Of a stretch of 64,000 bases of DNA, positions 1-64,000 are shown one piece after another. The DNA lies in NCBI RefSeq assembly GCF_000340475.1, contig NZ_CM001792.1, positions 3,399,253-3,463,252 of the forward strand, read 5' to 3'. The translations under genes were made by a program, and so were the position numbers. This stretch comes from Oceanobacillus kimchii X50 (GTDB lineage Bacteria; Bacillota; Bacilli; Bacillales; Amphibacillaceae). Positions within the stretch are counted from its first letter, which is position 1; every line of letters begins with the position of its first letter. The notes below the pieces were generated by a model, which was not told the DNA's origin, ran no database searches, and saw only the letters and a program-made list of their open reading frames with translations.

Positions 1-2
1 TT

Positions 3-311
3 GGAACGGGATTTATCATAGCCATTTCTAATCCAATAAGTATTATTTTTTGGCTTGGGATTTATGGTTCCGTGTTAGCTAAAACCACTGAAACTTCAAC
101 TAATAGTCAATTACTCATATACAGTTCTGGTATTTTTCTCGGTATTATCTTGTGGGATATTTTTATGGCAAGTGTAGCGACAAGCTTTCGGAAATTCTTT
201 CACAGTAAAGCTCTTTATTGGATTTCTATCATTGCAGGTATCGTGCTTATCGGTTTTGGAATATTTTTCGGATATGAGGCATTTAGAGCCATTCAATATA
301 TACTGTTTTAG
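3..311 (+). CDS. LysE-family amino acid exporter, C-terminal part (5' end outside window)
   Basis: The reading frame is open from the first bases of the window, so only the C-terminal ~102 residues are present. It shows the LysE/RhtB pattern: an N-P-x-x-I-x-F-W-L-G-I-Y-G segment near the start, then two hydrophobic membrane helices (about residues 40-60 and 75-98 of the fragment). The family exports amino acids or their analogues across the cytoplasmic membrane. The next gene encodes a YcgG-like protein; in Bacillus subtilis the LysE-type gene ycgF also precedes ycgG, so this is probably the ycgF counterpart. Substrate is unknown. The true start cannot be seen. Confidence 0.8.
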   Translation, partial: GTGFIIAISNPISIIFWLGIYGSVLAKTTETSTNSQLLIYSSGIFLGIILWDIFMASVATSFRKFFHSKALYWISIIAGIVLIGFGIFFGYEAFRAIQYILF

Positions 312-331
312 GCATGCACCTAAATGACCTT

Positions 332-355
332 CTCCTAATAAGCTATCTTTAGGAG
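332..355 (+). promoter_or_regulatory. Hairpin overlapping the ribosome binding site of the ycgG-like gene
   Basis: CTCCTAA (332-338) is the reverse complement of TTAGGAG (349-355), with a 10-nt loop. The right arm takes in the first part of the AGGAGGAGGA Shine-Dalgarno tract of the gene starting at 366. The stem could mask the ribosome site or couple translation to the upstream LysE gene. This is seen in the sequence; a regulatory role is inference. Confidence 0.35.
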
Positions 356-365
356 GAGGATTTAC

Positions 366-1112
366 ATGAGCATACTTTTTGATAATGTACAAATAGAACG
401 ACATTGGGAGTTACTTTCTCCTTGGAAACAAGATGCTTACCAATATTTTCAATTCATGATTGGTGAAAAAAACGACTATCCTTGTGTACCTGCACGACAA
501 GGATTAAAGAAGAATAGGTTACGATTTGGCTTTCTTGATGATGTTGACGATACGAAGATGTTGGCATCATCACTAAAAGAATATGGAGATATTTCTAAAG
601 CTATCGGGCAATATACTTCTCTTGTTATGTTTCTCCATATGGATGAGACACAGGCAACGATGGAGAATTATCAAGATTTATTTTGGGATTTGTTGTCTGA
701 TGTAACGAACTACGATACATCTGATTGGCCAGTAAATATACCGGATAATCCAGAACATCATGAATGGGAGTTTTGCTTCGGCGGAGAACCCTATTTCGTT
801 TTTTGTGCAACTCCTGTTCATCAGTTGCGAAAAAGTAGATATTTCCCCTATATGATGCTTGCTTTTCAACCTCGTTTTGTTTTTGATGAACTGAATGCTT
901 CCACTGCATATGGTCGGAAAATGAAAAAGGTCATCCGCCAACGTTTACAAGCATTCGATTCTACATCGGTTCACCCTGAATTAAAATGGTATGGAAACAC
1001 CGATAATCACGAATGGAAACAGTACTTCATTGGTGAAGATGACCATAGCTTAAGTAAATGTCCATTTACCCGTTTTAAACAAAGGATATCCAACCTTACG
1101 AAGATGAAATAA
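366..1112 (+). CDS. YqcI/YcgG family protein
   Basis: A 248-residue soluble protein of the YqcI/YcgG family, close to the usual ~250-residue length. Recognisable stretches include an N-terminal YPCVPARQG segment, a FGFLDD motif, and a central FCFGGEPYFVFC followed by RKSRYFPYMMLAFQPRFVFD. No signal peptide or membrane helix is seen. The biochemical role of the family is not established. The start at 366 is fixed by a very strong AGGAGGAGGA site five bases upstream. The LysE-type gene lies 54 bases upstream on the same strand, matching the ycgF-ycgG order of B. subtilis, so the two are probably co-transcribed. Confidence 0.8.
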   Translation: MSILFDNVQIERHWELLSPWKQDAYQYFQFMIGEKNDYPCVPARQGLKKNRLRFGFLDDVDDTKMLASSLKEYGDISKAIGQYTSLVMFLHMDETQATMENYQDLFWDLLSDVTNYDTSDWPVNIPDNPEHHEWEFCFGGEPYFVFCATPVHQLRKSRYFPYMMLAFQPRFVFDELNASTAYGRKMKKVIRQRLQAFDSTSVHPELKWYGNTDNHEWKQYFIGEDDHSLSKCPFTRFKQRISNLTKMK

Positions 1113-1150
1113 TACGCCAATTCTTTCTCAATCCTAACTTACAAAGAAAC

Positions 1151-2092
1151 CTATCCCTTACGCACAAGTGGAAGTGTCATACAACGAATTCCGCCTCCGG
1201 CTTTTTCTAACTCGGAAACTTCAACTTCGATAAAATTTAACTTGTCTACTTGTGAATGTTGTTTTAATCGTTGTGTATGTGCCGCTTTGCTAATTAATAT
1301 TGTCTCAGGGTTGAGATTAAGATAATTAATATCTGGCAATGAATCATACTGGTGTAGCCAATGTATATCAAAACCATGCCGCTTCAGGAACGTCTCCAAC
1401 ATCTCATACCGCGTGTTTGCTTCCATCGATACATGTACGGGAAAATGTCGCATGAATGCCTTGGCAATAAACACATCTTTTCCAGCGACATTCCCATTCA
1501 TATCTAAATGCATCGTATCGGAGTTTCTTGGTAAATTAATCACAGCAATTTCTGAAAAACCACTAGAAAAGATAGTTTGTTTTATTTGGTCTACACTATC
1601 TAAACTTGTTCTCATCCCTGCATTGATAAGTACAGCATTTTTATTTAAGACCATAACATCTCCAAACTCTAATGCTTTTAATTCGTTGTTTTCTCTTATT
1701 TGAAACGAGTCTGGGAACCAATCTTGAAATAATATATGTGATTGCATATACTCTGGTTTTCTCATAAATGTACCTGCTTCACCTGGAATCATGGTTGTTC
1801 CAAATACACAAGCTAAATCACGCACAAAAACGCGATGAATTAATTGTTTACTTAATGCTTGGTCATTCTCCGATAAATACGAGCTATACTCAATAACTTC
1901 GACCCCAGCTACTTCCAAAGCCTGCTTCATAATCTCAAATTCTTCAACTGCTTTTTTTACATGTACAGCACCGCTCCAACGTACTTCATCCAATACTTTT
2001 GGCTCGGAAATGGATACTTCTGCTGGACGGCAAAGGATAACAGCTTTTAATTCCTCATGCTCGGAGTAACTTACTGGGTGTATAGGCTTCAT
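1151..2092 (-). CDS. Dimethylarginine dimethylaminohydrolase / amidinotransferase-fold enzyme (YkgA-like)
   Basis: A 313-residue member of the guanidino-group-modifying superfamily (DDAH, arginine deiminase, amidinotransferase). Visible motifs are FVRDLACVFG (substrate-binding R-D), E-F-G-D-V-M, the DTMHLDM segment carrying the catalytic His, and a C-terminal GGGIRCMTLPL with the nucleophilic Cys, in family order. These enzymes hydrolyse methylated arginines or related guanidino compounds; the substrate here is not determined. The frame is open to 2170, but the start at 2092 has an AAAGGAAG site 7-8 bases upstream and gives the typical N-terminus (MKPIHPVSYSEHE), so the longer version is rejected. 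It is transcribed alone. Confidence 0.8.
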   Translation of the reverse strand: MKPIHPVSYSEHEELKAVILCRPAEVSISEPKVLDEVRWSGAVHVKKAVEEFEIMKQALEVAGVEVIEYSSYLSENDQALSKQLIHRVFVRDLACVFGTTMIPGEAGTFMRKPEYMQSHILFQDWFPDSFQIRENNELKALEFGDVMVLNKNAVLINAGMRTSLDSVDQIKQTIFSSGFSEIAVINLPRNSDTMHLDMNGNVAGKDVFIAKAFMRHFPVHVSMEANTRYEMLETFLKRHGFDIHWLHQYDSLPDINYLNLNPETILISKAAHTQRLKQHSQVDKLNFIEVEVSELEKAGGGIRCMTLPLVRKG

Positions 2093-2231
2093 TGTTGATC
2101 TTCCTTTAATAAATAAGATGCCCTTAGCGTAACCATCCCTAAAAAAGAATATGTACGATGAACCATTCATGAAAAATAAAATTTTGGGGAAAGTAAAAAC
2201 GATGTGACATTCATATTAAGGAGGAATATCT

Positions 2232-2900
2232 ATGCAACCAATGAATCAAGGGCAAGGAAATTTAGGAAATCATCAACCAAATCAAATGAAACAGCCATCT
2301 AATCAAGCTGGGATGACAAAACCTGGGCAAAGTTTAAATCACGGCGGTCATGAGTTATTTGATGCCCATGAAGTCATTGCTGGTATCATTAGCATGCTTG
2401 ACCAATATCAAATGTATGAACAACATATCCAAGACCCTGCACTAAAGGATATTTTGCAACGTCAAACAACATTTGTAACGAAAACCTATAATACGATTGT
2501 TGAATCTTTTCAAACAGGTCATGATCCTAAAGTACCCACACAAGAATACAAAATGCAACAATCCAATAATATTGTTTATGGTATTCAAGCTGGTAAACCT
2601 AAGAAACCGAATGCTTCGACCAGTGAATTATCGGATCAAGGCATCTCTGCCTATATGCTTGGAAATGCTAAATCATTAACATCCTTGCTCGCTATGACAG
2701 CAGTGGAGATGACCAACCCAGTATTACGTAGAGTAATCGCTGATACAGTACCGAATTTTATTGAACTTAGCTACGAGATTTTCTTATATCAAAATAAACA
2801 CGCATATTATCAGGTTCCTCAATTAGCAGAGGAAGATATGATCAATATGTTAAATAGCTATACAACTGTACAACAAACGCCGAATAACCCGCTACACTAA
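2232..2900 (+). CDS. Spore coat protein, CotF family
   Basis: A 222-residue protein with a Gln/Asn/Pro-rich N-terminus (about residues 1-40), followed by a CotF-type ferritin-like helical region (about 45-210). Segments such as HELFDAHEVIAGIISMLDQY and the later ISAYMLGNAKSLTSLLAM are typical of coat F domain proteins, which lie in the spore coat or are made in sporulating cells. A clear AAGGAGGAA site lies just upstream of the ATG. The gene stands alone between convergent or divergent neighbours. It supports assignment to an endospore former. No sporulation sigma promoter could be assigned with confidence. Confidence 0.82.
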   Translation: MQPMNQGQGNLGNHQPNQMKQPSNQAGMTKPGQSLNHGGHELFDAHEVIAGIISMLDQYQMYEQHIQDPALKDILQRQTTFVTKTYNTIVESFQTGHDPKVPTQEYKMQQSNNIVYGIQAGKPKKPNASTSELSDQGISAYMLGNAKSLTSLLAMTAVEMTNPVLRRVIADTVPNFIELSYEIFLYQNKHAYYQVPQLAEEDMINMLNSYTTVQQTPNNPLH

Positions 2901-2907
2901 ATTAAAT

Positions 2908-2987
2908 AAAGTACCCTGTAGAAGGTCTTTCATAAAGCACCGTAACTTTATCTCTAGCTATATGATTATCATTATACCGGGTACTTT
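2908..2987. terminator. Possible bidirectional terminator between convergent genes
   Basis: AAAGTACCC (2908-2916) is matched by GGGTACTTT (2979-2987), a 9-bp perfect inverted repeat with a 62-nt loop and a T-rich stretch after each arm in its own direction. It lies exactly between the convergent coat-protein and alcohol dehydrogenase genes. The long loop makes an ordinary intrinsic terminator less certain. Confidence 0.4.
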
Positions 2988-2993
2988 TATTAA

Positions 2994-4130
2994 TTATGGT
3001 CTCAAGACTACTTTAATACAGTCATCTTCATGATCATTAAATACTTGATATGCCTGAGCTGCTTCTTTTAAGGGCAGTCTTTGTGTAATGATTTCTGTTG
3101 GGTCCAACTCTTGATCGCTAACCTTCTTATATAGCTCCGGCATTAGATGAATAACTGGCGCTTGACCCATTTTTATTTGGATATTCCTCACCCAAAAAGC
3201 ACCCAATGGGAATGCATTGTAATTTCCTCCATACACGCCCGTAAGATGAACCGTACCAAATTTACGTATGGCTTTCGTAGCTATCTGTATTGGGCCAAGC
3301 GTACCGCCTTGAAGTTTGAGTTTTTGTTCCACATATTCGACAGGGGACTTTTTCCCATCCATCCCAACACAATCAATTACGACATCAGCCCCGCCTTTCG
3401 TGATTTCTTTTAAGTGCTCTCCCATATCCGGGAACCTGGTAAATTGAAATGTTTCAACTTTGTTTTTCTCTTTCGCATGTTTCAAACGGTAGTCCAAATG
3501 ATCTATCGCAATAACTCGTTCAGCACCCTCCATCCAAGCAAATTTTTGAGTCATTAACCCAACTGGACCGCTTCCTAGCACTATTACCGTATCTCCTTGT
3601 TTGACTCCTGCATTTCTCACACTCCAATACGCAGTAGGTAAAACATCAGAAAGAAATAAGAGGGATTCATCTTCTAATTCACATGACTCAGGGACTAAAA
3701 AAGGAGTGAAATTACCAAATGGCACACGTAAATATTCGGCTTGCCCACCTGGATAATTCCCAAATTTCTCTGAATAGCCAAAATAGCCACCAGAATCATA
3801 ATGAGGATTAGAATGATCACATTGACTTTCCATTTCATGATGACAATAATGGCAGTGGCCACATGAAACATTAAATGGAATTACTACGCGATCGCCTTTT
3901 TTCACTTTCGTAACCTCTGCACCTACTTCTTCAACTATTCCCATTGGTTCATGCCCAATAATATATCCCTTTGGCAATGGGAAATGACCTTGATATAAAT
4001 GAAGGTCTGACCCACATATTGCCGTTGATGTAATTTTTACAATGATATCATCGGGCTTTTCAATTGTCGGTGCAGTTACCTGCTTGATCTCTATCTTTTT
4101 TGGACCTTGATAAGTTACAGCTCTCATCAT
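2994..4130 (-). CDS. Zinc-dependent alcohol dehydrogenase (glutathione-independent formaldehyde dehydrogenase-like, AdhB type)
   Basis: A 378-residue medium-chain dehydrogenase. Catalytic zinc ligands are in TAICGSDLHLYQG and the GHEPMG segment; the structural zinc site is CGHCHYCHHEMESQCDH; the NAD-binding Rossmann motif is VLGSGPVGLM. The inserted region after the structural zinc (GGYFGYSEKFGNYPGGQAEYLRVPF) is characteristic of the AdhB/formaldehyde-dehydrogenase-like subgroup. It oxidises an alcohol or aldehyde adduct with NAD(P); the substrate is unknown. A GAGGTG site lies 8 bases before the ATG at 4130. An in-frame TTG six bases further upstream is too close to that site to be preferred. 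Monocistronic. Confidence 0.83.
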   Translation of the reverse strand: MMRAVTYQGPKKIEIKQVTAPTIEKPDDIIVKITSTAICGSDLHLYQGHFPLPKGYIIGHEPMGIVEEVGAEVTKVKKGDRVVIPFNVSCGHCHYCHHEMESQCDHSNPHYDSGGYFGYSEKFGNYPGGQAEYLRVPFGNFTPFLVPESCELEDESLLFLSDVLPTAYWSVRNAGVKQGDTVIVLGSGPVGLMTQKFAWMEGAERVIAIDHLDYRLKHAKEKNKVETFQFTRFPDMGEHLKEITKGGADVVIDCVGMDGKKSPVEYVEQKLKLQGGTLGPIQIATKAIRKFGTVHLTGVYGGNYNAFPLGAFWVRNIQIKMGQAPVIHLMPELYKKVSDQELDPTEIITQRLPLKEAAQAYQVFNDHEDDCIKVVLRP

Positions 4131-4215
4131 TATCAATACACCTCAGTACTTATTTAATTAGGTTTAGTATCCACTTTCTATTTTGGTTTATTCAGCTATA
4201 ATAGACGAGAGAATG

Positions 4216-4242
4216 TGAAACTTATTGCTAAAGTATATCGTA
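4216..4242 (+). promoter_or_regulatory. Sigma-W (ECF) promoter of the ydbST-like operon
   Basis: TGAAAC (4216-4221), a 17-base spacer, then CGTA (4239-4242). This matches the Bacillus sigma-W consensus TGAAAC-N16/17-CGTA. It lies about 75 bases before the ydbS-like start. B. subtilis ydbST is a known sigma-W regulon operon, so position and regulon both agree. Confidence 0.78.
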
Positions 4243-4316
4243 TGAATAAAGTGAAACATCATTTAGTGGGATATTACTGCCTGTTACAAGGGGATAATTT
4301 AGAAAGGAGATTGAAA

Positions 4317-4820
4317 ATGCACAATCAAATAGAAGAACCAACAGAGAGAATATCTGAAAAAGCTATATTTGTTTGGCGTACGATGAACAGTATTATTTTA
4401 TCAGTAGCATTTATTATATTAATTGCACTATTAATCGCACATACATATTTTTCTTGGTATGACTGGATAGCATATGTATTATGGGGGCTAATTGCGCTTA
4501 GTATACTTGATATTATCTGGTCCATCTATTTAGAACCTTATTTGCTGCAGAAATATTGGCGCTATCAAGTAGATGAGGACTTTGTACAATTTAAACATGG
4601 TCGATGGAAGCTTGTTCATATCGTCATTCCTATGACAAAAATTCAGTATGTCGGTTTGAAACAGGGACCGCTACTGCGTAAATATAATTTACATACCTTA
4701 TCTATCGGAACGATGGCTTCTACACATGAAATTCCAGCTATTCCAGAAGGTACAGCTCGAGCGATACGAGACCAAATCGCTGAATTGGCAAATATTAATA
4801 ATGAGGAAGGAGAGGAATGA
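4317..4820 (+). CDS. ydbS: Membrane protein with bacterial PH domain, YdbS-like
   Basis: A 167-residue protein with two membrane helices (about residues 20-42 and 48-68) followed by a bPH_2 domain (about 80-155), the layout of YdbS. With YdbT it forms a two-protein envelope complex linked in B. subtilis to resistance against certain antimicrobial peptides. The start is set by AGAAAGGAG upstream of the ATG at 4317. The frame is open to 4215, but the sigma-W promoter lies inside that extension, so the longer form would not be on the mRNA. The stop overlaps the next start by 4 bases (ATGA), so translation is coupled to ydbT. Confidence 0.8.
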   Translation: MHNQIEEPTERISEKAIFVWRTMNSIILSVAFIILIALLIAHTYFSWYDWIAYVLWGLIALSILDIIWSIYLEPYLLQKYWRYQVDEDFVQFKHGRWKLVHIVIPMTKIQYVGLKQGPLLRKYNLHTLSIGTMASTHEIPAIPEGTARAIRDQIAELANINNEEGEE

Positions 4821-6298
4821 TGCAATCAAAACGCATGCATCCATTAATGATTGCTTCATCCATTTTACGTTCGATTAAAGATCTATTCTTTTTAATACTA
4901 ATCTTTTTTGTAATTAATATAGGATCAACATCAACCTGGGTAGTGATCGGCAGATACCTTCTAATTACAATCTTTATATTACTTATTATAACCGCTATCG
5001 TAAGGTGGTTCCGAACTTCATATGAAGTAAAAGAAAAATCGATTGTTATCCGACAAGGTGCATTTGTAATTAAACAACGGTATTTACCTTTTGATCGAGT
5101 CCAAAATGTAAAGACGAATACCCCCTTTTACTTTCGCTTTTTGCATGTAACCTCTTTAGTGCTTGAGACTGGTTCAGGAGGTGATGATGCTTCATTCACC
5201 TTCCCTGCTCTCCATTTAGCAGATGCAGAGAAAATAGAAAGTATTATCGACCGATACCGAAGAACCGATCATAAGATAGAACAAGTTGAAAAAGATCAAG
5301 CATTAACAGAGACATCACAAACCGAGAATGAACGCAACATTAAATCAGAGCAAAAACATTCTGAACGAAGAATTCACTTTACACCGACACGCAAAGATGT
5401 ATTAAAAGCATCAATACTATCAGCAAGTTACATTGTATTAGTTCCCATTTTGTTATCGATTTTCCAACAGATTGATAGTGTTTATGATATCAGTACTTAT
5501 CTCGAAGACGGTTACCAGTTCATATCTAACTCGTGGATGGTACTTGTCATTGCGATCACACTACTTATCTTAGCGTCTATTGCTTTTGGCGTTATACAAA
5601 CATTTTTAAAGTATGGGAAGTATGAGATTGCTTCCGATGAAGAGCGAATTTATATTTCTCAAGGTGTGCTTAGTGAGAAGCATTTCTCCATCCGAAAAAA
5701 GAACGTTCAAGCCATTGAAATGCGCCAATCGATATTAAAACGCCTATTAGGAGTAACAAGCGTAAAATTAATTAGCGCTGGTGAAATGGAGCTTTCTGGG
5801 GACCCAGTTAATTCTCTATATCCATTCCTACCTACCAAAAGAGCGCTCTCTTTAGTAGAAGAATTACTGCCAGGTTTTGAAATTACGACAGAAATGGAAC
5901 GAATGCCAACTTCATCGCTTGTGGCAAGAATGCTCCATATTCCATGGATATGGATTATCGCCACAGGAGTTATTCTATATTTCTTCCCACAGTGGTGGTG
6001 GACATCTATTGTTTTGCTTATTTTAACCATCATGGGACGTTATCTCGATTATCGATTTGCTAAATTTACGATTAATGGATCATTTATTCAATTACAAACT
6101 GGTGGTTGGGAAATCACTACGTTAGTTACCCAGCGTCATAAAGCGATTGAGTTTTCCGTGGAAGAAAATATCATTCAACGTCGCCTTGGGTTAATTACTC
6201 TTAAAACAAGCAATCGCGGTAAACCTGTGTATGTGAAGACCCTTGCTGACATTCCTGCACCAATGGCAAAAGAAGCCTATCATTGGTATAAACAGTAG
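4817..6298 (+). CDS. ydbT: Membrane protein with repeated bacterial PH domains, YdbT-like
   Basis: A 493-residue protein with three hydrophobic pairs (about residues 15-60, 195-260 and 375-415). Each is followed by a bPH_2 domain with the hallmark R-x-x-x-x-x-F/I-x-x-V-Q pattern (for example QRYLPFDRVQNV and FSIRKKNVQAIEM). A charged linker rich in Glu, Lys and Gln occupies about residues 145-190. The length and architecture match YdbT, the partner of YdbS in envelope stress resistance. The start overlaps the ydbS stop. A second ATG at 4820 has better spacing to AAGGAG and could be the real start. No terminator is visible; a dispersed repeat follows. Confidence 0.8.
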   Translation: MMQSKRMHPLMIASSILRSIKDLFFLILIFFVINIGSTSTWVVIGRYLLITIFILLIITAIVRWFRTSYEVKEKSIVIRQGAFVIKQRYLPFDRVQNVKTNTPFYFRFLHVTSLVLETGSGGDDASFTFPALHLADAEKIESIIDRYRRTDHKIEQVEKDQALTETSQTENERNIKSEQKHSERRIHFTPTRKDVLKASILSASYIVLVPILLSIFQQIDSVYDISTYLEDGYQFISNSWMVLVIAITLLILASIAFGVIQTFLKYGKYEIASDEERIYISQGVLSEKHFSIRKKNVQAIEMRQSILKRLLGVTSVKLISAGEMELSGDPVNSLYPFLPTKRALSLVEELLPGFEITTEMERMPTSSLVARMLHIPWIWIIATGVILYFFPQWWWTSIVLLILTIMGRYLDYRFAKFTINGSFIQLQTGGWEITTLVTQRHKAIEFSVEENIIQRRLGLITLKTSNRGKPVYVKTLADIPAPMAKEAYHWYKQ

Positions 6299-6358
6299 TA
6301 GACTTCATAAAAATAGGTTCGAAAGATTTTCACATAAGTGTTAGGTTTAATTTAAAAA

Positions 6359-6565
6359 ACGAACATTTTAGTAATATTTATATAATAATGTATGGGTTAT
6401 ATCAATAACTTGGCTTTGATTGTAATGGAAGACGGCGACTCCAGCAGGAATAGCACGAGCTGAAGATACAATTGAAAAGTGTTCTTCTTTTCAAGTTAGC
6501 TAAAGCCGTGCCTGCGGAAAAGCGTCCGTCTTTAATGAACATCAAAACAGCTAACATTCGGATTT
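6359..6565 (+). repeat. Dispersed intergenic repeat, copy A
   Basis: An imperfect inverted repeat occupying the gap between convergent ydbT and the GntR gene. The core begins TTTGATTGTAATGGAAGACG and ends CCGTCTTTAATGAACATCAA; inside are GCGACTCCAGCAGGAATAGC and GCCGTGCCTGCGGAAAAGCG. Flanks carry CGAACATTTTA on one side and TAACATTCGGAT on the other. The same arrangement recurs at 20915-21072 (minus) and 23911-24092, and a short relative at 44691-44748. It contains no gene. Confidence 0.75.
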
Positions 6566-6594
6566 CACATAAAATATCTTATTATGAAATTGAT

Positions 6595-7302
6595 TTACAT
6601 ATTAAAATTAACGATATATTTATGAAGCTCAGTATTATAATATGCAAACGAATACTCCACAAGCCGGTCTCTACTATCATATGAATAACGTTCACGTTGT
6701 AATAACGGTTGTTTCTCTACTTCCAGCAGTTCGGCAACATTTTGCTCAGGAACAGATACACCGAATTCATCTTTAAACCGATAAAATCGAACCCCTTGCT
6801 GATATAACATATCATAAAGGGAATTAACAAACACTTCCGGGTCTTTTGGAAGTGCAATATGTGCAGATATATAATGACGAAAGTGAATATATGGTTTACC
6901 ATTTAGTATATATAGGCGTTCAATACAATAGACTTCCTTACTGTTTAATTGATGTAGCGGCTCCGAAAGTTCTTCAACAACTGTTAAATCAATAAACTTC
7001 TTACGTAATTGATGACCTTCTCCAATTAAATATTCAGAAAAACGTTGTCCTTTCGATAATTTGGAAACCACCTGATTCGCCAAAACCGTTGTGCCGATAC
7101 CACTTCTTTTCTCTACATAGCCTTCTTGAGCAAGCTGTTCTACTGCTTTACGAATCGTTATTTTGCTTACTTCAAACTCCCTCTCCAATTCTGGTTCAGA
7201 CGGAATCAGAGCATTGACCTTATATTGTCCATTAATAATTCTTTCTTTCAAGATGTCTTTCACTTGAATATATAAAGAACCTTCCCTTAAATTTAATTTC
7301 AT
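6595..7302 (-). CDS. GntR/HutC-family transcriptional regulator (UTRA domain)
   Basis: A 235-residue regulator. The N-terminal winged helix of GntR type (about residues 5-70) contains IPSEPELEREFEVSKITIRKA, and a UTRA effector domain (about 95-230) follows. HutC/NagR-type regulators usually bind sugar or sugar-acid ligands and repress their own catabolic operon. It is the last gene of the amino-sugar locus, 7 bases after the KDG kinase gene, so it is almost certainly co-transcribed. The likely ligand is a pathway intermediate such as glucosaminate or KDG (inference). Candidate operators are at 17667-17697 and 20823-20834. Confidence 0.85.
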   Translation of the reverse strand: MKLNLREGSLYIQVKDILKERIINGQYKVNALIPSEPELEREFEVSKITIRKAVEQLAQEGYVEKRSGIGTTVLANQVVSKLSKGQRFSEYLIGEGHQLRKKFIDLTVVEELSEPLHQLNSKEVYCIERLYILNGKPYIHFRHYISAHIALPKDPEVFVNSLYDMLYQQGVRFYRFKDEFGVSVPEQNVAELLEVEKQPLLQRERYSYDSRDRLVEYSFAYYNTELHKYIVNFNM

Positions 7303-7309
7303 GATTGAT

Positions 7310-8323
7310 CTACCTTTCTATATCGGGATCATGATTACTTACTAAAGCCCATACTTCTTTATCAGATGAAATTGGCGAATCACCATACGTTGTATGCGCT
7401 AAAATTCCGGCAGCCATGGCAAATTGAATGGTATCTTCTTTCGAGAATTGTTGACGTAATCCATGCATTATACCACTCGCAAATCCATCGCCTCCACCAA
7501 TACGATCGAAAATTCGAAACACATAACGTTTAGAGAAATAAAAATTCGCATTTGTATATAAAAATCCTTCTATCTCATGCTTATTATCTTGTAATTGCTC
7601 TCTTATTGTACCGGCTATTGTTTGAATTCCATATTTCTCTGCTACTTTTGGTATAAGGTTTTGGATTTGTGACTTTCGCTCTACCTCATCCGTAGCGTAG
7701 CCTAAAACGTGTATAGCATCTTTTTCCGTCATAAAACATACATCACTTAACTGCAACATTTGTTGATAATCATTTCTCGCTCGTTGGATATTATTTTTCC
7801 AAAGTTTCGGCCGGAAATTACAATCAAATACTACTAAAATTCCACGTTCCTTTGCTTTTTCTGCGATAGAAAACATCGTATTTCTAGCATTCTCAGACAC
7901 TGCTAATCCGATGCCGCAAAAGTGAACCATATCTGTATCTAGTAATATACGTTCCATCTGATAATCCGATGCTACTGCTTGGTGAAAAGCACTGATTTCT
8001 CTGTTGGTATATGTGACTACGGATGGACGCAAGTCGAAACCATCTTCTAAAAAGAACATCCCGATATGGTCGCCATCTCGACGAATGTCTTGCACTCCAA
8101 CTCTTAACGATTGCAAATACGATAAAGCTGCTTCTCCAATATTATTATCAGGCAATGTTGTTATGAGGCTCGTTTGGTTGCCAAATTTTCCTAAAGCAGT
8201 AAGCACATTCACTCCTGTACCTGAAAAAGACATATCTAATGCGCGAGTTTGCTCCAACTTCTTGTTACCTGGAACATGTAGTCGCATCATTACCTCTCCA
8301 AATGCCTTCACTTTATTCGCCAT
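7310..8323 (-). CDS. PfkB-family sugar kinase, probable 2-keto-3-deoxygluconate (KDG) kinase
   Basis: A 337-residue PfkB/ribokinase-fold kinase. The N-terminal MRLHVPG and GTGVNVLTALGKFG segments bind sugar, and DCNFRPKLW is the D-x-N-x-R-x-x-L-W signature typical of KDG kinases. The C-terminal anion-hole motif reads GGGDGFASG instead of the common GAGDAF but keeps the catalytic Asp (about residue 278). It would phosphorylate KDG to KDPG in the cytoplasm. The start overlaps the end of the aldolase gene by 11 bases, so the two are translationally coupled. This supports a route in which an unphosphorylated sugar acid is deaminated first and phosphorylated second. The substrate call is inference from motif and context. 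Confidence 0.8.
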   Translation of the reverse strand: MANKVKAFGEVMMRLHVPGNKKLEQTRALDMSFSGTGVNVLTALGKFGNQTSLITTLPDNNIGEAALSYLQSLRVGVQDIRRDGDHIGMFFLEDGFDLRPSVVTYTNREISAFHQAVASDYQMERILLDTDMVHFCGIGLAVSENARNTMFSIAEKAKERGILVVFDCNFRPKLWKNNIQRARNDYQQMLQLSDVCFMTEKDAIHVLGYATDEVERKSQIQNLIPKVAEKYGIQTIAGTIREQLQDNKHEIEGFLYTNANFYFSKRYVFRIFDRIGGGDGFASGIMHGLRQQFSKEDTIQFAMAAGILAHTTYGDSPISSDKEVWALVSNHDPDIER

Positions 8324-9062
8324 ACTGATCTCCTAATTGTTTTACAAAATGATAGATAGACTGTACATCCTCTAACTTCGTACGACCGGTAGACGCATCA
8401 ATAATAGAAGAATAGACATGTGGAATAACTTTCTTCACACCTGCTCGGAGGGCAATCTCCATAATCTGCGAACTATTTTGTACATCTATACCCCCTGTTG
8501 GCTCTAAATAAAAGCCTTCTCTAGCACAAGCCTCAGCTACTGCTTCATACTCTTCTAAACGACTCGTTCCGCCCATCGGAAAAAACTTCAGTGAATTCCC
8601 GCCCATTTCTTTTGATAACTGGATCGCTGCTTCCACTTCCACAATGATTGGATCTTTATTCGTTGGACCTGTAGCAATATCGACAAAACCTGGTCGCCCC
8701 GTAGGTTTTACAAGGCTATTAATCATCGTTTGGGAATGGTTTACAGTAGCTCTTGTATATCCTACTTTTGGGAAAACTTGATTAATATGCCTCGGTTGGT
8801 ATTCACGACTAATATCTGCAACCATCTTCCATTGCTCTGGGTTCCCTCCACCTAAGCCGAGTGAAATGGCTCCATCTAGTTCTTTATCATATACTTTTAT
8901 ATCTTCTAACGCTTCATGTACACTATTATAATTGCTAGATAATAACCCAATGAGTACATGACCATCGGTTGCTTCATAGATTTCCTTAGCATTTGTTATA
9001 TCGGCAGATAATACATTTAAACAAATTCGACCGTTATAAAAGTTATGAGCCATCTCATCCAC
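8313..9062 (-). CDS. dgaF: KDPG aldolase, DgaF type (DUF1341 family)
   Basis: A 249-residue protein of the DgaF/EF_0839 family, unrelated in sequence to classical Eda. Conserved stretches include LNVLSADITNAKEIYEA, DGAISLGLGGGNPEQW, HINQVFPKVGYTRA, SLKFFPMGG and LEPTGGID. The Salmonella DgaF splits 2-keto-3-deoxy-6-phosphogluconate to pyruvate and glyceraldehyde-3-phosphate. It overlaps dgaE by 8 bases upstream and the kinase gene by 11 bases downstream, so the three enzymes are tightly coupled. MDEMAHN is the chosen start; a second ATG at codon 4 is possible. Confidence 0.83.
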   Translation of the reverse strand: MDEMAHNFYNGRICLNVLSADITNAKEIYEATDGHVLIGLLSSNYNSVHEALEDIKVYDKELDGAISLGLGGGNPEQWKMVADISREYQPRHINQVFPKVGYTRATVNHSQTMINSLVKPTGRPGFVDIATGPTNKDPIIVEVEAAIQLSKEMGGNSLKFFPMGGTSRLEEYEAVAEACAREGFYLEPTGGIDVQNSSQIMEIALRAGVKKVIPHVYSSIIDASTGRTKLEDVQSIYHFVKQLGDQYGE

Positions 9063-10134
9063 CTCCTATTAGGTTAGAAATTTTTTGTACAATAATATCC
9101 ATATCTCCTGGCAATAATGGTCGAGGGTCAATATCAAAATGTCCTTCATTTGCGTGGTAATCCCTTGTGTAAATAGCAGGAATTCCGTCTTTTAATTGAT
9201 TTACTAATGTTGAAGCATCCAAAGGGGCTTCTGCACCAATATGTACTCTCCCACGGTAAATTTCTCTTCCCGCTTCATCAGCCTCAATAGTTATCTTGAT
9301 TCCGCTCCATTCGTTCAGTTGCTTTAGTTTATCTAAATCTGCTAATTGGTGCGATACATCCGTTTTTTCGGTGACAAATTGTTCTAATGCATGCAACAGT
9401 CCGAAGATAGCTTCTTTCCCTACTTTCATTGCTCTCCCGATTCCTTTCATGTGGAGAGTTGCATACTTTATAAGTTCAGTTTTCCCAGCTAATATGCCAG
9501 ATGTAGGACCTTGAATCGCTTTGGAACCACTAAAGATTACAAGGTCTGCGAGCTCTCCATATCCAGTAATATCTTCTTCTGCCGCTGCATCAACTATAAG
9601 TGGAAGATTTTTTTGACGTGCCCATTCACTTACCTCTTGTAACGAAGGCATATTTTTTTGCACACAATGATGGGATTGTACAAAGAGAATTGCTGCTGTA
9701 TTCTCCGATACTGACTGGTCGATTTGATCGATGCGACAGCCGTTCGCATACCCTATCCCTTTAGGTTTTCCACCGCCTACATGTATCATCACATCTACCG
9801 GAGCTCCATAATCTACTTGATGCCCCTTCATAATTAATATTTCTCGTTGAAGAAAAGCATCTTCATATAAGTGCTCAACAAGGTAGCGATCATCTTTTGA
9901 TATAACCCCTGCTACTGCAAGGGATATCGCTGCGGATGCAGAATTTGTAATTAACGCATGTTCTGTATGTACATACTTCGCTACTTGTTGTCCGGATTCC
10001 TGCACTAGTTCTTCCATTTTAAAATAGTGTCTTCCTCCTCTAGCAATGCCTTCGAGCACATAATCAGACATCGTAGACACACCCAATATACTCATTCTTC
10101 CACTTGCATTAATCACTTTTTTCAAGTTCAACAT
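9055..10134 (-). CDS. dgaE: PLP-dependent ammonia-lyase, DgaE/SelA-like (glucosaminate or glucosaminate-6-phosphate deaminase)
   Basis: A 359-residue fold-type I PLP enzyme of the SelA-like DgaE group. It starts LKKVINASGRMSILG, has TNSASAAISLAVAG in the cofactor region, VDAAAEED with the Asp that contacts the pyridine nitrogen, and SGSKAIQGPTSG with the PLP lysine at about residue 210. DgaE removes ammonia from D-glucosaminate-6-phosphate to give KDPG. Here a KDG kinase is encoded in the same operon, so the substrate may instead be unphosphorylated D-glucosaminate, giving KDG (inference). It overlaps the upstream amidohydrolase gene by 26 bases. The start is supported by GGAGGGAATT upstream. 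Confidence 0.82.
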   Translation of the reverse strand: MLNLKKVINASGRMSILGVSTMSDYVLEGIARGGRHYFKMEELVQESGQQVAKYVHTEHALITNSASAAISLAVAGVISKDDRYLVEHLYEDAFLQREILIMKGHQVDYGAPVDVMIHVGGGKPKGIGYANGCRIDQIDQSVSENTAAILFVQSHHCVQKNMPSLQEVSEWARQKNLPLIVDAAAEEDITGYGELADLVIFSGSKAIQGPTSGILAGKTELIKYATLHMKGIGRAMKVGKEAIFGLLHALEQFVTEKTDVSHQLADLDKLKQLNEWSGIKITIEADEAGREIYRGRVHIGAEAPLDASTLVNQLKDGIPAIYTRDYHANEGHFDIDPRPLLPGDMDIIVQKISNLIGGG

Positions 10135-11218
10135 AATTCCCTCCTATGATGACTGCTTCAGCATTAATAAGTGAATCTCCATGAATACTCGCACCGAATG
10201 AATCCGTTAATTTTTTTGATGTTTCTTTTACTGTGAAAAAAGTTAAGTCTGCAATCGATCCAGGTTGTAAGCTTCCTAATTCCGGTTTACTTAATATTTT
10301 TGCTGGTTTTATCGTAACCGCTTCGATGACCTCTTCTAAACTATATCCTAACGCTAAAAATTTACTTAATGTTGTTTCCATATTATAGACAGGTCCATTC
10401 TTTTGATTGTTTTGATAAATATCGGTTCCTAAACTATCAAAGTAGACTCCTTGTTGTTTCGCTTTTTGTGCAATTCTAAACGAAAAGCTCGAGCTTCCAT
10501 GACCAACATCTAAATACACCCCTCTATCAATAGCATCTAATAATGAGGGCTCTACAGATCCATCTTCTCTAAAAATATGATTATTTTCTTTTTCATGATA
10601 ACAGTGCGTTAGAATATCTCCTTTTTTCATATAACTTAATACTTTGCTTAATTCAGGCGGAGCTGTACCGACATGCACCATTAATGGCAGTGCTAATTTA
10701 TTACGAAAAGTCTCAGCTATAATCAACGGTTGTATGCCATTCCCACAAACAACACTTGCACTCATTCGGGCTTTTAATCCAACTATAAATTGCGGATATT
10801 TCTCCACTGTTTGCTGAATCGCGTCAAATGATAGATTACCTAAATCTGAAAGTTCATCCTGACGCATCAGTCCAATTCGGGATATATTTAAAAAAGCGAA
10901 GACTCTCGTTTTTGCCGCTTGTGCAATTTGGTAGAATTCATCAACGTTATCTGCACCGCTGCTACCAGCATCTACAATCGTGGTTACACCTGTTTTGTAG
11001 CCAATTTGATCTGGTATCGCACAATACGGTTTATATTTTGGAAATGCATGTGTATGAAGGTCAATCCAACCTGGGGAAACATACATACCAGCTGCATCAA
11101 AAATTACATCACCTTGAACTGTAGTCGTTTCTGCTACTTCTACAATTCGCTGATTATCAATTACTATATCTACGGTTGCTCCATTTACTAGCGTTGCATT
11201 CTTTACAATTTGTACCAT
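10109..11218 (-). CDS. Amidohydrolase/deacetylase family metallohydrolase (EF_0837-like)
   Basis: A 369-residue amidohydrolase-superfamily protein. Metal-binding elements are in order: DLHTHAFP (His-x-His), VGLKARMS (bridging Lys), LMVHVG and ILTHCYHE (two His), and DSLGTDIY (Asp). Relatives of the EF_0837 family sit next to DgaE- and DgaF-like genes in other bacteria, as here. The most economical role is deacetylation of N-acetylglucosaminate to glucosaminate, supplying DgaE (inference). The frame is open to 11269, but AAGGAG lies 9 bases before the ATG at 11218, which gives the natural N-terminus MVQIVKNA. It overlaps dgaE by 26 bases. Confidence 0.8.
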   Translation of the reverse strand: MVQIVKNATLVNGATVDIVIDNQRIVEVAETTTVQGDVIFDAAGMYVSPGWIDLHTHAFPKYKPYCAIPDQIGYKTGVTTIVDAGSSGADNVDEFYQIAQAAKTRVFAFLNISRIGLMRQDELSDLGNLSFDAIQQTVEKYPQFIVGLKARMSASVVCGNGIQPLIIAETFRNKLALPLMVHVGTAPPELSKVLSYMKKGDILTHCYHEKENNHIFREDGSVEPSLLDAIDRGVYLDVGHGSSSFSFRIAQKAKQQGVYFDSLGTDIYQNNQKNGPVYNMETTLSKFLALGYSLEEVIEAVTIKPAKILSKPELGSLQPGSIADLTFFTVKETSKKLTDSFGASIHGDSLINAEAVIIGGNYVELEKSD

Positions 11219-11323
11219 GGTATATACTCCTTCTCGAATAGCGCTGCAGCTAATTGATACTTCCCCCAAAATATTTTATCTATCTTGCATGTAACAGGCA
11301 GTAACCCCACACGGAATGAAGTT

Positions 11324-12892
11324 TCAATTTATTGTTACTGGTAGACCACCTAGAATGTCGCCTTTCCCGAACACAGTACTCGCAGCTACTTCCAATGCTG
11401 GGTAAGATACTTCATATGTACATATACATGCTTGAAGCTCCGGGAGTATAGCTACATCGTAAGGACTTTTCATTACGATTGCGATTACTGGAACATCATT
11501 TGCGGCAAGTATTTCTAAAAACAATTGTTGAACTGGATGTTGGGCTAAATATTGGACACCGAATATAACTGCATCGTACTGCTTCCAATGTTCTATTTGT
11601 TCATGTATATATTCTTCCGTCCAATCCTCTGTTAATGTTATATTTTTGGCATGTGGCTGATATGCACAAATTACATCATAAAGACGAATTGCTGCATGCG
11701 ACGAATCCTCTGCTGCCGACTGTACAGCCGCTAATGGTGTGACTACTGCCATATCGCTACCACTATCAATCGGTATCAGCCCATGATTATAAACCATTGT
11801 CACACCTTGACGATAAGCTTCCTTAGCCAATTCACGATGGTCATTTCCTCCGACAAAAGAAGGTACACTTGCACTTGAATCTAAAACGGTATTATTCCAA
11901 TTGATATATGTATCTTTAACACGCCTAATTCGTTTTACCGATGATAAAATAGATTCTCTGCTCAATTTCCCTGACTCTACTGCTAGTTTCACTTCTTTTA
12001 GAGCACCAATTTGCTTCTGCAACGTATGCGATACCATTGCTAGGTCCACACCTGCTTGTAACGCGGCAACGACTCCTTTCTCCGTACCAATTGTTTCCGA
12101 AATCGCATTCATTTCCATACAATCCGTCGTAATTAGCCCGGTATACCCTAATTTATCTCGAAGCAATCCCGTCATTACTTCTTTGGATAATGTAGCTGGT
12201 TTATCTTTTGCGGGTTCCAATGCAGGGAAATAGATATGTGCAGACATTATCACATCGGATTCCAAGCACTCTCGAAAAGGCCGTAACTCGATATCCTCTA
12301 ACCTCCCTATATTATGGGGAATAACAGGTAAGGCTAAATGCGAATCCACTTTTGTATCACCATGACCAGGAAAGTGTTTGAGCGTCGTCACAACACCTGC
12401 ATCTTGCATACCTTTCACCGCTGCTTTTGCTAAACGAGTGACACGTTCTGGTGATTCTCCGTAAGAACGAACACCAATAACTGGATTATCTGGATTTACA
12501 TTCACATCAACTACTGGGGCCAAATTCCAATTAATCCCCAATGCTCTTAACTCTTTTCCGCTAGCATAACCTATCTGATATGCATTCTCTTCACTGTCAC
12601 TTGCGCCAATCGTCATGCCTCCAGGAAATATTGTCGTTCCTTCTCCGAGACGTCGTACTGTACCATTTTCTTGATCAACACAAATGAGTAGTGGACGTTC
12701 ATATCCTGCATCTCGTGCTTCTTTCTGCAAAGCAGCGGTTAGCGCAAGCACTTCATTAGGGCTTCCAATATTACGAGTAAAAAGAATAATGCCACCGATA
12801 TGATAATTGTGGATAAGCTGTTTGATGGATTCGGGAATAACTTTACCATCAAAACCGATTACAAACAGTTCTCCTATTGTTTTTTCAATCAT
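11324..12892 (-). CDS. nagZ: Beta-N-acetylhexosaminidase, GH3 family (NagZ type)
   Basis: A 522-residue cytoplasmic protein (no signal peptide). The GH3 TIM barrel covers about residues 1-330 and a second alpha/beta domain about 360-520. The NagZ signature KHFPGHGDTKVDSH is at residues 172-185, with the Asp-x-His catalytic pair at about D183/H185. The nucleophile Asp is in LITTDCMEM (about D257). NagZ enzymes release terminal beta-N-acetylglucosamine from oligosaccharides or muropeptides. In this operon it probably trims imported hexosamine oligosaccharides inside the cell. It lies 22 bases after the yesL-like gene and 105 bases before the amidohydrolase gene. Confidence 0.87.
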   Translation of the reverse strand: MIEKTIGELFVIGFDGKVIPESIKQLIHNYHIGGIILFTRNIGSPNEVLALTAALQKEARDAGYERPLLICVDQENGTVRRLGEGTTIFPGGMTIGASDSEENAYQIGYASGKELRALGINWNLAPVVDVNVNPDNPVIGVRSYGESPERVTRLAKAAVKGMQDAGVVTTLKHFPGHGDTKVDSHLALPVIPHNIGRLEDIELRPFRECLESDVIMSAHIYFPALEPAKDKPATLSKEVMTGLLRDKLGYTGLITTDCMEMNAISETIGTEKGVVAALQAGVDLAMVSHTLQKQIGALKEVKLAVESGKLSRESILSSVKRIRRVKDTYINWNNTVLDSSASVPSFVGGNDHRELAKEAYRQGVTMVYNHGLIPIDSGSDMAVVTPLAAVQSAAEDSSHAAIRLYDVICAYQPHAKNITLTEDWTEEYIHEQIEHWKQYDAVIFGVQYLAQHPVQQLFLEILAANDVPVIAIVMKSPYDVAILPELQACICTYEVSYPALEVAASTVFGKGDILGGLPVTIN

Positions 12893-12914
12893 TTGCTACC
12901 ACCTCTTTCTACAT

Positions 12915-13532
12915 TTATTTATTCTGCACTTCATATTTTGCAAAAGTTTTCGAAACTCCCCACATTAAAATGTAGGCTGTTACACTTCCTCCAAACAAAA
13001 ATAGTAATGCTGGTAAAGAATAAAAAGTAATAGATAACAGCAGACCAATTCCCACTAATAAAACCACCGTTAAAATAGGATGAATGATTCCTATAATAAA
13101 TGGCCATTTGATATAGTCCATGGATTTTAAATTAAAGTGAACATAGATTGGAAAGAAAAAAGCAACTACCATGACATATAAAATTAAAATAACGACAACA
13201 CTAAACTGAACCATCTGATAAATAAGACTTGTTTGTGTCCCAAGTATTTGGAATTCTATCGTTAGAAGGTATCCTATTGCCACTAGCAAAAGTCCTAATC
13301 CATTTGATTTTACAAATTCTTGACGAAATGTCTTCCAAAACAATGGAAAAATAGTAATATCCTGCTCACCCATATTCCACTTCCGAACCACTGCAAACAT
13401 TGCTACGGTTGCTGGCATAAGACCAAATATTCCTAACCCTAATATAGTAAAAGCCACCCAGAGAATATTTAAATATGCAAAACGTGTTATCCAAACGGCT
13501 ATTGTATAGTATCCTTGTGCAATACTCGTCAT
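12915..13532 (-). CDS. YesL-like membrane protein (DUF624)
   Basis: A 205-residue integral membrane protein with about five hydrophobic helices (around residues 15-50, 75-95, 100-130, 145-165 and 170-195). It has the DUF624 N-terminal pattern, a hydrophobic stretch followed by GLMPATVAMFAVVRKW. Proteins of this family are regularly encoded beside CUT1 sugar ABC transporters of the Lpl/Yte type in Bacilli, and a role accompanying the transporter is assumed but not proven. It sits between the permease gene (108 bases upstream) and nagZ (22 bases downstream). Confidence 0.78.
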   Translation of the reverse strand: MTSIAQGYYTIAVWITRFAYLNILWVAFTILGLGIFGLMPATVAMFAVVRKWNMGEQDITIFPLFWKTFRQEFVKSNGLGLLLVAIGYLLTIEFQILGTQTSLIYQMVQFSVVVILILYVMVVAFFFPIYVHFNLKSMDYIKWPFIIGIIHPILTVVLLVGIGLLLSITFYSLPALLFLFGGSVTAYILMWGVSKTFAKYEVQNK

Positions 13533-13640
13533 CTATCTCACCTCTCTACTCAAATCATTGTAAACAGAGACAAAAGTAGCTATCAATTCTATTACAACCT
13601 CTAGTTTCACTTGCACTGTTCCACTTTTGCCTCCGTTTAT

Positions 13641-14537
13641 TTATTCCTTCACCGAACCAATTAGAACTCCCTTTACAAAGAAACGTTGTAAAAATGGATA
13701 TACAATTAATAATGGTAGTGCAGAAACAATGATTACTGCATATTTTACTAAGGAAGCTGTTTTTACTTGTTCTGCGAACGATTGTGCAGAACCAGCAGCA
13801 TTGGAAATACTACTTGCATTTACTTCATTCAAGATTAAAATTTGCCGAAGTATCAGCTGTAATGGAAACTTATCTTCTGTTCGCAAATAAATTAAAGCAT
13901 TAAAGTACTGATTCCATAAAGCTACCCCATGAAAGAGTGCCATTACGGCAATAATTGGTAATGATAACGGTAGCACCACTTTAATAAATAAGTAAAAGTC
14001 ACTTGCCCCATCAATTTTAGATGCTTCGACGAGTTGATCAGGTATTGTTTGTTGAAAGAATGTTCGAGCAACAAGAATCGACCAAGCTCCTACAACACCT
14101 GGGATCACTATCGCCCACATTGTATCGAGCATTTGCAAATTACGAACAACTAAGTACGTTGGGATAAGCCCTCCATTAAATAACATCGTGAATAAAATAA
14201 ACCATAACCAAAGCTTCTTTCCCAATAATTCTTTACGGGACAAGGCATATGCTGCTGGCAATAAAACAAACAAGTGTACAAGCACACCAACGATCGTATA
14301 TATAATCGTATTTTTATATCCCGTCCAAATCGCATCATTTTGGAAGACTCGTTGGAACCCATCAAAAGTAATATCCACCGGCCAAAGCCACATTTTCCCT
14401 GTGTTCACAGCTTGAGGATCGCTGATGGATGCGCTCAGCACAAAAATTAGTGGATAAATGATGATTATTGTAATGATCGATACAAAGAGTATATTTAACC
14501 GGTCAAAGGCTTTATCCGACAAACTAAATCTAGACAT
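13641..14537 (-). CDS. Carbohydrate ABC transporter permease, CUT1 family (LplC/YtcP-like)
   Basis: A 298-residue inner-membrane permease with six predicted helices. The cytoplasmic EAA loop is at about residues 190-215 (LVEASKIDGASDFYLFIKVVLP), where the ATPase docks. A typical C-terminus (RFFVKGVLIGSVKE) closes it. It forms the transporter with the permease gene 15 bases upstream and the binding protein at 15875-17500. No ATPase gene is present in the locus; CUT1 systems of Bacilli commonly share an MsmX-type ATPase encoded elsewhere. Substrate is probably an amino-sugar oligosaccharide or aldonate (inference from neighbours). Confidence 0.87.
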   Translation of the reverse strand: MSRFSLSDKAFDRLNILFVSIITIIIIYPLIFVLSASISDPQAVNTGKMWLWPVDITFDGFQRVFQNDAIWTGYKNTIIYTIVGVLVHLFVLLPAAYALSRKELLGKKLWLWFILFTMLFNGGLIPTYLVVRNLQMLDTMWAIVIPGVVGAWSILVARTFFQQTIPDQLVEASKIDGASDFYLFIKVVLPLSLPIIAVMALFHGVALWNQYFNALIYLRTEDKFPLQLILRQILILNEVNASSISNAAGSAQSFAEQVKTASLVKYAVIIVSALPLLIVYPFLQRFFVKGVLIGSVKE

Positions 14538-14552
14538 GTTGCATCCTCCTTC

Positions 14553-15488
14553 CTACCATAAGCTGTTCTCACTAAATTTTCGTGCGATTTGATTAACGGT
14601 AATTAAAAGAACGATATTAATCGCCGATTCAAACAAACCAACAGCAGCAGCAAAACTATATTGACCTTGTAGGATACCCGTTTCATATACAAACGTTTGG
14701 ATAATATCCGACGTCTCCGAATTCAATGTATTTTGCATGAGTAGCACTTTCTCAAAGCCAATTTGCATAAAGTTTCCGATATTTAAAATAAATAATACGA
14801 CGATGGTTGGCATAATACTTGGAATATTTATTCGGAAAATACGTTGCAATCTCGTGGCACCATCCACTCTTGCTGCTTCATGAAGCTCCGGGTTCACCCC
14901 TGCAAGAGCTGCCAAATAAATAATTGTACTCCACCCTAATGTTTGCCATTGACCAGACCAGACAAAGATATGTCGGAACCAATCTGGACTTGTTAAAAAC
15001 GGAATTGGTTCCATCCCTAAAGCACGTATAAGATGATTGATTAACCCTGTATTGGGATCTAAAAATGCAACAAGCATTCCTACGACAACGACGACAGAAA
15101 TAAAATGTGGTGCATACGTTAAGGTTTGCGTCCATTTCTTAAATGCCCCATTACGTAATTCATTAAATGCTAGTGCTAAAATAATCGGTAATGGGAATAG
15201 TATGAGCATGTATAGATTTAAGACGAGCGTATTTTTTAATAATCTCCAGAAGTAATATGAGCTAAAAAAACGCTCAAAATGTTCAAAACCAACCCAAGGA
15301 CTTCCCCAGATTCCTAAGTTCGCAAAGTAATCTTTAAAAGCAATTTGAACGCCATACATTGGTATATAATGAAAAATAAAAAAGTACGAAACTACAGGTA
15401 AAAGAAATATATATAATTGCCAATTTGCAAGTAAATTCTTTTTTATTTTGTAGCCTCTACCCCTATGAGCGGGCGCTAGTTTTGCCAT
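14553..15488 (-). CDS. Carbohydrate ABC transporter permease, CUT1 family (LplB-like)
   Basis: A 311-residue permease that begins with a basic N-terminus and a first helix (about residues 25-45) followed by YIPMYGVQIAFKDY, the LplB/YteP signature. The EAA loop is HEAARVDGATRLQRIFRINIPSI. It pairs with the LplC-like permease gene 15 bases downstream. The start has a strong AAGGAGG site. The gap to the binding-protein gene upstream is 386 bases and contains a stem-loop and a MITE-like element, so permease expression may be lower than, or partly separate from, that of the binding protein. Confidence 0.87.
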   Translation of the reverse strand: MAKLAPAHRGRGYKIKKNLLANWQLYIFLLPVVSYFFIFHYIPMYGVQIAFKDYFANLGIWGSPWVGFEHFERFFSSYYFWRLLKNTLVLNLYMLILFPLPIILALAFNELRNGAFKKWTQTLTYAPHFISVVVVVGMLVAFLDPNTGLINHLIRALGMEPIPFLTSPDWFRHIFVWSGQWQTLGWSTIIYLAALAGVNPELHEAARVDGATRLQRIFRINIPSIMPTIVVLFILNIGNFMQIGFEKVLLMQNTLNSETSDIIQTFVYETGILQGQYSFAAAVGLFESAINIVLLITVNQIARKFSENSLW

Positions 15489-15689
15489 ATTATTGTCTAC
15501 CTCCTTAAACAGCTAACTAATATACAACCTTGACACGTTTACCATATCTTCCTAATGAAACAACCTTGATTGGCAATTATGTATACTTTTGAACATTGCT
15601 TCACTTACAAGTCTGAAGTTGTATTGTCATGCTGGTTACTAGGAAGTAATGCTGTTCAACAGAATCTACTCTCTTTTTCTTTTTAGCGC

Positions 15690-15805
15690 GTGCTCAAAAA
15701 GGACCGAGAAAAGCAAGCCAACGAGCTTCCACAGGACGTGGGCTATTTTAGTAGAAGATCCCCCAGATAATTATCATTTTCACCGGACTTTTTGAACAAC
15801 CTCTT
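15690..15805. mobile_element. MITE-like element, copy 2
   Basis: A ~116-bp non-coding element between the binding-protein and permease genes. Ends are GTGCTCAAAAAGG (15690-15702) and CCGGACTTTTTGAACAACCT (from 15783), forming an inverted repeat around CTCAAAAAG/CTTTTTGA. Its right end, TTTTCACCGGACTTTTTGAA and on through CAACCTCTT, is the same as in the element at 44975-45134. The interior shares GAAAAGCAAGC but otherwise differs, so this looks like a rearranged or shorter copy. No transposase is encoded. Confidence 0.65.
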
Positions 15806-15818
15806 TTAGCAAAAGGTA

Positions 15819-15851
15819 GAAGAGAGAGGAAAAGGGGGAACCTCTCTCTTC
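15819..15851 (-). terminator. Stem-loop after the binding-protein gene (attenuator or mRNA-stabilising)
   Basis: GAAGAGAGAGG (15819-15829) pairs with CCTCTCTCTTC (15841-15851), an 11-bp perfect stem with an 11-nt loop, 23 bases after the solute-binding protein stop. The following bases on the transcript are only moderately T-rich. Such hairpins often raise the level of binding protein over permeases by partial termination or by protecting the 3' end. Confidence 0.6.
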
Positions 15852-15874
15852 AAATCCATCTGTAATCAAAATAA

Positions 15875-17500
15875 TTAATTCTCTGTATAACGGTTATAAG
15901 CATTTTGATGTACTTCTACAACCTCTTCTAATCCCATTTGGTTTAGTGTGTCTACATAATTATCCCAGTTAGCTAAATCTTCATCACCAGTAATAAATTT
16001 GTCGCGCATTTCTTCGATATAGTTGTTGATATCTTGACCAGTAGATTGCAAGATAATATTCTCCTCATCGGTAAATGTGAAACGCGGCCAAATTTCTTCT
16101 GGAACAAAAGGTTCAATCTTCTCGGCAGCTTCCATGGATTGAGGAGCAGTTTCTCCACCTTGGAAGTAATCTGCTTTAATAATCCCATTAATCGATCCTA
16201 ACCATGTTAACTGTTTCGATAACGCTTGTTCGAAAGTAATATCTCCTTCAGGATTTAAGATGTGATCCTTATAAACCGCTTCACCGTCTTCTATTTCAAA
16301 TGTTTCACCTTCTACCCCCATATAGTAAAGTTCCGCACCTTCATCACTATAGAAATGGTCCATCCAACGTACAGTTGCGGCTGGATTCTCATTCTCACTT
16401 GTGATTACTAAGTTTGCTGGATCCCATACAGAAGAAGAAAGTTTATTATAGGTTTGATGTCCTTCTGGTCCTTCTAACGCTGCAACACTGTTATATTGAG
16501 CTCCAATATCTTCCCCAAATAATTCAATTGGATCATAGAAAATCATGCTTCCATATAAATTATCAGATGCATTCGCTAGGAATTGCCCCCACTCGATCGT
16601 AAAGATACTTTGGTCAATCAATCCTTCTTCATACAGCTTGTTAATATATTCAAGCATTTGCTTATATTCATCTGTTATAGCAAAGTTACGAACTTCACCA
16701 GAAGAATCTAAGTCATAATTCATATTCGACGTACCTTGATTCATCACACCAAAAGAACCAGCTAACCATTGAACTAATTCTTGGATTTGCGTCCCTCCAT
16801 AAGGAATCGTTTTTCCTCCACCTACTGGATCAAGCTCTTTCACGGCTTTCAAGTATTCATAGAATTCATCTGTTGTTTCGGGTATTTCCATTCCTAATTC
16901 ATCTAGCCACTCTTCATTCACCCATGGACGAGCACTCAGACGTAAGGATAAGAAATCCTCCTCAATAAGTGCTGGCATGGAGTAAATGTTTCCATCTGGA
17001 AACGTAACAGCTTTACGGATACTTGGATCCTGCTCCATTAACGCTGTAAGATTTGGAGCGTATTGTTCAATCAGATCATTTAACGGTAGGAATACTTCTT
17101 GCCCTCCATATCTTAATAAATCCGTACTCGTAAGCTGCGATAGGAAGAATGCGTCTGGTAAATCTCCACTACCTAAAGCTAAATTACGATTTTCTTCTAA
17201 AGCATCTGGACTCACAAGATCCCAATTCACATTGATGTTTGTTTGATCTCTATACTCATTCCAAATTAGGATATCGTTCCAATTATTGTCTTCATTTTGA
17301 GCAGGCTTGTTTGCAAAAAAAGTTAGCTCTAGCTCTTCATCGACAATAGGCATTCCTGACTCATTTACACCTTCATTTGCGGCAGTCGCATCACCGCCGT
17401 CACCACCATCTTCGCCACCTTCATCATCGCTATTACAAGCTGATAAAGCGGTTACAAACGATATTAGTAAAAGAATTAACAATAATCTTTTTACCTTCAC
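15875..17500 (-). CDS. Extracellular solute-binding lipoprotein of the CUT1 ABC transporter (LplA-like)
   Basis: A 541-residue lipoprotein. A signal peptide of about 21 residues ends in the lipobox L-S-A-C (lipidated Cys22), then comes a Gly/Asp/Glu-rich linker and a large family 1 solute-binding domain. The sequence carries LPDAFFLSQL and LDELGMEIPETTDEFYEYLKA, typical of LplA/YtcQ-type proteins of 500-550 residues. It binds the sugar ligand at the outer face of the membrane and delivers it to the two permeases downstream. A recognisable sigma-A promoter with an overlapping inverted repeat lies 150-200 bases upstream, so this gene starts a transcription unit of its own within the locus. Confidence 0.87.
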   Translation of the reverse strand: MKVKRLLLILLLISFVTALSACNSDDEGGEDGGDGGDATAANEGVNESGMPIVDEELELTFFANKPAQNEDNNWNDILIWNEYRDQTNINVNWDLVSPDALEENRNLALGSGDLPDAFFLSQLTSTDLLRYGGQEVFLPLNDLIEQYAPNLTALMEQDPSIRKAVTFPDGNIYSMPALIEEDFLSLRLSARPWVNEEWLDELGMEIPETTDEFYEYLKAVKELDPVGGGKTIPYGGTQIQELVQWLAGSFGVMNQGTSNMNYDLDSSGEVRNFAITDEYKQMLEYINKLYEEGLIDQSIFTIEWGQFLANASDNLYGSMIFYDPIELFGEDIGAQYNSVAALEGPEGHQTYNKLSSSVWDPANLVITSENENPAATVRWMDHFYSDEGAELYYMGVEGETFEIEDGEAVYKDHILNPEGDITFEQALSKQLTWLGSINGIIKADYFQGGETAPQSMEAAEKIEPFVPEEIWPRFTFTDEENIILQSTGQDINNYIEEMRDKFITGDEDLANWDNYVDTLNQMGLEEVVEVHQNAYNRYTEN

Positions 17501-17651
17501 TTTGCTTTCCCCTCCCTAGAAATATATATTTCTACAAAACTGTTGATCCCCCTATGCTTCATCAAACCAAATCTATCGTTTATGTATCACCCCTCCATTA
17601 AAATAAAATTAAGAAATTATAAAACTTAAGTAAAATTTCTACTTATTCTAA

Positions 17652-17697
17652 ATAGTAACACTATTCTAATGTTACGTCAATATAACATTATAATGTT
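17652..17697 (-). promoter_or_regulatory. Sigma-A promoter with overlapping palindromic operator, upstream of the binding-protein gene
   Basis: On the minus strand, TTGACG (17680-17675) is separated by exactly 17 bases from TACTAT (17657-17652), a good -35/-10 pair. The -35 box is embedded between TAATGTTA (17667-17674) and its inverse TAACATTA (17683-17690), and a third half-site makes the perfect 14-bp palindrome AACATTATAATGTT (17684-17697). Three spaced half-sites around a promoter are what an operator looks like. The GntR/UTRA protein of this locus is the obvious candidate ligand, though the sequence is not the usual NagR/DasR box. Confidence 0.65.
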
Positions 17698-17756
17698 TGT
17701 AATGAATTTTTTAGGAAGCTGCTACTTCCTTCATGTTAAAACACTTATTTTTTTAT

Positions 17757-18761
17757 CTACATCACTTTTACACAAACTGGTCTTGGCAGTGCGTGCCTCT
17801 GATTGGAATGTACTAATTCATTCTTCTGTGTTTTTCTCATTACCATTAACTCATTACTATGTTCGTTGGCGATAATTAAATGTTTTTCACCAGGGACCTT
17901 TGATTGAAAATGCCTTGGCCATTTGCTGCCTAATCTCGAAATCGAATAGTTCTTTAGAAGTCCATTGTTTATTATTTGATAGGTTGTAATAGAATCGTGC
18001 CCTCGATTTGACACATATAGTAATTTTCCGTTGCATTGTACTTCTGCACTATAATTTTCTTGTTTACAATTACTTGGTAACGTGGTTATTCTTTGCTGTA
18101 ACTGTACGAACTCCTTTTCTACATCATATGCATATACGAGTACGGTGGAATCAAATTCATTTACAACGTATAATACTGCTATTTCTGGATGGAAATCAAT
18201 ATGCCTTGGTCCTGAAGGATAAGGTGTTTCCGCTTCAAATCGCTGCTGAAGTTTTCCTGTCTCTTGGTTAAAATAGAGGAAATATAACTTATGCTTTCCT
18301 AGATCTGTTGCAACATAATAATCACTTTCAGGCAAGCGCCGTATGGTATGCAATCTTGATTCAGTTGAGAAATGGACGCAATCGGTCTCTTCTTCAATCT
18401 TTCCATTTTCATTTGTTCCATAAACGACTATATTGCCACCAGTATAATTACTTACAAAAACATAGTCACCATTTACCTCAACATAACAAGGCCCACCATG
18501 GGTAGGATGACGACTCCATTCTATTAATTGCTTGTGAACTGGATTAATTCCATAACAGATGACCTCACCTTGTTCAACCTCGCTAATAGCATATAGACAA
18601 GATTTACTCGTGTTAACTTCTAAAAAAGAGGGGTGCTCAATTCCATCAAAAGCTGCTACTTTCTCAAGCTTACCGATACGTGGGTCAAAAGAAAGCCAGT
18701 GAATTGTTTCTTCATTCCTTTCTCCATAACTCCCTACAAATACATCGAATAATGAATTCAT
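17757..18761 (-). CDS. Lactonase family protein (6-phosphogluconolactonase-like beta-propeller)
   Basis: A 334-residue protein of the YkgB/lactonase beta-propeller family. It starts VFVGSYGER, contains HPTHGGPCYVEV, VSNYTGGNIVVY, SGPRHIDFHPE, YVVNEFDSTV, YVSNRGHDSI and WPRHF, the repeated blade motifs of the family. It would open a sugar 1,5-lactone to the aldonic acid. In this locus that fits hydrolysis of an N-acetylglucosamine lactone, the C1-oxidised form of the sugar (inference). The start at 18761 is chosen because GGAG lies 6 bases upstream; an ATG at 18773 is also in frame. It is 18 bases after the GH20 gene, hence the same transcript. Confidence 0.8.
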   Translation of the reverse strand: MNSLFDVFVGSYGERNEETIHWLSFDPRIGKLEKVAAFDGIEHPSFLEVNTSKSCLYAISEVEQGEVICYGINPVHKQLIEWSRHPTHGGPCYVEVNGDYVFVSNYTGGNIVVYGTNENGKIEEETDCVHFSTESRLHTIRRLPESDYYVATDLGKHKLYFLYFNQETGKLQQRFEAETPYPSGPRHIDFHPEIAVLYVVNEFDSTVLVYAYDVEKEFVQLQQRITTLPSNCKQENYSAEVQCNGKLLYVSNRGHDSITTYQIINNGLLKNYSISRLGSKWPRHFQSKVPGEKHLIIANEHSNELMVMRKTQKNELVHSNQRHALPRPVCVKVM

Positions 18762-18779
18762 TCGCTTCTCCATCCATTT

Positions 18780-20696
18780 CTAGTAAATTGGTAAAACATG
18801 AAAAAATACATTAGGGGATGCCATACGATAATAATAACTACCCCACCCGAGGCCAGTAGATTGTTCGAATCTTGGTGAATAATAAAGTCTCTCTTGATCT
18901 AACTCCTCAATTTGATCTAATTCACCGTGTACAAAACGTTCAATGCGATCTTTTGTAGTTTCTAGACGATTCAATAAACCTCCATAACGTATATCAATTA
19001 CTTCCCAACCAAACGGTTTATTCATTGTTAGCCATTGTCTGCGATGTGCAGATCGAAGTTCACAAACATCACTTAATAATGGCACTATCTTTGTATCTAC
19101 TAATTGTGTTAACTCAGACAACTGTTTCTTATCATACGCCTGTTTTAAATTTACTCCGAGAGATGCTTTATTCGCTAATACAGTGCATAGCTTTTTAGGT
19201 ACGTCAAAATGATATTTACCGTATTCGTGCGCTTCCTTTTGCTTCCGTTCGATTTGTTTAGAAAGATCTTTATAATACTCGTCTAAATCCAGTCCTTCTA
19301 TATGTTTATCAAAAACACCTAATAATGGATCTTGCCATAAAAGGAACTTAGATGGATTCGTCTGCTGAAGATTTCCATCCGCTACACCAGGTGGTTGATC
19401 CAACTTGTTCAATAATAATAAGGCATCTGCATCAATTCCAGTTATAAATGTTGCTCTCTGTTTGACTTGCAATTCATCTACTTGCTCGCTAAATGCATGT
19501 TCTGCGTAATATTGTAATCCATAAAGAGAAGTGTACACATTGTTTTCATATCCATCATCACCCCATAAAGTCACAAACACATCACGAATTCCGTTATCTT
19601 TACATGCTTGAAGTGCTTTTTCACTCGCGCTTAAAGAAATATGATAGTTTGGTGCGAACGTATTCCACACCCACATGCCTCCTGCGAACGCTGGAGTCCT
19701 GCCAAACCGTTTTAATTGACCTATCATATTGTCATAGTGATCATAATCCGTTTGGTTATACTGCCAATACATAAATTGAACATTTTCTGGTAATTGTTGA
19801 ATAATATATTCTGGCAGATTCGTAGATTTGTCGTACTGATCTCCTGTTTCCGATGCTAACTTTAAAAACATATCACTCCACATCATCGCTTCTAATTCAT
19901 ATTTATCCGTGATTTCTAATACCCTTGTTAAATGTTTCGACATCATCTCAAAGCGGGATTGATAACCATGAATATTTAGGAACCTTCCTCTACCTACTTC
20001 TTCCGCTTCGTCCATACCTATATGAATACGTTTACTGCGGAATGGTTTTGTAACCGCATGTATCATTCTATCTAGCAAATCATACGTATCTTCACTTTCC
20101 AGCAACAATGCACCTCTTGTATCCTTGTATTTATAGGCAGCATCCCATTTTAGAAATTCCTCCAAATGAGCCAGTGTCTGGATACACGGTATTAGCTCTA
20201 TCCCGAATAATGCAGCGTATTCATCCAATTCACGTAGTTCGACTTCTGTGTAACGTCCACGCATGTAACCAAAGTAAGGTTCATCACTCACTTCATAGGT
20301 ATCCTCCATATAAAGCATGATGCTATTATGCCCCATCATAGCTAACTTTCGGATAAAATCTTTTAATGTTGTTAATTTCATGGTCATATTCCGTGAAAGG
20401 TCGAACATCGGTCCAACAGTTGAAAATTGCATTTTTTCGTTTGTTTCCAGAGGAGTATCTTCTTGTTGTAGATGTTGAAGCAGCATACTAAAAGCGCGAA
20501 AGAATTGATTAGGGTATGCGTATGTGATGGTCCCATTTCCTTGTCTATAAGAGATTGCTAAGCCATTGAGTGTTTCTTCCTGCACACAAGTAATGTTAAT
20601 CTCGGATCGTTCAGCCAATGAGAAATCATAGCTTGCTTGTAACTCGCTTAACCCTTTCATGATAATGGCACTATCGCCTGTTATCGTAAATTTCAT
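18780..20696 (-). CDS. Beta-N-acetylhexosaminidase, GH20 family
   Basis: A 638-residue protein with a small N-terminal alpha/beta domain (about residues 1-90), a GH20 TIM barrel (about 95-400) and a long helical C-terminal region (about 430-638). The catalytic Asp-Glu pair is D229-E230 in HIGMDEAEEVG; family features MMGHNSIMLYMEDTYE and LIPCIQTLAHLEEFLKW are present. No signal peptide is visible, so it is probably cytoplasmic and acts on imported N-acetylhexosamine glycosides. It is the first gene of the amino-sugar locus. AAAGGATGGG serves as ribosome site. Confidence 0.85.
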   Translation of the reverse strand: MKFTITGDSAIIMKGLSELQASYDFSLAERSEINITCVQEETLNGLAISYRQGNGTITYAYPNQFFRAFSMLLQHLQQEDTPLETNEKMQFSTVGPMFDLSRNMTMKLTTLKDFIRKLAMMGHNSIMLYMEDTYEVSDEPYFGYMRGRYTEVELRELDEYAALFGIELIPCIQTLAHLEEFLKWDAAYKYKDTRGALLLESEDTYDLLDRMIHAVTKPFRSKRIHIGMDEAEEVGRGRFLNIHGYQSRFEMMSKHLTRVLEITDKYELEAMMWSDMFLKLASETGDQYDKSTNLPEYIIQQLPENVQFMYWQYNQTDYDHYDNMIGQLKRFGRTPAFAGGMWVWNTFAPNYHISLSASEKALQACKDNGIRDVFVTLWGDDGYENNVYTSLYGLQYYAEHAFSEQVDELQVKQRATFITGIDADALLLLNKLDQPPGVADGNLQQTNPSKFLLWQDPLLGVFDKHIEGLDLDEYYKDLSKQIERKQKEAHEYGKYHFDVPKKLCTVLANKASLGVNLKQAYDKKQLSELTQLVDTKIVPLLSDVCELRSAHRRQWLTMNKPFGWEVIDIRYGGLLNRLETTKDRIERFVHGELDQIEELDQERLYYSPRFEQSTGLGWGSYYYRMASPNVFFHVLPIY

Positions 20697-20822
20697 ATTC
20701 TATTCCCATCCTTTCTATTAAATTATTTCTACATGAAACCTCCTATCTAGATTTTTATCAATCAAAATTTATTATTTCAAATTTTCAACATTTTCACAAC
20801 AGTATTTTTAACTTCTGTTTAT

Positions 20823-20834
20823 GTACACTTGTAC
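20823..20834. promoter_or_regulatory. Palindrome upstream of the GH20 gene, candidate operator
   Basis: GTACACTTGTAC is a perfect 12-bp interrupted palindrome (GTACA-CT-TGTAC) about 130 bases upstream of the GH20 start, inside the leader of the amino-sugar locus. GntR-type regulators often use GTACA/TGTAC-like half sites. No convincing promoter could be paired with it by eye. Confidence 0.3.
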
Positions 20835-20914
20835 TAGATGTAGCTGGTTTCAATTATTTAGTTATTCATAGCACACAAATGAGTCTATTTTATAATCAAA
20901 ATATTTTGTGTGAA

Positions 20915-21072
20915 GTTCGAATGTTCGCTATTTTTATTTTCATTACAGCTTTCCCCAGGCACAGCATCAGCTATTCTGAGCAGGTGTCGCCTTCTTTCAT
21001 TACAATCAAAGCCAAGTGATTGCGGTTAATCTAACGTTGTTATATAAATACCAATAAAACATTCGATTTTAA
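20915..21072 (-). repeat. Dispersed intergenic repeat, copy B
   Basis: Read on the minus strand, it runs from CGAATGTTTTATT through ACTTGGCTTTGATTGTAATG, GAAGGCGACACCTGCTC and GTGCCTGGGGAAAGC to GCGAACATTCGAAC. This is the same order as copy A at 6359-6565. It has lost part of the central stem, so it is a diverged, shorter member. It fills the gap between the ribH terminator and the GH20 leader. Confidence 0.65.
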
Positions 21073-21122
21073 ATAAAACTTAGAATGATGAAATTGACTC
21101 AAATATTATAATTCACGCAACT

Positions 21123-21174
21123 AAAAAAACTGTCCATAGCCTTCGTTTATCACGGTGAGACTTCTGGACAGTTT
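21123..21174 (-). terminator. Rho-independent terminator of the rib operon
   Basis: AAACTGTCCA (21127-21136) pairs with TGGACAGTTT (21165-21174), a 10-bp perfect stem with a 28-nt loop. On the minus-strand transcript the stem is followed directly by a run of T residues. It begins 8 bases after the ribH stop. Confidence 0.85.
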
Positions 21175-21181
21175 GTTCATA

Positions 21182-21667
21182 CTAGTTCATTCCGACGCTC
21201 TCTATTTGGAATTGTTCGTTTAATGATATCATTTCAAGTAACCCGAGCGCTGTTTCTGCACCTTTATTTCCAGCTTTCGTTCCTGCTCTTTCTACAGCTT
21301 GCTCAATCGACTCTGTTGTTAATACACCAAACAATACTGGTATGTTGCTATTCATCCCTACTTGGGCTACTCCCTTGGAGACTTCATTACAAACATAATC
21401 ATAATGTGTAGTTGCTCCGCGGATAACTGTTCCTAACGTTAATACACCGTCATATTTTTGTGAATTAACTGCACGTTTAGTTATAAAAGGAATTTCAAAA
21501 GCGCCAGGAACCCAGATCACATCGATATTTTCTCTAGCTACGCCGTGACGAATAAGCATATCTTCTGCACCGGATAATAGTCTCGCAGTAATAAACTCAT
21601 TAAATCTACTTGTTACAATCGCAATCTTCTTTCCCTGTCCATTATAGTTTCCTTCATATATTGTCAT
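21182..21667 (-). CDS. ribH: 6,7-dimethyl-8-ribityllumazine synthase
   Basis: A 161-residue lumazine synthase. It joins the ribitylamino-pyrimidine to 3,4-dihydroxy-2-butanone-4-phosphate, the penultimate step of riboflavin synthesis. Signature motifs are [51 protein letters not shown] (with the catalytic His) and [13 protein letters not shown]. The frame is open upstream to 21760, but the start at 21667 is backed by GAGGAG and the normal [11 protein letters not shown]-terminus. It is 20 bases after ribB and is the last gene of the FMN-riboswitch operon. Confidence 0.93.
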
Positions 21668-21687
21668 ACGATCAAACTCCTCTACGA

Positions 21688-22311
21688 TTAATTTTCTATA
21701 GCTATTTCTTTTTTTCGATATTGAACGAGATCTTCTACTGTAATTAAGGTTAAATGCCATTGTTTCGCCAGTGTTTCAAGAGCTGGATATCTTGCCATCG
21801 ATCCATCATCATTTAAAATTTCACAAATATACGCCGATGGAAACGAGTTTGATAGACTTGCCAAATCAACAGCTGCTTCTGTGTGACCTCTACGTTCCAA
21901 TACGCCTGCATTCTTCGCTATTAATGGAAACATATGACCCGGACGCTTGAAATCTGTCGTTTTTGATAATGGGTCAGCTAAAGCCCGTATTGTATCTGCA
22001 CGATCAGCCGTAGAAATCCCTGTAGAATTGGTATAATGATCAACACTAACCGTAAATTGAGTACCATACGTATCGGTATTATTTTTAGACATTGTATCTA
22101 AATCTAATTCCACCGCTCGTTTTTCTGTAATTGGAACGCAGATTAATCCTCGTCCGTATTTAGTCATAAAATTAACATTTTCATGCGTTACCAACTCGCT
22201 GAGCCCAACAAGATCTCCTTCTGCTTCTCGGTCCGCATCATCTGCAACAATAATCAATTTTCCATTCCGCAAATCTTCTATCGCCCGCTCTATCTTGCTT
22301 TGCTCGTTCAT
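21688..22311 (-). CDS. ribB: 3,4-dihydroxy-2-butanone-4-phosphate synthase, single domain
   Basis: A 207-residue DHBP synthase, which converts ribulose-5-phosphate to the four-carbon unit of riboflavin. Motifs are [35 protein letters not shown] and [11 protein letters not shown]. The acidic loop reads [11 protein letters not shown] rather than the common DDEDRENEGDL, retaining the R-E-x-E-G-D core. In B. subtilis the enzyme is the N-terminal half of bifunctional RibBA. Here the protein stops at the domain linker (EDLVQYRKK), so no GTP cyclohydrolase II domain exists in this operon. It is 11 bases after ribE. Confidence 0.9.
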
Positions 22312-22322
22312 ATTTACCCTCC

Positions 22323-22949
22323 TTAGAATCCATTTTCTTGTAAAAAGGACTGTGATAAGGTTTGCTTGTTTGCTTGAAGAATATATTTAGCAAGCATATC
22401 CGTCTCCATATTTACGTAATCACCCACTCGACGTTGGGACAAAATCGATGCTTGCTGTGAATGGGGAATCAAACTAATCGTAAATGTATGACTAGATTTT
22501 TCTACAACCGTTAAACTGGTACCATCCAAGGTAACTGAACCTTTCGCAATGACTTCTTGCGCATATGGTATCGGCAATGTGAAGCTCATGTAATATGCAT
22601 TTTGGTCTTTCCATGTACGTTTGACGGTAATAGTGGAATCTACGTGACCCGCAACGATGTGCCCTTCAAATCGATCTGTTGCACGCATCGCCCTTTCCAA
22701 ATTCACAGATGAACCAATACTCACATATTGAAGATTGGTAGATCGAAATGTTTCAGGCATGACATCAGCCATAAATGTATCCTCAGCTACTTTGGTGGCA
22801 GTCAGACACACTCCATTAACAGCCATGCTGTCGCCAACGTTGTAATGCAGCAATTGCGACTCTGTTGTATGAATAACAAGTTGAATTGTTTCTCGTCGTT
22901 TCTCCACGTTCGTTACTTGCCCAATTGTTTGAACAACTCCTGTAAACAA
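22323..22949 (-). CDS. ribE: Riboflavin synthase alpha subunit
   Basis: A 208-residue riboflavin synthase with two tandem lumazine-binding domains (about residues 1-95 and 96-190), each with the characteristic motif (MAVNGVCLTATKV and SVTLDGTSLTVVEK). It dismutates two 6,7-dimethyl-8-ribityllumazine molecules to riboflavin. The start is a TTG codon giving MFTGVVQTIG, the family N-terminus, with AAAGGAG 8 bases upstream. It is the first gene after the FMN riboswitch; the usual ribD is absent. Confidence 0.93.
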   Translation of the reverse strand: MFTGVVQTIGQVTNVEKRRETIQLVIHTTESQLLHYNVGDSMAVNGVCLTATKVAEDTFMADVMPETFRSTNLQYVSIGSSVNLERAMRATDRFEGHIVAGHVDSTITVKRTWKDQNAYYMSFTLPIPYAQEVIAKGSVTLDGTSLTVVEKSSHTFTISLIPHSQQASILSQRRVGDYVNMETDMLAKYILQANKQTLSQSFLQENGF

Positions 22950-23100
22950 ACCATCAGCTCCTTTTATTTAATTTAATATCAGAAATGAATGTGATCTCTT
23001 TGAAGGGGGAATAATACTGAAATAGAGAGTAAGCAACTAAATTAGTCTCACTCGTAGAACGATGTAAGGAAAAATGAATTACATAATCTCCATATAAATA

Positions 23101-23126
23101 GCCCCGCAATATGTAGATTGCGGGGC
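23101..23126 (-). terminator. Expression-platform terminator of the FMN riboswitch
   Basis: GCCCCGCAAT (23101-23110) and ATTGCGGGGC (23117-23126) form a perfect 10-bp, GC-rich stem with a 6-nt loop between the riboswitch aptamer and ribE. On the transcript it is followed by TATTTATAT. The position fits a regulated transcription terminator that forms when FMN is bound. Confidence 0.65.
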
Positions 23127-23233
23127 ATAGCTAACTCTAATAAACGATATGTGTAAAAATACGTAAATTTAAGACAACTAGAAACAACCTAGTTTTCTCC
23201 ACGTCAATAGATATACGTATCCATACAGCTATT

Positions 23234-23364
23234 CTTCTCCCATCCAGACTATTACTGTCGGTTCTAGATTCTCACTAGATCCACCGCATGAAAGCGGGTC
23301 ACGGACTTCAAGTTCTTACTAACTTGTCACCGCCGGTCGGGAATTACACCCTGCCCCGAAGAAT
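23234..23364 (-). promoter_or_regulatory. FMN riboswitch (RFN element)
   Basis: The minus strand shows the conserved RFN order: CTTCGGGGCAGGGTG, AATTCCCGACCGGCGGT, AAGTCCGTGACCCGC, then AACCGACAGT and finally AGTCTGGATGGGAGAAG. All are diagnostic of the six-stem FMN aptamer. It lies about 285 bases upstream of ribE and would lower expression of ribE-ribB-ribH when FMN is plentiful. Confidence 0.95.
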
Positions 23365-23429
23365 ACACTATTCAATTCTAAGTAAAAGTGTAAAACTTCA
23401 GATAGTTAATGTCAAATAAAATAAATAAA

Positions 23430-23807
23430 TTAATTAAGTACGTAGCTTGCCAATACGGTTTGAACTTCATATATATTTAAGCTTTTGTTAAACTGCTTTT
23501 GGAAAGGCACAGAATTACCAGATATCCAGATTTTTAACTCCGCATCTAAATCAAAACTTCCAGCAGTTTCAATACTAAAGTGAACTATATTTTTGTAAGG
23601 TATCGAATGGATTTCCATCTTTTTACCTGTTACACCTTGTTTATCTACTAGAATTAATCGCTTGTTCGTAAAGATAAATAAATCTCGAATAAGTTTGTAC
23701 GTTCTCTCAATATTTTCTGATTCCGCTAAAACTTGCTGAAATTCTTCTTCAATCTTCCCGTTATCTACTTCGGATGCATTCCCCATAATACCATCAAAAA
23801 GACCCAT
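23430..23807 (-). CDS. Small PH-domain protein (bPH_1 type)
   Basis: A 125-residue soluble protein starting MGLFDGIMGNASEVD, with a bacterial PH fold covering most of its length: RDLFIFTNKRLILVDKQG followed by IPYKNIVHFSIETAG and a C-terminal helix. This is typical of the short PH-domain proteins of Bacillaceae, whose function is unknown. The start at 23807 is marked by AGGAGGAATT. The frame is open to 23867, but the extra residues lack a ribosome site. It is monocistronic. Confidence 0.78.
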   Translation of the reverse strand: MGLFDGIMGNASEVDNGKIEEEFQQVLAESENIERTYKLIRDLFIFTNKRLILVDKQGVTGKKMEIHSIPYKNIVHFSIETAGSFDLDAELKIWISGNSVPFQKQFNKSLNIYEVQTVLASYVLN

Positions 23808-23910
23808 GTAAATTCCTCCTAAAAGTTTAGTTATATAGGTAATTATACCATATGAGTAAATTTCCATTGCTTAATTTTATAAAAACGAATAATAAGACTG
23901 AATATAAATA

Positions 23911-24092
23911 TTAATGTTCGGATTATTAGAATTACTTGGTTTTGATTGAAATGGAAGACGGCGACTCCTGCAGGATCAGCACGAGCTGAAAATCCACTAG
24001 GAAAAGGGGGTTTTTTTCCTAGTTAGTTGAAGCCGTGCCTGCGGAAAGCGCCGTCTGCAATGGAAATCAAACAGCAATACATTCGGATTTTA
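23911..24092 (+). repeat. Dispersed intergenic repeat, copy C
   Basis: The best preserved copy of the family. From AATGTTCGGAT it runs through TTGGTTTTGATTGAAATGGA, AGACGGCGACTCCTGCAGGA and TCAGCACGAGCTGAAAATCC. An internal hairpin (CTAGGAAAA / TTTTCCTAG) follows, then AAGCCGTGCCTGCGGAAAGC, GCCGTCT and ATACATTCGGAT. Almost the whole unit can fold into one long stem. It lies between the PH-domain gene and the malate transporter. Confidence 0.75.
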
Positions 24093-24174
24093 TTAATTAT
24101 GAAATTGATTCACATATAAAATATTTCACTTTTTTTATTGACGCTAAATTCTATCGTTAATTACAAACATAAAA

Positions 24175-24215
24175 AAGCTCTTATTGTGATCATTTTTCTC
24201 ACAATAAAAGCTCTT
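24175..24215 (-). terminator. Rho-independent terminator of the malate transporter operon
   Basis: AAGCTCTTATTGTGA and TCACAATAAAAGCTCTT form a stem of about 14 bp around a short A/T-rich loop. On the minus strand it is followed by TTTTTTATG. It begins 12 bases after the transporter stop. Confidence 0.85.
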
Positions 24216-24226
24216 AATAATGTTGT

Positions 24227-25543
24227 CTATAAGAACATTTGTATGATTAAGCCAGTAATGAGCAGTATAATTGCTCCACCTAAGCGAGAGGAGATTTGAG
24301 CGAATGGCATTAATTCCATACGTTTGGAAGCAGATAATACTGCTACATCTCCCGTACCTCCCATGTTGGCCATACATAATCCACCTGTAATAGCTGCCTC
24401 AATTGGGTAAAATCCTACGAGTTTACCTAGTAAACCTGCACCAAGTATTGCTCCTAGTACGACAGCAAATACAGTTAGAATATATTGAAGTGTCAATGCT
24501 TCGATTACTGTATTTAAATCAGTGTACGCAACCCCGATTCCGAATAACAGTGCTAATGTCCAGTTACTAGCTACAAACTGATACCACTGACTTGCACCAT
24601 CTAAAACCGTTTTTGGTAAGATATTCGCAATTTTAGTTAAAGCTACTAAGATAATCATAATAGCATACGCATGAATTGGTAAGAAATCACCTAACACAGA
24701 GCCAATTGTAAAGAAAGCAATTGCTGCAAGCAACCCTGCTCCCATTAATTTAATATCATATTTTTGTTCCTTTTTCTCTTCCGTTACTCCTTCAATAATT
24801 TGCCCGTTCCCTGTTAAAGAAGGATATTTCTTTCCAATTAAATTTAGTACACTAGCTAAAACAATCGCAAATACATTTCCTAGAGCTAGTGCAGGTACTA
24901 ACATGGAGATATAGTAACTTGGACTGTTGCCTAATAGTTCTGAATAGATTTGACTCATCGGAACAGCGCCTGCTCCCATGCCTCCACCCATAATCGGTAA
25001 CGTTAAAACAAGTATTGCGTCTTGAATCGTGAATCCTACAATGCTACCAATAATAGCTGCTAAAATAATCGCACCAATGATTGCTCCGAAGATAGGAACA
25101 AAGAAACGGACACCAACTTTAACTAATAGCTTAGAGCTCATTCCCAAAATACTTCCGGTAATAAGTGCTGCAATATAAAAATCAAGAAAACCGCCAGTTG
25201 TCATAAAATCAGTAACGCCTGTAACGACATACTCTGGCAATATACCGCTATATACCATAAACGCAGAGCCGAATATCGCGACAATTGCTCCCCCACCAAG
25301 GAAGGTACGTACGATTGGCGTTCTATCTCCGACGAATCCTAATAGTTCACCAATTACAATCATGACAAGTAAACTACCAATCATACCAGCTGGAAGGCTA
25401 CCAGAATATATTGCGATAATCGTTATTGCTGAAAATAGAAGAAACCATAACACTGGCAATCCAAATATTTTCACTCCGGTTTGTGGAAGGGAAACTGTAT
25501 TATTTTTTGTTGTATTCGTTTTCATTTCTGTAGAATCTTTCAT
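24227..25543 (-). CDS. maeN: 2-hydroxycarboxylate transporter, probable Na+/malate symporter
   Basis: A 438-residue membrane protein of the 2HCT family (CitS/CimH/MaeN). There are about eleven hydrophobic segments and the two re-entrant loop motifs of the family: MGGGMGAGAVPMSQIYSE near the middle and the ITGGLCMANMGGTGDVAVLSAS region near the C-terminus. Such proteins import malate or citrate with Na+ or H+. The gene follows a malic enzyme gene and a MalK/MalR-like two-component system, which points to malate. The start at 25543 has AAAGGTG 6 bases upstream; an ATG at 25561 is in frame but lacks a site. Confidence 0.83.
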   Translation of the reverse strand: MKDSTEMKTNTTKNNTVSLPQTGVKIFGLPVLWFLLFSAITIIAIYSGSLPAGMIGSLLVMIVIGELLGFVGDRTPIVRTFLGGGAIVAIFGSAFMVYSGILPEYVVTGVTDFMTTGGFLDFYIAALITGSILGMSSKLLVKVGVRFFVPIFGAIIGAIILAAIIGSIVGFTIQDAILVLTLPIMGGGMGAGAVPMSQIYSELLGNSPSYYISMLVPALALGNVFAIVLASVLNLIGKKYPSLTGNGQIIEGVTEEKKEQKYDIKLMGAGLLAAIAFFTIGSVLGDFLPIHAYAIMIILVALTKIANILPKTVLDGASQWYQFVASNWTLALLFGIGVAYTDLNTVIEALTLQYILTVFAVVLGAILGAGLLGKLVGFYPIEAAITGGLCMANMGGTGDVAVLSASKRMELMPFAQISSRLGGAIILLITGLIIQMFL

Positions 25544-25576
25544 TCTATTCACCTTTCTCATTCACTTTTGTTTTTT

Positions 25577-25612
25577 GAAGAGCCTCCCTATAAAAGATAA
25601 GGAAGACTCTTC
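25577..25612 (-). other. Intercistronic stem-loop between malic enzyme and malate transporter genes
   Basis: GAAGAGCCTCCC (25577-25588) and GGAAGACTCTTC (25601-25612) pair over 12 positions with G-U wobbles around a 12-nt loop. On the transcript it is followed by A-rich, not T-rich, sequence, so it is not a standard terminator. It may protect or punctuate the bicistronic mRNA. Confidence 0.5.
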
Positions 25613-25627
25613 CCCTCTTACATTAAC

Positions 25628-26812
25628 TTACAGAGCTTGTTTCTTTTTCTGTTGAATAGCACTCGACATAACAGCTTGCGCAACACGTTCTGCCGCTCTC
25701 TCATCCAAGGCATTTGGGATTACCTTATCTTTAGAAACTTCCTGATCATTTAGTACATTCGCAATCCCATAAGCTGCAGCAACCTTCATTTCGGTAGTAA
25801 TGTCCCTTGCTCCCGCATCAATTGCTCCTCGGAATATTCCTGGAAATGCAAGTAAATTATTGACTTGATTCGGATAATCAGAGCGCCCCGTTGCCACGAC
25901 TGCTGCACCAGCTTCTATCGCCTCTTCTGGATAGATTTCTGGAATTGGATTCGCAAGTGCAAAGATAATCGGATCCTTCGCCATTGTTTGAATATGTTCT
26001 TTCTTTAATGCTCCTGGACCGGATACACCGATGAATACATCCGCCTCTGTAATCGCATCTTTTAAAGTACCGCGAACATTATCTTTATTAGTTACTTCTG
26101 CCATTTCTGCTTGCATCGGATTCAACCATTCTTCGCCTTTTGCTACAACGCCTTCTAAGCTTACTAATGTGATATTTGTCAATCCGGCATGATAGAGTAG
26201 CTTCGCTATGGCAATTCCTGCTGCACCAGCACCATTAATCACAATTTTAATTGGACGAGTTTGTTTGTTTACCACTTTTAATGCATTCGTTAATGCTGCT
26301 AGAACAACAATTGCAGTTCCATGCTGATCATCGTGGAATACTGGAATATCTAATTCTTCTTTCAGACGTTTTTCAATTTCAAAGCAGCGAGGAGCTGCAA
26401 TATCTTCAAGATTAATCCCAGCAAAAGTTGGTCCCATTGCTTTTACAATATTTACAATTTCATCTACATCCGTAGTATCTAAACAAATAGGAAACCCATC
26501 AATGTTAGCGAATTTCTTGAATAATAATGCTTTTCCTTCCATCACAGGCATTGCTGCTTTTGGTCCAATATTTCCTAGGCCAAGTACTGCTGTACCGTCT
26601 GTTACAATCCCTACCATGTTTCCCCGAGATGTAAGTGTATTGATTTTTTTCGGATCGTCTGCAATCTGTTTACATACATCCGCAACCCCAGGTGTATACA
26701 CAAGACTTAAATCGTCTTCACTATTTATTTCCATTTTCCCTGTGATTTCTAGCTTTCCTTTATGTTTATAATGAAGTTCAATTGCTTCATCTTTTAAATT
26801 TTTATTTACCAC
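25628..26812 (-). CDS. NAD(P)-dependent malic enzyme
   Basis: A 394-residue short-type malic enzyme that decarboxylates malate to pyruvate and reduces NAD(P). Family features are LVYTPGVADVCKQIADD (catalytic Tyr region), GNMVGIVTDGTAVLGLGNIG, PVFHDDQHGTAIV (metal-binding Asp), the Rossmann motif INGAGAAGIAIAKLL, and IFALANPIPEIYPEEA. The start is a GTG at 26812, preceded at 8 bases by GGGGG; the frame is open to 26932 but the extension is not family-like. With the transporter downstream it makes malate uptake and use one unit. A cre-like site and direct repeats lie upstream. Confidence 0.9.
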   Translation of the reverse strand: MVNKNLKDEAIELHYKHKGKLEITGKMEINSEDDLSLVYTPGVADVCKQIADDPKKINTLTSRGNMVGIVTDGTAVLGLGNIGPKAAMPVMEGKALLFKKFANIDGFPICLDTTDVDEIVNIVKAMGPTFAGINLEDIAAPRCFEIEKRLKEELDIPVFHDDQHGTAIVVLAALTNALKVVNKQTRPIKIVINGAGAAGIAIAKLLYHAGLTNITLVSLEGVVAKGEEWLNPMQAEMAEVTNKDNVRGTLKDAITEADVFIGVSGPGALKKEHIQTMAKDPIIFALANPIPEIYPEEAIEAGAAVVATGRSDYPNQVNNLLAFPGIFRGAIDAGARDITTEMKVAAAYGIANVLNDQEVSKDKVIPNALDERAAERVAQAVMSSAIQQKKKQAL

Positions 26813-26827
26813 TATAATTACCCCCAC

Positions 26828-26841
26828 CGTAATCGCTTTCA
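26828..26841 (-). promoter_or_regulatory. Probable CcpA binding site (cre) upstream of the malic enzyme gene
   Basis: On the minus strand TGAAAGCGATTACG matches the consensus TGWAANCGNTNWCA at all but the final position. It lies about 15-30 bases before the GTG start, where bound CcpA would block transcription, implying carbon catabolite repression of malate use. Confidence 0.6.
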
Positions 26842-26885
26842 ATTCGATTTCATATTTATTATAAATATTTGACAAAAAATTGAAC

Positions 26886-26915
26886 GGTTTTGAAACTATT
26901 AAAAGGGTTTTGAAA
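26886..26915 (-). promoter_or_regulatory. Direct repeats upstream of the malic enzyme gene, candidate MalR site
   Basis: TTTCAAAACC (minus strand) occurs twice, at 26915-26906 and 26895-26886, exactly 20 bases (two helical turns) apart and about 75-105 bases upstream of the start. Same-face direct repeats in this position suit a CitB-family response regulator such as the MalR-like protein encoded next door. Confidence 0.55.
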
Positions 26916-26939
26916 TTAAAAAAAGCAGCCAATTCTAAA

Positions 26940-27653
26940 TTAGTTGCTTACATACGGATGTAAGTGATGGTCATTTTCTCTTTTATACTGATACGAATAG
27001 ACTGGTCGTCCTATCCCATATGTCATCTTCTCTTCGATCCAATCAATGTCTACTAAGAACTTTAAATATTTACGTATAGATACACGGGAAATATTGGTTT
27101 GTTCTGCTAATTCATCTGTAGAGAAAAACGCGCCATGCTGTCGCCTGATTTCGGATACGATGACTTGTAACGTTGACTCTGTCAGACCTTTTGGCAACAT
27201 TTTTTCTGATTCACTCGCTTCTTCTTCCACATGCATAAACTTGTCCAGTTCCTTTTGAGTCATACCTTCTTTGTCCATTAATAATTCTTGTTTTTCTTTA
27301 TAAACAAGAAGTGATTGTTCTAATCGTTCAAATTCAAATGGTTTGATTAAATAATCTACAGCACCAAATCGTAGGGCTTGCCGTATACGTTCTTTATCTG
27401 ATGCGGCAGTTATTAATATCACATCCACTTCCACATCCTTACTTCGAATATAAGAAAGTAGCGCTAATCCATTTTCATCTGGCATATACACATCCAGCAA
27501 TAATAATTCAACTGTTTGTTGTTCCAAGATTTTCTTCGCTTCGGTTGTATTCGTTGCTATTGCTGTTACTTCGAATCCATCGATCAGCTGAATATATCTA
27601 TTATTAAACTCCGCTACCATTGGATCATCTTCCACAATTAGTACCCGAATCAT
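26940..27653 (-). CDS. malR: Response regulator of the CitB/MalR type
   Basis: A 237-residue two-component response regulator. The receiver domain (about residues 1-120) has acidic residues E8/D9 and phosphoacceptor D54 in LLLDVYMPDENG. The C-terminal winged-helix region (about 165-225) includes FSTDELAEQTNISRVSIRKYLKFL, the HTH of CitT/DctR/MalR regulators. In B. subtilis MalR activates malate transport and malic enzyme genes in response to MalK. It overlaps the kinase gene by 4 bases, and its gene is immediately upstream of the malic enzyme gene on the same strand. Confidence 0.82.
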   Translation of the reverse strand: MIRVLIVEDDPMVAEFNNRYIQLIDGFEVTAIATNTTEAKKILEQQTVELLLLDVYMPDENGLALLSYIRSKDVEVDVILITAASDKERIRQALRFGAVDYLIKPFEFERLEQSLLVYKEKQELLMDKEGMTQKELDKFMHVEEEASESEKMLPKGLTESTLQVIVSEIRRQHGAFFSTDELAEQTNISRVSIRKYLKFLVDIDWIEEKMTYGIGRPVYSYQYKRENDHHLHPYVSN

Positions 27654-29251
27654 CGTATATCTCTCCTTATCTTATAAGGAACTTCAACTTCAAAAATAGT
27701 TCCAGCTTCAAGCGTTTCAAAACGCAGGGATCCACCCAAAGCTTCTACGCTCTGTTTTACTAAATACAAACCATACCCACGATTATTTCCTTTTGTGGAA
27801 TATCCTTTTTGAAACATCTGCTGTTGTGTATTTTCATCTATACCAACACCATAATCTTGAATTCCAATATAGAGCCAATCGTTTTTATAGCTTACATACA
27901 TATCAATTGTTCGGTTTTCTTTGGATATTATTGCATCGATTGCATTATCTATTAAATTGCCGATAACAGTAATTAATTTATGAACAACTTGATTATCGGG
28001 AACGGCAGGTATTTCTTCTGCAATATCTATTTGAAGATTAACATCTCTTTCCCTTGCATCGCTTAGTTTGCCTAGAAGAAATCCAGCCAAAATCGAGTCT
28101 TTTACATTCTTAACGACGTGATTGAGTTCTTCATTACGCTGATTAACAATTTGTTTAATATAGTCATCTAACTCATCGTAACTTTTTGTCGTTACCATGC
28201 CATTAATCACATGTAATTTGTTCATAAATTCATGAGACTGTGCACGTAATGCTTCTGCATACAGCTTAACACCTGATAATTGTTTGGCTAATTGTTTTAG
28301 TTCCGTTAAATCTCTAAAAGTAGAAATAGCACCTACCACTTCGTCATTCACTACGATTGGCATACGATTTGCCAAAATCGTCACTCCATTTATTTTCTGT
28401 TCAACATCCATCGCAGGTTGTTTACTTTCTAAAATTTCTTCTAAATGGGAGTGAGGAAGAACTTGTTCTACGCTTTTCCCAACAGGAGATTCAGTAATTC
28501 CTGCTTTTTCAAAAACTTTCATCGCTGCTTTATTTACTATCGTTATTTTATGGTCTGTATCGATGGTAATAATACCTTCTCTAGCAGACTCTAACGTAGC
28601 ACTTCTTTCTTTTAACATCTTAGCAATCTGAAACGGCTCTAGTCCAAATAATATCCGCTTAATATAACGAGCAATAAACCAAGCTCCCAAGATTCCAATA
28701 ATTAAACCAACAATCGAACTAATTAGATTGCTGATATGGTTGTTATAGATGACATCATTTATTTCTTGTAATGATATCCCCACCGATACTGCGCCAATTT
28801 GTTCGCCGTCTCCATTAAATATCGGCGAAAAAGCGCGTAATGAGTCCCCAAGCGTTCCCTCCGATATGGAAATATGCTCGATACCTTGTTCTAATACTGT
28901 ATCTTCATCTCCTCCTACAAAGGGTTTTCCAATTAACTCCGAGTTCGGATGTGACTTACGTATACCATTCATATCCATTACTACAATAAATGTTAAATCC
29001 GTGGAGCGACTTATTTCATTCGTATATTCTTGTATATGTTTTTCCTCATCTTTATTCTGTAGTCCATTAATTACCCATTCGGACTTGGCCATTGTTCGAG
29101 AAATAATCACTGCTTTCTCTTCAATATTTTCTTTAAGCCGTTCACCCGTTGCATAATTAATTAACAGATCATTGGTAATGAGAACAATAATAACAACTAA
29201 ACAAACAAGCGTTGTTATCAATACGCTAAGGCGTGTTTTTTTCTTACCCAT
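27650..29251 (-). CDS. malK: Sensor histidine kinase of the DcuS/CitA/MalK type
   Basis: A 533-residue membrane kinase. It has TM1 (about residues 10-32), an extracytoplasmic PAS/Cache sensor (about 35-170), TM2 (about 172-195), a cytoplasmic PAS domain (about 215-320), a DpiB-type phosphoacceptor region with SHEFMNKLHVINGM, and a HATPase domain with NLIDNAIDA, DYGVGI and GYGLYLVKQ. The sensor carries F-x-S-G-D-S-L-R-A-F-type features of carboxylate kinases. The start at 29251 follows GGGGGA; an in-frame ATG at 29278 is not preferred. It should sense extracellular malate or a related C4 acid. Confidence 0.83.
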   Translation of the reverse strand: MGKKKTRLSVLITTLVCLVVIIVLITNDLLINYATGERLKENIEEKAVIISRTMAKSEWVINGLQNKDEEKHIQEYTNEISRSTDLTFIVVMDMNGIRKSHPNSELIGKPFVGGDEDTVLEQGIEHISISEGTLGDSLRAFSPIFNGDGEQIGAVSVGISLQEINDVIYNNHISNLISSIVGLIIGILGAWFIARYIKRILFGLEPFQIAKMLKERSATLESAREGIITIDTDHKITIVNKAAMKVFEKAGITESPVGKSVEQVLPHSHLEEILESKQPAMDVEQKINGVTILANRMPIVVNDEVVGAISTFRDLTELKQLAKQLSGVKLYAEALRAQSHEFMNKLHVINGMVTTKSYDELDDYIKQIVNQRNEELNHVVKNVKDSILAGFLLGKLSDARERDVNLQIDIAEEIPAVPDNQVVHKLITVIGNLIDNAIDAIISKENRTIDMYVSYKNDWLYIGIQDYGVGIDENTQQQMFQKGYSTKGNNRGYGLYLVKQSVEALGGSLRFETLEAGTIFEVEVPYKIRRDIR

Positions 29252-29497
29252 CGATATTTCCCCCAAGATTATTATCACTTTATGCTATCATAGAAAATTC
29301 ATATAAGAGTAGTGATCAACGAAACTTGTTTAGGTATTAGTAAAGAGTCTACATTCTTCACCAATGAGTATCCGGAAGAGTCGTTGTTAAGTTGTAAATT
29401 TTAAATAAAAGTTAATACAATTAATCTAAGATAATTGGAATGAATGCCTTTGTAAAGACGCTCACCTTGTGGTGTGGCGGTTGAGATTTGAAAAGAG

Positions 29498-29564
29498 GAC
29501 CACGGATTACCCCGGCACAATCCGCGTTTTCTCCTAGCCCAATCCCAGAGGGCATTTCGTGGTC
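29498..29564. other. GC-rich nested inverted repeat, possible structured element
   Basis: Outer arms GACCACG (29498-29504) and CGTGGTC (29558-29564) enclose an inner stem CGGATT/AATCCG (29503-29508 and 29519-29524). The region stands out as GC-rich in an A/T-rich gap. No known RNA family was recognised. It may be a further repeat type or an RNA. Confidence 0.35.
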
Positions 29565-29614
29565 TAGAATTTAGAAATGTTATTGTACATTTGCGAGGGA
29601 ATTCTTTAGTTTTT

Positions 29615-29790
29615 TGGTTATGAGAGCTGGTCTATTGACCACTTTTTTGCTTTTCTTTAGATTTTTTGTTTATGAGAGCCGGTCTATTGACCAATTTTTT
29701 TGCTTTTCTTTAGTTATTTAGGTTTTGAGACCTGCTCTATTTACCATCCCAATGATTTTCTCTAGTTGTTTTGGGTTTTTACAACTGCTT
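29615..29790. repeat. Degenerate 52-bp tandem repeat, array 1 (about 3 units)
   Basis: The phrase GGTCTATTGACCA recurs at 29629 and 29681, and GCTCTATTTACCA about 53 bases later, each followed by T-rich sequence and TTTTCTTTAG. The period is 52-53 bp. The unit resembles that of the array at 61770-62090 (GGTT-GATAGGCACGTTCTATTCACTA), which has the same period. It lies between the malK-like gene and a broken VOC gene. No coding potential is seen. Confidence 0.7.
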
Positions 29791-29806
29791 TACCTTTGAA
29801 AGAGAT

Positions 29807-30597
29807 TTATCCAAATCGATATAAAGCTCCTGAAAAATTAATTGTTTTTCTTTCGCCGCCACTGAACTGAACCATAAACGGTTTCTCACCTTTTGTTTGT
29901 AGAAAAGATTCTACTTTTCCATTAACATTCGGTTCATAAAAGATAAAATTCCCACCTGGAATAAGTAACGGATATCCTGTTGCGTCAAGCTCTCTATCAA
30001 TAAAAGAATTGCCTACCTTTACACCGAGCAATTCACTCCATGATGCAGCAATTTCTGCTCCATTTTCTACTGCAAATCCAATACTCTCCAAAGCTATATC
30101 TCCTATTGGGTGATCTGCAATAGCATTGCTTTTCTCTAAATCTTGTTTTCTCCATTCATCTGATTCGTCCCATTCAATGAAAAATGGCAATTCAGGCGAT
30201 ATTCCATCACGCCCTACAAATAATAACTTCCATTTGATTATACTTCCGTCTGGCCGAGTGTGGGTCCATTCACCTCAAAGCCAAGAGAAGCAAAACGTTC
30301 TGTGTCAGCTTGTAAATCTTTTGAACGTAATGCTACTCGTACAGCTCCTTCTTCTTTTTCATCTAGAACACTTTTGATAAGCCCATGATTGACCTTAGCC
30401 GCTTCGTTTGCAAGTTGTTCGCTAAATACATCAATAAACTCAATATAACTAAGGCCAAAGTAACTTAACGCGTTATAAGTCCCTAAATTCTCATGTCTTC
30501 CTCCTTGAACTGCATGGATTCCGAGTTCCTTACAACGTTCCATCGCTATCTGTGGATCGTTTACTACATGTACAAAATGATCAAATAAAAAAGACAT
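29807..30597 (-). pseudogene. VOC/glyoxalase-like family protein, broken by a frameshift
   Basis: Two adjacent frames encode the halves of one glyoxalase_3-like VOC protein. The N-terminal part (from 30597) has FDHFVHVVNDP and GGRHENLGTYNALSYFGLSYIEFIDVF, and runs out of frame after FEVNGP. The sequence resumes in another frame as TRPDGSIIKWKLLFVGRDG, followed by ISPELPFFIEWDE and on to the stop at 29807. The frame change is near 30255-30264 (a CCCACACTCGG stretch). Full length would be about 262 residues, usual for the family. It is either an inactivating indel or a sequence error; nothing suggests programmed shifting. Confidence 0.8.
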
Positions 30598-30700
30598 GGA
30601 TGGCCTCCCTAAATGAATAATATTATTCTACTTTTACCATTTGTTGTATCCTTTGTAAAGTTGATTATACGCTACTTATTACAGGAAAATGCAGCAGTCG

Positions 30701-30829
30701 TTAATATTCGGTTTCATCCTGTTCACTTAATGATTCGCTCGTAAACACCACAGTTTTTGTGTTTTTTGGAGCAACCAATACTGGCCACCAAAACGGAGTT
30801 CCTCTCCATCCTTTTTCTTCCTCTCCATT
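30701..30829 (-). pseudogene. In-frame continuation of the Z1 protein beyond its stop codon
   Basis: Directly after the TAA (30832-30830) that ends the Z1 gene, the same frame stays open for 42 more codons before another TAA. It encodes NGEEEKGWRGTPFWWPVLVA, then PKNTKTVVFTSESLSEQDET and EY. The composition (W-R-G-T-P-F-W-W-P-V) looks like genuine protein and fits the end of Z1-type proteins. It suggests a nonsense mutation (for example CAA to TAA) or stop-codon read-through. It has no start of its own. Confidence 0.6.
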
Positions 30830-32902
30830 TTAACGTAATAAAAGTAAAGCCGGAATATCTGTAGCTACTTGCTTCGCTATTCTTAATTCTCCTTTTTCGC
30901 CAGCAGGGGTATCTGGAGCATCTTCATAACGGTCAGAACCAGGACGAATCCTACTCATATTTCTGCCTCGCTTCACAATACACCAAACATGCCCTTGATA
31001 GTCGGAATCGGTATGCCGGGACAAATATTCCATACTTGCTAGAAAGGCTTTTACATCCCAAGATGGTCCTGTGTTGTCATCAAATGTTTTTGCAATGGTT
31101 CGTATAATTTTCTTTGCATTATCAAGCCGTATTAAAAAAGCAACGCCATCTTTTTTACCACTCTCCCCAATCGCTCGATCGATTTTTTCTACTATTTGGC
31201 TAATATATGTCTTATATCCAGTCTGAAAACCAACTGGCAGCATTCGTTTATACGGGCGTAATGTTGTTGTTTTTGACAGTAATAATTTATTAGGGCTGCA
31301 CGGAATGATTTCATTACGTAGATCTTGTTGGATAAAGACGACCCCCTGATCTTGTCCACCTTGTTCAAAAGCCTTTCGTAATCCAGCATCAAATTCATGT
31401 ATCTTCATCATGACATTATAAATTTCTTTCGTTGTATAAAATCTTGTAACAGCTAAATCTTCCTTAGGCCGAAAACCATACATACGGGAATGTTGCAGAA
31501 CAGTATCTTGCTGAAAGCGACGAGGATTTCTGCCATAATAAAAGCCGATTAAATTCGCAATAGTAATCCCTCTATCTAAGATTTGGCCTCCAATAAATAT
31601 ATTTAGTGGAGCTCTAAGTTTCAATTGTCCTGAGTTATCTAGAAGCTGATTTATATCCGTTTCTGAATTGACTTTTGAAATCAAAAGATGATCTTTCTGA
31701 AGTGCCCATAAGGTTTCAAATTGCACTTCGGCAAATGAAGGAATTTCCGCTCCTAGACTCGTTAATGACTTTTTCATGTTTTCAAATGAAGTTTTTATGA
31801 AATTAAGGAGTAATTCTGGTTGTGTATTTGCCGCTTGTTGTAAATGCCGTTTTACTTCTAAGACTATCGTTTCTTGCCACTCATGAGATAACTTAGATTG
31901 CTCGGTATGGATAATGAAGCTATACTTATTCATTCGTGTTCCTTGCTGCTTTTGTTGAATCCGGCGCATGACGCCCCCAACAACAAAATGAATAATTGAA
32001 TTTCTGAGTGAGGCAATCTTATTACTTTGTAACGCTTCTTCTAATTTAAATCTTCTTCGGTCTGGCTTTTTTAAAGCAATTAATTCACCTTCGTTAATCG
32101 GTTCATATATATTGGAAGAAATAGAATCGCCTATCTTACTATCCCCAAAGTAATACTCCCCACCAATATATTCATTTGGTACAGGCACCAGTTCTGTAAA
32201 TACAGGTTTTACCGGTTCAAAGACCTTTGTAGACCCATCTACTTTTAGTGTTTCCGGCTGTAAATAAAGAGAATATGGTGTTGCGGTTACTTGTAAGAAA
32301 CTAACATCTGTTAGATTCCTGCGAAGACTATCAATTTGTCCAGCGATTACATTGATTTCTGTAATCTCTCGCTTTGTTTTAGAAAAGCCGATACTTGCAA
32401 AGTCTGCCTCATCATCAATTATTAGTGTTTTTTTCGTTGCTAAAGTTGGATATCTTATCGATAAAACTTCTTCCAAACGCTTCAAATTATTAGTTTCCTT
32501 TTTCACTACGATCATTTGTTTTTGCTGTAATTCATATTCAATTAGATTTTCTGGCATCGACATAATATCATGAATTTGCAAGACATCCTCATCTTCGATA
32601 CCAGCAAACTCTAGGTATAAACGTTGTAATGTTTGTCTAGCTAAAGCTCTGGTTCCTTTTGTCAAAACAATGATTACATCAAAGCCATTATCCATCGCAA
32701 GCCCTGATAAACCAATAAATGTTCGAGTCTTCCCACTTTGGATTTTCCCTAGCAACATCCCTGGTCTGTTCAGCGTAGTTCCATAACGTAATAGATTTTC
32801 TAACGTTTTTTCAATACAATGCATTGTTTCATTGGAATACGTATTTTTCTCTTTTAAATATGTATAAAACATTCCTGTTGTATGTGTCTTTACTTGTTGC
32901 AT
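30830..32902 (-). CDS. Z1 domain ATPase (superfamily 2 helicase-like), orphan; C-terminus shortened by a stop codon
   Basis: A 690-residue protein of the Z1 family. Walker A is GKIQSGKT (residues 52-59), the DEAD box is IIDDEAD (161-167), and VTATPYS matches motif III. The Z1 signature is GGQILDRGITIANLIGFYYG followed by RRFQQDTVLQHSRMYGFR (motifs V/VI). Z1 proteins accompany some restriction or anti-phage systems, where they act with methylases, MutL-type ATPases or nucleases. No such partner lies nearby, so this is an orphan copy of unknown role. GGAGG precedes the ATG. The same frame continues for 42 codons past the stop, so the ancestral protein was probably about 733 residues. Confidence 0.82.
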   Translation of the reverse strand: MQQVKTHTTGMFYTYLKEKNTYSNETMHCIEKTLENLLRYGTTLNRPGMLLGKIQSGKTRTFIGLSGLAMDNGFDVIIVLTKGTRALARQTLQRLYLEFAGIEDEDVLQIHDIMSMPENLIEYELQQKQMIVVKKETNNLKRLEEVLSIRYPTLATKKTLIIDDEADFASIGFSKTKREITEINVIAGQIDSLRRNLTDVSFLQVTATPYSLYLQPETLKVDGSTKVFEPVKPVFTELVPVPNEYIGGEYYFGDSKIGDSISSNIYEPINEGELIALKKPDRRRFKLEEALQSNKIASLRNSIIHFVVGGVMRRIQQKQQGTRMNKYSFIIHTEQSKLSHEWQETIVLEVKRHLQQAANTQPELLLNFIKTSFENMKKSLTSLGAEIPSFAEVQFETLWALQKDHLLISKVNSETDINQLLDNSGQLKLRAPLNIFIGGQILDRGITIANLIGFYYGRNPRRFQQDTVLQHSRMYGFRPKEDLAVTRFYTTKEIYNVMMKIHEFDAGLRKAFEQGGQDQGVVFIQQDLRNEIIPCSPNKLLLSKTTTLRPYKRMLPVGFQTGYKTYISQIVEKIDRAIGESGKKDGVAFLIRLDNAKKIIRTIAKTFDDNTGPSWDVKAFLASMEYLSRHTDSDYQGHVWCIVKRGRNMSRIRPGSDRYEDAPDTPAGEKGELRIAKQVATDIPALLLLR

Positions 32903-33100
32903 ATTTTCCTCCGTTGTTTCTACCCTGTTTACTCACTCTCAAGCATATATAAGTTGGTTGATTTATTGTATAATTAATATAATTGATTCTATCATAGAAA
33001 TAAATTATCCCACATGAAACGGAGAGTAAAATGACCATCAAATAAAATTTCACATTATCAAACTGGTATTCATTTAATTACTAAAGGAAGTAGATAAGTA

Positions 33101-33436
33101 ATGCTTAAAAAAGTATTCCTATGGGTAGGAATTTTACAACTACTCATTATTATATTCACACTGTTTATGTATAAAAAATTAGAGCTTCTATCTTATATTA
33201 ACGTTGCTTTTGTTATAGGCTCTATTTTTTTGCTTATTTCTTTAACTCTTTTTGTTATAAAAGGACGTTTTTTTGATGTTGTATTTTTTAGTTTCCAGAA
33301 TATTTTTAGCCGTATGGAAGACAAGGATAGAAGCCCATTATCTAAGTTAGTTCCCCAAAACTATTCAGCACTATTTATAGCAAGCATCGTCACCATTATT
33401 ATCATGCTAGCTGCTCTACTACTACAAACTAGCTAA
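33101..33436 (+). CDS. Small membrane protein, DUF3899 family
   Basis: A 111-residue protein with three hydrophobic helices (about residues 5-25, 33-55 and 88-108). Between the second and third is a conserved hydrophilic stretch, FQNIFSRMEDKDRSPLSKLVP, typical of DUF3899 proteins of Bacillaceae. The function is unknown. A GGAAG site precedes the ATG. It is monocistronic and convergent with the opp operon, sharing the terminator just downstream. Confidence 0.72.
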   Translation: MLKKVFLWVGILQLLIIIFTLFMYKKLELLSYINVAFVIGSIFLLISLTLFVIKGRFFDVVFFSFQNIFSRMEDKDRSPLSKLVPQNYSALFIASIVTIIIMLAALLLQTS

Positions 33437-33443
33437 TATACCA

Positions 33444-33476
33444 AACAAGGCAGCCATTCAAAATGACTGCCTTGTT
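33444..33476. terminator. Bidirectional terminator between DUF3899 gene and opp operon
   Basis: AACAAGGCAG (33444-33453) and CTGCCTTGTT (33467-33476) form a perfect 10-bp stem with a 13-nt loop. T-rich sequence lies on the plus-strand side (GTTTTATTTATT), and the minus direction continues GGTATATTAG. It serves the plus-strand gene clearly and probably the opp operon too. Confidence 0.8.
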
Positions 33477-33479
33477 GTT

Positions 33480-34415
33480 TTATTTATTATATTCAGTTTT
33501 ATAGTTTTTAAATTCTTCTTCTGAGCAATATACGAAATGGCCTGGTGAAACCTCACGCATCGCTACTTCGTCACTTTCCTTATACTGATGTATTCTCGGA
33601 TCATATGATTCTCTAGTACGAGAACGCTCATACTCAGGATCCGGAAGTGGGATAGCTGAGAGTAAGGATTTCGTATAAGGATGCAGTGGATTACGATATA
33701 AATCTTCCGCTGGAGCCAACTCTACTAATTTCCCAAAATACATAACTCCAATTCGATCACTTATATATTTCACCATCGATAAATCATGCGCAATAAATAA
33801 GTAAGTCAGTTGCTTCTCATGTTGAAGTTTTTTGAGTAAGTTAACTACTTGTGCTTGAATAGATACGTCTAATGCAGAAATCGGCTCATCGGCAATGATA
33901 AATTCAGGCTCAACCGCTAATGCTCTGGCTATGCCAATTCGCTGTCTTTGTCCGCCAGAGAATTCATGCGGGAATCGAGTAGCATGTTCTCGATTCAAAC
34001 CTACTGTTTCTAAGAGTTCATACACTTTCTCCATACGTTCTCCGGTAGTTTTAGCAAGCCCATGTATATCGATACCTTCTGCAATAATATCAGATACTTT
34101 CATTCTTGGATTAAGTGAAGCATATGGATCTTGGAAAATCATTTGCATCTTTCTATTAAATTGCTTTAAATCTTCTTTGGATTTTTTACCATGAACGTTC
34201 GTTCCTTTATATAATACTTCACCATCTGTTGCATTATATAGACGAATCATCGTTCTACCAGTAGTAGATTTACCACAACCTGACTCTCCTACTAAGCCTA
34301 GTGTCTCACCTTTATATATATCAAAAGAAATATCATCTACCGCTCGTACTTCTTTTGCCTTTCCTTCATTAAAATATTGCTTTAAATTCTTTACTTCAAT
34401 TAACTTTTCCGCCAC
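33480..34415 (-). CDS. oppF: Oligopeptide ABC transporter ATP-binding protein OppF
   Basis: A 311-residue ABC ATPase. Walker A is GLVGESGCGKSTTGRT, the Q-loop MIFQDPYASLNP, the signature EFSGGQRQRIGIARAL, and Walker B FIIADEPISALD, followed by the oligopeptide-transporter C-terminal extension (HPYTKSLLSAIPLPDP). It powers peptide uptake with OppD. The start is GTG at 34415, with GGGGGGA before it, one base after the oppD stop. It is the last gene of an oppABCDF operon. Confidence 0.92.
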   Translation of the reverse strand: MAEKLIEVKNLKQYFNEGKAKEVRAVDDISFDIYKGETLGLVGESGCGKSTTGRTMIRLYNATDGEVLYKGTNVHGKKSKEDLKQFNRKMQMIFQDPYASLNPRMKVSDIIAEGIDIHGLAKTTGERMEKVYELLETVGLNREHATRFPHEFSGGQRQRIGIARALAVEPEFIIADEPISALDVSIQAQVVNLLKKLQHEKQLTYLFIAHDLSMVKYISDRIGVMYFGKLVELAPAEDLYRNPLHPYTKSLLSAIPLPDPEYERSRTRESYDPRIHQYKESDEVAMREVSPGHFVYCSEEEFKNYKTEYNK

Positions 34416-34416
34416 A

Positions 34417-35472
34417 TCATTTCCCCCCGTCTGACGAACTAGTTTGGTTATTGTGAAACTTATCCCATCTTTCTTTCACAGCTAGTGGGGGCTCCACTTT
34501 AGGCGCGTTAGAATGCAACAACCAAGTCGCAGCAAAATGCGTATCTGATATTTTAAACATTGGCGGTTCTTCTTCTAAATCGATTTTCATAGCATATTTA
34601 TTTCGAGGAGCAAATGCATCCCCTTTTGGTGGATGAAGTAAATCTGGTGGGGTTCCAGGTATAACAAATAACTCTTCATCTTTCGTATCTAGACTTGGCA
34701 TAGAACTAATTAATCCCCATGTATATGGATGTTGTGGATTATAAAAAATCTCATCCACGGTACCCACTTCTACAATTTTTCCACCATACATAACAGCAAC
34801 ACGGTCAGCAACATTTGCTACTACACCTAAATCATGCGTAATAAAGATAATAGAAGTTTCGATTTGCTTTTGTAAATCTTTCATTAGATCCAAGATTTGT
34901 CCTTGAATAGTTACATCTAAAGCTGTAGTCGGTTCATCCGCAATTAAAATCTTCGGTGCACAAGCAAGTGCAATAGCGATAACGACACGTTGTCGCATCC
35001 CTCCTGAAAACTGATGAGGATATTGTTTAATACGGATATCCGGTTTAGGAATCCCTACTAAATCTAAAAGTTCGATTGCTTTCTCTCTCGCAGCCGATTT
35101 ACTTAAGTTACGATGTTTTATTAACGGCTCCATAATCTGCTTACCAATTGTCATCGTTGGATTCAGAGATGTCATTGGATCTTGGAAAATCATCGAGATA
35201 TCTTTCCCACGTATTTTCTGCATCTCTTTTTCCGATGCACTAATAAGATTTTGGTTATTAAAGTTAATTTCACCAGACTTTATTTCTGCATTACTGGTAA
35301 GTAATTTCATGATTGATTTCGTTGTCACTGATTTACCAGAACCAGATTCACCAACAATTGCGAGTGTCTCTCCTTCATTTAATTCAAAATTAACACCTCT
35401 AATTGCTTGTACTTCACCGGCAAATGTATGAAACGAAATATTCAAATCTTTCACTTCTAATATTTTTTTCAA
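34417..35472 (-). CDS. oppD: Oligopeptide ABC transporter ATP-binding protein OppD
   Basis: A 351-residue ABC ATPase. Walker A is AIVGESGSGKSVTTK, the Q-loop MIFQDPMTSLNPTM, the signature HQFSGGMRQRVVIAIAL and Walker B LIADEPTTALD. The Opp/Dpp C-terminal segment (HPYTWGLISSMPSLD, IPGTPPDLLHPPKGDAFAPR) is present. The latter lacks the usual Cys of the Fe-S-like C-terminal motif found in some DppD proteins. It works with OppF in the heterodimeric motor. The gene lies 18 bases after oppC. Confidence 0.92.
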   Translation of the reverse strand: MKKILEVKDLNISFHTFAGEVQAIRGVNFELNEGETLAIVGESGSGKSVTTKSIMKLLTSNAEIKSGEINFNNQNLISASEKEMQKIRGKDISMIFQDPMTSLNPTMTIGKQIMEPLIKHRNLSKSAAREKAIELLDLVGIPKPDIRIKQYPHQFSGGMRQRVVIAIALACAPKILIADEPTTALDVTIQGQILDLMKDLQKQIETSIIFITHDLGVVANVADRVAVMYGGKIVEVGTVDEIFYNPQHPYTWGLISSMPSLDTKDEELFVIPGTPPDLLHPPKGDAFAPRNKYAMKIDLEEEPPMFKISDTHFAATWLLHSNAPKVEPPLAVKERWDKFHNNQTSSSDGGK

Positions 35473-35490
35473 GTTCCGTCACCTCAGTTA

Positions 35491-36507
35491 TTAATCGCGC
35501 ATTTTTGGATCAAATGCGTCACGTAGTCCGTCACCTATTAAATTACACGTGATTAAAATAATACAAATTACAATACACGGAATAACCATTAAATGCGGTA
35601 AGAATTGGAAAGTTTTATACCCATCTTCAATTAATGTCCCTAACGATGCTTGTGGCGCTTGTAGACCGATTCCAATAAAGCTTAAAAATGCTTCAAAGAA
35701 AATAGCACTAGGAATAGTAAACATTGTATTGATAATGATTATACCTGATAGATTCGGTAATAAATGTTTAAATAATAACCTTCCATTCTTCGCCCCTAAT
35801 GTACGGGAAGCAAGTATAAATTCCTGGTCTTTTAATTTCAGTACCTGTCCCCTAACGACCCTGGCCATACCTATCCAACCGGTAATTACCATTGCTAATG
35901 TAATCGATAGAATACCTGGTTCTAAAATTAGTAGCATCAATATAACAACGATAAGATTGGGAATTCCTGACATTACTTCTAATATTCGTTGCATATAATT
36001 ATCTACTCTACCGCCTTTAAATCCTGACACAAGTCCATAAATTACACCGAAAGCCATGTCAATCGCAGCAGCTAATAATGCAATGTACAGAGATACTCTC
36101 GTTCCTAACCAAGTACGTGTAAATAAGTCTCGACCAAGACTATCTGTACCAAACCAATAATATTCCTCTATATTTAAATCCTCATATTTATTTGTCTCAA
36201 CTCCACCAATAACCTGATTTCCATCAAATATTCCGAAATCTTCTAAAACAGGTACTCTTGGAGGTAAATTAGATTTCGACACATCTTGTGTAGTGCCATC
36301 ATAAGGGGATAAATATGGACCTATAATAGCCATCAACACGATGAAACCTAAAAAGATAACGCTGATTACCGCGCCTTTATTTTTTCGAACTCTAAGCCAT
36401 GCATCTTTCATAAAAGAAAGCTGAGGCTTCTCTATTTTTTCATTATTTTCATTGTCTCTTGGAGCGGGCTCAAATTGACTTTTTGGTATTTCTGTCATAT
36501 TACTCAT
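35491..36507 (-). CDS. oppC: Oligopeptide ABC transporter permease OppC
   Basis: A 338-residue permease. A long cytoplasmic N-terminus (about 40 residues) precedes TM1 (KNKGAVISVIFLGFIVLMAI). Next come a large extracellular loop containing YYWFGTDSLGRDLFTRTWLGTR, the OppC hallmark, five further helices, and the EAA loop region FILASRTLGAKNGRLLFKHLLPN. It overlaps oppB by 4 bases (ATGA), indicating translational coupling. Confidence 0.92.
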   Translation of the reverse strand: MSNMTEIPKSQFEPAPRDNENNEKIEKPQLSFMKDAWLRVRKNKGAVISVIFLGFIVLMAIIGPYLSPYDGTTQDVSKSNLPPRVPVLEDFGIFDGNQVIGGVETNKYEDLNIEEYYWFGTDSLGRDLFTRTWLGTRVSLYIALLAAAIDMAFGVIYGLVSGFKGGRVDNYMQRILEVMSGIPNLIVVILMLLILEPGILSITLAMVITGWIGMARVVRGQVLKLKDQEFILASRTLGAKNGRLLFKHLLPNLSGIIIINTMFTIPSAIFFEAFLSFIGIGLQAPQASLGTLIEDGYKTFQFLPHLMVIPCIVICIILITCNLIGDGLRDAFDPKMRD

Positions 36508-37436
36508 GATTTATCCCCTCCAGTCAATCGAATTCTCGGATCAATTATTCCATATAATATATCAATAATAAGAATAATTACCGTTAATAAGAAAGCAAAA
36601 AATAACGTTGTTCCCATAATAATTGGAAAATCATTTGTTTGAATCGATTTTACAAATTGCTCTCCGATACCTGGAATAGCAAATATTTGCTCAACAACCA
36701 TTGAACCTGTCATCAAGCTAACAGCCATAGGACCTAATACGGTCACTAAAGGAATTAACGCATTTCGAACAGCATGTTTCATAGAAACTTCCATTCTAGA
36801 GTTTCCTTTAGCTTTTGCTAGGGTAATATAATCAGAACCAAAAACTTCGATTAGTTCTGTCCGCATGAATCTGGCGGCGGTTGCGATTGGGAATATTGCC
36901 AAAGCAATCGTAGGCATAATAGATGAGGCAAAACCATTCCATGAAGCTACCGGTAATAACTCTAGTTGTACTCCAATTACATACTGCATTAGTGCTGCTA
37001 GCACAAATGAAGGGATGGACTTACCAAGTACGGATAAAAAGGTACTTCCATAATCTATCCATGTATTTTGGAACATTGCAGCAAGTACACCTAGTAATAT
37101 ACCGACGATGGTCCCAATCAACATTGCTTGAAACCCTAATTGTAGTGAAGGACCGATACGATTTGCTAGCAAATCTGTTACTGGTTGATTATCAAACTGA
37201 AAAGAAACCCCTAGATCTCCTTTAGCTAGATTGGTCATATAGTTAAAGTATTGCACAGGGATTGGCTCGTCCAATCCATATTTTTCATTTAATATTTCAC
37301 GTTGTTCAATAGATAACTTCTCTTCATTCTGAAAGGGCGTACCAGGTAAAAACTTCATCATAAAGAATGTCACAGAAGCTATGATAAACAACGTAATAAT
37401 TAAGTATATAATACGTTTACCGATGTACTTCAACAT
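36504..37436 (-). CDS. oppB: Oligopeptide ABC transporter permease OppB
   Basis: A 310-residue permease starting MLKYIGKRIIYLIITLFIIASVTFFMM, the standard OppB/DppB first helix, followed by FLPGTPF and KYGLDEPIPVQYFNYM. The EAA loop region is DYITLAKAKGNSRMEVSMKHAVRNALIP. It makes the membrane channel with OppC. It lies 117 bases after oppA, separated by a stem-loop. Confidence 0.92.
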   Translation of the reverse strand: MLKYIGKRIIYLIITLFIIASVTFFMMKFLPGTPFQNEEKLSIEQREILNEKYGLDEPIPVQYFNYMTNLAKGDLGVSFQFDNQPVTDLLANRIGPSLQLGFQAMLIGTIVGILLGVLAAMFQNTWIDYGSTFLSVLGKSIPSFVLAALMQYVIGVQLELLPVASWNGFASSIMPTIALAIFPIATAARFMRTELIEVFGSDYITLAKAKGNSRMEVSMKHAVRNALIPLVTVLGPMAVSLMTGSMVVEQIFAIPGIGEQFVKSIQTNDFPIIMGTTLFFAFLLTVIILIIDILYGIIDPRIRLTGGDKS

Positions 37437-37496
37437 CCTGTTTCCTCCTAATAACTCATAAATAAAAAAATTCTAATAAATACCGGAAATGGGAAA

Positions 37497-37520
37497 GAGA
37501 GTATTTTTTCAAATACTCTC
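37497..37520 (-). terminator. Stem-loop between oppA and oppB (attenuator or 3'-end stabiliser)
   Basis: GAGAGTATTT (37497-37506) and AAATACTCTC (37511-37520) form a 10-bp perfect stem with a 4-nt loop. On the minus-strand transcript it is followed by TTTCCCATTTCC. The position after the binding-protein gene suggests partial termination, giving excess OppA. Confidence 0.65.
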
Positions 37521-37553
37521 TCTCACTATTTAAGAATTATTTGTTAATTTATA

Positions 37554-39233
37554 TTATTTTTCGATTGTTACATTTTTCAATGTATAATCTGGTCCAAATA
37601 AATGCTCTTCTAATCCCTTAACATATGGCTTAATTAGAACTACTCTACCACGTTGGTAAACAGGAGCAATAACTGTATCTTCTTGAACTAATAGTTTTTC
37701 GGCTTCTAACATTGCTTCCCAACGTTTCTCAGGATCGTTTGCATATTTCACTTTAGCATCATCAATTAATTGATCATACTCTTCACTAGAGTAACCAGTG
37801 TTATTATTTGTACCATCAGTTACATATAAATCAAGGAAAGTCATTGGATCAAGGTAATCTGGTCCCCAACCGTGCATAACGATGTCATAGTCTTGATCAG
37901 TAGTAGTCTGTAAGCGAACTTTGAAAGGAACGTTTGTTAGTTTAATAGATAGACCTTCTAAGTTAGTCTCTAATTGATTTTGAAAATATTCAGATGTTGT
38001 TTTTGCATTTTCAGTATCATCACTTAGAAAATCAAGTTGAAGCTCTTCAACACCTAGCTCTTCTAACCCTTTTTCCCAATATTCTTTTGCTTGTTCTGGG
38101 TCATAAGAAATTAGATCTCCACTTTCTTCTCTAAAATCTTGATCAGTTTCAGGATTCTTAGCTAATCCTTCTGGAACATAACCATCAGATGGTACTGAAC
38201 CATTTGCCAATACTGTCTCTGTAAATGACTCTTTATCAAATGCCATTGCTAAGGCTTTACGGATATTTTCATTAGCTAAAGGAGTTTCTTCTCCTCCACG
38301 TTCTTGGTTAAATTTAAGATACCACGAACTACCTTCTTTAAAAGTAGATGCATTTTCATCGTCTTTATACTGTCTAGCATACTCGGAACTTAAAGCAGCT
38401 GTACGATCAGCTTCATCAGTATTAAATAAGTTTACAGCTGTACTTGGTTCTTTCGAAACTTGAACATTTACTTCATCTAAACTTACATTTTCGTTATCCC
38501 AATATTGGTCATTCTTTACATACTTCCATGTTAAGCCTGAACCATTCCACTCCGTTAACTCAAATGGACCATTTGCTAACATATTTTCACTGTTTGTACC
38601 GAAGTCACTACCTTTTTCTTCTACAAATTCTTCATTTAAAGGTAGATACGTTCCAAATGCGAGAAGTGAATTTAAGTACTCAACAGGCTGTTCTAATGTT
38701 ACTTCTAATGTATAATCTTCTTTAGCTTCAACGCTTAACTCTTCTGGATCTTTTTCACCATTCATAACTTCTGTTGCATTTTCAATAATTCCTGAAAACA
38801 TATAAGCATATTCAGATCCTGTATCTGGATCGATTGCTCTTCTCCATGCATATACGAAATCATGCGCAGTTACTGGGTCACCATTCGACCATTTTGCATC
38901 TTCACGTAATTTGAATGTATATACTTTTCCATCTTCACTTATTTCTGGTTCACCATCTGCAATTGCAGGAATTGGTGTATCGTTTTCGTCCAAAACATAT
39001 AGACCTTCCATCGTTTGTCCAAAAACAATAAAACTAGCAGCATCAGTTGCTAACGCTGGATCACCTGTAGGAATCTCAGCAGTTTCTATCATATTAAAAA
39101 CTTGTTTATCAGAAGAATCAGTACTGCCACTGCCACCACTTGAACCTTCTGAATCACTACCACCGCAGGCAGCTAGTACAAGTGCTGTTACTAGTAAAAT
39201 GACAGCAATGTAAAAATGTTGTGACTTTTTCAT
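37554..39233 (-). CDS. oppA: Oligopeptide-binding lipoprotein OppA
   Basis: A 559-residue peptide-binding lipoprotein. The signal peptide ends in the lipobox L-A-A-C (Cys23), followed by a Gly/Ser-rich linker and a family 5 solute-binding domain (LREDAKWSNGDPVTAHDFVYAWRR is split across the signature; ANGPFELTEWNG and the LDFLSDD segments follow). It captures peptides outside the membrane for OppBCDF. The start at 39233 follows GGTGGGGG; an in-frame ATG at 39275 is not supported. The first gene of the opp operon, with a long leader containing a CodY-like box. Confidence 0.9.
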   Translation of the reverse strand: MKKSQHFYIAVILLVTALVLAACGGSDSEGSSGGSGSTDSSDKQVFNMIETAEIPTGDPALATDAASFIVFGQTMEGLYVLDENDTPIPAIADGEPEISEDGKVYTFKLREDAKWSNGDPVTAHDFVYAWRRAIDPDTGSEYAYMFSGIIENATEVMNGEKDPEELSVEAKEDYTLEVTLEQPVEYLNSLLAFGTYLPLNEEFVEEKGSDFGTNSENMLANGPFELTEWNGSGLTWKYVKNDQYWDNENVSLDEVNVQVSKEPSTAVNLFNTDEADRTAALSSEYARQYKDDENASTFKEGSSWYLKFNQERGGEETPLANENIRKALAMAFDKESFTETVLANGSVPSDGYVPEGLAKNPETDQDFREESGDLISYDPEQAKEYWEKGLEELGVEELQLDFLSDDTENAKTTSEYFQNQLETNLEGLSIKLTNVPFKVRLQTTTDQDYDIVMHGWGPDYLDPMTFLDLYVTDGTNNNTGYSSEEYDQLIDDAKVKYANDPEKRWEAMLEAEKLLVQEDTVIAPVYQRGRVVLIKPYVKGLEEHLFGPDYTLKNVTIEK

Positions 39234-39413
39234 GTAGACCCCCACCTTTTTTTTAGTACTTTTCCAATTATACAACTATTGTTTTAATTGTAAATACGAA
39301 CAAATGTCCGTTTATTTTATAATTATCTCACTTTTCCATACCTAAATTTTACAAATATTTACTTTTAATATTTTAAATTTAAACTTGTAATCCGCTCTAC
39401 ATCTGCTTTTGAA

Positions 39414-39428
39414 ATTTTTCGGAAAATT
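39414..39428. promoter_or_regulatory. CodY-box-like motif upstream of oppA
   Basis: ATTTTTCGGAAAATT differs from the CodY consensus AATTTTCWGAAAATT at two positions and is nearly palindromic. It lies about 180 bases before oppA in a 364-base intergenic region that is otherwise A/T-rich with nothing else recognised. Opp operons are common CodY targets in Bacilli, consistent with repression in rich medium. Confidence 0.5.
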
Positions 39429-39546
39429 ACTACCATTTAAATACCAATTGTTAATATTTGGGTTGTTTTCCTAAAAAAATAAGCGGAAGTTTAAATTTTC
39501 AGTTAAAATTAACTATTACAAAATACATGTTTTTGTAATCTAAAAA

Positions 39547-39579
39547 AGCTTGCAAAGGATGGATTATCCTCTACAAGCT
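39547..39579 (-). terminator. Rho-independent terminator of the ykvI-like gene
   Basis: AGCTTGCAAAGGAT and ATCCTCTACAAGCT form an imperfect 14-position stem (outer arms 39547-39552 and 39574-39579), followed on the minus strand by TTTTTTAGA. It lies about 20 bases after the transporter stop. Confidence 0.8.
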
Positions 39580-39597
39580 CTAGTAGATATTTTGTAT

Positions 39598-40668
39598 TTA
39601 AGAAGAATGCTGTTGTAACTCTTTCATTTTCTTCACCTTAAATGGTGCATAAATAAGAACTCCAATTAAAACAAGTCCTAAATAACCAATTAATGGATAG
39701 AAGAAAGCTACAAGTTCTGTAAATCCTACAAAACTACATGCGAATCCTGCTAAGATAACAATGATATAAAAATTCTTAAATTTCTTTGTACCAACATCAG
39801 CGAATCGAGCACCGAATGAATAGAACATACTTAACGCTGTATTGAATATCATAGCGAATATAACAATTGCCATAATAAACCCTAAAATTGGAGAGATATC
39901 GTTTACAATACCAAGCATAGGCATGTCCATGCTTCCTACCTCTTCAATTTTAGAGAATATTGCTAAGTGGCTAAATACGATTAGAATACCTAATCCAAGT
40001 CCACCTACCAAACCACCAAGTGCTGCAGTTCTTGAGTCTTTTTCAGCTCCACCCATTACTAGTGCCATTGATGCCCCTACTGCAGTATTAAAGGAAGCAT
40101 AGTTAATACCAGCGATAAACCAGTTTGGTAATGATGATGTGTGTTGTTGTGCAACGTTATCTAATGCAGATATAGACCCATCGAATGTAAAGAAACTATA
40201 AATGGAGATCAGTATAACAAATAAAATTAAGAATGGTGTAATACTACCAATTATAGATACTACTCTATCAATATTTACCATCCCACATATAATAACTAAA
40301 ACTGTCATTAAAATAGTCCCTACAATCGCAGGTACCCCAAACTGTTGATTTAGGTTTGATCCTGCACCCGCCAGCATAACGACACCTACACCAAAGAGTG
40401 TAAAGATAAGAATGTAGTCGATAATGAGCCCAATCCACTTTCCACTAATTCGATATATCACATCTTTATGTGAATTTGTTTTCATCACACTTCCTAACCA
40501 CACAAGCGCAAATCCAATATACGCAAATAAAGCGGTTGCAATTACGGCCCCAATAGTTCCCATGAGACCAAAACTAGTAAAATACTGTAACACTTCTTGG
40601 CCTGAAGCAAATCCTGCACCTACGATTACGCCGATAAAAGCGCTTCCAATCAGTAGAATTTTTTTCAT
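39598..40668 (-). CDS. YkvI-family membrane transporter (APC superfamily)
   Basis: A 356-residue protein with about ten hydrophobic helices. It begins with the glycine-rich AFIGVIVGAGFASGQEVLQYF, the unwound first helix of LeuT-fold transporters and the YkvI-family hallmark. MVNIDRVVSIIGSITPFLILFVI and NYASFNTAVGASMALVMGG are further family blocks. Substrate is unknown; the divergent gene is the alanine regulator adeR, followed by ald and alr, so an amino acid such as alanine is a reasonable guess. The start at 40668 has GGGAGGA upstream; an ATG at 40695 is in frame but without a site. Confidence 0.78.
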   Translation of the reverse strand: MKKILLIGSAFIGVIVGAGFASGQEVLQYFTSFGLMGTIGAVIATALFAYIGFALVWLGSVMKTNSHKDVIYRISGKWIGLIIDYILIFTLFGVGVVMLAGAGSNLNQQFGVPAIVGTILMTVLVIICGMVNIDRVVSIIGSITPFLILFVILISIYSFFTFDGSISALDNVAQQHTSSLPNWFIAGINYASFNTAVGASMALVMGGAEKDSRTAALGGLVGGLGLGILIVFSHLAIFSKIEEVGSMDMPMLGIVNDISPILGFIMAIVIFAMIFNTALSMFYSFGARFADVGTKKFKNFYIIVILAGFACSFVGFTELVAFFYPLIGYLGLVLIGVLIYAPFKVKKMKELQQHSS

Positions 40669-40794
40669 GATGTATATCCTCCCAACTTGTGTCATTATAT
40701 ACTATATCACCTTAAATATGAAATATATTTGTGTATATACTAAAATAGACAGATACATATTTGTTTATTTGTTTAAAATTGATGGAGGAAAATG

Positions 40795-42042
40795 ATGAAT
40801 TTAAATATAGATATACTTCATAAACGCTTAAATGATATCGTCACTTCACCAAATCAATTAGCCGACAACATTGCTGATCTATTCGAGTGTCCGATTACGA
40901 TAGAAGATTCTAATCACCATGTTATTTCATATAGTCAGCATAAAGATGACATCGATCAGGTACGTATTTCTACGATTATAAATAGGAAAGTACCGGATAA
41001 AGTTATTAATGCTTTTTGGAAAAAAGGTTACATGCCTAAACTAATTGATAGTGACGACCCTGTCGTGATTCCAGAAATACAAGAAGTAGGACTTGGAAAT
41101 AGAATTGCTATCTCTGTTAGAAAACAAAATGAAATACTGGGATTTATCTGGGCACATACATCCGATAAAACCTTCACGGAAGCAGAAATATCCCTCTTTA
41201 AAGAAGCTGCCACCTATGTTAAAAAATATTTTTTGAAAAATCGTCAGCACAATCGAAAATCCGAAGAAGGTTATCGCGATTTCTTCTGGCAACTTCTGCG
41301 CGGGGATCTACAAAACACGGATGATATCAATCGGCAAGCAAAACAATATAACATCCAATTACAAGATGATAAAACGATTGTTGTTATTCGTTTCTCGGAT
41401 GAAGTGAATGAACAAATGGAAAAACATGCGTATTATTTATCCGAGTCCCAAGTGAAAGTTAATGTTATTACACGCCTATTTGATGATAATGATTTCATTA
41501 TGCTAGTAGGATTACCGACGCAGTCTGATTCAAAACAATCATTATATGAATTTATTCAACAATTCATCCACCGTATTGGAGAGCAACTAAATCTAAACAA
41601 TGTATTAGGTGCTGGAGGGTTACGTTACGAACAACCGCAATTGATTGGACAATCCTATCAACAAGCGAAAAACGTATTAAAACTCCAACAACTAATACCA
41701 GAAAGAATAAATGATATCCTTTTATATGAAGATTTAGGAGTATTACAGTTTATTGATATGCTTGCAGAAACTAGAAAAGATGAACATTATTACAATCCTT
41801 ACATGGAAAGACTGCGTTCTTATGATAAGCGACATCAAACTTCTTTATTAGAAACATTAGATATTTATTTGCAATGCGATAGTAATGTATATCGTGCTGC
41901 AAAGAAGCTATTTGTTCATCCGAATACGATGAATTATCGATTGAAACGGATTAAAGAAGTAAGTGGAATTGACCTGAAAAACGCGAACCAAAAAACAAAC
42001 ATTTATCTCGATCTGCTTATCGATAGCATTCAGAAAACATGA
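40795..42042 (+). CDS. adeR: PucR-family transcriptional regulator, AdeR-like activator of ald
   Basis: A 415-residue regulator of the PucR/CdaR type. The N-terminal GAF-like sensor covers about residues 20-150, a GGDEF-like middle about 165-290, and the C-terminal PucR helix-turn-helix about 350-405, containing YLQCDSNVYRAAKKLFVHPNTMNYRLKRI. In B. subtilis AdeR activates the alanine dehydrogenase gene ald beside it, and here ald is likewise the next gene. GGAGG stands six bases before the ATG at 40795; the ATG at 40792 is too close. A terminator separates it from ald. Confidence 0.83.
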   Translation: MNLNIDILHKRLNDIVTSPNQLADNIADLFECPITIEDSNHHVISYSQHKDDIDQVRISTIINRKVPDKVINAFWKKGYMPKLIDSDDPVVIPEIQEVGLGNRIAISVRKQNEILGFIWAHTSDKTFTEAEISLFKEAATYVKKYFLKNRQHNRKSEEGYRDFFWQLLRGDLQNTDDINRQAKQYNIQLQDDKTIVVIRFSDEVNEQMEKHAYYLSESQVKVNVITRLFDDNDFIMLVGLPTQSDSKQSLYEFIQQFIHRIGEQLNLNNVLGAGGLRYEQPQLIGQSYQQAKNVLKLQQLIPERINDILLYEDLGVLQFIDMLAETRKDEHYYNPYMERLRSYDKRHQTSLLETLDIYLQCDSNVYRAAKKLFVHPNTMNYRLKRIKEVSGIDLKNANQKTNIYLDLLIDSIQKT

Positions 42043-42072
42043 TTTGTGTATTTGCACAAATCATGTTTTTTT
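42036..42072 (+). terminator. Rho-independent terminator of adeR
   Basis: AACATGATTTGTG (42036-42048) and CACAAATCATGTT (42055-42067) form a 13-bp perfect stem with a 6-nt loop, followed by TTTTTTATTTTAT. The left arm overlaps the adeR stop. Confidence 0.9.
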
Positions 42073-42152
42073 ATTTTATATTTTTAAATGATGAAACCGC
42101 TTCACGAAAGCTGTACGATAAGGGTAGAAATTGATAAAGGAGTTGTTTATAA

Positions 42153-43283
42153 ATGATTATTGGTGTTCCTAAGGAAATTAAAAACAACGAGAATCGTGTT
42201 GCAATGACACCTGCTGGGGTCGTTCATTTAATAAATGCTGGTCACACTGTACAGATTGAGAAAGGTGCAGGACTAGGAAGTAATTTTACAGATGCAGAAT
42301 ACAAAGAAGCTGGTGCAGAACTTATCGATAGCGCTGCTAGTGTGTGGGAAAATGCAGATATGATTATGAAGGTAAAAGAACCGCTTTCTTCTGAATACAA
42401 ATACTTCCGTAAAGGTCTTGTTTTATTCACTTATCTTCACCTTGCTGCTGCTCCAGAGTTAACAAAAGCATTAGTTGACAGTGAAGTAACTGCAATTGCT
42501 TATGAAACAATTACAGTAAATGGTACATTACCACTATTAACTCCAATGAGTGAAGTAGCAGGACGTATGGCTACACAAATCGGTGCACAGTATTTAGAGA
42601 AATCAGAGGGCGGAAAAGGTATCCTTCTTGGTGGGATTCCAGGAGTAAGCCGCGGTAAAGTAACTGTAATCGGTGGTGGAGTTGTTGGTACACACGCTGC
42701 TAAAATTGCTCTAGGTCTTGGAGCAGAAGTAACGATTATTGACTTAAATCCTGTACGTCTTCGTCAATTAGACGATATCTTTGGTTCAAGCATTCAGACA
42801 TTAATGTCTAATCCGTACAACATTGCAGAAGCTGTAAAAGATTCTGATCTAGTTATTGGTTCTGTATTAATTCCAGGACGCAAAGCTCCAAAACTAGTTA
42901 CAGATGAAATGATTCAATCTATGCAACCAGGATCTGTTCTTGTAGACGTTGCAATCGACCAAGGTGGTAACTTCGAAACTGTAGATCACCCGACTACACA
43001 TGATGAGCCAATCTATGTAAAACATGATGTACTTCATTATGCGGTCGCAAACATCCCTGGTGCAGTACCACGTACAGCTACTGTTGGTTTGACAAATGTA
43101 ACAGTACCATATGCGGTACAAATCGCTTCAAAAGGTGCAGTAAAAGCTATTCAAGACAACCCGGCAATCCTTTCTGGTGTAAACGTAATGAACGGTAAAG
43201 TAACTTACGAAGCAGTTGCTGCTGATCTTGGGTACGACTTTGTTTCACCTGAAGATGCAATCAAAAACACAGAATTAGTTTAA
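42153..43283 (+). CDS. ald: Alanine dehydrogenase
   Basis: A 376-residue enzyme that oxidatively deaminates L-alanine to pyruvate with NAD. The family N-terminus is [20 protein letters not shown]; the substrate-binding Lys is in [39 protein letters not shown] contains the Rossmann motif; and [12 protein letters not shown] and [15 protein letters not shown] complete the signature. Length is normal. AAAGGAG precedes the ATG. AdeR encoded upstream is the likely activator. It makes alanine usable as carbon and nitrogen source, including during sporulation. Confidence 0.95.
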
Positions 43284-43368
43284 TTTTATCCTTTAGAAAG
43301 AAGGATGAAATTAAACTAAGCATATTCATTATTTCATCTTTACCGAACTTTTTAACACATCCATTTTC

Positions 43369-43404
43369 AAGTACCCTTCCTGCTATAAGCTTAGAAGGGT
43401 ACTT
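43369..43404 (+). terminator. Rho-independent terminator of ald
   Basis: AAGTACCCTTC (43369-43379) and GAAGGGTACTT (43394-43404) form an 11-bp perfect stem with a 14-nt loop, followed by TTATTCT. It is 86 bases after the ald stop. Confidence 0.85.
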
Positions 43405-43480
43405 TTATTCTAAATGACGCAATTATGGTATAACCACCTTCAACCAATTATATTTTCCAGCCACCTAAGGAGGAATCACA

Positions 43481-44662
43481 ATGATCCAAGGAAGTTATCG
43501 TGAAACATGGACAGAAGTATCTTTAGATGCCATCTATCATAATGTAACAGCATTTAAAAATCATATCGATCATCATACAAAGCTAATGGCAGTTGTAAAA
43601 GCTGATGGATACGGGCACGGTGCTGTAGAGGTTGCACAAGAGTCTTTAAAAGCTGGTGCGGATTATTTGGCTGTTGCAATCTTAGACGAAGCTATCCAAC
43701 TAAGAGATTCAGGAATTGATACTCCGCTACTTGTTCTAGGATACACTCACCCCGATGGTTTAAGAACAGCAATCGAGCAACAGATTTCACTCACTGTTTT
43801 CACAAAAGAAGGTGCAGAACAAGTGAAAATAGCTGCTGAGTCTCTACAAATGACAGCCCGTGTACACCTTAAAATCGAATCTGGCATGAATCGTATTGGC
43901 ATTGCTACGAAAGAAGAAGCTGTCGATGTAGCAAAAACACTTCATTCTTCTTTTGTCATACTTGAGGGTGCATTTACTCATTTTGCGGATGCGGACAATA
44001 CAGATCCCGCGTATACAGAGATGCAGTTTCACCGTTTTAATCAGATTATTTCTTATTTAAGAACCTATTGCCATATTCCTATCGTCCATTGCTGTAATAC
44101 AGCTGGGACAATTGCTTATCCAGATATGCATTTAGATATGGTTCGTGTTGGTATCGGCTTGTATGGATTATATCCAGAAACACACTTGAAAGAATTGATA
44201 GATTTAAAACAAGCAATGAGTTTAAAGACAAAACCTGTTTATGTTAAAACGGTTGATAAGGACACAGCAATTAGTTATGGTCTTACCTTTACGACAGAGC
44301 GTAAAAGCGTCATTGCAACAATGCCAATTGGTTATGCAGATGGATTTTCTCGTCTACTTTCTAACCGTGGAAATGTTGTCATAAATGGTGAACATGCTCC
44401 TATCGTCGGAAGAATTTGCATGGATCAATCTATGATAGATGTTACTGACATAGTGGAGGATGTTAGTCTAAATGATGTAATTACTATTTTTGGTGAACCT
44501 TCAGAAGGGTATATCGCGATGGAAGAAGTAGCCAATCTAATGGGGACGATACATTATGAAACAGCATGCCTAATTGGAAAGCGTGTTCCACGTATATATA
44601 TGAGCCACAATGAAGTGGTCAATTATAGGGGATTAATGAAGAAAGAAATTGTTACGTCCTAG
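43481..44662 (+). CDS. alr: Alanine racemase
   Basis: A 393-residue PLP enzyme interconverting L- and D-alanine. PLP lysine K40 is in MAVVKADGYGHGAVE, the HLKIESGMNRIG region follows, and the second catalytic base Tyr is in TAISYGLTF. PIGYADGFSR and GRICMDQSMIDVTD are also diagnostic. It supplies D-alanine for peptidoglycan; linked to ald it could also feed D-alanine into catabolism, and in Bacillus spores Alr dampens alanine-triggered germination. AAGGAGGAATC precedes the ATG. Confidence 0.92.
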   Translation: MIQGSYRETWTEVSLDAIYHNVTAFKNHIDHHTKLMAVVKADGYGHGAVEVAQESLKAGADYLAVAILDEAIQLRDSGIDTPLLVLGYTHPDGLRTAIEQQISLTVFTKEGAEQVKIAAESLQMTARVHLKIESGMNRIGIATKEEAVDVAKTLHSSFVILEGAFTHFADADNTDPAYTEMQFHRFNQIISYLRTYCHIPIVHCCNTAGTIAYPDMHLDMVRVGIGLYGLYPETHLKELIDLKQAMSLKTKPVYVKTVDKDTAISYGLTFTTERKSVIATMPIGYADGFSRLLSNRGNVVINGEHAPIVGRICMDQSMIDVTDIVEDVSLNDVITIFGEPSEGYIAMEEVANLMGTIHYETACLIGKRVPRIYMSHNEVVNYRGLMKKEIVTS

Positions 44663-44690
44663 TTTCTAGGTACACAATATATTTTAAGAT

Positions 44691-44748
44691 AGGCGGGTAC
44701 TCCTTAGTATCGTTTCAGCCCGTGCTATTCCCACTGGAGTCTCCGCCT
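44691..44748 (-). repeat. Dispersed intergenic repeat, short copy D
   Basis: On the minus strand AGGCGGAGACTCC, then AGTGGGAATAGCACGGGCTG, then GGAGTACCCGCCT. This is the same core as copy A (GCGACTCCAGCAGGAATAGC, ACGAGCTGAA) with its own 13-base inverted ends. It lies between the convergent alr and GNAT genes, where its hairpin may also act as terminator. Confidence 0.6.
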
Positions 44749-44800
44749 TTTCTTGCATTTTTATCCATTGCATTTTTTAACCACCAGGCATCATTCATAG

Positions 44801-45500
44801 TTATTTGTCATTGACAATACCATAACAGTATAAATCATGGAAAGTACCATCTTTATAAATATGGTCTTTTTGTGTTCCCTCGTAAGTCATTCCACACTTT
44901 TTCATCACCCTACCTGACGCTGGGTTGATTTTAAGATGGTATGCAAATACGCGATGGAAATTCTTTTCCGCAAAGTGCATGTTCAAAAAGGAGGATGGAA
45001 AGGATCGAGAAAATCGAGGCGGCGTAGCTTTGAGTACCGGAACGTATGCAGTTAATACGTGAGGAATGGAAAAGCAAGCTAACGAAGAAATTCGATGTGT
45101 CATTTTCACCGGACTTTTTGAACAACCTCTTCAATGCAAATTGAATCATCGCTTTACTTGCTTCTGTAACAAAGCCTCTGCCCCAAAATTCTTCCCCTAG
45201 CCAATAAGCAATTTCTCCATTTTGATGGTTTTTACGATTAGAAAGAGATATAGAACCGTAAAGTTCTCCACTATCTTTATCTGTGATGGCAAATTGGTAA
45301 AGCGTATCTTCTTTTCTATTAATTTCATGACTCGAGATCCATTCTTTTGCATTTTCTAACGTGTATGGATAAGGAATATGTAACGTTGTTTTGTATATGT
45401 TGTAGTTATCGCAGAGATTCGTGACATCTTCTGCGTCCTCTAATGTAAATGGTCGTAATGTTAATCGTTCTGTCTCTATAATTTTTGAAGCTAATGTCAT
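44801..45500 (-). pseudogene. GNAT acetyltransferase gene interrupted by a MITE-like element
   Basis: The N-terminal half (from 45500) reads TERLTLRPFTLEDAEDVTNL, ... GEIAYWLGEEFWGRGFVTEA, then SKAMIQFA, the RimJ-type N-acetyltransferase pattern. The frame then enters foreign sequence. The C-terminal half resumes at 44974 as FAEKNFHRVFAYHLKINPAS and GRVMKKCGMTYEGT, ending at 44801. Joining the two gives an uninterrupted protein of about 180 residues, the usual length. The intervening 160 bases (not a multiple of three) are the element at 44975-45134, so the gene is inactivated in this strain. Confidence 0.85.
44975..45134 (-). mobile_element. MITE-like element, copy 1, inserted in the GNAT gene
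   Basis: About 150-160 bp, no coding capacity. Terminal inverted repeats are TGTTCAAAAAG / CTTTTTGAACA. The minus strand starts GAGGTTGTTCAAAAAGTCCG, contains GAATTTCTTCGTTAGCTTGC and a small palindrome ACGTAT/ATACGT, and ends CCTCCTTTTTGAACATGC. The target boundaries are revealed by the split GNAT frame; a short duplication such as TGCA is possible but not resolvable. The right end is shared with 15690-15805. Confidence 0.75.
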
Positions 45501-45524
45501 GCCTACCCTTCCCCCCTTTAGTTT

Positions 45525-45665
45525 TCAGTATAATAAAAAAATAAAAGGTAGGCTAGTGTTAATGAAAACTACACGTTTGTTAATTAGTTGACTTAACCAA
45601 TAATGTGCACCATCGAATATATTCATTACTCCATGTATAATAAACACCGCGATTATAAAGTACAT
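45525..45665 (-). CDS. Unassigned short hydrophobic reading frame (possible gene remnant)
   Basis: A 46-residue frame that reads like real protein, with one membrane helix (MYFIIAVFIIHGVMNIFDGA) and then HYWLSQLINKRVVFINTS. It lies between the flavodoxin-type gene and the broken GNAT gene. The nearest purine-rich site (GAGGGG) is about 16 bases from the ATG, too far for good initiation, and the same frame continues upstream only to a nearby stop. It could be the tail of a lost membrane-protein gene. No family was recognised. Confidence 0.3.
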   Translation of the reverse strand: MYFIIAVFIIHGVMNIFDGAHYWLSQLINKRVVFINTSLPFIFLLY

Positions 45666-45760
45666 CCATACACGCTTGATATCCCCTCACTATCTATAGG
45701 ACTTTTTTAATCTTATTATAATTACTTGAATACATATCATTTATCACCTATATAAAAATC

Positions 45761-45813
45761 GCAGGTAAAATACAGTATTCTTCCCAGGCGAATTGCGATT
45801 GTATTTTACCTGC
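45761..45813 (-). terminator. Rho-independent terminator of the flavodoxin-type oxidoreductase gene
   Basis: GCAGGTAAAATACA (45761-45774) and TGTATTTTACCTGC (45800-45813) form a 14-bp perfect stem with a 25-nt loop, followed on the minus strand by GATTTTTATATAGG. It lies 22 bases after the oxidoreductase stop. Confidence 0.85.
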
Positions 45814-45834
45814 AATAAATATCTTGTTTTCTAT

Positions 45835-46461
45835 CTATTCCATTACGTTCCCTTCAGCAGGAATTGGATTTTCTTTTAATAATTTCGCAATGTGAATAGT
45901 GTTATAAGCAAGCATCTTCACATGATTTTGTGTAAATTCATTTTCTTTCCCATTGGCTTCCATGAATGATGGACCTGGTCCTGCTTCTCCTACCCAGTAG
46001 GTATCGACATTTGGCGGAATGAGAAATCCGATATGAGATAATCCATAAATAAGGGATGTTGCAGCGTTTTTTGCACCGTCTTCATTTCCTGTAACAACAA
46101 CACCACCGACTTTATTATAATAAATCGATTGTCCTTTTTCATTGGTCAACCCACTTCCACCATAAAGCCGCTCCATCGTAACGGTTGCAAGACTACTCTT
46201 CTCACCTAACCAAATCGGCGTACCAATAATAACAATATCAGCTTCTTTTACCTTTTTTAAGATTGTCGGCCATTCATCTTCACCACCTAAATCATCACTT
46301 ATCCCAACAGGAATATTGTAATCCGCTACTCGTACCGTTTCGCTAACTACTCCCTCATTTTCATAAATACGTTCCACTTCTCCATATAAAGCATCTGTAT
46401 TTGAATCCTCATTACTTGTTTTCAAAGAAGTATTTAAAAATAATGCTTTTAGTTTTGCCAT
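45835..46461 (-). CDS. NAD(P)H-dependent FMN oxidoreductase, flavodoxin fold
   Basis: A 208-residue protein of the FMN-reductase/flavodoxin-like superfamily. KALFLNTSLK is the phosphate-binding strand-loop; ADIVIIGTPIWLGEKSSLA and GGVVVTGNEDGAKNAATSLIYGL are the flavin-binding segments. It likely reduces quinones, azo or nitro compounds or other electrophiles. It is transcribed divergently from the arylamine N-acetyltransferase gene, another xenobiotic-type enzyme, 134 bases away. GAAAGGAGAG precedes the ATG. Confidence 0.8.
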   Translation of the reverse strand: MAKLKALFLNTSLKTSNEDSNTDALYGEVERIYENEGVVSETVRVADYNIPVGISDDLGGEDEWPTILKKVKEADIVIIGTPIWLGEKSSLATVTMERLYGGSGLTNEKGQSIYYNKVGGVVVTGNEDGAKNAATSLIYGLSHIGFLIPPNVDTYWVGEAGPGPSFMEANGKENEFTQNHVKMLAYNTIHIAKLLKENPIPAEGNVME

Positions 46462-46595
46462 ACTTATCTCTCCTTTCTAAGTCTGTACCCGTAAATGGAG
46501 AATATAAATCAAAGTTTCTGCCACGATAAAAGCAGATATTTTTTATTTCTAGTTGCATCCTTCTATAATAGAAAAGATGAAGTGGAGGAAAAAAG

Positions 46596-47363
46596 ATGTT
46601 ACAAAAACAATTCCGCCAAAGAATTGGTTTATCCGAAAATGAAGAAGTTACTTTTAATAAACTTGAAGATATATTGATAAAAACAGCAACAACCATTCCA
46701 TTTGAAAACCTATGTGTGATTCATGCGACAACGAAAAACATTACTAAACAAAATTTAGTCGATAAAATATTAATACAAAACGAAGGTGGTCTTTGTTATG
46801 AATTAAACTCTATTCTGTACTACTTTTTATTGGAAAATGAATTTGATGTTTCTTTAATACGTGGCGTCATCTATGACAATAACGCACAAGATTGGGGACC
46901 CATGGGAAAAACACATATTGCTATACTCTTGAAATATGATGGAGCCATCTATCTTGTCGATACCGGATTTGGTGGGAATCTTCCACTCAAGCCAGTACCA
47001 ATAACCGGGGAAACAATTCAATCATTTAATGGAGAATTCCGGGTCATAAAACAAGATACACCACACGGAAACTTTCTTCTTCAATTAAAACTTAAATATA
47101 AAGACGCTGATTGGAAGACCGGCTATGCTTTTGACTCTAACTATATAGTTCAACATATTTCGGAATTAAATAAAATCCAAGAAACCATTATAGAACACCC
47201 ACAATCTCCATTTAATAAAAGATCTTTAGCTACTAAGCTTCAATATGATGGAAGTATTACCTTGACAGAGAATTCACTTACAATTTGGAAAAACGGAGAT
47301 GAAACAAAAGAATCTCTTCCACCACATTCATTTAAACAGCTATATATAAAACATTTTCAATAA
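46596..47363 (+). CDS. Arylamine N-acetyltransferase
   Basis: A 255-residue NAT. The catalytic triad is clear: C67 in NEGGLCYELN, H107 in GKTHIAILL and D122 in YLVDTGFGG. The N-terminal PFENLCVI segment is also typical. NATs transfer acetyl from acetyl-CoA to arylamines and hydrazines. AGTGGAGG precedes the ATG. It stands alone; a divergent flavodoxin-fold reductase gene suggests a shared role in aromatic amine or nitroaromatic detoxification (inference). Confidence 0.9.
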   Translation: MLQKQFRQRIGLSENEEVTFNKLEDILIKTATTIPFENLCVIHATTKNITKQNLVDKILIQNEGGLCYELNSILYYFLLENEFDVSLIRGVIYDNNAQDWGPMGKTHIAILLKYDGAIYLVDTGFGGNLPLKPVPITGETIQSFNGEFRVIKQDTPHGNFLLQLKLKYKDADWKTGYAFDSNYIVQHISELNKIQETIIEHPQSPFNKRSLATKLQYDGSITLTENSLTIWKNGDETKESLPPHSFKQLYIKHFQ

Positions 47364-47419
47364 TATATTTTTGGTGTGCAAAACTGTCTCTTTAGTTGGG
47401 TACACCATTTTTATTTAAA

Positions 47420-47497
47420 AATTTTCGGAAATTTGTATTGATTTAATACAATAATGTGGTATTGTTAATATATCAAAAAGATATATCTAATTGATAT
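47420..47497 (+). promoter_or_regulatory. Control region of the padR operon: CodY-like box and inverted repeats
   Basis: AATTTTCGGAAATTT (47420-47434) is two mismatches from the CodY consensus. TTGTATT-GATTT-AATACAA (47433-47451) is a perfect 7-bp inverted repeat. ATATCAA (47470-47476) and TTGATAT (47491-47497) form another, 21 bases before the PadR start. The last is well placed for autorepression by PadR. Assignments are inference from sequence symmetry. Confidence 0.45.
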
Positions 47498-47517
47498 AAA
47501 GAAAGGTTGTACTAAAA

Positions 47518-48081
47518 ATGAAAATGTATAACGATACTGCTTATGTAATTTTAGGTATCTTAACAACGGAATGTACATCAGGGTATGATATTAAAAAGCT
47601 AATTGATCAGAGTCTGAATCATTTTTGGAAGATTAGCTATGGACAGATTTATCCAACGTTAAAGTTACTAGTGGAGGAAGAACTAGCGGAAGTTGCTCCA
47701 TCTTTAGAAAGCGGAAAAAAAGACAAAAACGAATATTCACTAACTGAAAAAGGGGTAAACACACTAAAATCATGGTTAGAAGAACCTGTTCAACAATTAC
47801 CCGTGGAAAAAAACGAAATTTTACTTAAATTATTTTTTGGAAACCATCAATCAAATAAAGCGAGCATTCGTCTTATTGAAGATTACAGGACAAAATTACA
47901 AACACGTTATCAAACCTACGTAGCAATTGAAACATCCATTAAAGAACATGACTCAGCTTCCAAAGACGCGAAGTATTGGTTATACACGTTAGATTATGGA
48001 AAGAGAACAACGAAAGCTGCCATGGATTGGTGTGCAGCAACTATCAAAAATATCCCAAAAGGAGAGGAAATGTATGAGTAA
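47518..48081 (+). CDS. PadR-family transcriptional regulator
   Basis: A 187-residue regulator. The PadR winged helix (about residues 1-85) has YVILGILTTECTSGYDIKKLIDQSLNHFWKISYGQIYPTLKLLVEEE as its backbone (read in two parts), ending YSLTEKGVNTLKSWL, and the C-terminal dimerisation helices of the Vir/AphA-like type occupy about 95-185. These repressors often respond to phenolic or toxic compounds. It overlaps the DUF4188 gene by 8 bases, so the two form one operon. AAAGGTTG is a modest ribosome site. Confidence 0.85.
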   Translation: MKMYNDTAYVILGILTTECTSGYDIKKLIDQSLNHFWKISYGQIYPTLKLLVEEELAEVAPSLESGKKDKNEYSLTEKGVNTLKSWLEEPVQQLPVEKNEILLKLFFGNHQSNKASIRLIEDYRTKLQTRYQTYVAIETSIKEHDSASKDAKYWLYTLDYGKRTTKAAMDWCAATIKNIPKGEEMYE

Positions 48082-48544
48082 AACGATTTATACGGGTGGA
48101 TATACAACGGAAAACTCCGAAGAAATAGTAGTGTTTATTATAGGAATGCGAATTAACAAGTGTCTTGCTATCCATAAATGGCTTCCTGTATTTCTAGCAA
48201 TGCCGCGGATGATTAAAGAATTATATACGCAAAAAGACTCGCTTGGCTTTATTTCAATGGAAAGCTACTTTGGCCTAAGGACGACGGCAATGATTCAATA
48301 TTGGAACTCAATAGAAGAGTTACATGCTTATGCAAGAAAAGACAAACATCTAACGGCATGGAGAAACTTTAATAAAAAAGTTGCCAACAATGATGCTGTC
48401 GGTATTTATCACGAAACATACCAATTAAAAAAAGGTGAGTACGAAGCAATTTACAGAAATATGCCTCATTACGGGCTAGGAAAAGCACTCACACACACTC
48501 CCATTACCCCTAAGGCTAATTCTTCGCGTAAGAGATTGGCCTAA
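48074..48544 (+). CDS. DUF4188 protein (monooxygenase-like)
   Basis: A 156-residue protein of the DUF4188 family, related to small heme-type or antibiotic-biosynthesis-like monooxygenases with a dimeric alpha+beta barrel. Typical segments are IGMRINKCLAIHKWLPVFLAM, GLRTTAMIQYWNSIEEL and GIYHETY. The role is unknown; being under PadR control it may act on an inducing compound. The start at 48074, inside the end of padR, is chosen because GGAGAGG lies 6 bases upstream; a longer frame back to 47996 is entirely within padR. Confidence 0.78.
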   Translation: MSKTIYTGGYTTENSEEIVVFIIGMRINKCLAIHKWLPVFLAMPRMIKELYTQKDSLGFISMESYFGLRTTAMIQYWNSIEELHAYARKDKHLTAWRNFNKKVANNDAVGIYHETYQLKKGEYEAIYRNMPHYGLGKALTHTPITPKANSSRKRLA

Positions 48545-48637
48545 AACATTCTACAACAGAATTGTTTTCTAATACAGTGTCACTTTATTAATAAATTTCT
48601 ACGTTATGAAATGCTTATACTATGATTTTAATTCATA

Positions 48638-48671
48638 TAAAAGAGGCATGCTGAACGCTGTGCCTCTTTTA
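48638..48671. terminator. Bidirectional terminator after the DUF4188 gene and HMG-CoA lyase-like gene
   Basis: TAAAAGAGGCA (48638-48648) and TGCCTCTTTTA (48661-48671) form an 11-bp perfect stem with a 12-nt loop. The A/T-rich outer ends provide T runs in both directions. It sits between two convergent operons. Confidence 0.85.
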
Positions 48672-48709
48672 TAAACTCACCATTAACTATGACATTATCC
48701 ATAAATTAA

Positions 48710-49624
48710 TTAATTTTTAATAACTTCTCCTGCAGTACCAGCCTTCATTACTTGACCTGCTAGCTGATATCCTAAAATTCTTTCCAACTTCTTAGACGTA
48801 TTTATTAATTTTTGAAGGTTGATAGAATGTTCTATAGGAATTTCCATTTCCATAAACATATGGACAATATCCTCCAAACATACGTTACCTGTAGCTCCTG
48901 GAGCAAATGGACAGCCACCTATCCCTCCCAGAGATGCATCAAAATGCCTTACCCCCGCCTTATATCCCGCAAGCAAATTCACTAATCCCATCCCTCTTGT
49001 ATTATGGAGATGTAAACTAAGTTGCACGTGTGGAAAAACTTCTTTCAACGTTGTAATATAATGACGAATTTTTTTTGGATTCGCCATTCCAGTTGTGTCT
49101 GCTAAAGTAACCTTATCTATACCATTATTGATAAGTTGTTCCATTATTGAATAAACCTTACTAACATTGTATTTGCCTTCAAACGGACAACCAAATGTTG
49201 TTCCTAAACTTACATTCAGAACTGTTTGTGGCGAATTTATCAGTTTTTGTATCGAATAGACTTCTTCTAGTGACTCTCTAACTGTATGATTTACATTTTT
49301 TCTATTGTGAGTTTCACTTATTGATAATACAAAATTGATTTCATCTACACCTGATTCCAATGCGTTTTCTGCACCTTTGACGTTCGGCACTAAAGCCGCT
49401 ACGGTAATTTCTTCATTCTTCAAATTCCCTACAACCTCTTTGGCATCTTTTAATTGAGGTATAGATTTTGAAGATACAAATGAAGTCGCCTCTATTCGCT
49501 TTATTCCAGCATTAAATATCCCCTGTAGAATTAATAGTTTATCCTCTGTTTCAATCCAATCCTTTTCCATTTGAAACCCATCTCGTCCGGTAACGTCGGT
49601 CAAATATACTTCAGAATCGTCCAC
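48710..49624 (-). CDS. Hydroxymethylglutaryl-CoA lyase family protein
   Basis: A 304-residue HMGL-like TIM-barrel lyase. TDVTGRDGFQ is the substrate-binding Arg/Asp motif, IEATSFVSSKSIPQ and DTTGMANPKKI follow, LHLHNTRGMG holds metal-binding His, and GGIGGCPFAPGATGN is the HMG-CoA lyase active-site loop with its Cys. It would cleave HMG-CoA (or a related acyl-CoA such as citramalyl-CoA) to a keto acid and acetyl-CoA. The likely start is GTG at 49624, preceded by GAGAGGGG; a TTG at 49645 is also in frame. It is the last gene of the CoA-transferase cluster. Confidence 0.82.
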   Translation of the reverse strand: MDDSEVYLTDVTGRDGFQMEKDWIETEDKLLILQGIFNAGIKRIEATSFVSSKSIPQLKDAKEVVGNLKNEEITVAALVPNVKGAENALESGVDEINFVLSISETHNRKNVNHTVRESLEEVYSIQKLINSPQTVLNVSLGTTFGCPFEGKYNVSKVYSIMEQLINNGIDKVTLADTTGMANPKKIRHYITTLKEVFPHVQLSLHLHNTRGMGLVNLLAGYKAGVRHFDASLGGIGGCPFAPGATGNVCLEDIVHMFMEMEIPIEHSINLQKLINTSKKLERILGYQLAGQVMKAGTAGEVIKN

Positions 49625-49648
49625 ATAGATACCCCTCTCTAACAATAA

Positions 49649-49857
49649 TTAGAAACTGAAAAATTCATAGATTCTAGTATATATTCCAGCAAGTCTCCCT
49701 AAAGCATCTAAATTCTTTTGATCTATTTTAAAGTTATCTTTGTATAAGCTGTCATCTATAAAATAATTAACAATTTTACCAATGACTAAGGAATCTGTTC
49801 CCAGTTCAATAATTCAATCTAACTCTAACTCAAAAGATATTGGATATTTTATTACTC
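49649..49857 (-). pseudogene. Remnant of a flavin reductase-like (flavoredoxin) gene
   Basis: Between the symporter and lyase genes, the minus strand encodes the C-terminal tail of a flavin reductase-domain protein: SFELELD, an in-frame TGA, then IIELGTDSLVIGKIVNYFID, DSLYKDNFKIDQKNLDALGR, LAGIYTRIYEFFSF and a stop. V-I-G-K-I-V and L-G-R-L-A-G are family hallmarks. The first two thirds of the gene are gone, and the internal TGA replaces what is usually a sense codon. A dead gene, left by deletion within the operon. Confidence 0.7.
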
Positions 49858-49860
49858 TTC

Positions 49861-51357
49861 CTAAGCTAAGTTTATTTCTTCAAGTTCCTCTTCATTCTCA
49901 TTTGATTTTGAAATAATAAATGAACCAATTACTGCTATTAAAAAGTTCACTCCTAATCCAATAACTCCACCATGTACCCCAAACACTGTGCTGTTTCCAG
50001 TTAGTGTAAGAGTACCTGCAATTACTGCTCCGACCAACATACCCCAGAATACAGGTGTTGACGCCATCCTCTTCCAATATAGACCTAATACAAAGGCAGG
50101 AAATACTTGAACTAGTAGCTCAAATTTTAATATGAATATTTGATATAATGTTCCAGGAGGGTTCCAAGCAATCATTAATAAAAGAAACACTACAATTATC
50201 CCAACAATTTTTCCAACAAGAACTTTTCTCTTTTCGGGTGCATCCGGTCGTATAAATCTACCATATACGTCATTTGAAATTACAGATGAAAAACTTAATA
50301 ATACAGAGTCCGCTGTAGAAATAATCGCTGCAACGATTGCTCCGAAAAAGATAATCATTACCCAATAAAATAAACCATTAATAGAGGCAATTTGGTTGGC
50401 TAGCATTCCTACAATCTGTTCGGATTGGCCATTGGATAAATCAGGAATTAAAGTAATACCCAAAATCCCAATGATAAGGACTAATCCTGTTGTAATTGGA
50501 GGCATCCAAGCCATTCTTGCAAAAGACCGTTTTAACGTTCTTTCGCTTTCAGCTGAATATATACGTTGTACCGCATGGGGATATATTGCTGCACCAAAAC
50601 CTACTAATAAAAGCATGCTCAACCAATTTATTGAGGTCATAAGTTCAGGTACACCAACTTTAACAGGATCTACCTCAGCAATACGTTGAGTAATACTAGC
50701 CATATCTCCTCCGGCCAGGTAAAATGCTCCTCCCACAAATATAATTACTCCAAACATTAACACTACACCTTGCATGACATCTGTAAACGCTACTGCTTTC
50801 ATTCCACCTAACCATTCATAAATCAGCATTACAAGCACAAAAAAAACTACTGCCCATTGATATGGGATCGTTCCGCCTGTTATGCCAGAAACAGCTTGAC
50901 CAATAGCTACTAATTGCTCTAATAGGTAATTACCTAACCCCCATAACATCAGAAATATCGCAAGTAAGGTTACTTTATTTGATTTAAAACGATATCTAAT
51001 CCAATCCGTTGGAGTTACAAAATTTCTTTTTTTGGAGATTACATATAATCGTGGCGCAAACAATAAATATACTCCAATAATAATAGTCATAAAAGAAATG
51101 GATTGCAGCCAAACAAATCCTGATCTATATGCAGTAGGAGCATAACCAACAATTGTATTCCCACTATACTGTGTTGCATAAAGTGTGAAGAAAAGAGCTA
51201 TGAAACCTAGATTCTTGCCGGCCAAATAATAATTACTTAAACTATCTTGAAGATTTTTGTTCCCTCGTCCAGAATAATAACCAATGAGGAGCATGATTAA
51301 AGCATATAAAGCTAAAATAATAACTCCATCTACTCCAGCAAAAACTAAATCATTCAT
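49861..51357 (-). CDS. Sodium:solute symporter (SSS family)
   Basis: A 498-residue transporter with about thirteen membrane helices and the SSS core: YYLAGKNLGFIALFFTLYATQYSGNT near the start, WLGGMKAVAFTDVMQGVVL in the middle and AAIISTADSVLLSFSSVISND, the Na+-site signature. Its partner is the small membrane protein gene overlapping by 4 bases upstream, an arrangement like PanF with YhdT. The likely substrate is a carboxylic acid handled by the neighbouring CoA transferase and lyase, for example 3-hydroxy-3-methylglutarate (inference). Confidence 0.88.
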   Translation of the reverse strand: MNDLVFAGVDGVIILALYALIMLLIGYYSGRGNKNLQDSLSNYYLAGKNLGFIALFFTLYATQYSGNTIVGYAPTAYRSGFVWLQSISFMTIIIGVYLLFAPRLYVISKKRNFVTPTDWIRYRFKSNKVTLLAIFLMLWGLGNYLLEQLVAIGQAVSGITGGTIPYQWAVVFFVLVMLIYEWLGGMKAVAFTDVMQGVVLMFGVIIFVGGAFYLAGGDMASITQRIAEVDPVKVGVPELMTSINWLSMLLLVGFGAAIYPHAVQRIYSAESERTLKRSFARMAWMPPITTGLVLIIGILGITLIPDLSNGQSEQIVGMLANQIASINGLFYWVMIIFFGAIVAAIISTADSVLLSFSSVISNDVYGRFIRPDAPEKRKVLVGKIVGIIVVFLLLMIAWNPPGTLYQIFILKFELLVQVFPAFVLGLYWKRMASTPVFWGMLVGAVIAGTLTLTGNSTVFGVHGGVIGLGVNFLIAVIGSFIISKSNENEEELEEINLA

Positions 51358-51617
51358 TCTTCTCCCCCTTTGTCACTCTCCTCTTCATCTTCAACGATGT
51401 TCCATTGGTGAATACACAACCAACTTAGGTAAGCACATAATAGTAGAGAAAAAATAACAATGATAAATGCCCAGTACGGTATTCCCAAGATTAAAGGCTT
51501 GTATGAACCAACCGAAAAATACCATGGAACATTTCCTAGTAGAATGATTACCATTACAATCCATATCCATTTTTTTCTTATCGGTTCTTTTACGTTTTTT
51601 TCACTCAAATTCACCAC
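51354..51617 (-). CDS. Small membrane protein accompanying the symporter (DUF3311/YhdT-like)
   Basis: An 87-residue protein with two membrane helices (about residues 17-38 and 46-70) and an acidic C-terminus. The first helix contains LLGNVPWYF and the loop GIPYWAFII, resembling DUF3311-type small subunits found before SSS symporters. It overlaps the symporter gene by 4 bases, so it is translated together with it and probably assembles with or stabilises the transporter. Confidence 0.68.
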   Translation of the reverse strand: MVNLSEKNVKEPIRKKWIWIVMVIILLGNVPWYFSVGSYKPLILGIPYWAFIIVIFSLLLCAYLSWLCIHQWNIVEDEEESDKGGEE

Positions 51618-51648
51618 CCCTTTTTGTAAGCGATTACATAATTTGCAT

Positions 51649-52848
51649 TTAAATCACTTTATTGCTTTTATAGATACTTAACTGGTCATCATCGTAATTT
51701 AATAACCTTTGATATATGTCTTCATTGTCTTTACCCACTGTCTCTGCACCTACTTTTCTAACTTCGCCCGGTGTCCTGCTTAATTTCGGAACTACTCCAG
51801 GCATTGGGAATTTACCTAATTTCGGATGATTTTTTTCAATAATCATCTCCCTTTCTTTATAATGAGGATCCTTTACAATATCTTCTATAGAATAAATTAA
51901 TCCGGAGGGTACACCATACTCATGTAATAATTCTAAAATAACTTTTGATTCGTTCTCTTTTGTCCATTTTTCAATGATGCTGTCTAATTCATGCTGGTTT
52001 TCCCCTCTAGCTATATGTGAATTAAATTTTGGATGGTCACATAGAGAAGAATTTCCCATCGCCTTACAGAGACGCTTAAATACTGAATCCGAATTTGCAC
52101 CAATTACAATATAAGTCTCATCTTTTGTATAATATATATTGGAAGGTGCTACATTTGGTAGAATATTCCCCATACGTTCTCTAACATAGTTTGCCAAAAG
52201 ATAATCGGGGACCAAACTTTCCATTACCGAAAAAACAGATTCGTATATTGCCGTGTCTACGATTTGCCCTCTCCCAGAAGTATGCCTTTCATTTAAAGCA
52301 GTAAGTATTCCAATAGTTGCAAATAAAGCAGCCAAAGTATCCCCAATAGATATCCCGATTCTAGAAGGCGGTCTATCTGGAAATCCAGTTACATAACGGA
52401 TTCCTCCCATAGCTTCTCCGACACTACCAAAACCGGCTCTATCTTTATATGGTCCAGTTTGACCGTATCCAGATGTTCTTGCCATTATAATTCTAGGATT
52501 TATTTGAGATAGCTCTTCATATGATAAATTCCACTTTTCCATCGTTCCCGGCCTGAAATTCTCAATAATGATGTCTGACTCTTGAACAAGTTCTTTAAAG
52601 ATCTTTTGTCCTTCTGTTACTCGTAGATTTAAAGTTATCGACTTTTTATTCCTAGACTGAATAGGCCACCAAAGCCCCACATCTTCTTTTTTTCCTCCCC
52701 AATCTCTTAAGGGATCCACTTTATCTGGAGCTTCGATTTTTATAACTTCAGCTCCAAAATCTCCTAATAATCTCCCAGAAAAAGGTCCTGCTAAAAGCGT
52801 ACCTAATTCCAAAACACGTATACCCTTTAATGGCAGATGCTCATCCAT
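51649..52848 (-). CDS. Family III CoA transferase (CaiB/BaiF type)
   Basis: A 399-residue class III CoA transferase. VLELGTLLAGPFSGRLLGDFGAEVIKIE is the family N-terminus (here split: first GTLLAGPFSGRLLGDFGAEV, then IKIE). NRNKKSITLNL, IIENFRPGTMEKW and the catalytic Asp in GQIVDTAIYES follow. It moves CoA from a donor such as succinyl-CoA to a carboxylic acid. With an HMG-CoA lyase-like gene in the same operon, activation of 3-hydroxy-3-methylglutarate or a similar acid is likely. It is the first gene of the operon, behind a promoter carrying an operator palindrome. Confidence 0.85.
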   Translation of the reverse strand: MDEHLPLKGIRVLELGTLLAGPFSGRLLGDFGAEVIKIEAPDKVDPLRDWGGKKEDVGLWWPIQSRNKKSITLNLRVTEGQKIFKELVQESDIIIENFRPGTMEKWNLSYEELSQINPRIIMARTSGYGQTGPYKDRAGFGSVGEAMGGIRYVTGFPDRPPSRIGISIGDTLAALFATIGILTALNERHTSGRGQIVDTAIYESVFSVMESLVPDYLLANYVRERMGNILPNVAPSNIYYTKDETYIVIGANSDSVFKRLCKAMGNSSLCDHPKFNSHIARGENQHELDSIIEKWTKENESKVILELLHEYGVPSGLIYSIEDIVKDPHYKEREMIIEKNHPKLGKFPMPGVVPKLSRTPGEVRKVGAETVGKDNEDIYQRLLNYDDDQLSIYKSNKVI

Positions 52849-52900
52849 TAATTTATTCCTCCTAATCGTTGTAATTTTTTAATAATTTTGATTTGAATTA

Positions 52901-52929
52901 AAATTACATTATTGTATACAATTAGTCAA
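52901..52929 (-). promoter_or_regulatory. Promoter of the CoA-transferase operon with GntR operator in the spacer
   Basis: On the minus strand TTGACT (52929-52924), a 17-base spacer and TAATTT (52906-52901). The perfect palindrome ATTGTATACAAT (52911-52922) lies inside the spacer, so a bound regulator would block RNA polymerase. The same 12-mer occurs at 52996-53007. Confidence 0.75.
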
Positions 52930-52995
52930 CAGTACTTTAGTTCTATTTTATAAATAGCTTACATATCAACATTTTTATTTGTGGCAATATCAATT

Positions 52996-53007
52996 ATTGT
53001 ATACAAT
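52996..53007 (+). promoter_or_regulatory. Second GntR operator, before the regulator gene
   Basis: ATTGTATACAAT, identical to the site at 52911-52922, stands 21 bases before the regulator ATG and just before its AAAAAGGAG site. It suits autorepression. Both copies share ATTATTGTATACAAT as a 15-base match. Such A/T-flanked GTATAC palindromes are typical of FCD-type GntR regulators. Confidence 0.75.
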
Positions 53008-53028
53008 ATATTTAAAAAGGAGATAATT

Positions 53029-53670
53029 ATGAACGTGTATGATGCTATAAAAAATGCCATTTTTAGTGGAGAGTTCAAGCAAGGACAAAGGCTAACTGAA
53101 ACTTATTTAGCTGAGTACTTTAATGTTAGTCGTACACCAATTAGAGAAGCTTTAAAACAATTAATCTCTGAAGGGATAGTACATCCATATAAAAAGAAAG
53201 GTATAATTGTAAGAAGTTTTTCTTCTGATGATATCAAAGAAATTTATAATGTAAGAGCATTATTAGAAGGTTACGGTACAGGAGAAGCTGCATTAAATAG
53301 AACAGAAGAACAAATCGCTAGAATGGAAGAGAAAAATATAGCTTATAAAGAGGCAATTTATAGTTACAATGCTTCTGATTTAAATATAACTAAAAATATC
53401 CAAGAGACGAATCAAGGTTTTCACCATGAGATATTTGTTGCTTCACACAATAATCAAATCTTAGAATTGATTGATAAGGTTGTAGTTGTTCCATTAATCT
53501 ACAGATCTTTTTATTGGTATAAAGAAGAACACCTATATCAATCATTAGAAGTACATAACACAATTTTAAACTCTATTAAAGATAAAGATATCGATCGTGC
53601 AAAGTCTGCAATGCAAGAACATATCTATACAGGGAGAGACCATGTATTAAAGAATGTAATTAATAATTAA
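53029..53670 (+). CDS. GntR-family transcriptional regulator with FCD domain
   Basis: A 213-residue regulator. The winged helix (about residues 1-65) includes RLTETYLAEYFNVSRTPIREALKQL, and an all-helical FCD effector domain (about 80-205) carries metal/ligand residues such as the His of FHHEIF and EVHNTIL and the later QEHI. It is divergent from the CoA-transferase operon and surrounded by two identical palindromes, so it very likely represses that operon and itself until the substrate or a CoA derivative binds. AAAAAGGAG fixes the start at 53029; a longer frame from 52981 would include the operator. Confidence 0.87.
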   Translation: MNVYDAIKNAIFSGEFKQGQRLTETYLAEYFNVSRTPIREALKQLISEGIVHPYKKKGIIVRSFSSDDIKEIYNVRALLEGYGTGEAALNRTEEQIARMEEKNIAYKEAIYSYNASDLNITKNIQETNQGFHHEIFVASHNNQILELIDKVVVVPLIYRSFYWYKEEHLYQSLEVHNTILNSIKDKDIDRAKSAMQEHIYTGRDHVLKNVINN

Positions 53671-53881
53671 TTGTTGGCTTAATAATGTTTGCCTCACAAA
53701 ATTTAGTTTTCACCTAGAAAAGATTATAAAAAAAAGGAAAGAGTATTCCATGCTTTGAATTACTGTATGAAGTTTAACCCGATTTACCGACTATCATCCG
53801 TTCTATATCTATTGACACTTTTTTCCCATCTTTGCAATAATAAAATATAACTAAAATAATAATGAGTGGGAGATATGTAAA

Positions 53882-54259
53882 ATGGATTTTGATTTACAGC
53901 AAGCGAGAACAACCGAGACTATAATGAAAGTACTTCAGAAATACCCTCATAAAATAGAAATAAAACTGGATAATATTTTAATAGATCGCAACATGACACA
54001 ATTTCAATTACATAAATTAACAGGCATCCGTATGGCAACAATTAGTGAATTTATTAATGGTAAAAAGGGATCTGTGAATTTTGTACACCTCGTAACAATA
54101 ATGGCAGCGCTTCGCATTACTGATATCTCTGAAATTATTAGTGTGAAGTTTGATAAAGAAGTAGAAGAAGCTTGGAAAGAAGAAATGAGTAATTATGAAG
54201 GTCGAGGACTAACAGCGAAACAACAAGAATTGGAAGAAGAAGTTGTAAAAACCATGTAA
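53882..54259 (+). CDS. Cro/C1-type helix-turn-helix protein
   Basis: A 125-residue protein with a helix-turn-helix of the Xre type in the middle (about residues 33-95): IDRNMTQFQLHKLTGIRMATISEFINGKKG. A charged, Glu-rich C-terminal helix (about 98-125) follows. Its target is unknown; no phage or toxin gene lies beside it. A TTGACA box at 53812 with A/T-rich -10 sequence near 53835 is a plausible promoter, and GGGAG precedes the ATG. The next 280 bases contain a repeat element but no gene. Confidence 0.75.
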   Translation: MDFDLQQARTTETIMKVLQKYPHKIEIKLDNILIDRNMTQFQLHKLTGIRMATISEFINGKKGSVNFVHLVTIMAALRITDISEIISVKFDKEVEEAWKEEMSNYEGRGLTAKQQELEEEVVKTM

Positions 54260-54352
54260 CGCAGAGAAGAGGTTGAGTCTTTATTCAAAAGATAAATGAA
54301 TTGGGCATAAAAAGTTTTGCATAAAACATGGATTCTAGCTAGAACATGCGCA

Positions 54353-54516
54353 AGAAATATACGTAGACTCCTTCAAAATCAAAAATCGATTTTCTGTGTG
54401 CGATGCAATGCTGTCAAGGTCTTCCTTGTCCTGTGGGAAGAAGGCCTCGGTAAGACCCCGGATTGCGATAGCAACGGAGGCTTACCAGCCGCCCACGGAA
54501 AACGAAGTATATTTCT
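54353..54516. repeat. Dispersed repeat with 10-bp terminal inverted repeats
   Basis: AGAAATATAC (54353-54362) is exactly inverted as GTATATTTCT (54507-54516). Between them, GTAGACTCC, TCCTGTGGGAAG, GTAAGACCCCGGATTGCGA and CGGAGGCTTACCAGCCGCCC recall the abundant Bacillaceae repeat with GACTCCTG-GGGA and GAGGCT-ACC-GCCC-CGGAAA blocks. About 55 bases of unrelated sequence split the GACTCC from the TCCTGTGGG block. It contains no gene and separates the HTH gene from yxeA. Confidence 0.6.
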
Positions 54517-54543
54517 GAAGCGGGATATCATAGCCAATTTACC

Positions 54544-54891
54544 CTACAATGATTCTCTTGCTTTTCCGGGAATTTGCGTTAATTGCACTTCATCATAAGA
54601 AGTTACATGGTTCCCTTTCTTTATATACAATTTCAAGTATGCTCCTTGTTCTAATTCCTTCTGTGCGGAGAACTCCACTTTCACTGCACTACCATTTTCT
54701 TTATAAGCAGGTAGTTCGTACCAATACGTTGACATAATCTCACCTGAATCAAGCTTTTCTTCTTCCATATAGGATGGTGCTCCAACTTGCACATAAACAT
54801 TTTCTTTCCCAAATCTATTAAAGTCAACTGTAGCTAAGATTACCACAGACACTATTAATAAAATTAAAGAGATACCAATGATTTTTTTCAT
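54544..54891 (-). CDS. yxeA: YxeA family protein
   Basis: A 115-residue exported or membrane-anchored protein: an N-terminal hydrophobic helix (about residues 4-22), then a small beta-rich domain with the YxeA pattern (YVQVGAPSYME ... YWYELPAYKENGSAVKVEFSA ... LKLYIKKGNHVTSYDEVQ). Its function is unknown, but it follows yxdLM in B. subtilis as it does here; its ATG abuts the permease stop (TAAATG), so it is co-translated with the Bce-type transporter. Confidence 0.82.
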   Translation of the reverse strand: MKKIIGISLILLIVSVVILATVDFNRFGKENVYVQVGAPSYMEEEKLDSGEIMSTYWYELPAYKENGSAVKVEFSAQKELEQGAYLKLYIKKGNHVTSYDEVQLTQIPGKARESL

Positions 54892-56766
54892 TTACGTAAC
54901 CTCCTTTCCGCTGATAAGAATGGTTTGCTGAAAACTTCTTACTGTAATGAAATAGTAGATAATATAGATAAACGCATATGCTGCCATCCAAATAGTGACT
55001 GGTATCCATAGGTTCATTTGTAAAAGATTCGAGAATGCGATTAGTGCCACTGTTCCATGTAATAGTCCGAGTACAAGTGGGGCAATAAATATGAATCCTA
55101 TTTGATAGCGGATCGTACGCTTCATTTCTCTTTTTGAGACACCTATTTTATATAAAACAGTGTATTTATCCTTATCATCCTCTGCTTCTGTCATAATTTT
55201 AAAGAAGATGACACTTCCAGTAGCCACTAGAAAAACGAGTCCTAAGAAACTACCTACGAATAACATCACTCCTGAACCTTCTAATGAATCCTGATAGTTT
55301 TGGACTGCACTGGAAAAATCTACTGTTTCCGATTTTGCTTGGAGCTCTTGTGATAACTCAAGATGTTCCTTATCATTCGTTAATTGCACGGCTTGATAGG
55401 TAGATTCATCTGCTTGTAAGTCGGTATATTCTTGTTCATTCATGACGAGCACTGTTCCAGGTATTGTATATATATTAAAGATGGAATCTCCATAAAATTG
55501 AGAGACTGTATGTGCTTCATTGTTCAGTGTTACTTCCTCTACCTCTTCAGACCATCGCTCATCGTAAAAAGGATCGACCATCAAAACCTCATCTTCGTCT
55601 AATTCCAATGATTCGATATCCCAATCTAACGCTTCTGCCAATCGTTGAAACGCTGTAGTATCAATAACGGTATATTCTCTCTCTATTTCGTTTTCTGTTA
55701 CACGAATATCTTTCGTATCAATGGAAATAGAATCTTTCATAATTCCTTCATCCAAGTTTTCTTGAGGACCTTGCCACATAAAGCTAAATGGTGTATATTG
55801 CTCTACATTTTTATCCGTATTGTAGTATGTTCCAAATACCGCGCCACCTGCAGTAATGGTAGTTGCACTTAGTGTCGCTATGATAGTCAGTGTCTTCGCG
55901 TTTCCACGAACTCGATATAATAATTGGGAAGCTGTCATTAAATTTAAGCCCCTCCATGCCCAATGCTTTCTTCCTTTTAATAAATGGAGTACATATACCA
56001 TGACACTATTAAACAATAGATAAGTTCCGAATACCGTTAGTCCAATAATAACAAGAGGCATCGCAACACCGAGCATTCGCCATGCACTGGATGTCATTAA
56101 ATCTTGTAATGCTAACCAGTAAGCCACAAATAATGACACTATACCGAATAAAGCTGCAATCAATCTCGCTTTCGGTAATGCTTCTCTTTTATGGGAAGCA
56201 TGAAACAAGTCTATTAATTTAAATTGATAAATTACGCGATATCCTTGCAGAGACGTAAAGAGAAATATAATCAAGAATACAATGATTGTTTCTACGACTG
56301 CACTTGATGAGAATGCAATGCCAATTGAGATATTCAAGCCCATTAATTTCAATAGCAAAGATAATAAAACTTGTGACAAAAAGAAACCGAGTACCACACC
56401 GATAATGAGTGAAACTAAACCAATAACGATATTTTCAAAGAATAATAGAAATCCGATAGTGCGTTTTCGAACACCCATTAAGGAGTATAATGCTACTTCT
56501 TTTTTTCGTTTTCTCATAAAGAAAGAATTCGAATAGAGAATAAAAATAGCAACAAAAATCATTAGTACAAATGCGGATGCACTCATAATACTACTAATTT
56601 GGTTCGATGTTTCTGCCAATCCACTAATATCGTTACTATGCTTTAATGTTGCAAATGTAAAAAATATAATAATCGAAAAGATGGTCGAACCAATATATAG
56701 TCCGTAGCTTTTCATATTACGACGAATGTTTTTTAGAGCTAGATCAAACAGTGTCATGTCCGTCAC
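54892..56766 (-). CDS. yxdM: BceB/YxdM-type ABC transporter permease
   Basis: A 624-residue permease with ten predicted helices. FtsX-like domains lie near residues 55-200 and 515-620, and the diagnostic large extracellular domain of ~200 residues is between helices 7 and 8 (about 310-515, rich in Glu, Asp and Thr). Bce-type permeases bind cell-wall-active antimicrobial peptides, remove them from their target and signal to a kinase. It overlaps the ATPase gene by 23 bases. Closest named relatives are YxdM and BceB. Confidence 0.87.
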   Translation of the reverse strand: MTDMTLFDLALKNIRRNMKSYGLYIGSTIFSIIIFFTFATLKHSNDISGLAETSNQISSIMSASAFVLMIFVAIFILYSNSFFMRKRKKEVALYSLMGVRKRTIGFLLFFENIVIGLVSLIIGVVLGFFLSQVLLSLLLKLMGLNISIGIAFSSSAVVETIIVFLIIFLFTSLQGYRVIYQFKLIDLFHASHKREALPKARLIAALFGIVSLFVAYWLALQDLMTSSAWRMLGVAMPLVIIGLTVFGTYLLFNSVMVYVLHLLKGRKHWAWRGLNLMTASQLLYRVRGNAKTLTIIATLSATTITAGGAVFGTYYNTDKNVEQYTPFSFMWQGPQENLDEGIMKDSISIDTKDIRVTENEIEREYTVIDTTAFQRLAEALDWDIESLELDEDEVLMVDPFYDERWSEEVEEVTLNNEAHTVSQFYGDSIFNIYTIPGTVLVMNEQEYTDLQADESTYQAVQLTNDKEHLELSQELQAKSETVDFSSAVQNYQDSLEGSGVMLFVGSFLGLVFLVATGSVIFFKIMTEAEDDKDKYTVLYKIGVSKREMKRTIRYQIGFIFIAPLVLGLLHGTVALIAFSNLLQMNLWIPVTIWMAAYAFIYIIYYFITVRSFQQTILISGKEVT

Positions 56767-57511
56767 CGCCCAATTTTGCTAATTCATCTAATATCATTTG
56801 GAAGAATTCTTTTCGTGAATGAGTACCGCGTATCAATTCCTTAGATAATCTTCCATCACTAATAAATAGAATTCTTCTACAGAAACTTGCTGCATATGCA
56901 TCATGCGTCACCATCATAATTGTCGCTTCTTGCTCAATGTTTAATGTGCTTAAGCTCTCTAGTAAATCAGTAGCTGATTTGGAATCGAGAGCTCCAGTTG
57001 GTTCATCAGCAAAAATTAACTTCGGGTTCCCTACTAACGCTCGGCATGATGCTGTTCGTTGTTTTTGTCCACCGGAAATTTGATATGGATATTTTTCCAG
57101 AATACTTTCGATACCAAATGCTTTAGCAAGTTCTTCTACTTTTATATTAATCTCTTTCGCAGAAACCTTCGCTATCGCTAACGGTAAAAGAATATTTTCC
57201 CGTACGGTTAATGAATCGAGTAAATTGTAATCTTGAAAGATAAAACCAAGATGATCTCTACGGAAATCAGCTAATTGATTTTCTTTCATTTTTGCAATAT
57301 TATCATTCTCTAAATAAATATCTCCGTTTGATGGGGAGTCAATTGTTGCTAGTACGTTTAATAGCGTCGACTTTCCGGCACCAGAAGGACCCATTATTCC
57401 TACAAATTCTCCGTGATCAATTGTAAATGAAATATTTTCTAAAGCTTTAAACGTATTTATACCTTTACCGTAAACCTTTTCCACATTGTTTACTTGTAAT
57501 AAAGATTCCAT
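56744..57511 (-). CDS. yxdL: BceA/YxdL-type ABC transporter ATPase
   Basis: A 255-residue ATPase. Walker A is GIMGPSGAGKSTLLN, the Q-loop FIFQDYNLLD, and the signature ISGGQKQRTASCRAL has Thr-Ala-Ser-Cys where VAIAR is common, as is usual in Bce ATPases. Walker B is LIFADEPTGALD and the H-loop MVTHD. It drives the permease encoded next. It is the first gene of the minus-strand yxdLM-yxeA operon and is divergent from the two-component genes, sharing a 186-base control region. Confidence 0.88.
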   Translation of the reverse strand: MESLLQVNNVEKVYGKGINTFKALENISFTIDHGEFVGIMGPSGAGKSTLLNVLATIDSPSNGDIYLENDNIAKMKENQLADFRRDHLGFIFQDYNLLDSLTVRENILLPLAIAKVSAKEINIKVEELAKAFGIESILEKYPYQISGGQKQRTASCRALVGNPKLIFADEPTGALDSKSATDLLESLSTLNIEQEATIMMVTHDAYAASFCRRILFISDGRLSKELIRGTHSRKEFFQMILDELAKLGGDGHDTV

Positions 57512-57697
57512 TATCCATGCACCTCTTTCGTATACCTTTACTATAGTCCTCCATCCTTAAACAATCTTCACGACTACCTTACAAAATCCTTAAAAACGTT
57601 TTATTCAAGAAAATTCCTGTTAAGATAGAGTTAAGCATTATAGCTAGCACGGACGAATAATAACCACAATAAGTAGTAGATAATAAGAAGGAAAAGG

Positions 57698-58435
57698 GTG
57701 ATACGTTTGGAAAAACCACGAATTCTTATCGTCGATGATGAACAGGATCTTTGCCAATTAATGAAAACAACGCTCAACAAAGAAGGTTTTTCAGAAATTG
57801 AAACAGCAAGCACATCAGAAGAGGGTTGGAACACATTTCAAACATTTGAACCAAATCTTGCTATCTTAGATGTGATGTTGCCTGATGGAGAGGGATTTGA
57901 TTTGTGTAGACAAATAAGAGAAGTATCACGCATTCCCATTCTTTTCTTATCTGCGAAATCGGATGAAGTGGATAAAATATTAGGACTCGCCATCGGTGGA
58001 GATGATTATATTACGAAGCCGTTTAGTCCGAAGGAAATGGCTTATCGTGTTAAAGCACAGCTTCGACGAGCTGGTGTATATACCTTAGATGCGGCTATCG
58101 AAAAAGTACCTGCCCAAGGAAAAACTGTAGGACCTTTTGACATAAATGCAGATGAAACCGAAGTAAAAAAAGATAACCATGTACTGGAACTGACCGCTAA
58201 GGAAGTTGGTTTAATGGCAACGTTCATGCGGAATCCAAACCAAATTATTAGTAAAGAAACGCTTTTTCGGAACGTCTGGGGTGAAGAATTTTACGGCGCG
58301 GATAATACATTAATGGTACATATTCGCAGACTTCGAGAAAAAGTAGAAGACAATCCTTCGAAACCGAGTTATATTCAAACTGTAAAAGGATTAGGCTATC
58401 GATTTGCAGCAACAAAGGCGCAAGCGCCCGTTTAG
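57698..58435 (+). CDS. yxdJ: OmpR-family response regulator (YxdJ-like)
   Basis: A 245-residue regulator. The receiver domain (about residues 5-122) has phosphoacceptor D58 in LAILDVMLPDGEGFD and the KPF motif; the OmpR winged helix (about 140-238) ends in VKGLGYRF. It probably activates the divergent yxdLM-yxeA genes. The start is GTG at 57698 with AAGGA upstream; a TTG at 57707 giving LEKPRILIVDDEQ is also possible. The last residues (KAQAPV) are encoded by a GC-rich repeat (58416-58581), so the C-terminus has been rewritten by an insertion. Confidence 0.85.
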   Translation: MIRLEKPRILIVDDEQDLCQLMKTTLNKEGFSEIETASTSEEGWNTFQTFEPNLAILDVMLPDGEGFDLCRQIREVSRIPILFLSAKSDEVDKILGLAIGGDDYITKPFSPKEMAYRVKAQLRRAGVYTLDAAIEKVPAQGKTVGPFDINADETEVKKDNHVLELTAKEVGLMATFMRNPNQIISKETLFRNVWGEEFYGADNTLMVHIRRLREKVEDNPSKPSYIQTVKGLGYRFAATKAQAPV

Positions 58436-58581
58436 AAATGCAGCGAGTGCGCCCCTGTTTTCAGGGTACTTGGACGGTCGGTCGAACTTCCTTTGCATCA
58501 CGGTAAAGTGACGAAACGATGATGTATTGTATGACGATCTCGTGAAGCCTCCTAGTTTCTAGGCGCTGGAGCTGGACGTAA
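58416..58581. repeat. GC-rich dispersed repeat between response regulator and kinase genes
   Basis: It begins with the palindrome GGCGCAAGCGCC (58417-58428) and continues GTACTTGGACGGTCGGTCGA, then GTGACGAAACGATGATGTAT, ending CTAGGCGCTGGAGCTGGACG. It is markedly more GC-rich than its surroundings and recalls a repeat common in Bacillaceae genomes. It supplies the stop codon and final codons of yxdJ and pushes the kinase gene 267 bases away. Confidence 0.6.
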
Positions 58582-58702
58582 CCGTTTCTGCCTACGAACG
58601 ATTGTAATTCCTAGTTTTTATACTTTCTTATCTTTCGAAATAAGCGCGTGCTTTTCCTTGTATGAAGTTTTTTAAATGGAAGTTAGAAAAAGGTGATGTA
58701 AT

Positions 58703-60082
58703 ATGAAATGGAAACTTACCTTTCGTTATTTGCTATCAATATTAAGTATTGTCTTTATCGTGCTGATTGCCAATACAATTATTCTTTTTGGAATACTTAT
58801 TTATCAATCCACACAAGGCGGGGTGGAAGATTATGAGTATAGCTCTGGAGAAAATTTTACTCGCTCGTTCTCCCAATACCTTACATTAGAGGAAGGTCAG
58901 CCAACTGTCACTGAAGAAGGAGAACATGCATTAGAAGCTTTCGGTGCTTGGCTACAAATTTTAGACGAAAATGGAGAAGTTCTCTCTTCCTATCGCACAC
59001 CAGATAATATATCCACGCATTATACTCCAATAGAGCTTGTCCATAGGTATAAGTATATGGACAATAATTTTAATACGTATTTTATCGGAGAATTTGAAGC
59101 GTACAGTTACTTGATTGGTGTACCGAATTCAAATGAAGAGCGCGCTGTGTTTATGCTCAATCCAACTACACTTCTCACTTATGCATCACAATTTCTCGGC
59201 GCAATTATTATTGTCGATTTAATTATTGCAGCTATCGTCGGTTTTCTATTCAGTACCGTCCTTACTAAACCGGTAAATCGGATTATCGAACGGATTAGTG
59301 AGTTAAAAGAACGCAAATTCCAGCCAAAGAAACCAAAACGTCCTGGTGTTTTTAAACATGTATTTTCGAACTTAAATGATGTATCTGCGACCTTGCAACA
59401 GCATGAGGATGAACGACGCAAACTGGAGAAGATGCGAAACGAATGGATGAGTAATGTTTCCCACGATATTAAAACACCACTTGCTTCCATTCGAGGTTAT
59501 GCTGAACTTCTCCGTAGTGATGATATATCACCGGATGAACGGTTAGAGTATGCTGAAGTAATTGAGCGCCAATCCTTGTATATGAAAGAATTATTGGATG
59601 ATTTTAATTTGACAATGCGATTACGGAATCATGAGATGCCGCTACATAAACAAGAAACAAACATGGATCGGTTTGTCCGTGAGCTTGTGATTGATTTATT
59701 AAATGATCCACAGCTTGGAAAAGATCAAATTCATTTTCAAAATGACTCACATGATTCTATTTGGAATGTTGACCAGCATTTATGGAAGCGCGCGTTACTG
59801 AACTTTATCAATAATGCAATGTTGCATAATGATGAAAATGTAGAAGTACAGGTTCATCTGTCTGACAAGACAATTACAATCCTAGATAATGGAAAAGGTA
59901 TTGCAAAAGAGGATATCCATCAAATTTTCGAACGTTATTATCGAGGTACCAATACCGAAAACATTCGCGGAACTGGGTTAGGACTTGCGATATCTCGAGA
60001 TATTATCGAAGCGCATGGTGGAAGTGTAGACTTACACAGTGAAGTCGATAAGGGAACGACCGTTACTATAAGAATGAACTAA
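58703..60082 (+). CDS. Sensor histidine kinase with extracellular sensor domain and HAMP
   Basis: A 459-residue kinase. It has TM1 (about residues 12-34), an extracellular domain of ~125 residues (about 35-160), TM2 (about 164-186), a HAMP linker, HisKA with H254 in NVSHDIKTPLASIRGYAELL, and HATPase with NFINNAMLHND, LDNGKGI and GTGLGLAISRD. Kinases of Bce-type modules (BceS, YxdK) are normally ~325-340 residues with almost no extracellular loop; this one has a true sensor domain, so it may perceive a ligand directly. AAAGGTGATG precedes the ATG. Confidence 0.85.
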   Translation: MKWKLTFRYLLSILSIVFIVLIANTIILFGILIYQSTQGGVEDYEYSSGENFTRSFSQYLTLEEGQPTVTEEGEHALEAFGAWLQILDENGEVLSSYRTPDNISTHYTPIELVHRYKYMDNNFNTYFIGEFEAYSYLIGVPNSNEERAVFMLNPTTLLTYASQFLGAIIIVDLIIAAIVGFLFSTVLTKPVNRIIERISELKERKFQPKKPKRPGVFKHVFSNLNDVSATLQQHEDERRKLEKMRNEWMSNVSHDIKTPLASIRGYAELLRSDDISPDERLEYAEVIERQSLYMKELLDDFNLTMRLRNHEMPLHKQETNMDRFVRELVIDLLNDPQLGKDQIHFQNDSHDSIWNVDQHLWKRALLNFINNAMLHNDENVEVQVHLSDKTITILDNGKGIAKEDIHQIFERYYRGTNTENIRGTGLGLAISRDIIEAHGGSVDLHSEVDKGTTVTIRMN

Positions 60083-60087
60083 AAAGG

Positions 60088-60166
60088 ACTATAGTTGGAT
60101 TGATTTTGAACTGTGAAATGCCTCGTGTCAAGTAAACAATGTGCGGTTCATTTATCCAACTATAGT
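60088..60166. terminator. Inverted repeat between kinase gene and RDD gene, probable bidirectional terminator
   Basis: ACTATAGTTGGAT (60088-60100) and ATCCAACTATAGT (60154-60166) form a 13-bp perfect stem with a 53-nt loop, followed by TCTCTTATGGTTTGG. It separates convergent genes. The large loop is unusual and contains TTTTGAACTGTGAAATG. Confidence 0.55.
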
Positions 60167-60186
60167 TCTCTTATGGTTTGGGCATA

Positions 60187-60576
60187 TTAAACTTCTTTTA
60201 CTACCGTTTCCGCATACGTATCTTGAGGAAGCACACTACCATCTTTCCCCTCAAATCCTTTACGGTCCCCAAGATATTTAAATGTACTAAAACAATCTCG
60301 ATAAGCCATTCGTTTGATAATTTGGTTTGGAGTCGGGGCTTGTCCGTCTGTCCCTTCTATTTTTAAGCCTGTTTGTTTATACCCTATTGTTTGCCCACAT
60401 CTGCGAAGTTGTGCGTATTCTAATCCCCACATGACAACCGTTGGAGTGACCAATGCATGCACAGCTTCACTCTTAATTTTCTTCCGCATTAACTGCTCTA
60501 CACCAATCGTAACTGCCGTTGAGATAGCTAAGTCAATAAAATACGCTTTCGTTCTTTTTTTCGTTATCGCCTTCAT
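60187..60576 (-). CDS. RDD family membrane protein
   Basis: A 129-residue protein of RDD type. The N-terminal KKRTKAYFIDLAIS has the conserved Arg and Asp, hydrophobic segments are at about residues 12-30 and 40-55, and GQTIGYKQTGLKIEGTDG is the usual central motif before the C-terminal part. Family members are small membrane proteins of mostly unknown role, some linked to ion or stress tolerance. The C-terminal tail (after about residue 95) is more polar than usual. Monocistronic. Confidence 0.7.
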   Translation of the reverse strand: MKAITKKRTKAYFIDLAISTAVTIGVEQLMRKKIKSEAVHALVTPTVVMWGLEYAQLRRCGQTIGYKQTGLKIEGTDGQAPTPNQIIKRMAYRDCFSTFKYLGDRKGFEGKDGSVLPQDTYAETVVKEV

Positions 60577-60760
60577 TTTTTCCCTACCCCCTTGTAGTTG
60601 TTACGTTATGTACGCTTATACATCAAGAATGGTTTCAATATTTTTTAATTCTCGCTATAATCATATAAACATGAATGTTACGATATGTATAGAAAGGTTA
60701 CTTCAACCTCAATTATTTATATTCAAAATAGGGTATACCTAATATGAAGGAGTGATAGTG

Positions 60761-61645
60761 ATGAACCAAAAGCAATTGGAACAAATGAAAAATAGTAAAG
60801 GATTTATCGCAGCACTGGATCAAAGTGGCGGAAGTACACCGAAGGCACTTGCAGCTTATGGAATTCCTGAAAATGCCTACAACAATGAAGATGAAATGTT
60901 TGATTTAGTTCATGAAATGCGTACAAGAATCATAACTTCCCCATCGTTCGATTCGGACTTTATTATTGGAGCAATTCTATTTGAACAGACGATGGACCGT
61001 GAAATTGAAGGCATGTATACAGGGGATTATCTAGCTGAAAAAAAAGGCATTGTACCTTTTCTAAAAGTGGATAAAGGACTCGCTGAAGAAACGAATGGCG
61101 TGCAATTAATGAAACCGATTGATAATTTAGATGAGACGTTACAACGTGCTAATGAACGTAATATATTCGGAACAAAAATGCGTTCCGTAATTAAAAAAGC
61201 GAACCCCGAAGCAATCAAAGAAGTCGTAGATCAACAATTCGATATCGGCAAGAAAATTATTGCAGCTGGATTAGTTCCGATTATCGAGCCAGAAGTAGAC
61301 ATTCATAGCGTAGAAAAAGAAAAGTGCGAAGACTTGTTAAAAACAGAAATACTTAACCATCTCGATCAATTAAGTGAAAATCAGAACGTTATGTTAAAAT
61401 TAACAATTCCAACAAAGAAAAATTTATATAAAGAGCTTATCGACCATCCAAGAGTAGTGCGTGTTGTTGCATTATCAGGCGGCTACTCGACTGATGTCGC
61501 AAATGAAAAACTAAAAGAAAACGACGGTTTAATCGCAAGCTTTTCCCGTGCATTGAGCCAGGATTTAAATGCCGATCAATCCGATGAAGCATTTAATATA
61601 TCTCTACAAAAAGCAGTAAAATCCATTTATGATGCATCTGTGTAA
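60761..61645 (+). CDS. fda: Fructose-bisphosphate aldolase class I
   Basis: A 294-residue class I (Schiff-base) aldolase that splits fructose-1,6-bisphosphate in glycolysis and gluconeogenesis. Family motifs are [37 protein letters not shown] (KVDKG), [38 protein letters not shown] with the Schiff-base Lys region, and ALSGGYSTD with the phosphate-binding Gly-Gly. The ATG at 60761 has AAGGAG 8 bases upstream; a GTG at 60752 is in frame but too close. Monocistronic with its own terminator. Confidence 0.92.
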
Positions 61646-61676
61646 ATACGAATAGAGGATAATGAAGTGGATTGTA

Positions 61677-61714
61677 AAATAGCAGCACCCTAGGCATGTA
61701 GGGTACTGCTATTT
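61677..61714 (+). terminator. Rho-independent terminator of the fda gene
   Basis: AAATAGCAG-C-ACCCTA and TAGGGT-A-CTGCTATTT form a stem of about 15 bp around GGCATG, followed by GTTTGG. It lies 31 bases after the stop. Confidence 0.85.
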
Positions 61715-61769
61715 GTTTGGTTCGGTGCTTATGTTTAACTCCTGTTTATAAGATACAATTTATATTGGG

Positions 61770-62090
61770 GTTTTAGAGCAGATCTAGTCTATTTACTATA
61801 ATTTTTGTGGTTTGGTTGTAGTTTGGTTGATAGACCCGTTCTATTCACTATAATTTTTGTGGTTCGCTTGTAGTTTGGTTGATAGGCACGTTCTATTCAC
61901 TACAATTTTTGTGGTTCGCTTGTAGTTTGGTTGATAGGCACGTTCTATTCACTATAATTTTTGTGATTTGTTTGTAGTTTGGTTGATAGGCACGTTCTAT
62001 TCACTACAATTTTTGTGATTTGCTTGTAGTTTGGTTGATAGGCACGTTCTATTCACTATAATTTTTGTGGTTTGGTTGATAAACAAGATT
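61770..62090. repeat. 52-bp tandem repeat, array 2 (six units)
   Basis: TTCTATTCAC (or GTCTATTTAC in the first unit) starts at 61787, 61839, 61891, 61943, 61995 and 62047, an exact 52-bp period. Each unit reads roughly GGTTGATAGGCACGTTCTAT, TCACTAYAATTTTTGTG and RTTYGCTTGTAGTT. Central units differ at a handful of positions; outer ones are more diverged. It occupies most of the gap between fda and the lipoprotein gene. Related units lie at 29615-29790. Confidence 0.9.
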
Positions 62091-62172
62091 AAACGTTTTA
62101 AAAACAATATTCAAACCTAGCTAAAAAACAATCACCTACCTAAATAAGCGACTCAATTACACCACAGAACCA

Positions 62173-62634
62173 TTACTCGACTTTCTTAAATCCCTGTGAC
62201 TCAATTAATTCTATTGATTTCTCCAAACTAATTCCTTCAGACGGATCTCCTTCAAACATGGAACCTTCTAATTCCGCTATTTCACTTGCATCTGCTTCAT
62301 TGTAATCTACTGTTACCTTCTCCACTACTTTATCATCTTGGTAATCAATTTCATGGGTTAAGCCATCGACATTTTGATAATCTTCGGCTAACGGTGCTAA
62401 CAGCTCTTCTGCTTCTTCTTTTGTCGCAACTCCCAATGCCCTGTATTCTATCTCACTTTCTGATACTTGCTTTACAACTTTGTCATCTTCTGCTGTATAG
62501 GTGAGTGTAATCAAAATCCCATCTTCTTCAGCCTGATACTTCACCGTTTCTTCACTGTTACAAGCAACTAGAGCGAACATCGCAACAGCGATGAACAACA
62601 ATCCTGCCATTCGAACCAACAAACGTTTTTCCAT
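62173..62634 (-). CDS. YehR-like lipoprotein (DUF1307)
   Basis: A 153-residue lipoprotein. The signal peptide ends in the lipobox L-V-A-C (Cys25), and the mature part is an acidic DUF1307 domain (KVVKQVSESEIEYRALGVATKEEAEELL, then EIDYQDDKVVEKVTVDYNEAD). The function of the family is unknown; it is widespread in Firmicutes and enterobacteria. Monocistronic. The following 273 bases hold only a terminator for the sulfatase gene; nothing else was recognised. Confidence 0.8.
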   Translation of the reverse strand: MEKRLLVRMAGLLFIAVAMFALVACNSEETVKYQAEEDGILITLTYTAEDDKVVKQVSESEIEYRALGVATKEEAEELLAPLAEDYQNVDGLTHEIDYQDDKVVEKVTVDYNEADASEIAELEGSMFEGDPSEGISLEKSIELIESQGFKKVE

Positions 62635-62848
62635 TCATTCCTCTCCTATCATCGCTAAGTTAATCAAAGGGTGTCTGTATAAAGATAGTTTGAGGTTAGG
62701 TAATTTAAAATTTGAAATAATATGAAGTCCAAAAAAGAATCGTTAGTCTATGTAATGGTTGCTCCATTTCCCAATTTGTTTCCGTTTATCCCTTATGAAA
62801 CACACTATACAAATGTATTCCTCTGAAAAGTAATTATGCAAAAAAAAG

Positions 62849-62886
62849 AACCATAATTCTAGGACATCCCCCCGGGAACTATGGCT
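62849..62886 (-). terminator. Rho-independent terminator of the sulfatase gene
   Basis: AACCATAATTC (62849-62859) pairs, with a wobble or mismatch, with GAACTATGG and following bases (62876-62886), around a CCCCCCGGG-containing loop. On the minus strand it is followed by CTTTTTTTTGC. Confidence 0.75.
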
Positions 62887-62907
62887 CATGTAGTGATTCC
62901 CTCCTTA

Positions 62908-63999
62908 TTATGTTTTTCTTTTTGGGTATACATCTGTTCTGTCAGCCCAGTCTTCCCAAATGTTAATCATTTCTTTTACCAACTCGGGATAGTGATCTTT
63001 GATGTTATTCATTTCTGTTCGATCGTTATCGATGTCATATAATTCCCAGTCCATTTCCCTTACTTTGGACAATTTCCATTTTCCTTTTCTAACGCCACAA
63101 TGATGTTCATGTTCAAAACAAAAAGTACGTTCTGCTACATTTTCTCCTTCAAAGGCAGGCACTAAGCTTTCTCCTTCCATTGGTAGGATTTGATTACCGT
63201 TATATTGACTTGGATACGGCGCACCAGTGATATCTACCAATGTTGCCATAATATCAATAAAATGACCTGGTCGATGGTCAACTTGACCTTCTTTTAATAC
63301 CTTAGTAGGCCAATGCGCAATTAATGGAGTGCTAATTCCTCCTTCATGACTATAATGCTTATATAGTTGAAGTGGCGTACTGCTCGCATTTGCCCAGCCA
63401 GAACCGTAACTATGATACGAATCTGGGCCGCCCATTTGATTCAAATCTTCTTTCCGGTGTAGGAAATTAGATGTCGTAATCCAATTATCAAATCCCCATG
63501 GATCCCATTCGGCACATGCACCATTATCTGAACAAAATAAAATAAGTGTGTTTTCCATTTCATTATTGTTCTCTAACTCTTTCAAGACTCTACCAATATT
63601 TTGATCCATACGGTCAATCATTCCTGCATAAATCGCCATGCGCTTCGTTAAATCTTGTTGTCTGTCGGGGTCAATCGAATCCCATGCTGGATTGACACCT
63701 TGAATGTCCCGATCACGATTCCAATATTTCGCACGTGGTGACAGTTCTGTATCCTTTGATACAATGCCTAGCTTTTTCATTCTTTCTAAGCGTTCTTTTC
63801 GTATATGATCCCAACCGACTTGATATACTTTTTCATATTTTTCTATTTCTTCTTTCGGCGCTTGCAATGGAAAATGCGGTGCATTATACGATAAATATAA
63901 AAAGTATGGTTCACCCTCTGCTTTAGCATCTTCCATAAATTCTAATGCATAGTCTGTAATAGCGTCTGTGGCATAAAAATCTCCGTTGTTATAACGCTT
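62908..63999 (-). CDS. Sulfatase (arylsulfatase type), C-terminal part, 5' end outside window
   Basis: The frame is open to the end of the window, giving the last ~363 residues of a type I sulfatase. Segments include FYATDAITDYALEF, PYFLYLSYNAPHFPLQAPKE, YAGMIDRMDQNIGRVLKELE, TLILFCSDNGACAEW (metal-binding Asp-Asn), SHEGGISTPLIAHWP and the FDIMATLVDITGAPYP-type region (here FIDIMATLVDITGAPYPSQY). The formylglycine Cys/Ser motif lies upstream, outside the window. Such enzymes remove sulfate esters from aryl compounds or polysaccharides. No signal peptide information is available. Confidence 0.88.
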   Translation of the reverse strand, partial: KRYNNGDFYATDAITDYALEFMEDAKAEGEPYFLYLSYNAPHFPLQAPKEEIEKYEKVYQVGWDHIRKERLERMKKLGIVSKDTELSPRAKYWNRDRDIQGVNPAWDSIDPDRQQDLTKRMAIYAGMIDRMDQNIGRVLKELENNNEMENTLILFCSDNGACAEWDPWGFDNWITTSNFLHRKEDLNQMGGPDSYHSYGSGWANASSTPLQLYKHYSHEGGISTPLIAHWPTKVLKEGQVDHRPGHFIDIMATLVDITGAPYPSQYNGNQILPMEGESLVPAFEGENVAERTFCFEHEHHCGVRKGKWKLSKVREMDWELYDIDNDRTEMNNIKDHYPELVKEMINIWEDWADRTDVYPKRKT

Positions 64000-64000
64000 T

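Follow-up and report, generated by a model that had tools for sequence, protein, structure and literature searches.

A candidate operon for the catabolism of C1-oxidised chito-oligosaccharides in Oceanobacillus kimchii X50 and its relatives in Bacilli

Gene content of the locus

The window, a 64,000-nucleotide stretch of the Oceanobacillus kimchii X50 genome, carries between positions 6595 and 20696 a run of 12 operon genes, all on the minus strand, along with a promoter and a putative operator:

18780..20696, minus strand: GH20C-type exo-beta-N-acetylhexosaminidase, 638 aa, with PF18088 (GH20C C-terminal domain) and PF00728
17757..18773, minus strand: PF10282 seven-bladed propeller lactonase, 338 aa (family scan; adjoins GH20C in nine other loci)
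17684..17697, no strand assigned: putative operator palindrome AACATTATAATGTT; the -35 box of the SBP promoter lies 3 bp downstream
17652..17680, minus strand: sigma-A-like promoter for the transporter and cassette genes, aligned in related loci
15875..17500, minus strand: CUT1 solute-binding lipoprotein (SBP), 541 aa (family scan; synteny)
14553..15488, minus strand: CUT1 permease A (synteny and identity to related-locus permeases)
13641..14537, minus strand: CUT1 permease B (same basis)
12915..13532, minus strand: YesL/DUF624 membrane protein (family scan)
11324..12892, minus strand: GH3 beta-N-acetylhexosaminidase (family scan)
10109..11269, likely start 11218, minus strand: EF_0837-type amidohydrolase (AmdH; TIGR03583), proposed N-acetylglucosaminate deacetylase
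9055..10134, minus strand: DgaE-like PLP ammonia lyase (TIGR01437)
8313..9062, minus strand: DgaF-like KDPG aldolase (PF07071)
7310..8323, minus strand: PfkB kinase resembling KDG kinases (KdgK; family scan, structure matches)
6595..7302, minus strand: GntR/UTRA regulator (GntR and UTRA domains), proposed ligand-released repressor at the operator

Neighbouring central genes share 26 bp (AmdH/DgaE), 8 bp (DgaE/DgaF) and 11 bp (DgaF/KdgK), and a 7-bp gap separates KdgK from GntR. Family scans of ten of the 12 proteins, with the two permeases named from synteny and sequence identity, bear out both the gene content proposed in a sequence-only reading of this DNA and the arrangement it described, namely a single strand with overlapping central genes. 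As that reading had also held, neither a transporter ATPase nor a sugar dehydrogenase is found among the ten scanned proteins.

Among the cassette enzymes, AmdH scores 563.5 bits against TIGR03583 (EF_0837; cut-off 432.15), and its residues H57, H59, K151, H184, H207 and D268 are unchanged in all 16 aligned sequences; its match among solved structures to the N-acyl-D-glutamate deacylase 3gip is short and weak (E 3.5e-4). Its gene probably starts with the ATG at 11218, not the TTG at 11269, because a ribosome-site-like AAGGAG directly precedes that ATG. The DgaE-like lyase belongs to the TIGR01437 DgaE family (448.6 bits; cut-off 385.3) and also matches SelA families, with a score below the cut-off of the Salmonella-type DgaE equivalog NF047797 (355.7 bits; cut-off 600) and no D-serine deaminase family in its match lists. 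Alignment places its PLP lysine at Lys205 and further sites at His155/His156 and Arg294/324/338; these three arginines (R301, R332 and R346 in Salmonella) are kept in all 89 DgaE proteins from cassettes, the window's own and duplicates included. A hand count of the aligned chain gives the same histidine and arginine numbers as PMC9529869 but puts the PLP lysine at 213, which that paper numbers 217. The aldolase (PF07071, KDGP_aldolase) exceeds the cut-offs of both TIGR03581 and the DgaF equivalog NF047796 (354 bits; cut-off 300), and the best solved matches of the PfkB kinase are the uncharacterised PfkB protein 3ktn and the KDG kinase 2afb.

The GMDEA motif of GH20C lines up with the GH20C structures 5a69 and 2epk, and by-eye inspection of this enzyme and of the PF10282 lactonase reveals no signal peptide in either. 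The GH3 protein barely passes its beta-N-acetylhexosaminidase model (207.6; cut-off 207) and contains the stretch KHFPGHGDT..DSH, which we take to be a NagZ-type motif. It is not conserved, with matches in just two of nine other window-type loci (53% in L054 and 34% in L055). Across ten related loci, identity is 74-84% for the SBP, 82-90% for permease A and 83-92% for permease B; no operon member is less conserved than the lactonase (32-47% across related loci).

Recurrence of the operon, the cassette and the operator

Among the best 80 of 432 confirmed matches, the window-type operon recurs in at least nine other loci, as does the adjacency of GH20C and the lactonase, so that the pairing of hexosaminidase and lactonase singled out beforehand as unusual is both real and recurrent. 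The window shares the five-gene order AmdH-DgaE-DgaF-KdgK-GntR with the Bacilli cassette. Neighbourhoods were opened for 20 of the 27 genomes with an AmdH match in the order-level sample, besides the window's own; those of G168, G021, G272 and G228 (<45% identity) and of G077 and G284 were left unopened. AmdH is followed by DgaE and DgaF in all 20, and by KdgK in 19, with the contig of the remaining one (L031) stopping after DgaF, and the cluster thus goes beyond chance. In the 95 distinct loci obtained from 100 examined after setting aside five duplicates, DgaE accompanies AmdH in 89 and a kinase gene is present in 84. A GntP gluconate-type symporter gene lies near the cassette in 37 of the 95, and a chitobiose/cellobiose-family PTS EIIC in five; four of these five also have a MupG-like protein. 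GntP and the PTS would fit as alternative importers of the same monomer.

Some loci divide these components. Four Oceanobacillus loci hold GH20C-lactonase-transporter-AmdH-GntR without DgaE, DgaF and KdgK, and the same four strains each possess a second AmdH-DgaE-DgaF-KdgK cassette (L068, L105, L115 and L116). L059 and L061 keep DgaE and the kinase, with DgaF absent.

The palindrome AACATTATAATGTT lies upstream of 86 of the 95 distinct cassettes and is present in 78 of the 79 distinct loci with a recognised GntR; sites with at most one mismatch number 110 in the 100 loci, against two for a control palindrome of the same composition. In the window, as in Bacilli cassettes, a AACRTTATAAYGTT operator stands upstream, next to an SBP promoter composed of TTGACG (17675-17680), a 17 bp spacer and TACTAT (17652-17657). 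Upstream of GH20C, the window contains no site with two or fewer mismatches to AACATTATAATGTT, and GH20C and the lactonase may therefore be under separate control. Exact AACRTTATAAYGTT sites, assigned to places by coordinates, number 16 in 13 genomes, with ten at cassettes and three at AA10 genes.

Association with AA10 LPMO genes

The proposal that the substrate arrives already oxidised, for example as a product of LPMOs, is strongly supported at the genomic level by the presence, co-occurrence and physical linkage of AA10 genes. The genome of strain X50 has a single AA10 gene, with CBM5/12, which is unlinked to the operon; this genome has four matches to AACATTATAATGTT with no more than one mismatch, and one of them precedes that gene. 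Two window-type loci (L055 and L061) contain an AA10 gene; in L048, AA10, cassette and GH18 all lie within 20 kb, and in L047 GH18 adjoins the cassette. Searches of nine window-type genomes gave no AA10 match in two (L056 and L059). The strain's own sole GH18 match reads as a LysM spore-type protein, and hence no ordinary GH18 chitinase was found in its genome.

In the order-level sample, AA10 occurs in 11 of 27 genomes with AmdH and 11 of 272 without it (p 1.4e-7), and in the class-level sample in 32 of 58 and 17 of 340, respectively (p 2.5e-19), leaving 26 of the 58 AmdH-bearing genomes without an AA10 match. These counts take in AmdH matches down to 38% identity; counting by genus, the sole correction for phylogeny, gives p 7e-5 (order) and 4e-11 (class). 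The GH10 control, with matches over the cut-off paired by hand in the same 299 genomes of the order, is much weaker (8 of 27 versus 41 of 272, p 0.05), and we therefore reject a shared lifestyle as the sole cause of the AA10 link.

The operator is found at AA10 genes in a narrower set. Six of the seven window-type genomes with AA10 have it upstream of that gene (at most two mismatches to AACRTTATAAYGTT), as against none of 26 AA10 upstreams from genomes lacking AmdH. Of the 21 AA10 upstreams in a first set, 12 are without it, including those of both AA10 genes of the window-type genome G308, and the AA10 gene of L048 also lacks it (best site, three mismatches). Of the 32 class genomes with both genes, three had been covered by that first set, G429, whose AA10 is partial, was left out, and 28 were used; none of their 33 AA10 upstreams has a site within one mismatch, and one has a site with two. 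From the 17 with AA10 only, 14 were used (15 upstreams), G112 and G140 having been covered before and G638 (a fragment with a stop) being left out. The operator as a general feature of AA10 genes in AmdH-bearing genomes thus failed in the class sample. The sharing of one operator by cassette and LPMO gene stands for window-type genomes and three others, and gives way in the wider sample.

A proposed pathway and its place among related systems

The gene content and its genomic associations make it very probable that the operon serves the uptake and breakdown of C1-oxidised chito-oligosaccharides which a secreted AA10 LPMO produces extracellularly. In the scheme we propose, the LPMO would cut chitin outside the cell to yield these oligosaccharides, and the CUT1 transporter, driven by a shared ATPase encoded elsewhere, would import chiefly a dimer, chitobionate (GlcNAc-GlcNAc1A), or the lactone of this dimer. 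The lactonase would open any lactone inside the cell, GH20C (with GH3 in this strain) would remove GlcNAc to leave GlcNAc1A (N-acetylglucosaminate), and AmdH would deacetylate this to glucosaminate. The DgaE-like lyase, the PfkB kinase and DgaF are then predicted to generate ammonia, pyruvate and glyceraldehyde-3-phosphate via KDPG, with lyase and kinase acting in either order. The GntR/UTRA protein would repress by binding the AACATTATAATGTT operator until released by an aldonate intermediate as effector, with the LPMO gene of strain X50 and certain relatives under the same operator. The natural splits of the Oceanobacillus loci follow this scheme and so lend it support. GH20C and GH3 would also release GlcNAc and the genome encodes NagA, so that the bypass of nagA/nagB envisaged in the sequence-only reading would apply at most to the oxidised residue. 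The other steps of that reading agree with the genomic evidence, although its fixed order of deamination followed by phosphorylation is confronted by the arginines kept in every cassette DgaE.

Those arginines lie near the phosphate in a docked Salmonella DgaE model (PMC9529869), and together with the frequent kinase gene they speak for a route in which PfkB phosphorylates glucosaminate at C6 and DgaE takes glucosaminate-6-phosphate as its substrate, as in Salmonella, KDG never being an intermediate. We regard this order, which is compatible with the rest of the scheme, as a serious contender falling somewhat short of an even chance: the docking was manual and the same arginines are present in 8t7j, another family member, so that they may not mark phosphate; further, PfkB looks like a KDG kinase, and in the Gram-negative pathway deamination precedes phosphorylation (PMC9537276). 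A broader role, as a general scavenging module for glucosaminate and N-acetylglucosaminate with oxidised chitin one source of several and the AA10 link secondary, would suit the GntP genes, the AmdH-bearing class genomes without AA10, the absence of the operator at AA10 in most such genomes outside the window type, and the proposal of D-glucosaminate for the Bacillus cereus version (PMC4896439). For the window type it sits poorly with AA10 genes inside two loci, the operator common to AA10 genes in six of seven genomes, and an operon equipped with a hexosaminidase, a lactonase and an oligosaccharide-type transporter; we hold it to be rather unlikely, and are as doubtful of aldose-oxidising neighbours or other GlcNAc-capped aldonates as the further sources. 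Service to peptidoglycan or another GlcNAc glycan, with AmdH acting on an N-acetyl amino acid and an incidental lactonase, could draw on the GH3 score against a NagZ-like model, the MupG-like proteins of sister loci and the weakly conserved lactonase sequence. It appears highly improbable, as it would leave the AA10 linkage and operator unexplained, and DgaE chemistry requires a 2-amino acid and the KDG/KDPG enzymes a sugar acid. Muropeptides are not known to yield such an acid.

The Salmonella dga system has a glucosaminate PTS and is not known to include a deacetylase or a kinase; the operon has an SBP and CUT1-type permeases in place of that PTS. The two share DgaE and DgaF homologues and KDPG cleavage (PMC9529869), but we reject membership in dga, since the DgaE-like lyase stays below the NF047797 cut-off and the PTS is lacking, even though the NF047796 cut-off is exceeded. 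The ong pathway of Pseudoalteromonas prydzensis ACAM 620 (PMC9537276) resembles our scheme in its AA10 LPMO (one being present in the genome of strain X50), deacetylation, PLP-dependent deamination and repressor control and, if GH20C and PfkB act as predicted, also in GH20 release of GlcNAc1A and a KDG kinase. It employs a D-aminoacylase-like OngB and a fold-type III PLP enzyme, OngC, where the window has an EF_0837-type amidohydrolase and a DgaE/SelA-type lyase, as well as an SSS monomer symporter, TonB receptors, a periplasmic GH20 and a RidA protein, OngD (PMC9537276). The window instead has a CUT1 transporter, GH20C without a signal peptide, a lactonase, an in-operon aldolase and GntR/UTRA. 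Membership in ong is likewise rejected, as OngB- and OngC-type enzymes, SSS transporter, TonB receptors and RidA are all absent from the ten scanned operon proteins. The core cassette is already noted in Bacillus cereus as gluconate 'system III', with GntR, KDG kinase, amidohydrolase, aldolase and PLP enzyme, and with a GntP permease where the window has GH20C, lactonase and CUT1; the passage on it draws no link to LPMOs or oxidised chitin (PMC4896439). In the predicted GlcNAc route of the chitin-eating Natrarchaeobius, a DgaE-type lyase is proposed to act on glucosaminate-6-phosphate and a glucose dehydrogenase to oxidise glucosamine (PMC12343721), the latter an enzyme type without a counterpart among the scanned operon proteins.

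We thus read the locus as most likely pointing to a Gram-positive counterpart of the marine Gram-negative oxidised-chitin pathway. It seems fairly probable that Bacilli assembled such a pathway independently, with deamination by a SelA/DgaE-type enzyme, not the fold-type III enzyme of the marine Gram-negatives. Its cassette, controlled by GntR/UTRA and one palindrome, would combine with importers of three kinds: GntP (monomer), a PTS with a MupG-like hydrolase (phosphorylated dimer), and CUT1 together with GH20C and lactonase (dimer). In the Oceanobacillus/Virgibacillus group the secreted LPMO would have been recruited to the same operator, whereby its products might induce their own producer. 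Within the open-access literature searched, detailed work on the fate of LPMO-oxidised chain ends concerns Gram-negative bacteria, and the TIGR03583 (EF_0837) and TIGR03581 (EF_0839) models are still labelled 'hypothetical equivalogs'. If true, a Gram-positive route that uses a non-homologous deaminase and is marked by a readable operator would account for what these widespread gene clusters do; the operator motif may predict which LPMOs serve nutrition, and simple gene deletions could test which physiological role some LPMOs of Bacilli play.

Operon architecture and conserved residues

The window spans 3,399,253-3,463,252 of a single-contig genome of 3.83 Mb, and all twelve genes that the sequence-only reading had assembled into an operon are indeed present on its minus strand, at 6595-20696. 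The families of 10 of the 12 products were confirmed by a Pfam and NCBIfam scan, which covered these ten proteins, while the two CUT1 permeases were named through synteny with, and identity to, the permeases of related loci. The genes for the EF_0837-type amidohydrolase (AmdH), the DgaE-like lyase, the DgaF-like aldolase and the KDG-kinase-like PfkB protein (KdgK) overlap successively by 26, 8 and 11 bp, and the gene for the GntR/UTRA regulator starts 7 bp past that of the kinase; we refer to these five as the cassette. Inspection by eye revealed a lipobox in the CUT1 solute-binding protein (SBP) and no visible signal peptide in GH20C, GH3 or the lactonase; hence, these three are expected to act in the cytoplasm. 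The operon is preceded on the same strand by genes (21182-22949) whose translations resemble ribH, a ribB-only DHBP synthase (207 aa) and ribE.

In AmdH, residues H57, H59, K151, H184, H207 and D268 (numbered after the first row of alignment A1), which we take to be metal ligands, are kept in 16/16 aligned sequences, and GH20C retains the GMDEA motif. Among 89 cassette DgaE proteins, a set including the window's own and duplicates, every member has the PLP lysine and the second histidine, and 87 also have the first histidine; likewise, the three arginines lying near the phosphate in a docked model of Salmonella DgaE are kept in all 89. The position equivalent to Arg226, which that model places close to the carboxylate, is lysine in 76 (the window among them) and arginine in 10.

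Variants of the cassette

Of 299 genomes searched in the order, 27 contain an AmdH relative (E up to 1e-40). The AmdH, DgaE and DgaF genes were consecutive in all 20 neighborhoods opened besides the window, with KdgK in 19, the exception being a locus (L031) that stops before the KdgK position. Together with the best 80 of 432 confirmed matches from a scan of named genomes, these neighborhoods yielded 100 loci, 95 of them distinct. The latter encode DgaE (89), DgaF (79), the kinase (84), GntR (79), GntP (37), a lac/cellobiose/chitobiose-family PTS EIIC (5) and a MupG-like protein (6), some of the absences reflecting gene calling or contig ends.

Loci of the window type, defined by GH20C, lactonase and CUT1 SBP at least 70% identical, number nine among those best 80 of 432 matches (L050-L056, L059, L061), L050 and L051 being two strains of the same species; a further locus, L078, has the lactonase and transporter without GH20C. 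In the Oceanobacillus loci L050-L053, gene maps (with a tblastn check of L050 and L053) place no DgaE, DgaF or KdgK between AmdH and GntR, and these strains carry a second cassette elsewhere (L105, L115, L116, L068). This split is as the proposed pathway predicts because the importing operon would end at the first committed enzyme, with glucosaminate handed on.

In a PTS variant (L058, 7311-10007; also L057, L032/L087 and L108), a MupG-like hydrolase and a chitobiose/cellobiose-family EIIC precede the cassette. This hydrolase is a candidate for cleaving a phosphorylated oxidised dimer. In L033 (11276-17771), and similarly in L036, L039 and L065, the cassette is divergent from genes for an ABC transporter and nucleoside hydrolase-like and adenine deaminase-like proteins, to which it has no known link.

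AA10 genes and a shared operator

The sequence-only reading had proposed a search for co-occurrence with AA10 enzymes, the copper LPMOs that cut chitin oxidatively, and such an association emerged at both levels sampled. By Fisher tests that, genus counts excepted, ignore phylogeny, and in order and class samples that overlap in some genomes, AA10 was enriched in genomes with AmdH over those without, both in the order (11/27 versus 11/272, p 1.4e-7; p 8e-7 with the X50 genome left out; 8/17 versus 6/99 genera, p 7e-5) and, at an AmdH cut-off of E up to 1e-60, in the class (32/58 versus 17/340, p 2.5e-19; 15/19 versus 9/126 genera, p 4e-11), the corresponding comparison for GH10 in the order giving 8/27 versus 41/272 (p 0.05).

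AA10 is present in 7 of the 9 window-type genomes searched (X50 included, that of L051 left out). The single AA10 match of X50 carries a CBM5/12 domain; its N-terminus is signal-like, with a histidine immediately past the probable cleavage site. The only GH18 match of this genome (L138, 1438-2727) reads by eye as a LysM spore-type protein; thus, the search turned up an LPMO but not an ordinary GH18 chitinase. Two window-type loci include the AA10 gene itself: in L055 (759-1742) it precedes the GH20C ORF by 440 bp, and in L061 (14994-15842) between GntR and GH20C. The L061 record is titled Roseburia sp. 1XD42-34; as the locus resembles Bacillales of the Virgibacillus kind, the organism name may be wrong. 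L048 (G271:C17:32800-52799) combines a CUT1 transporter, AA10, the cassette and a GH18 chitinase within 20 kb, and in L047 the cassette adjoins GH18. Beyond L055, L061 and L048, none of the 100 loci was found to have an ORF related to AA10. In L048, AA10 has two CBM5/12 stretches, YesL sits beside the CUT1 transporter, the cassette is reversed and lacks GntR, and there are two-component-like genes and a second SBP/permease set; this chitin utilisation locus seems to be under a different regulator.

Alignment of the SBP promoters of related loci exposed a palindrome conserved ahead of the -35 box, the proposed GntR target; in the window, a 3-bp gap separates it from TTGACG, and TACTAT comes 17 bp after that. 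The X50 genome has only four sites with at most one mismatch:

Operator sites in the X50 genome
SBP promoter, window 17684-17697: AACATTATAATGTT, exact match
AA10 promoter, 236 bp before the start codon and in front of TTGACG: AACATTATAATCTT
End of an ORF, just ahead of an amidohydrolase-like gene: at most one mismatch
Within an SBP gene: at most one mismatch

The AA10 gene has an additional site, ATCGTTATAATGTT, farther upstream than AACATTATAATCTT. Allowing up to one mismatch, the 100 loci, 2.01 Mb in all, contain 110 sites, whereas a control palindrome of equal composition has 2. Counting sites up to 420 bp upstream of AmdH, SBP, permease, EIIC/EIIB or GH20C genes, the operator is found in 86/95 distinct loci, that is, 78/79 with a recognised GntR and 8/16 without; none was counted in L044, L045, L047, L048, L068, L089, L116, L127 and L129, and the gene maps of L044, L045, L047 and L048 show no GntR relative. 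In 13 chosen genomes, exact AACRTTATAAYGTT sites number 16, versus 2 for the reversed control, and fall at cassettes (10), AA10 genes (3), upstream of an SBP gene (1) and in an exporter/PadR-like gap (2). The SBP gene, outside a cassette (L183, G126:C17:7786), is a possible further regulon member; the gap, between PadR-like regulator and ABC exporter-like genes, occurs in two Oceanobacillus genomes (L177, L186).

Within 750 bp upstream of AA10 genes, a first set of 18 cassette-bearing genomes has sites with at most two mismatches in 9/21 cases and at most one in 7/21, the Markov control giving 2.6% and 0.1%, respectively. At up to two mismatches, no operator was found in the two AmdH-less sets (0/11 and 0/15) or upstream of the L048 AA10, and the class set with AmdH gave 1/33 (0/33 at up to one mismatch). 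By genome, the AA10 operator is present in 6/7 window-type genomes with AA10 (X50 and G299-G303; absent from G308) versus 0/25 AmdH-less genomes (p 8e-6), in three outside the window type (those of L058 and L078, and G126), and in 9/47 of all AmdH-bearing genomes examined versus 0/25 (p 0.02). Therefore, it is a feature of the window type and a few others rather than of AmdH-bearing genomes in general.

A candidate route for oxidised chitin

We propose that the LPMO would act outside the cell and that the CUT1 transporter would import chitobionate (GlcNAc-GlcNAc1A), the lactone being opened after uptake. GH20C and GH3 would then set free GlcNAc and N-acetylglucosaminate (GlcNAc1A), AmdH would deacetylate the latter, and DgaE, the kinase and DgaF would yield ammonia, pyruvate and glyceraldehyde-3-phosphate. 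According to PMC13325158, SmCHB turns oxidised oligomers into GlcNAc and an oxidised dimer, making a hexosaminidase that cleaves this dimer a real requirement. The kinase gene also occurs in the PTS loci with the MupG-like protein (L032/L087, L057, L058, L108), which fits the release of a non-phosphorylated aldonate there too.

The ong pathway of Pseudoalteromonas prydzensis ACAM 620 (PMC9537276) shares its logic with the window operon but uses different enzymes, and is reported there to be complete in Gammaproteobacteria and one betaproteobacterium. In two Aeromonas strains, OngB and OngC have only distant matches or none according to PMC11653859, and by a term search the main text of PMC12017989 mentions neither EF0837 nor DgaE, and neither Firmicutes nor Gram-positive. 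The core cassette was known before: its GntP version in the Bacillus cereus group was noted in PMC4896439, where D-glucosaminate was suggested. In the open-access literature, subscription papers being outside the scope, we recognised no report of a Gram-positive GlcNAc1A pathway by title and abstract and found no paper on the operator sequence.

The gene set is thus real, and the earlier reading of it as GlcNAc-aldonate catabolism is a well-supported prediction at the genomic level. What would be new is an oxidative chitin route in a Gram-positive bacterium in which the deaminase is non-homologous, oligomers are imported and a defined operator would, in one group, include the LPMO gene.
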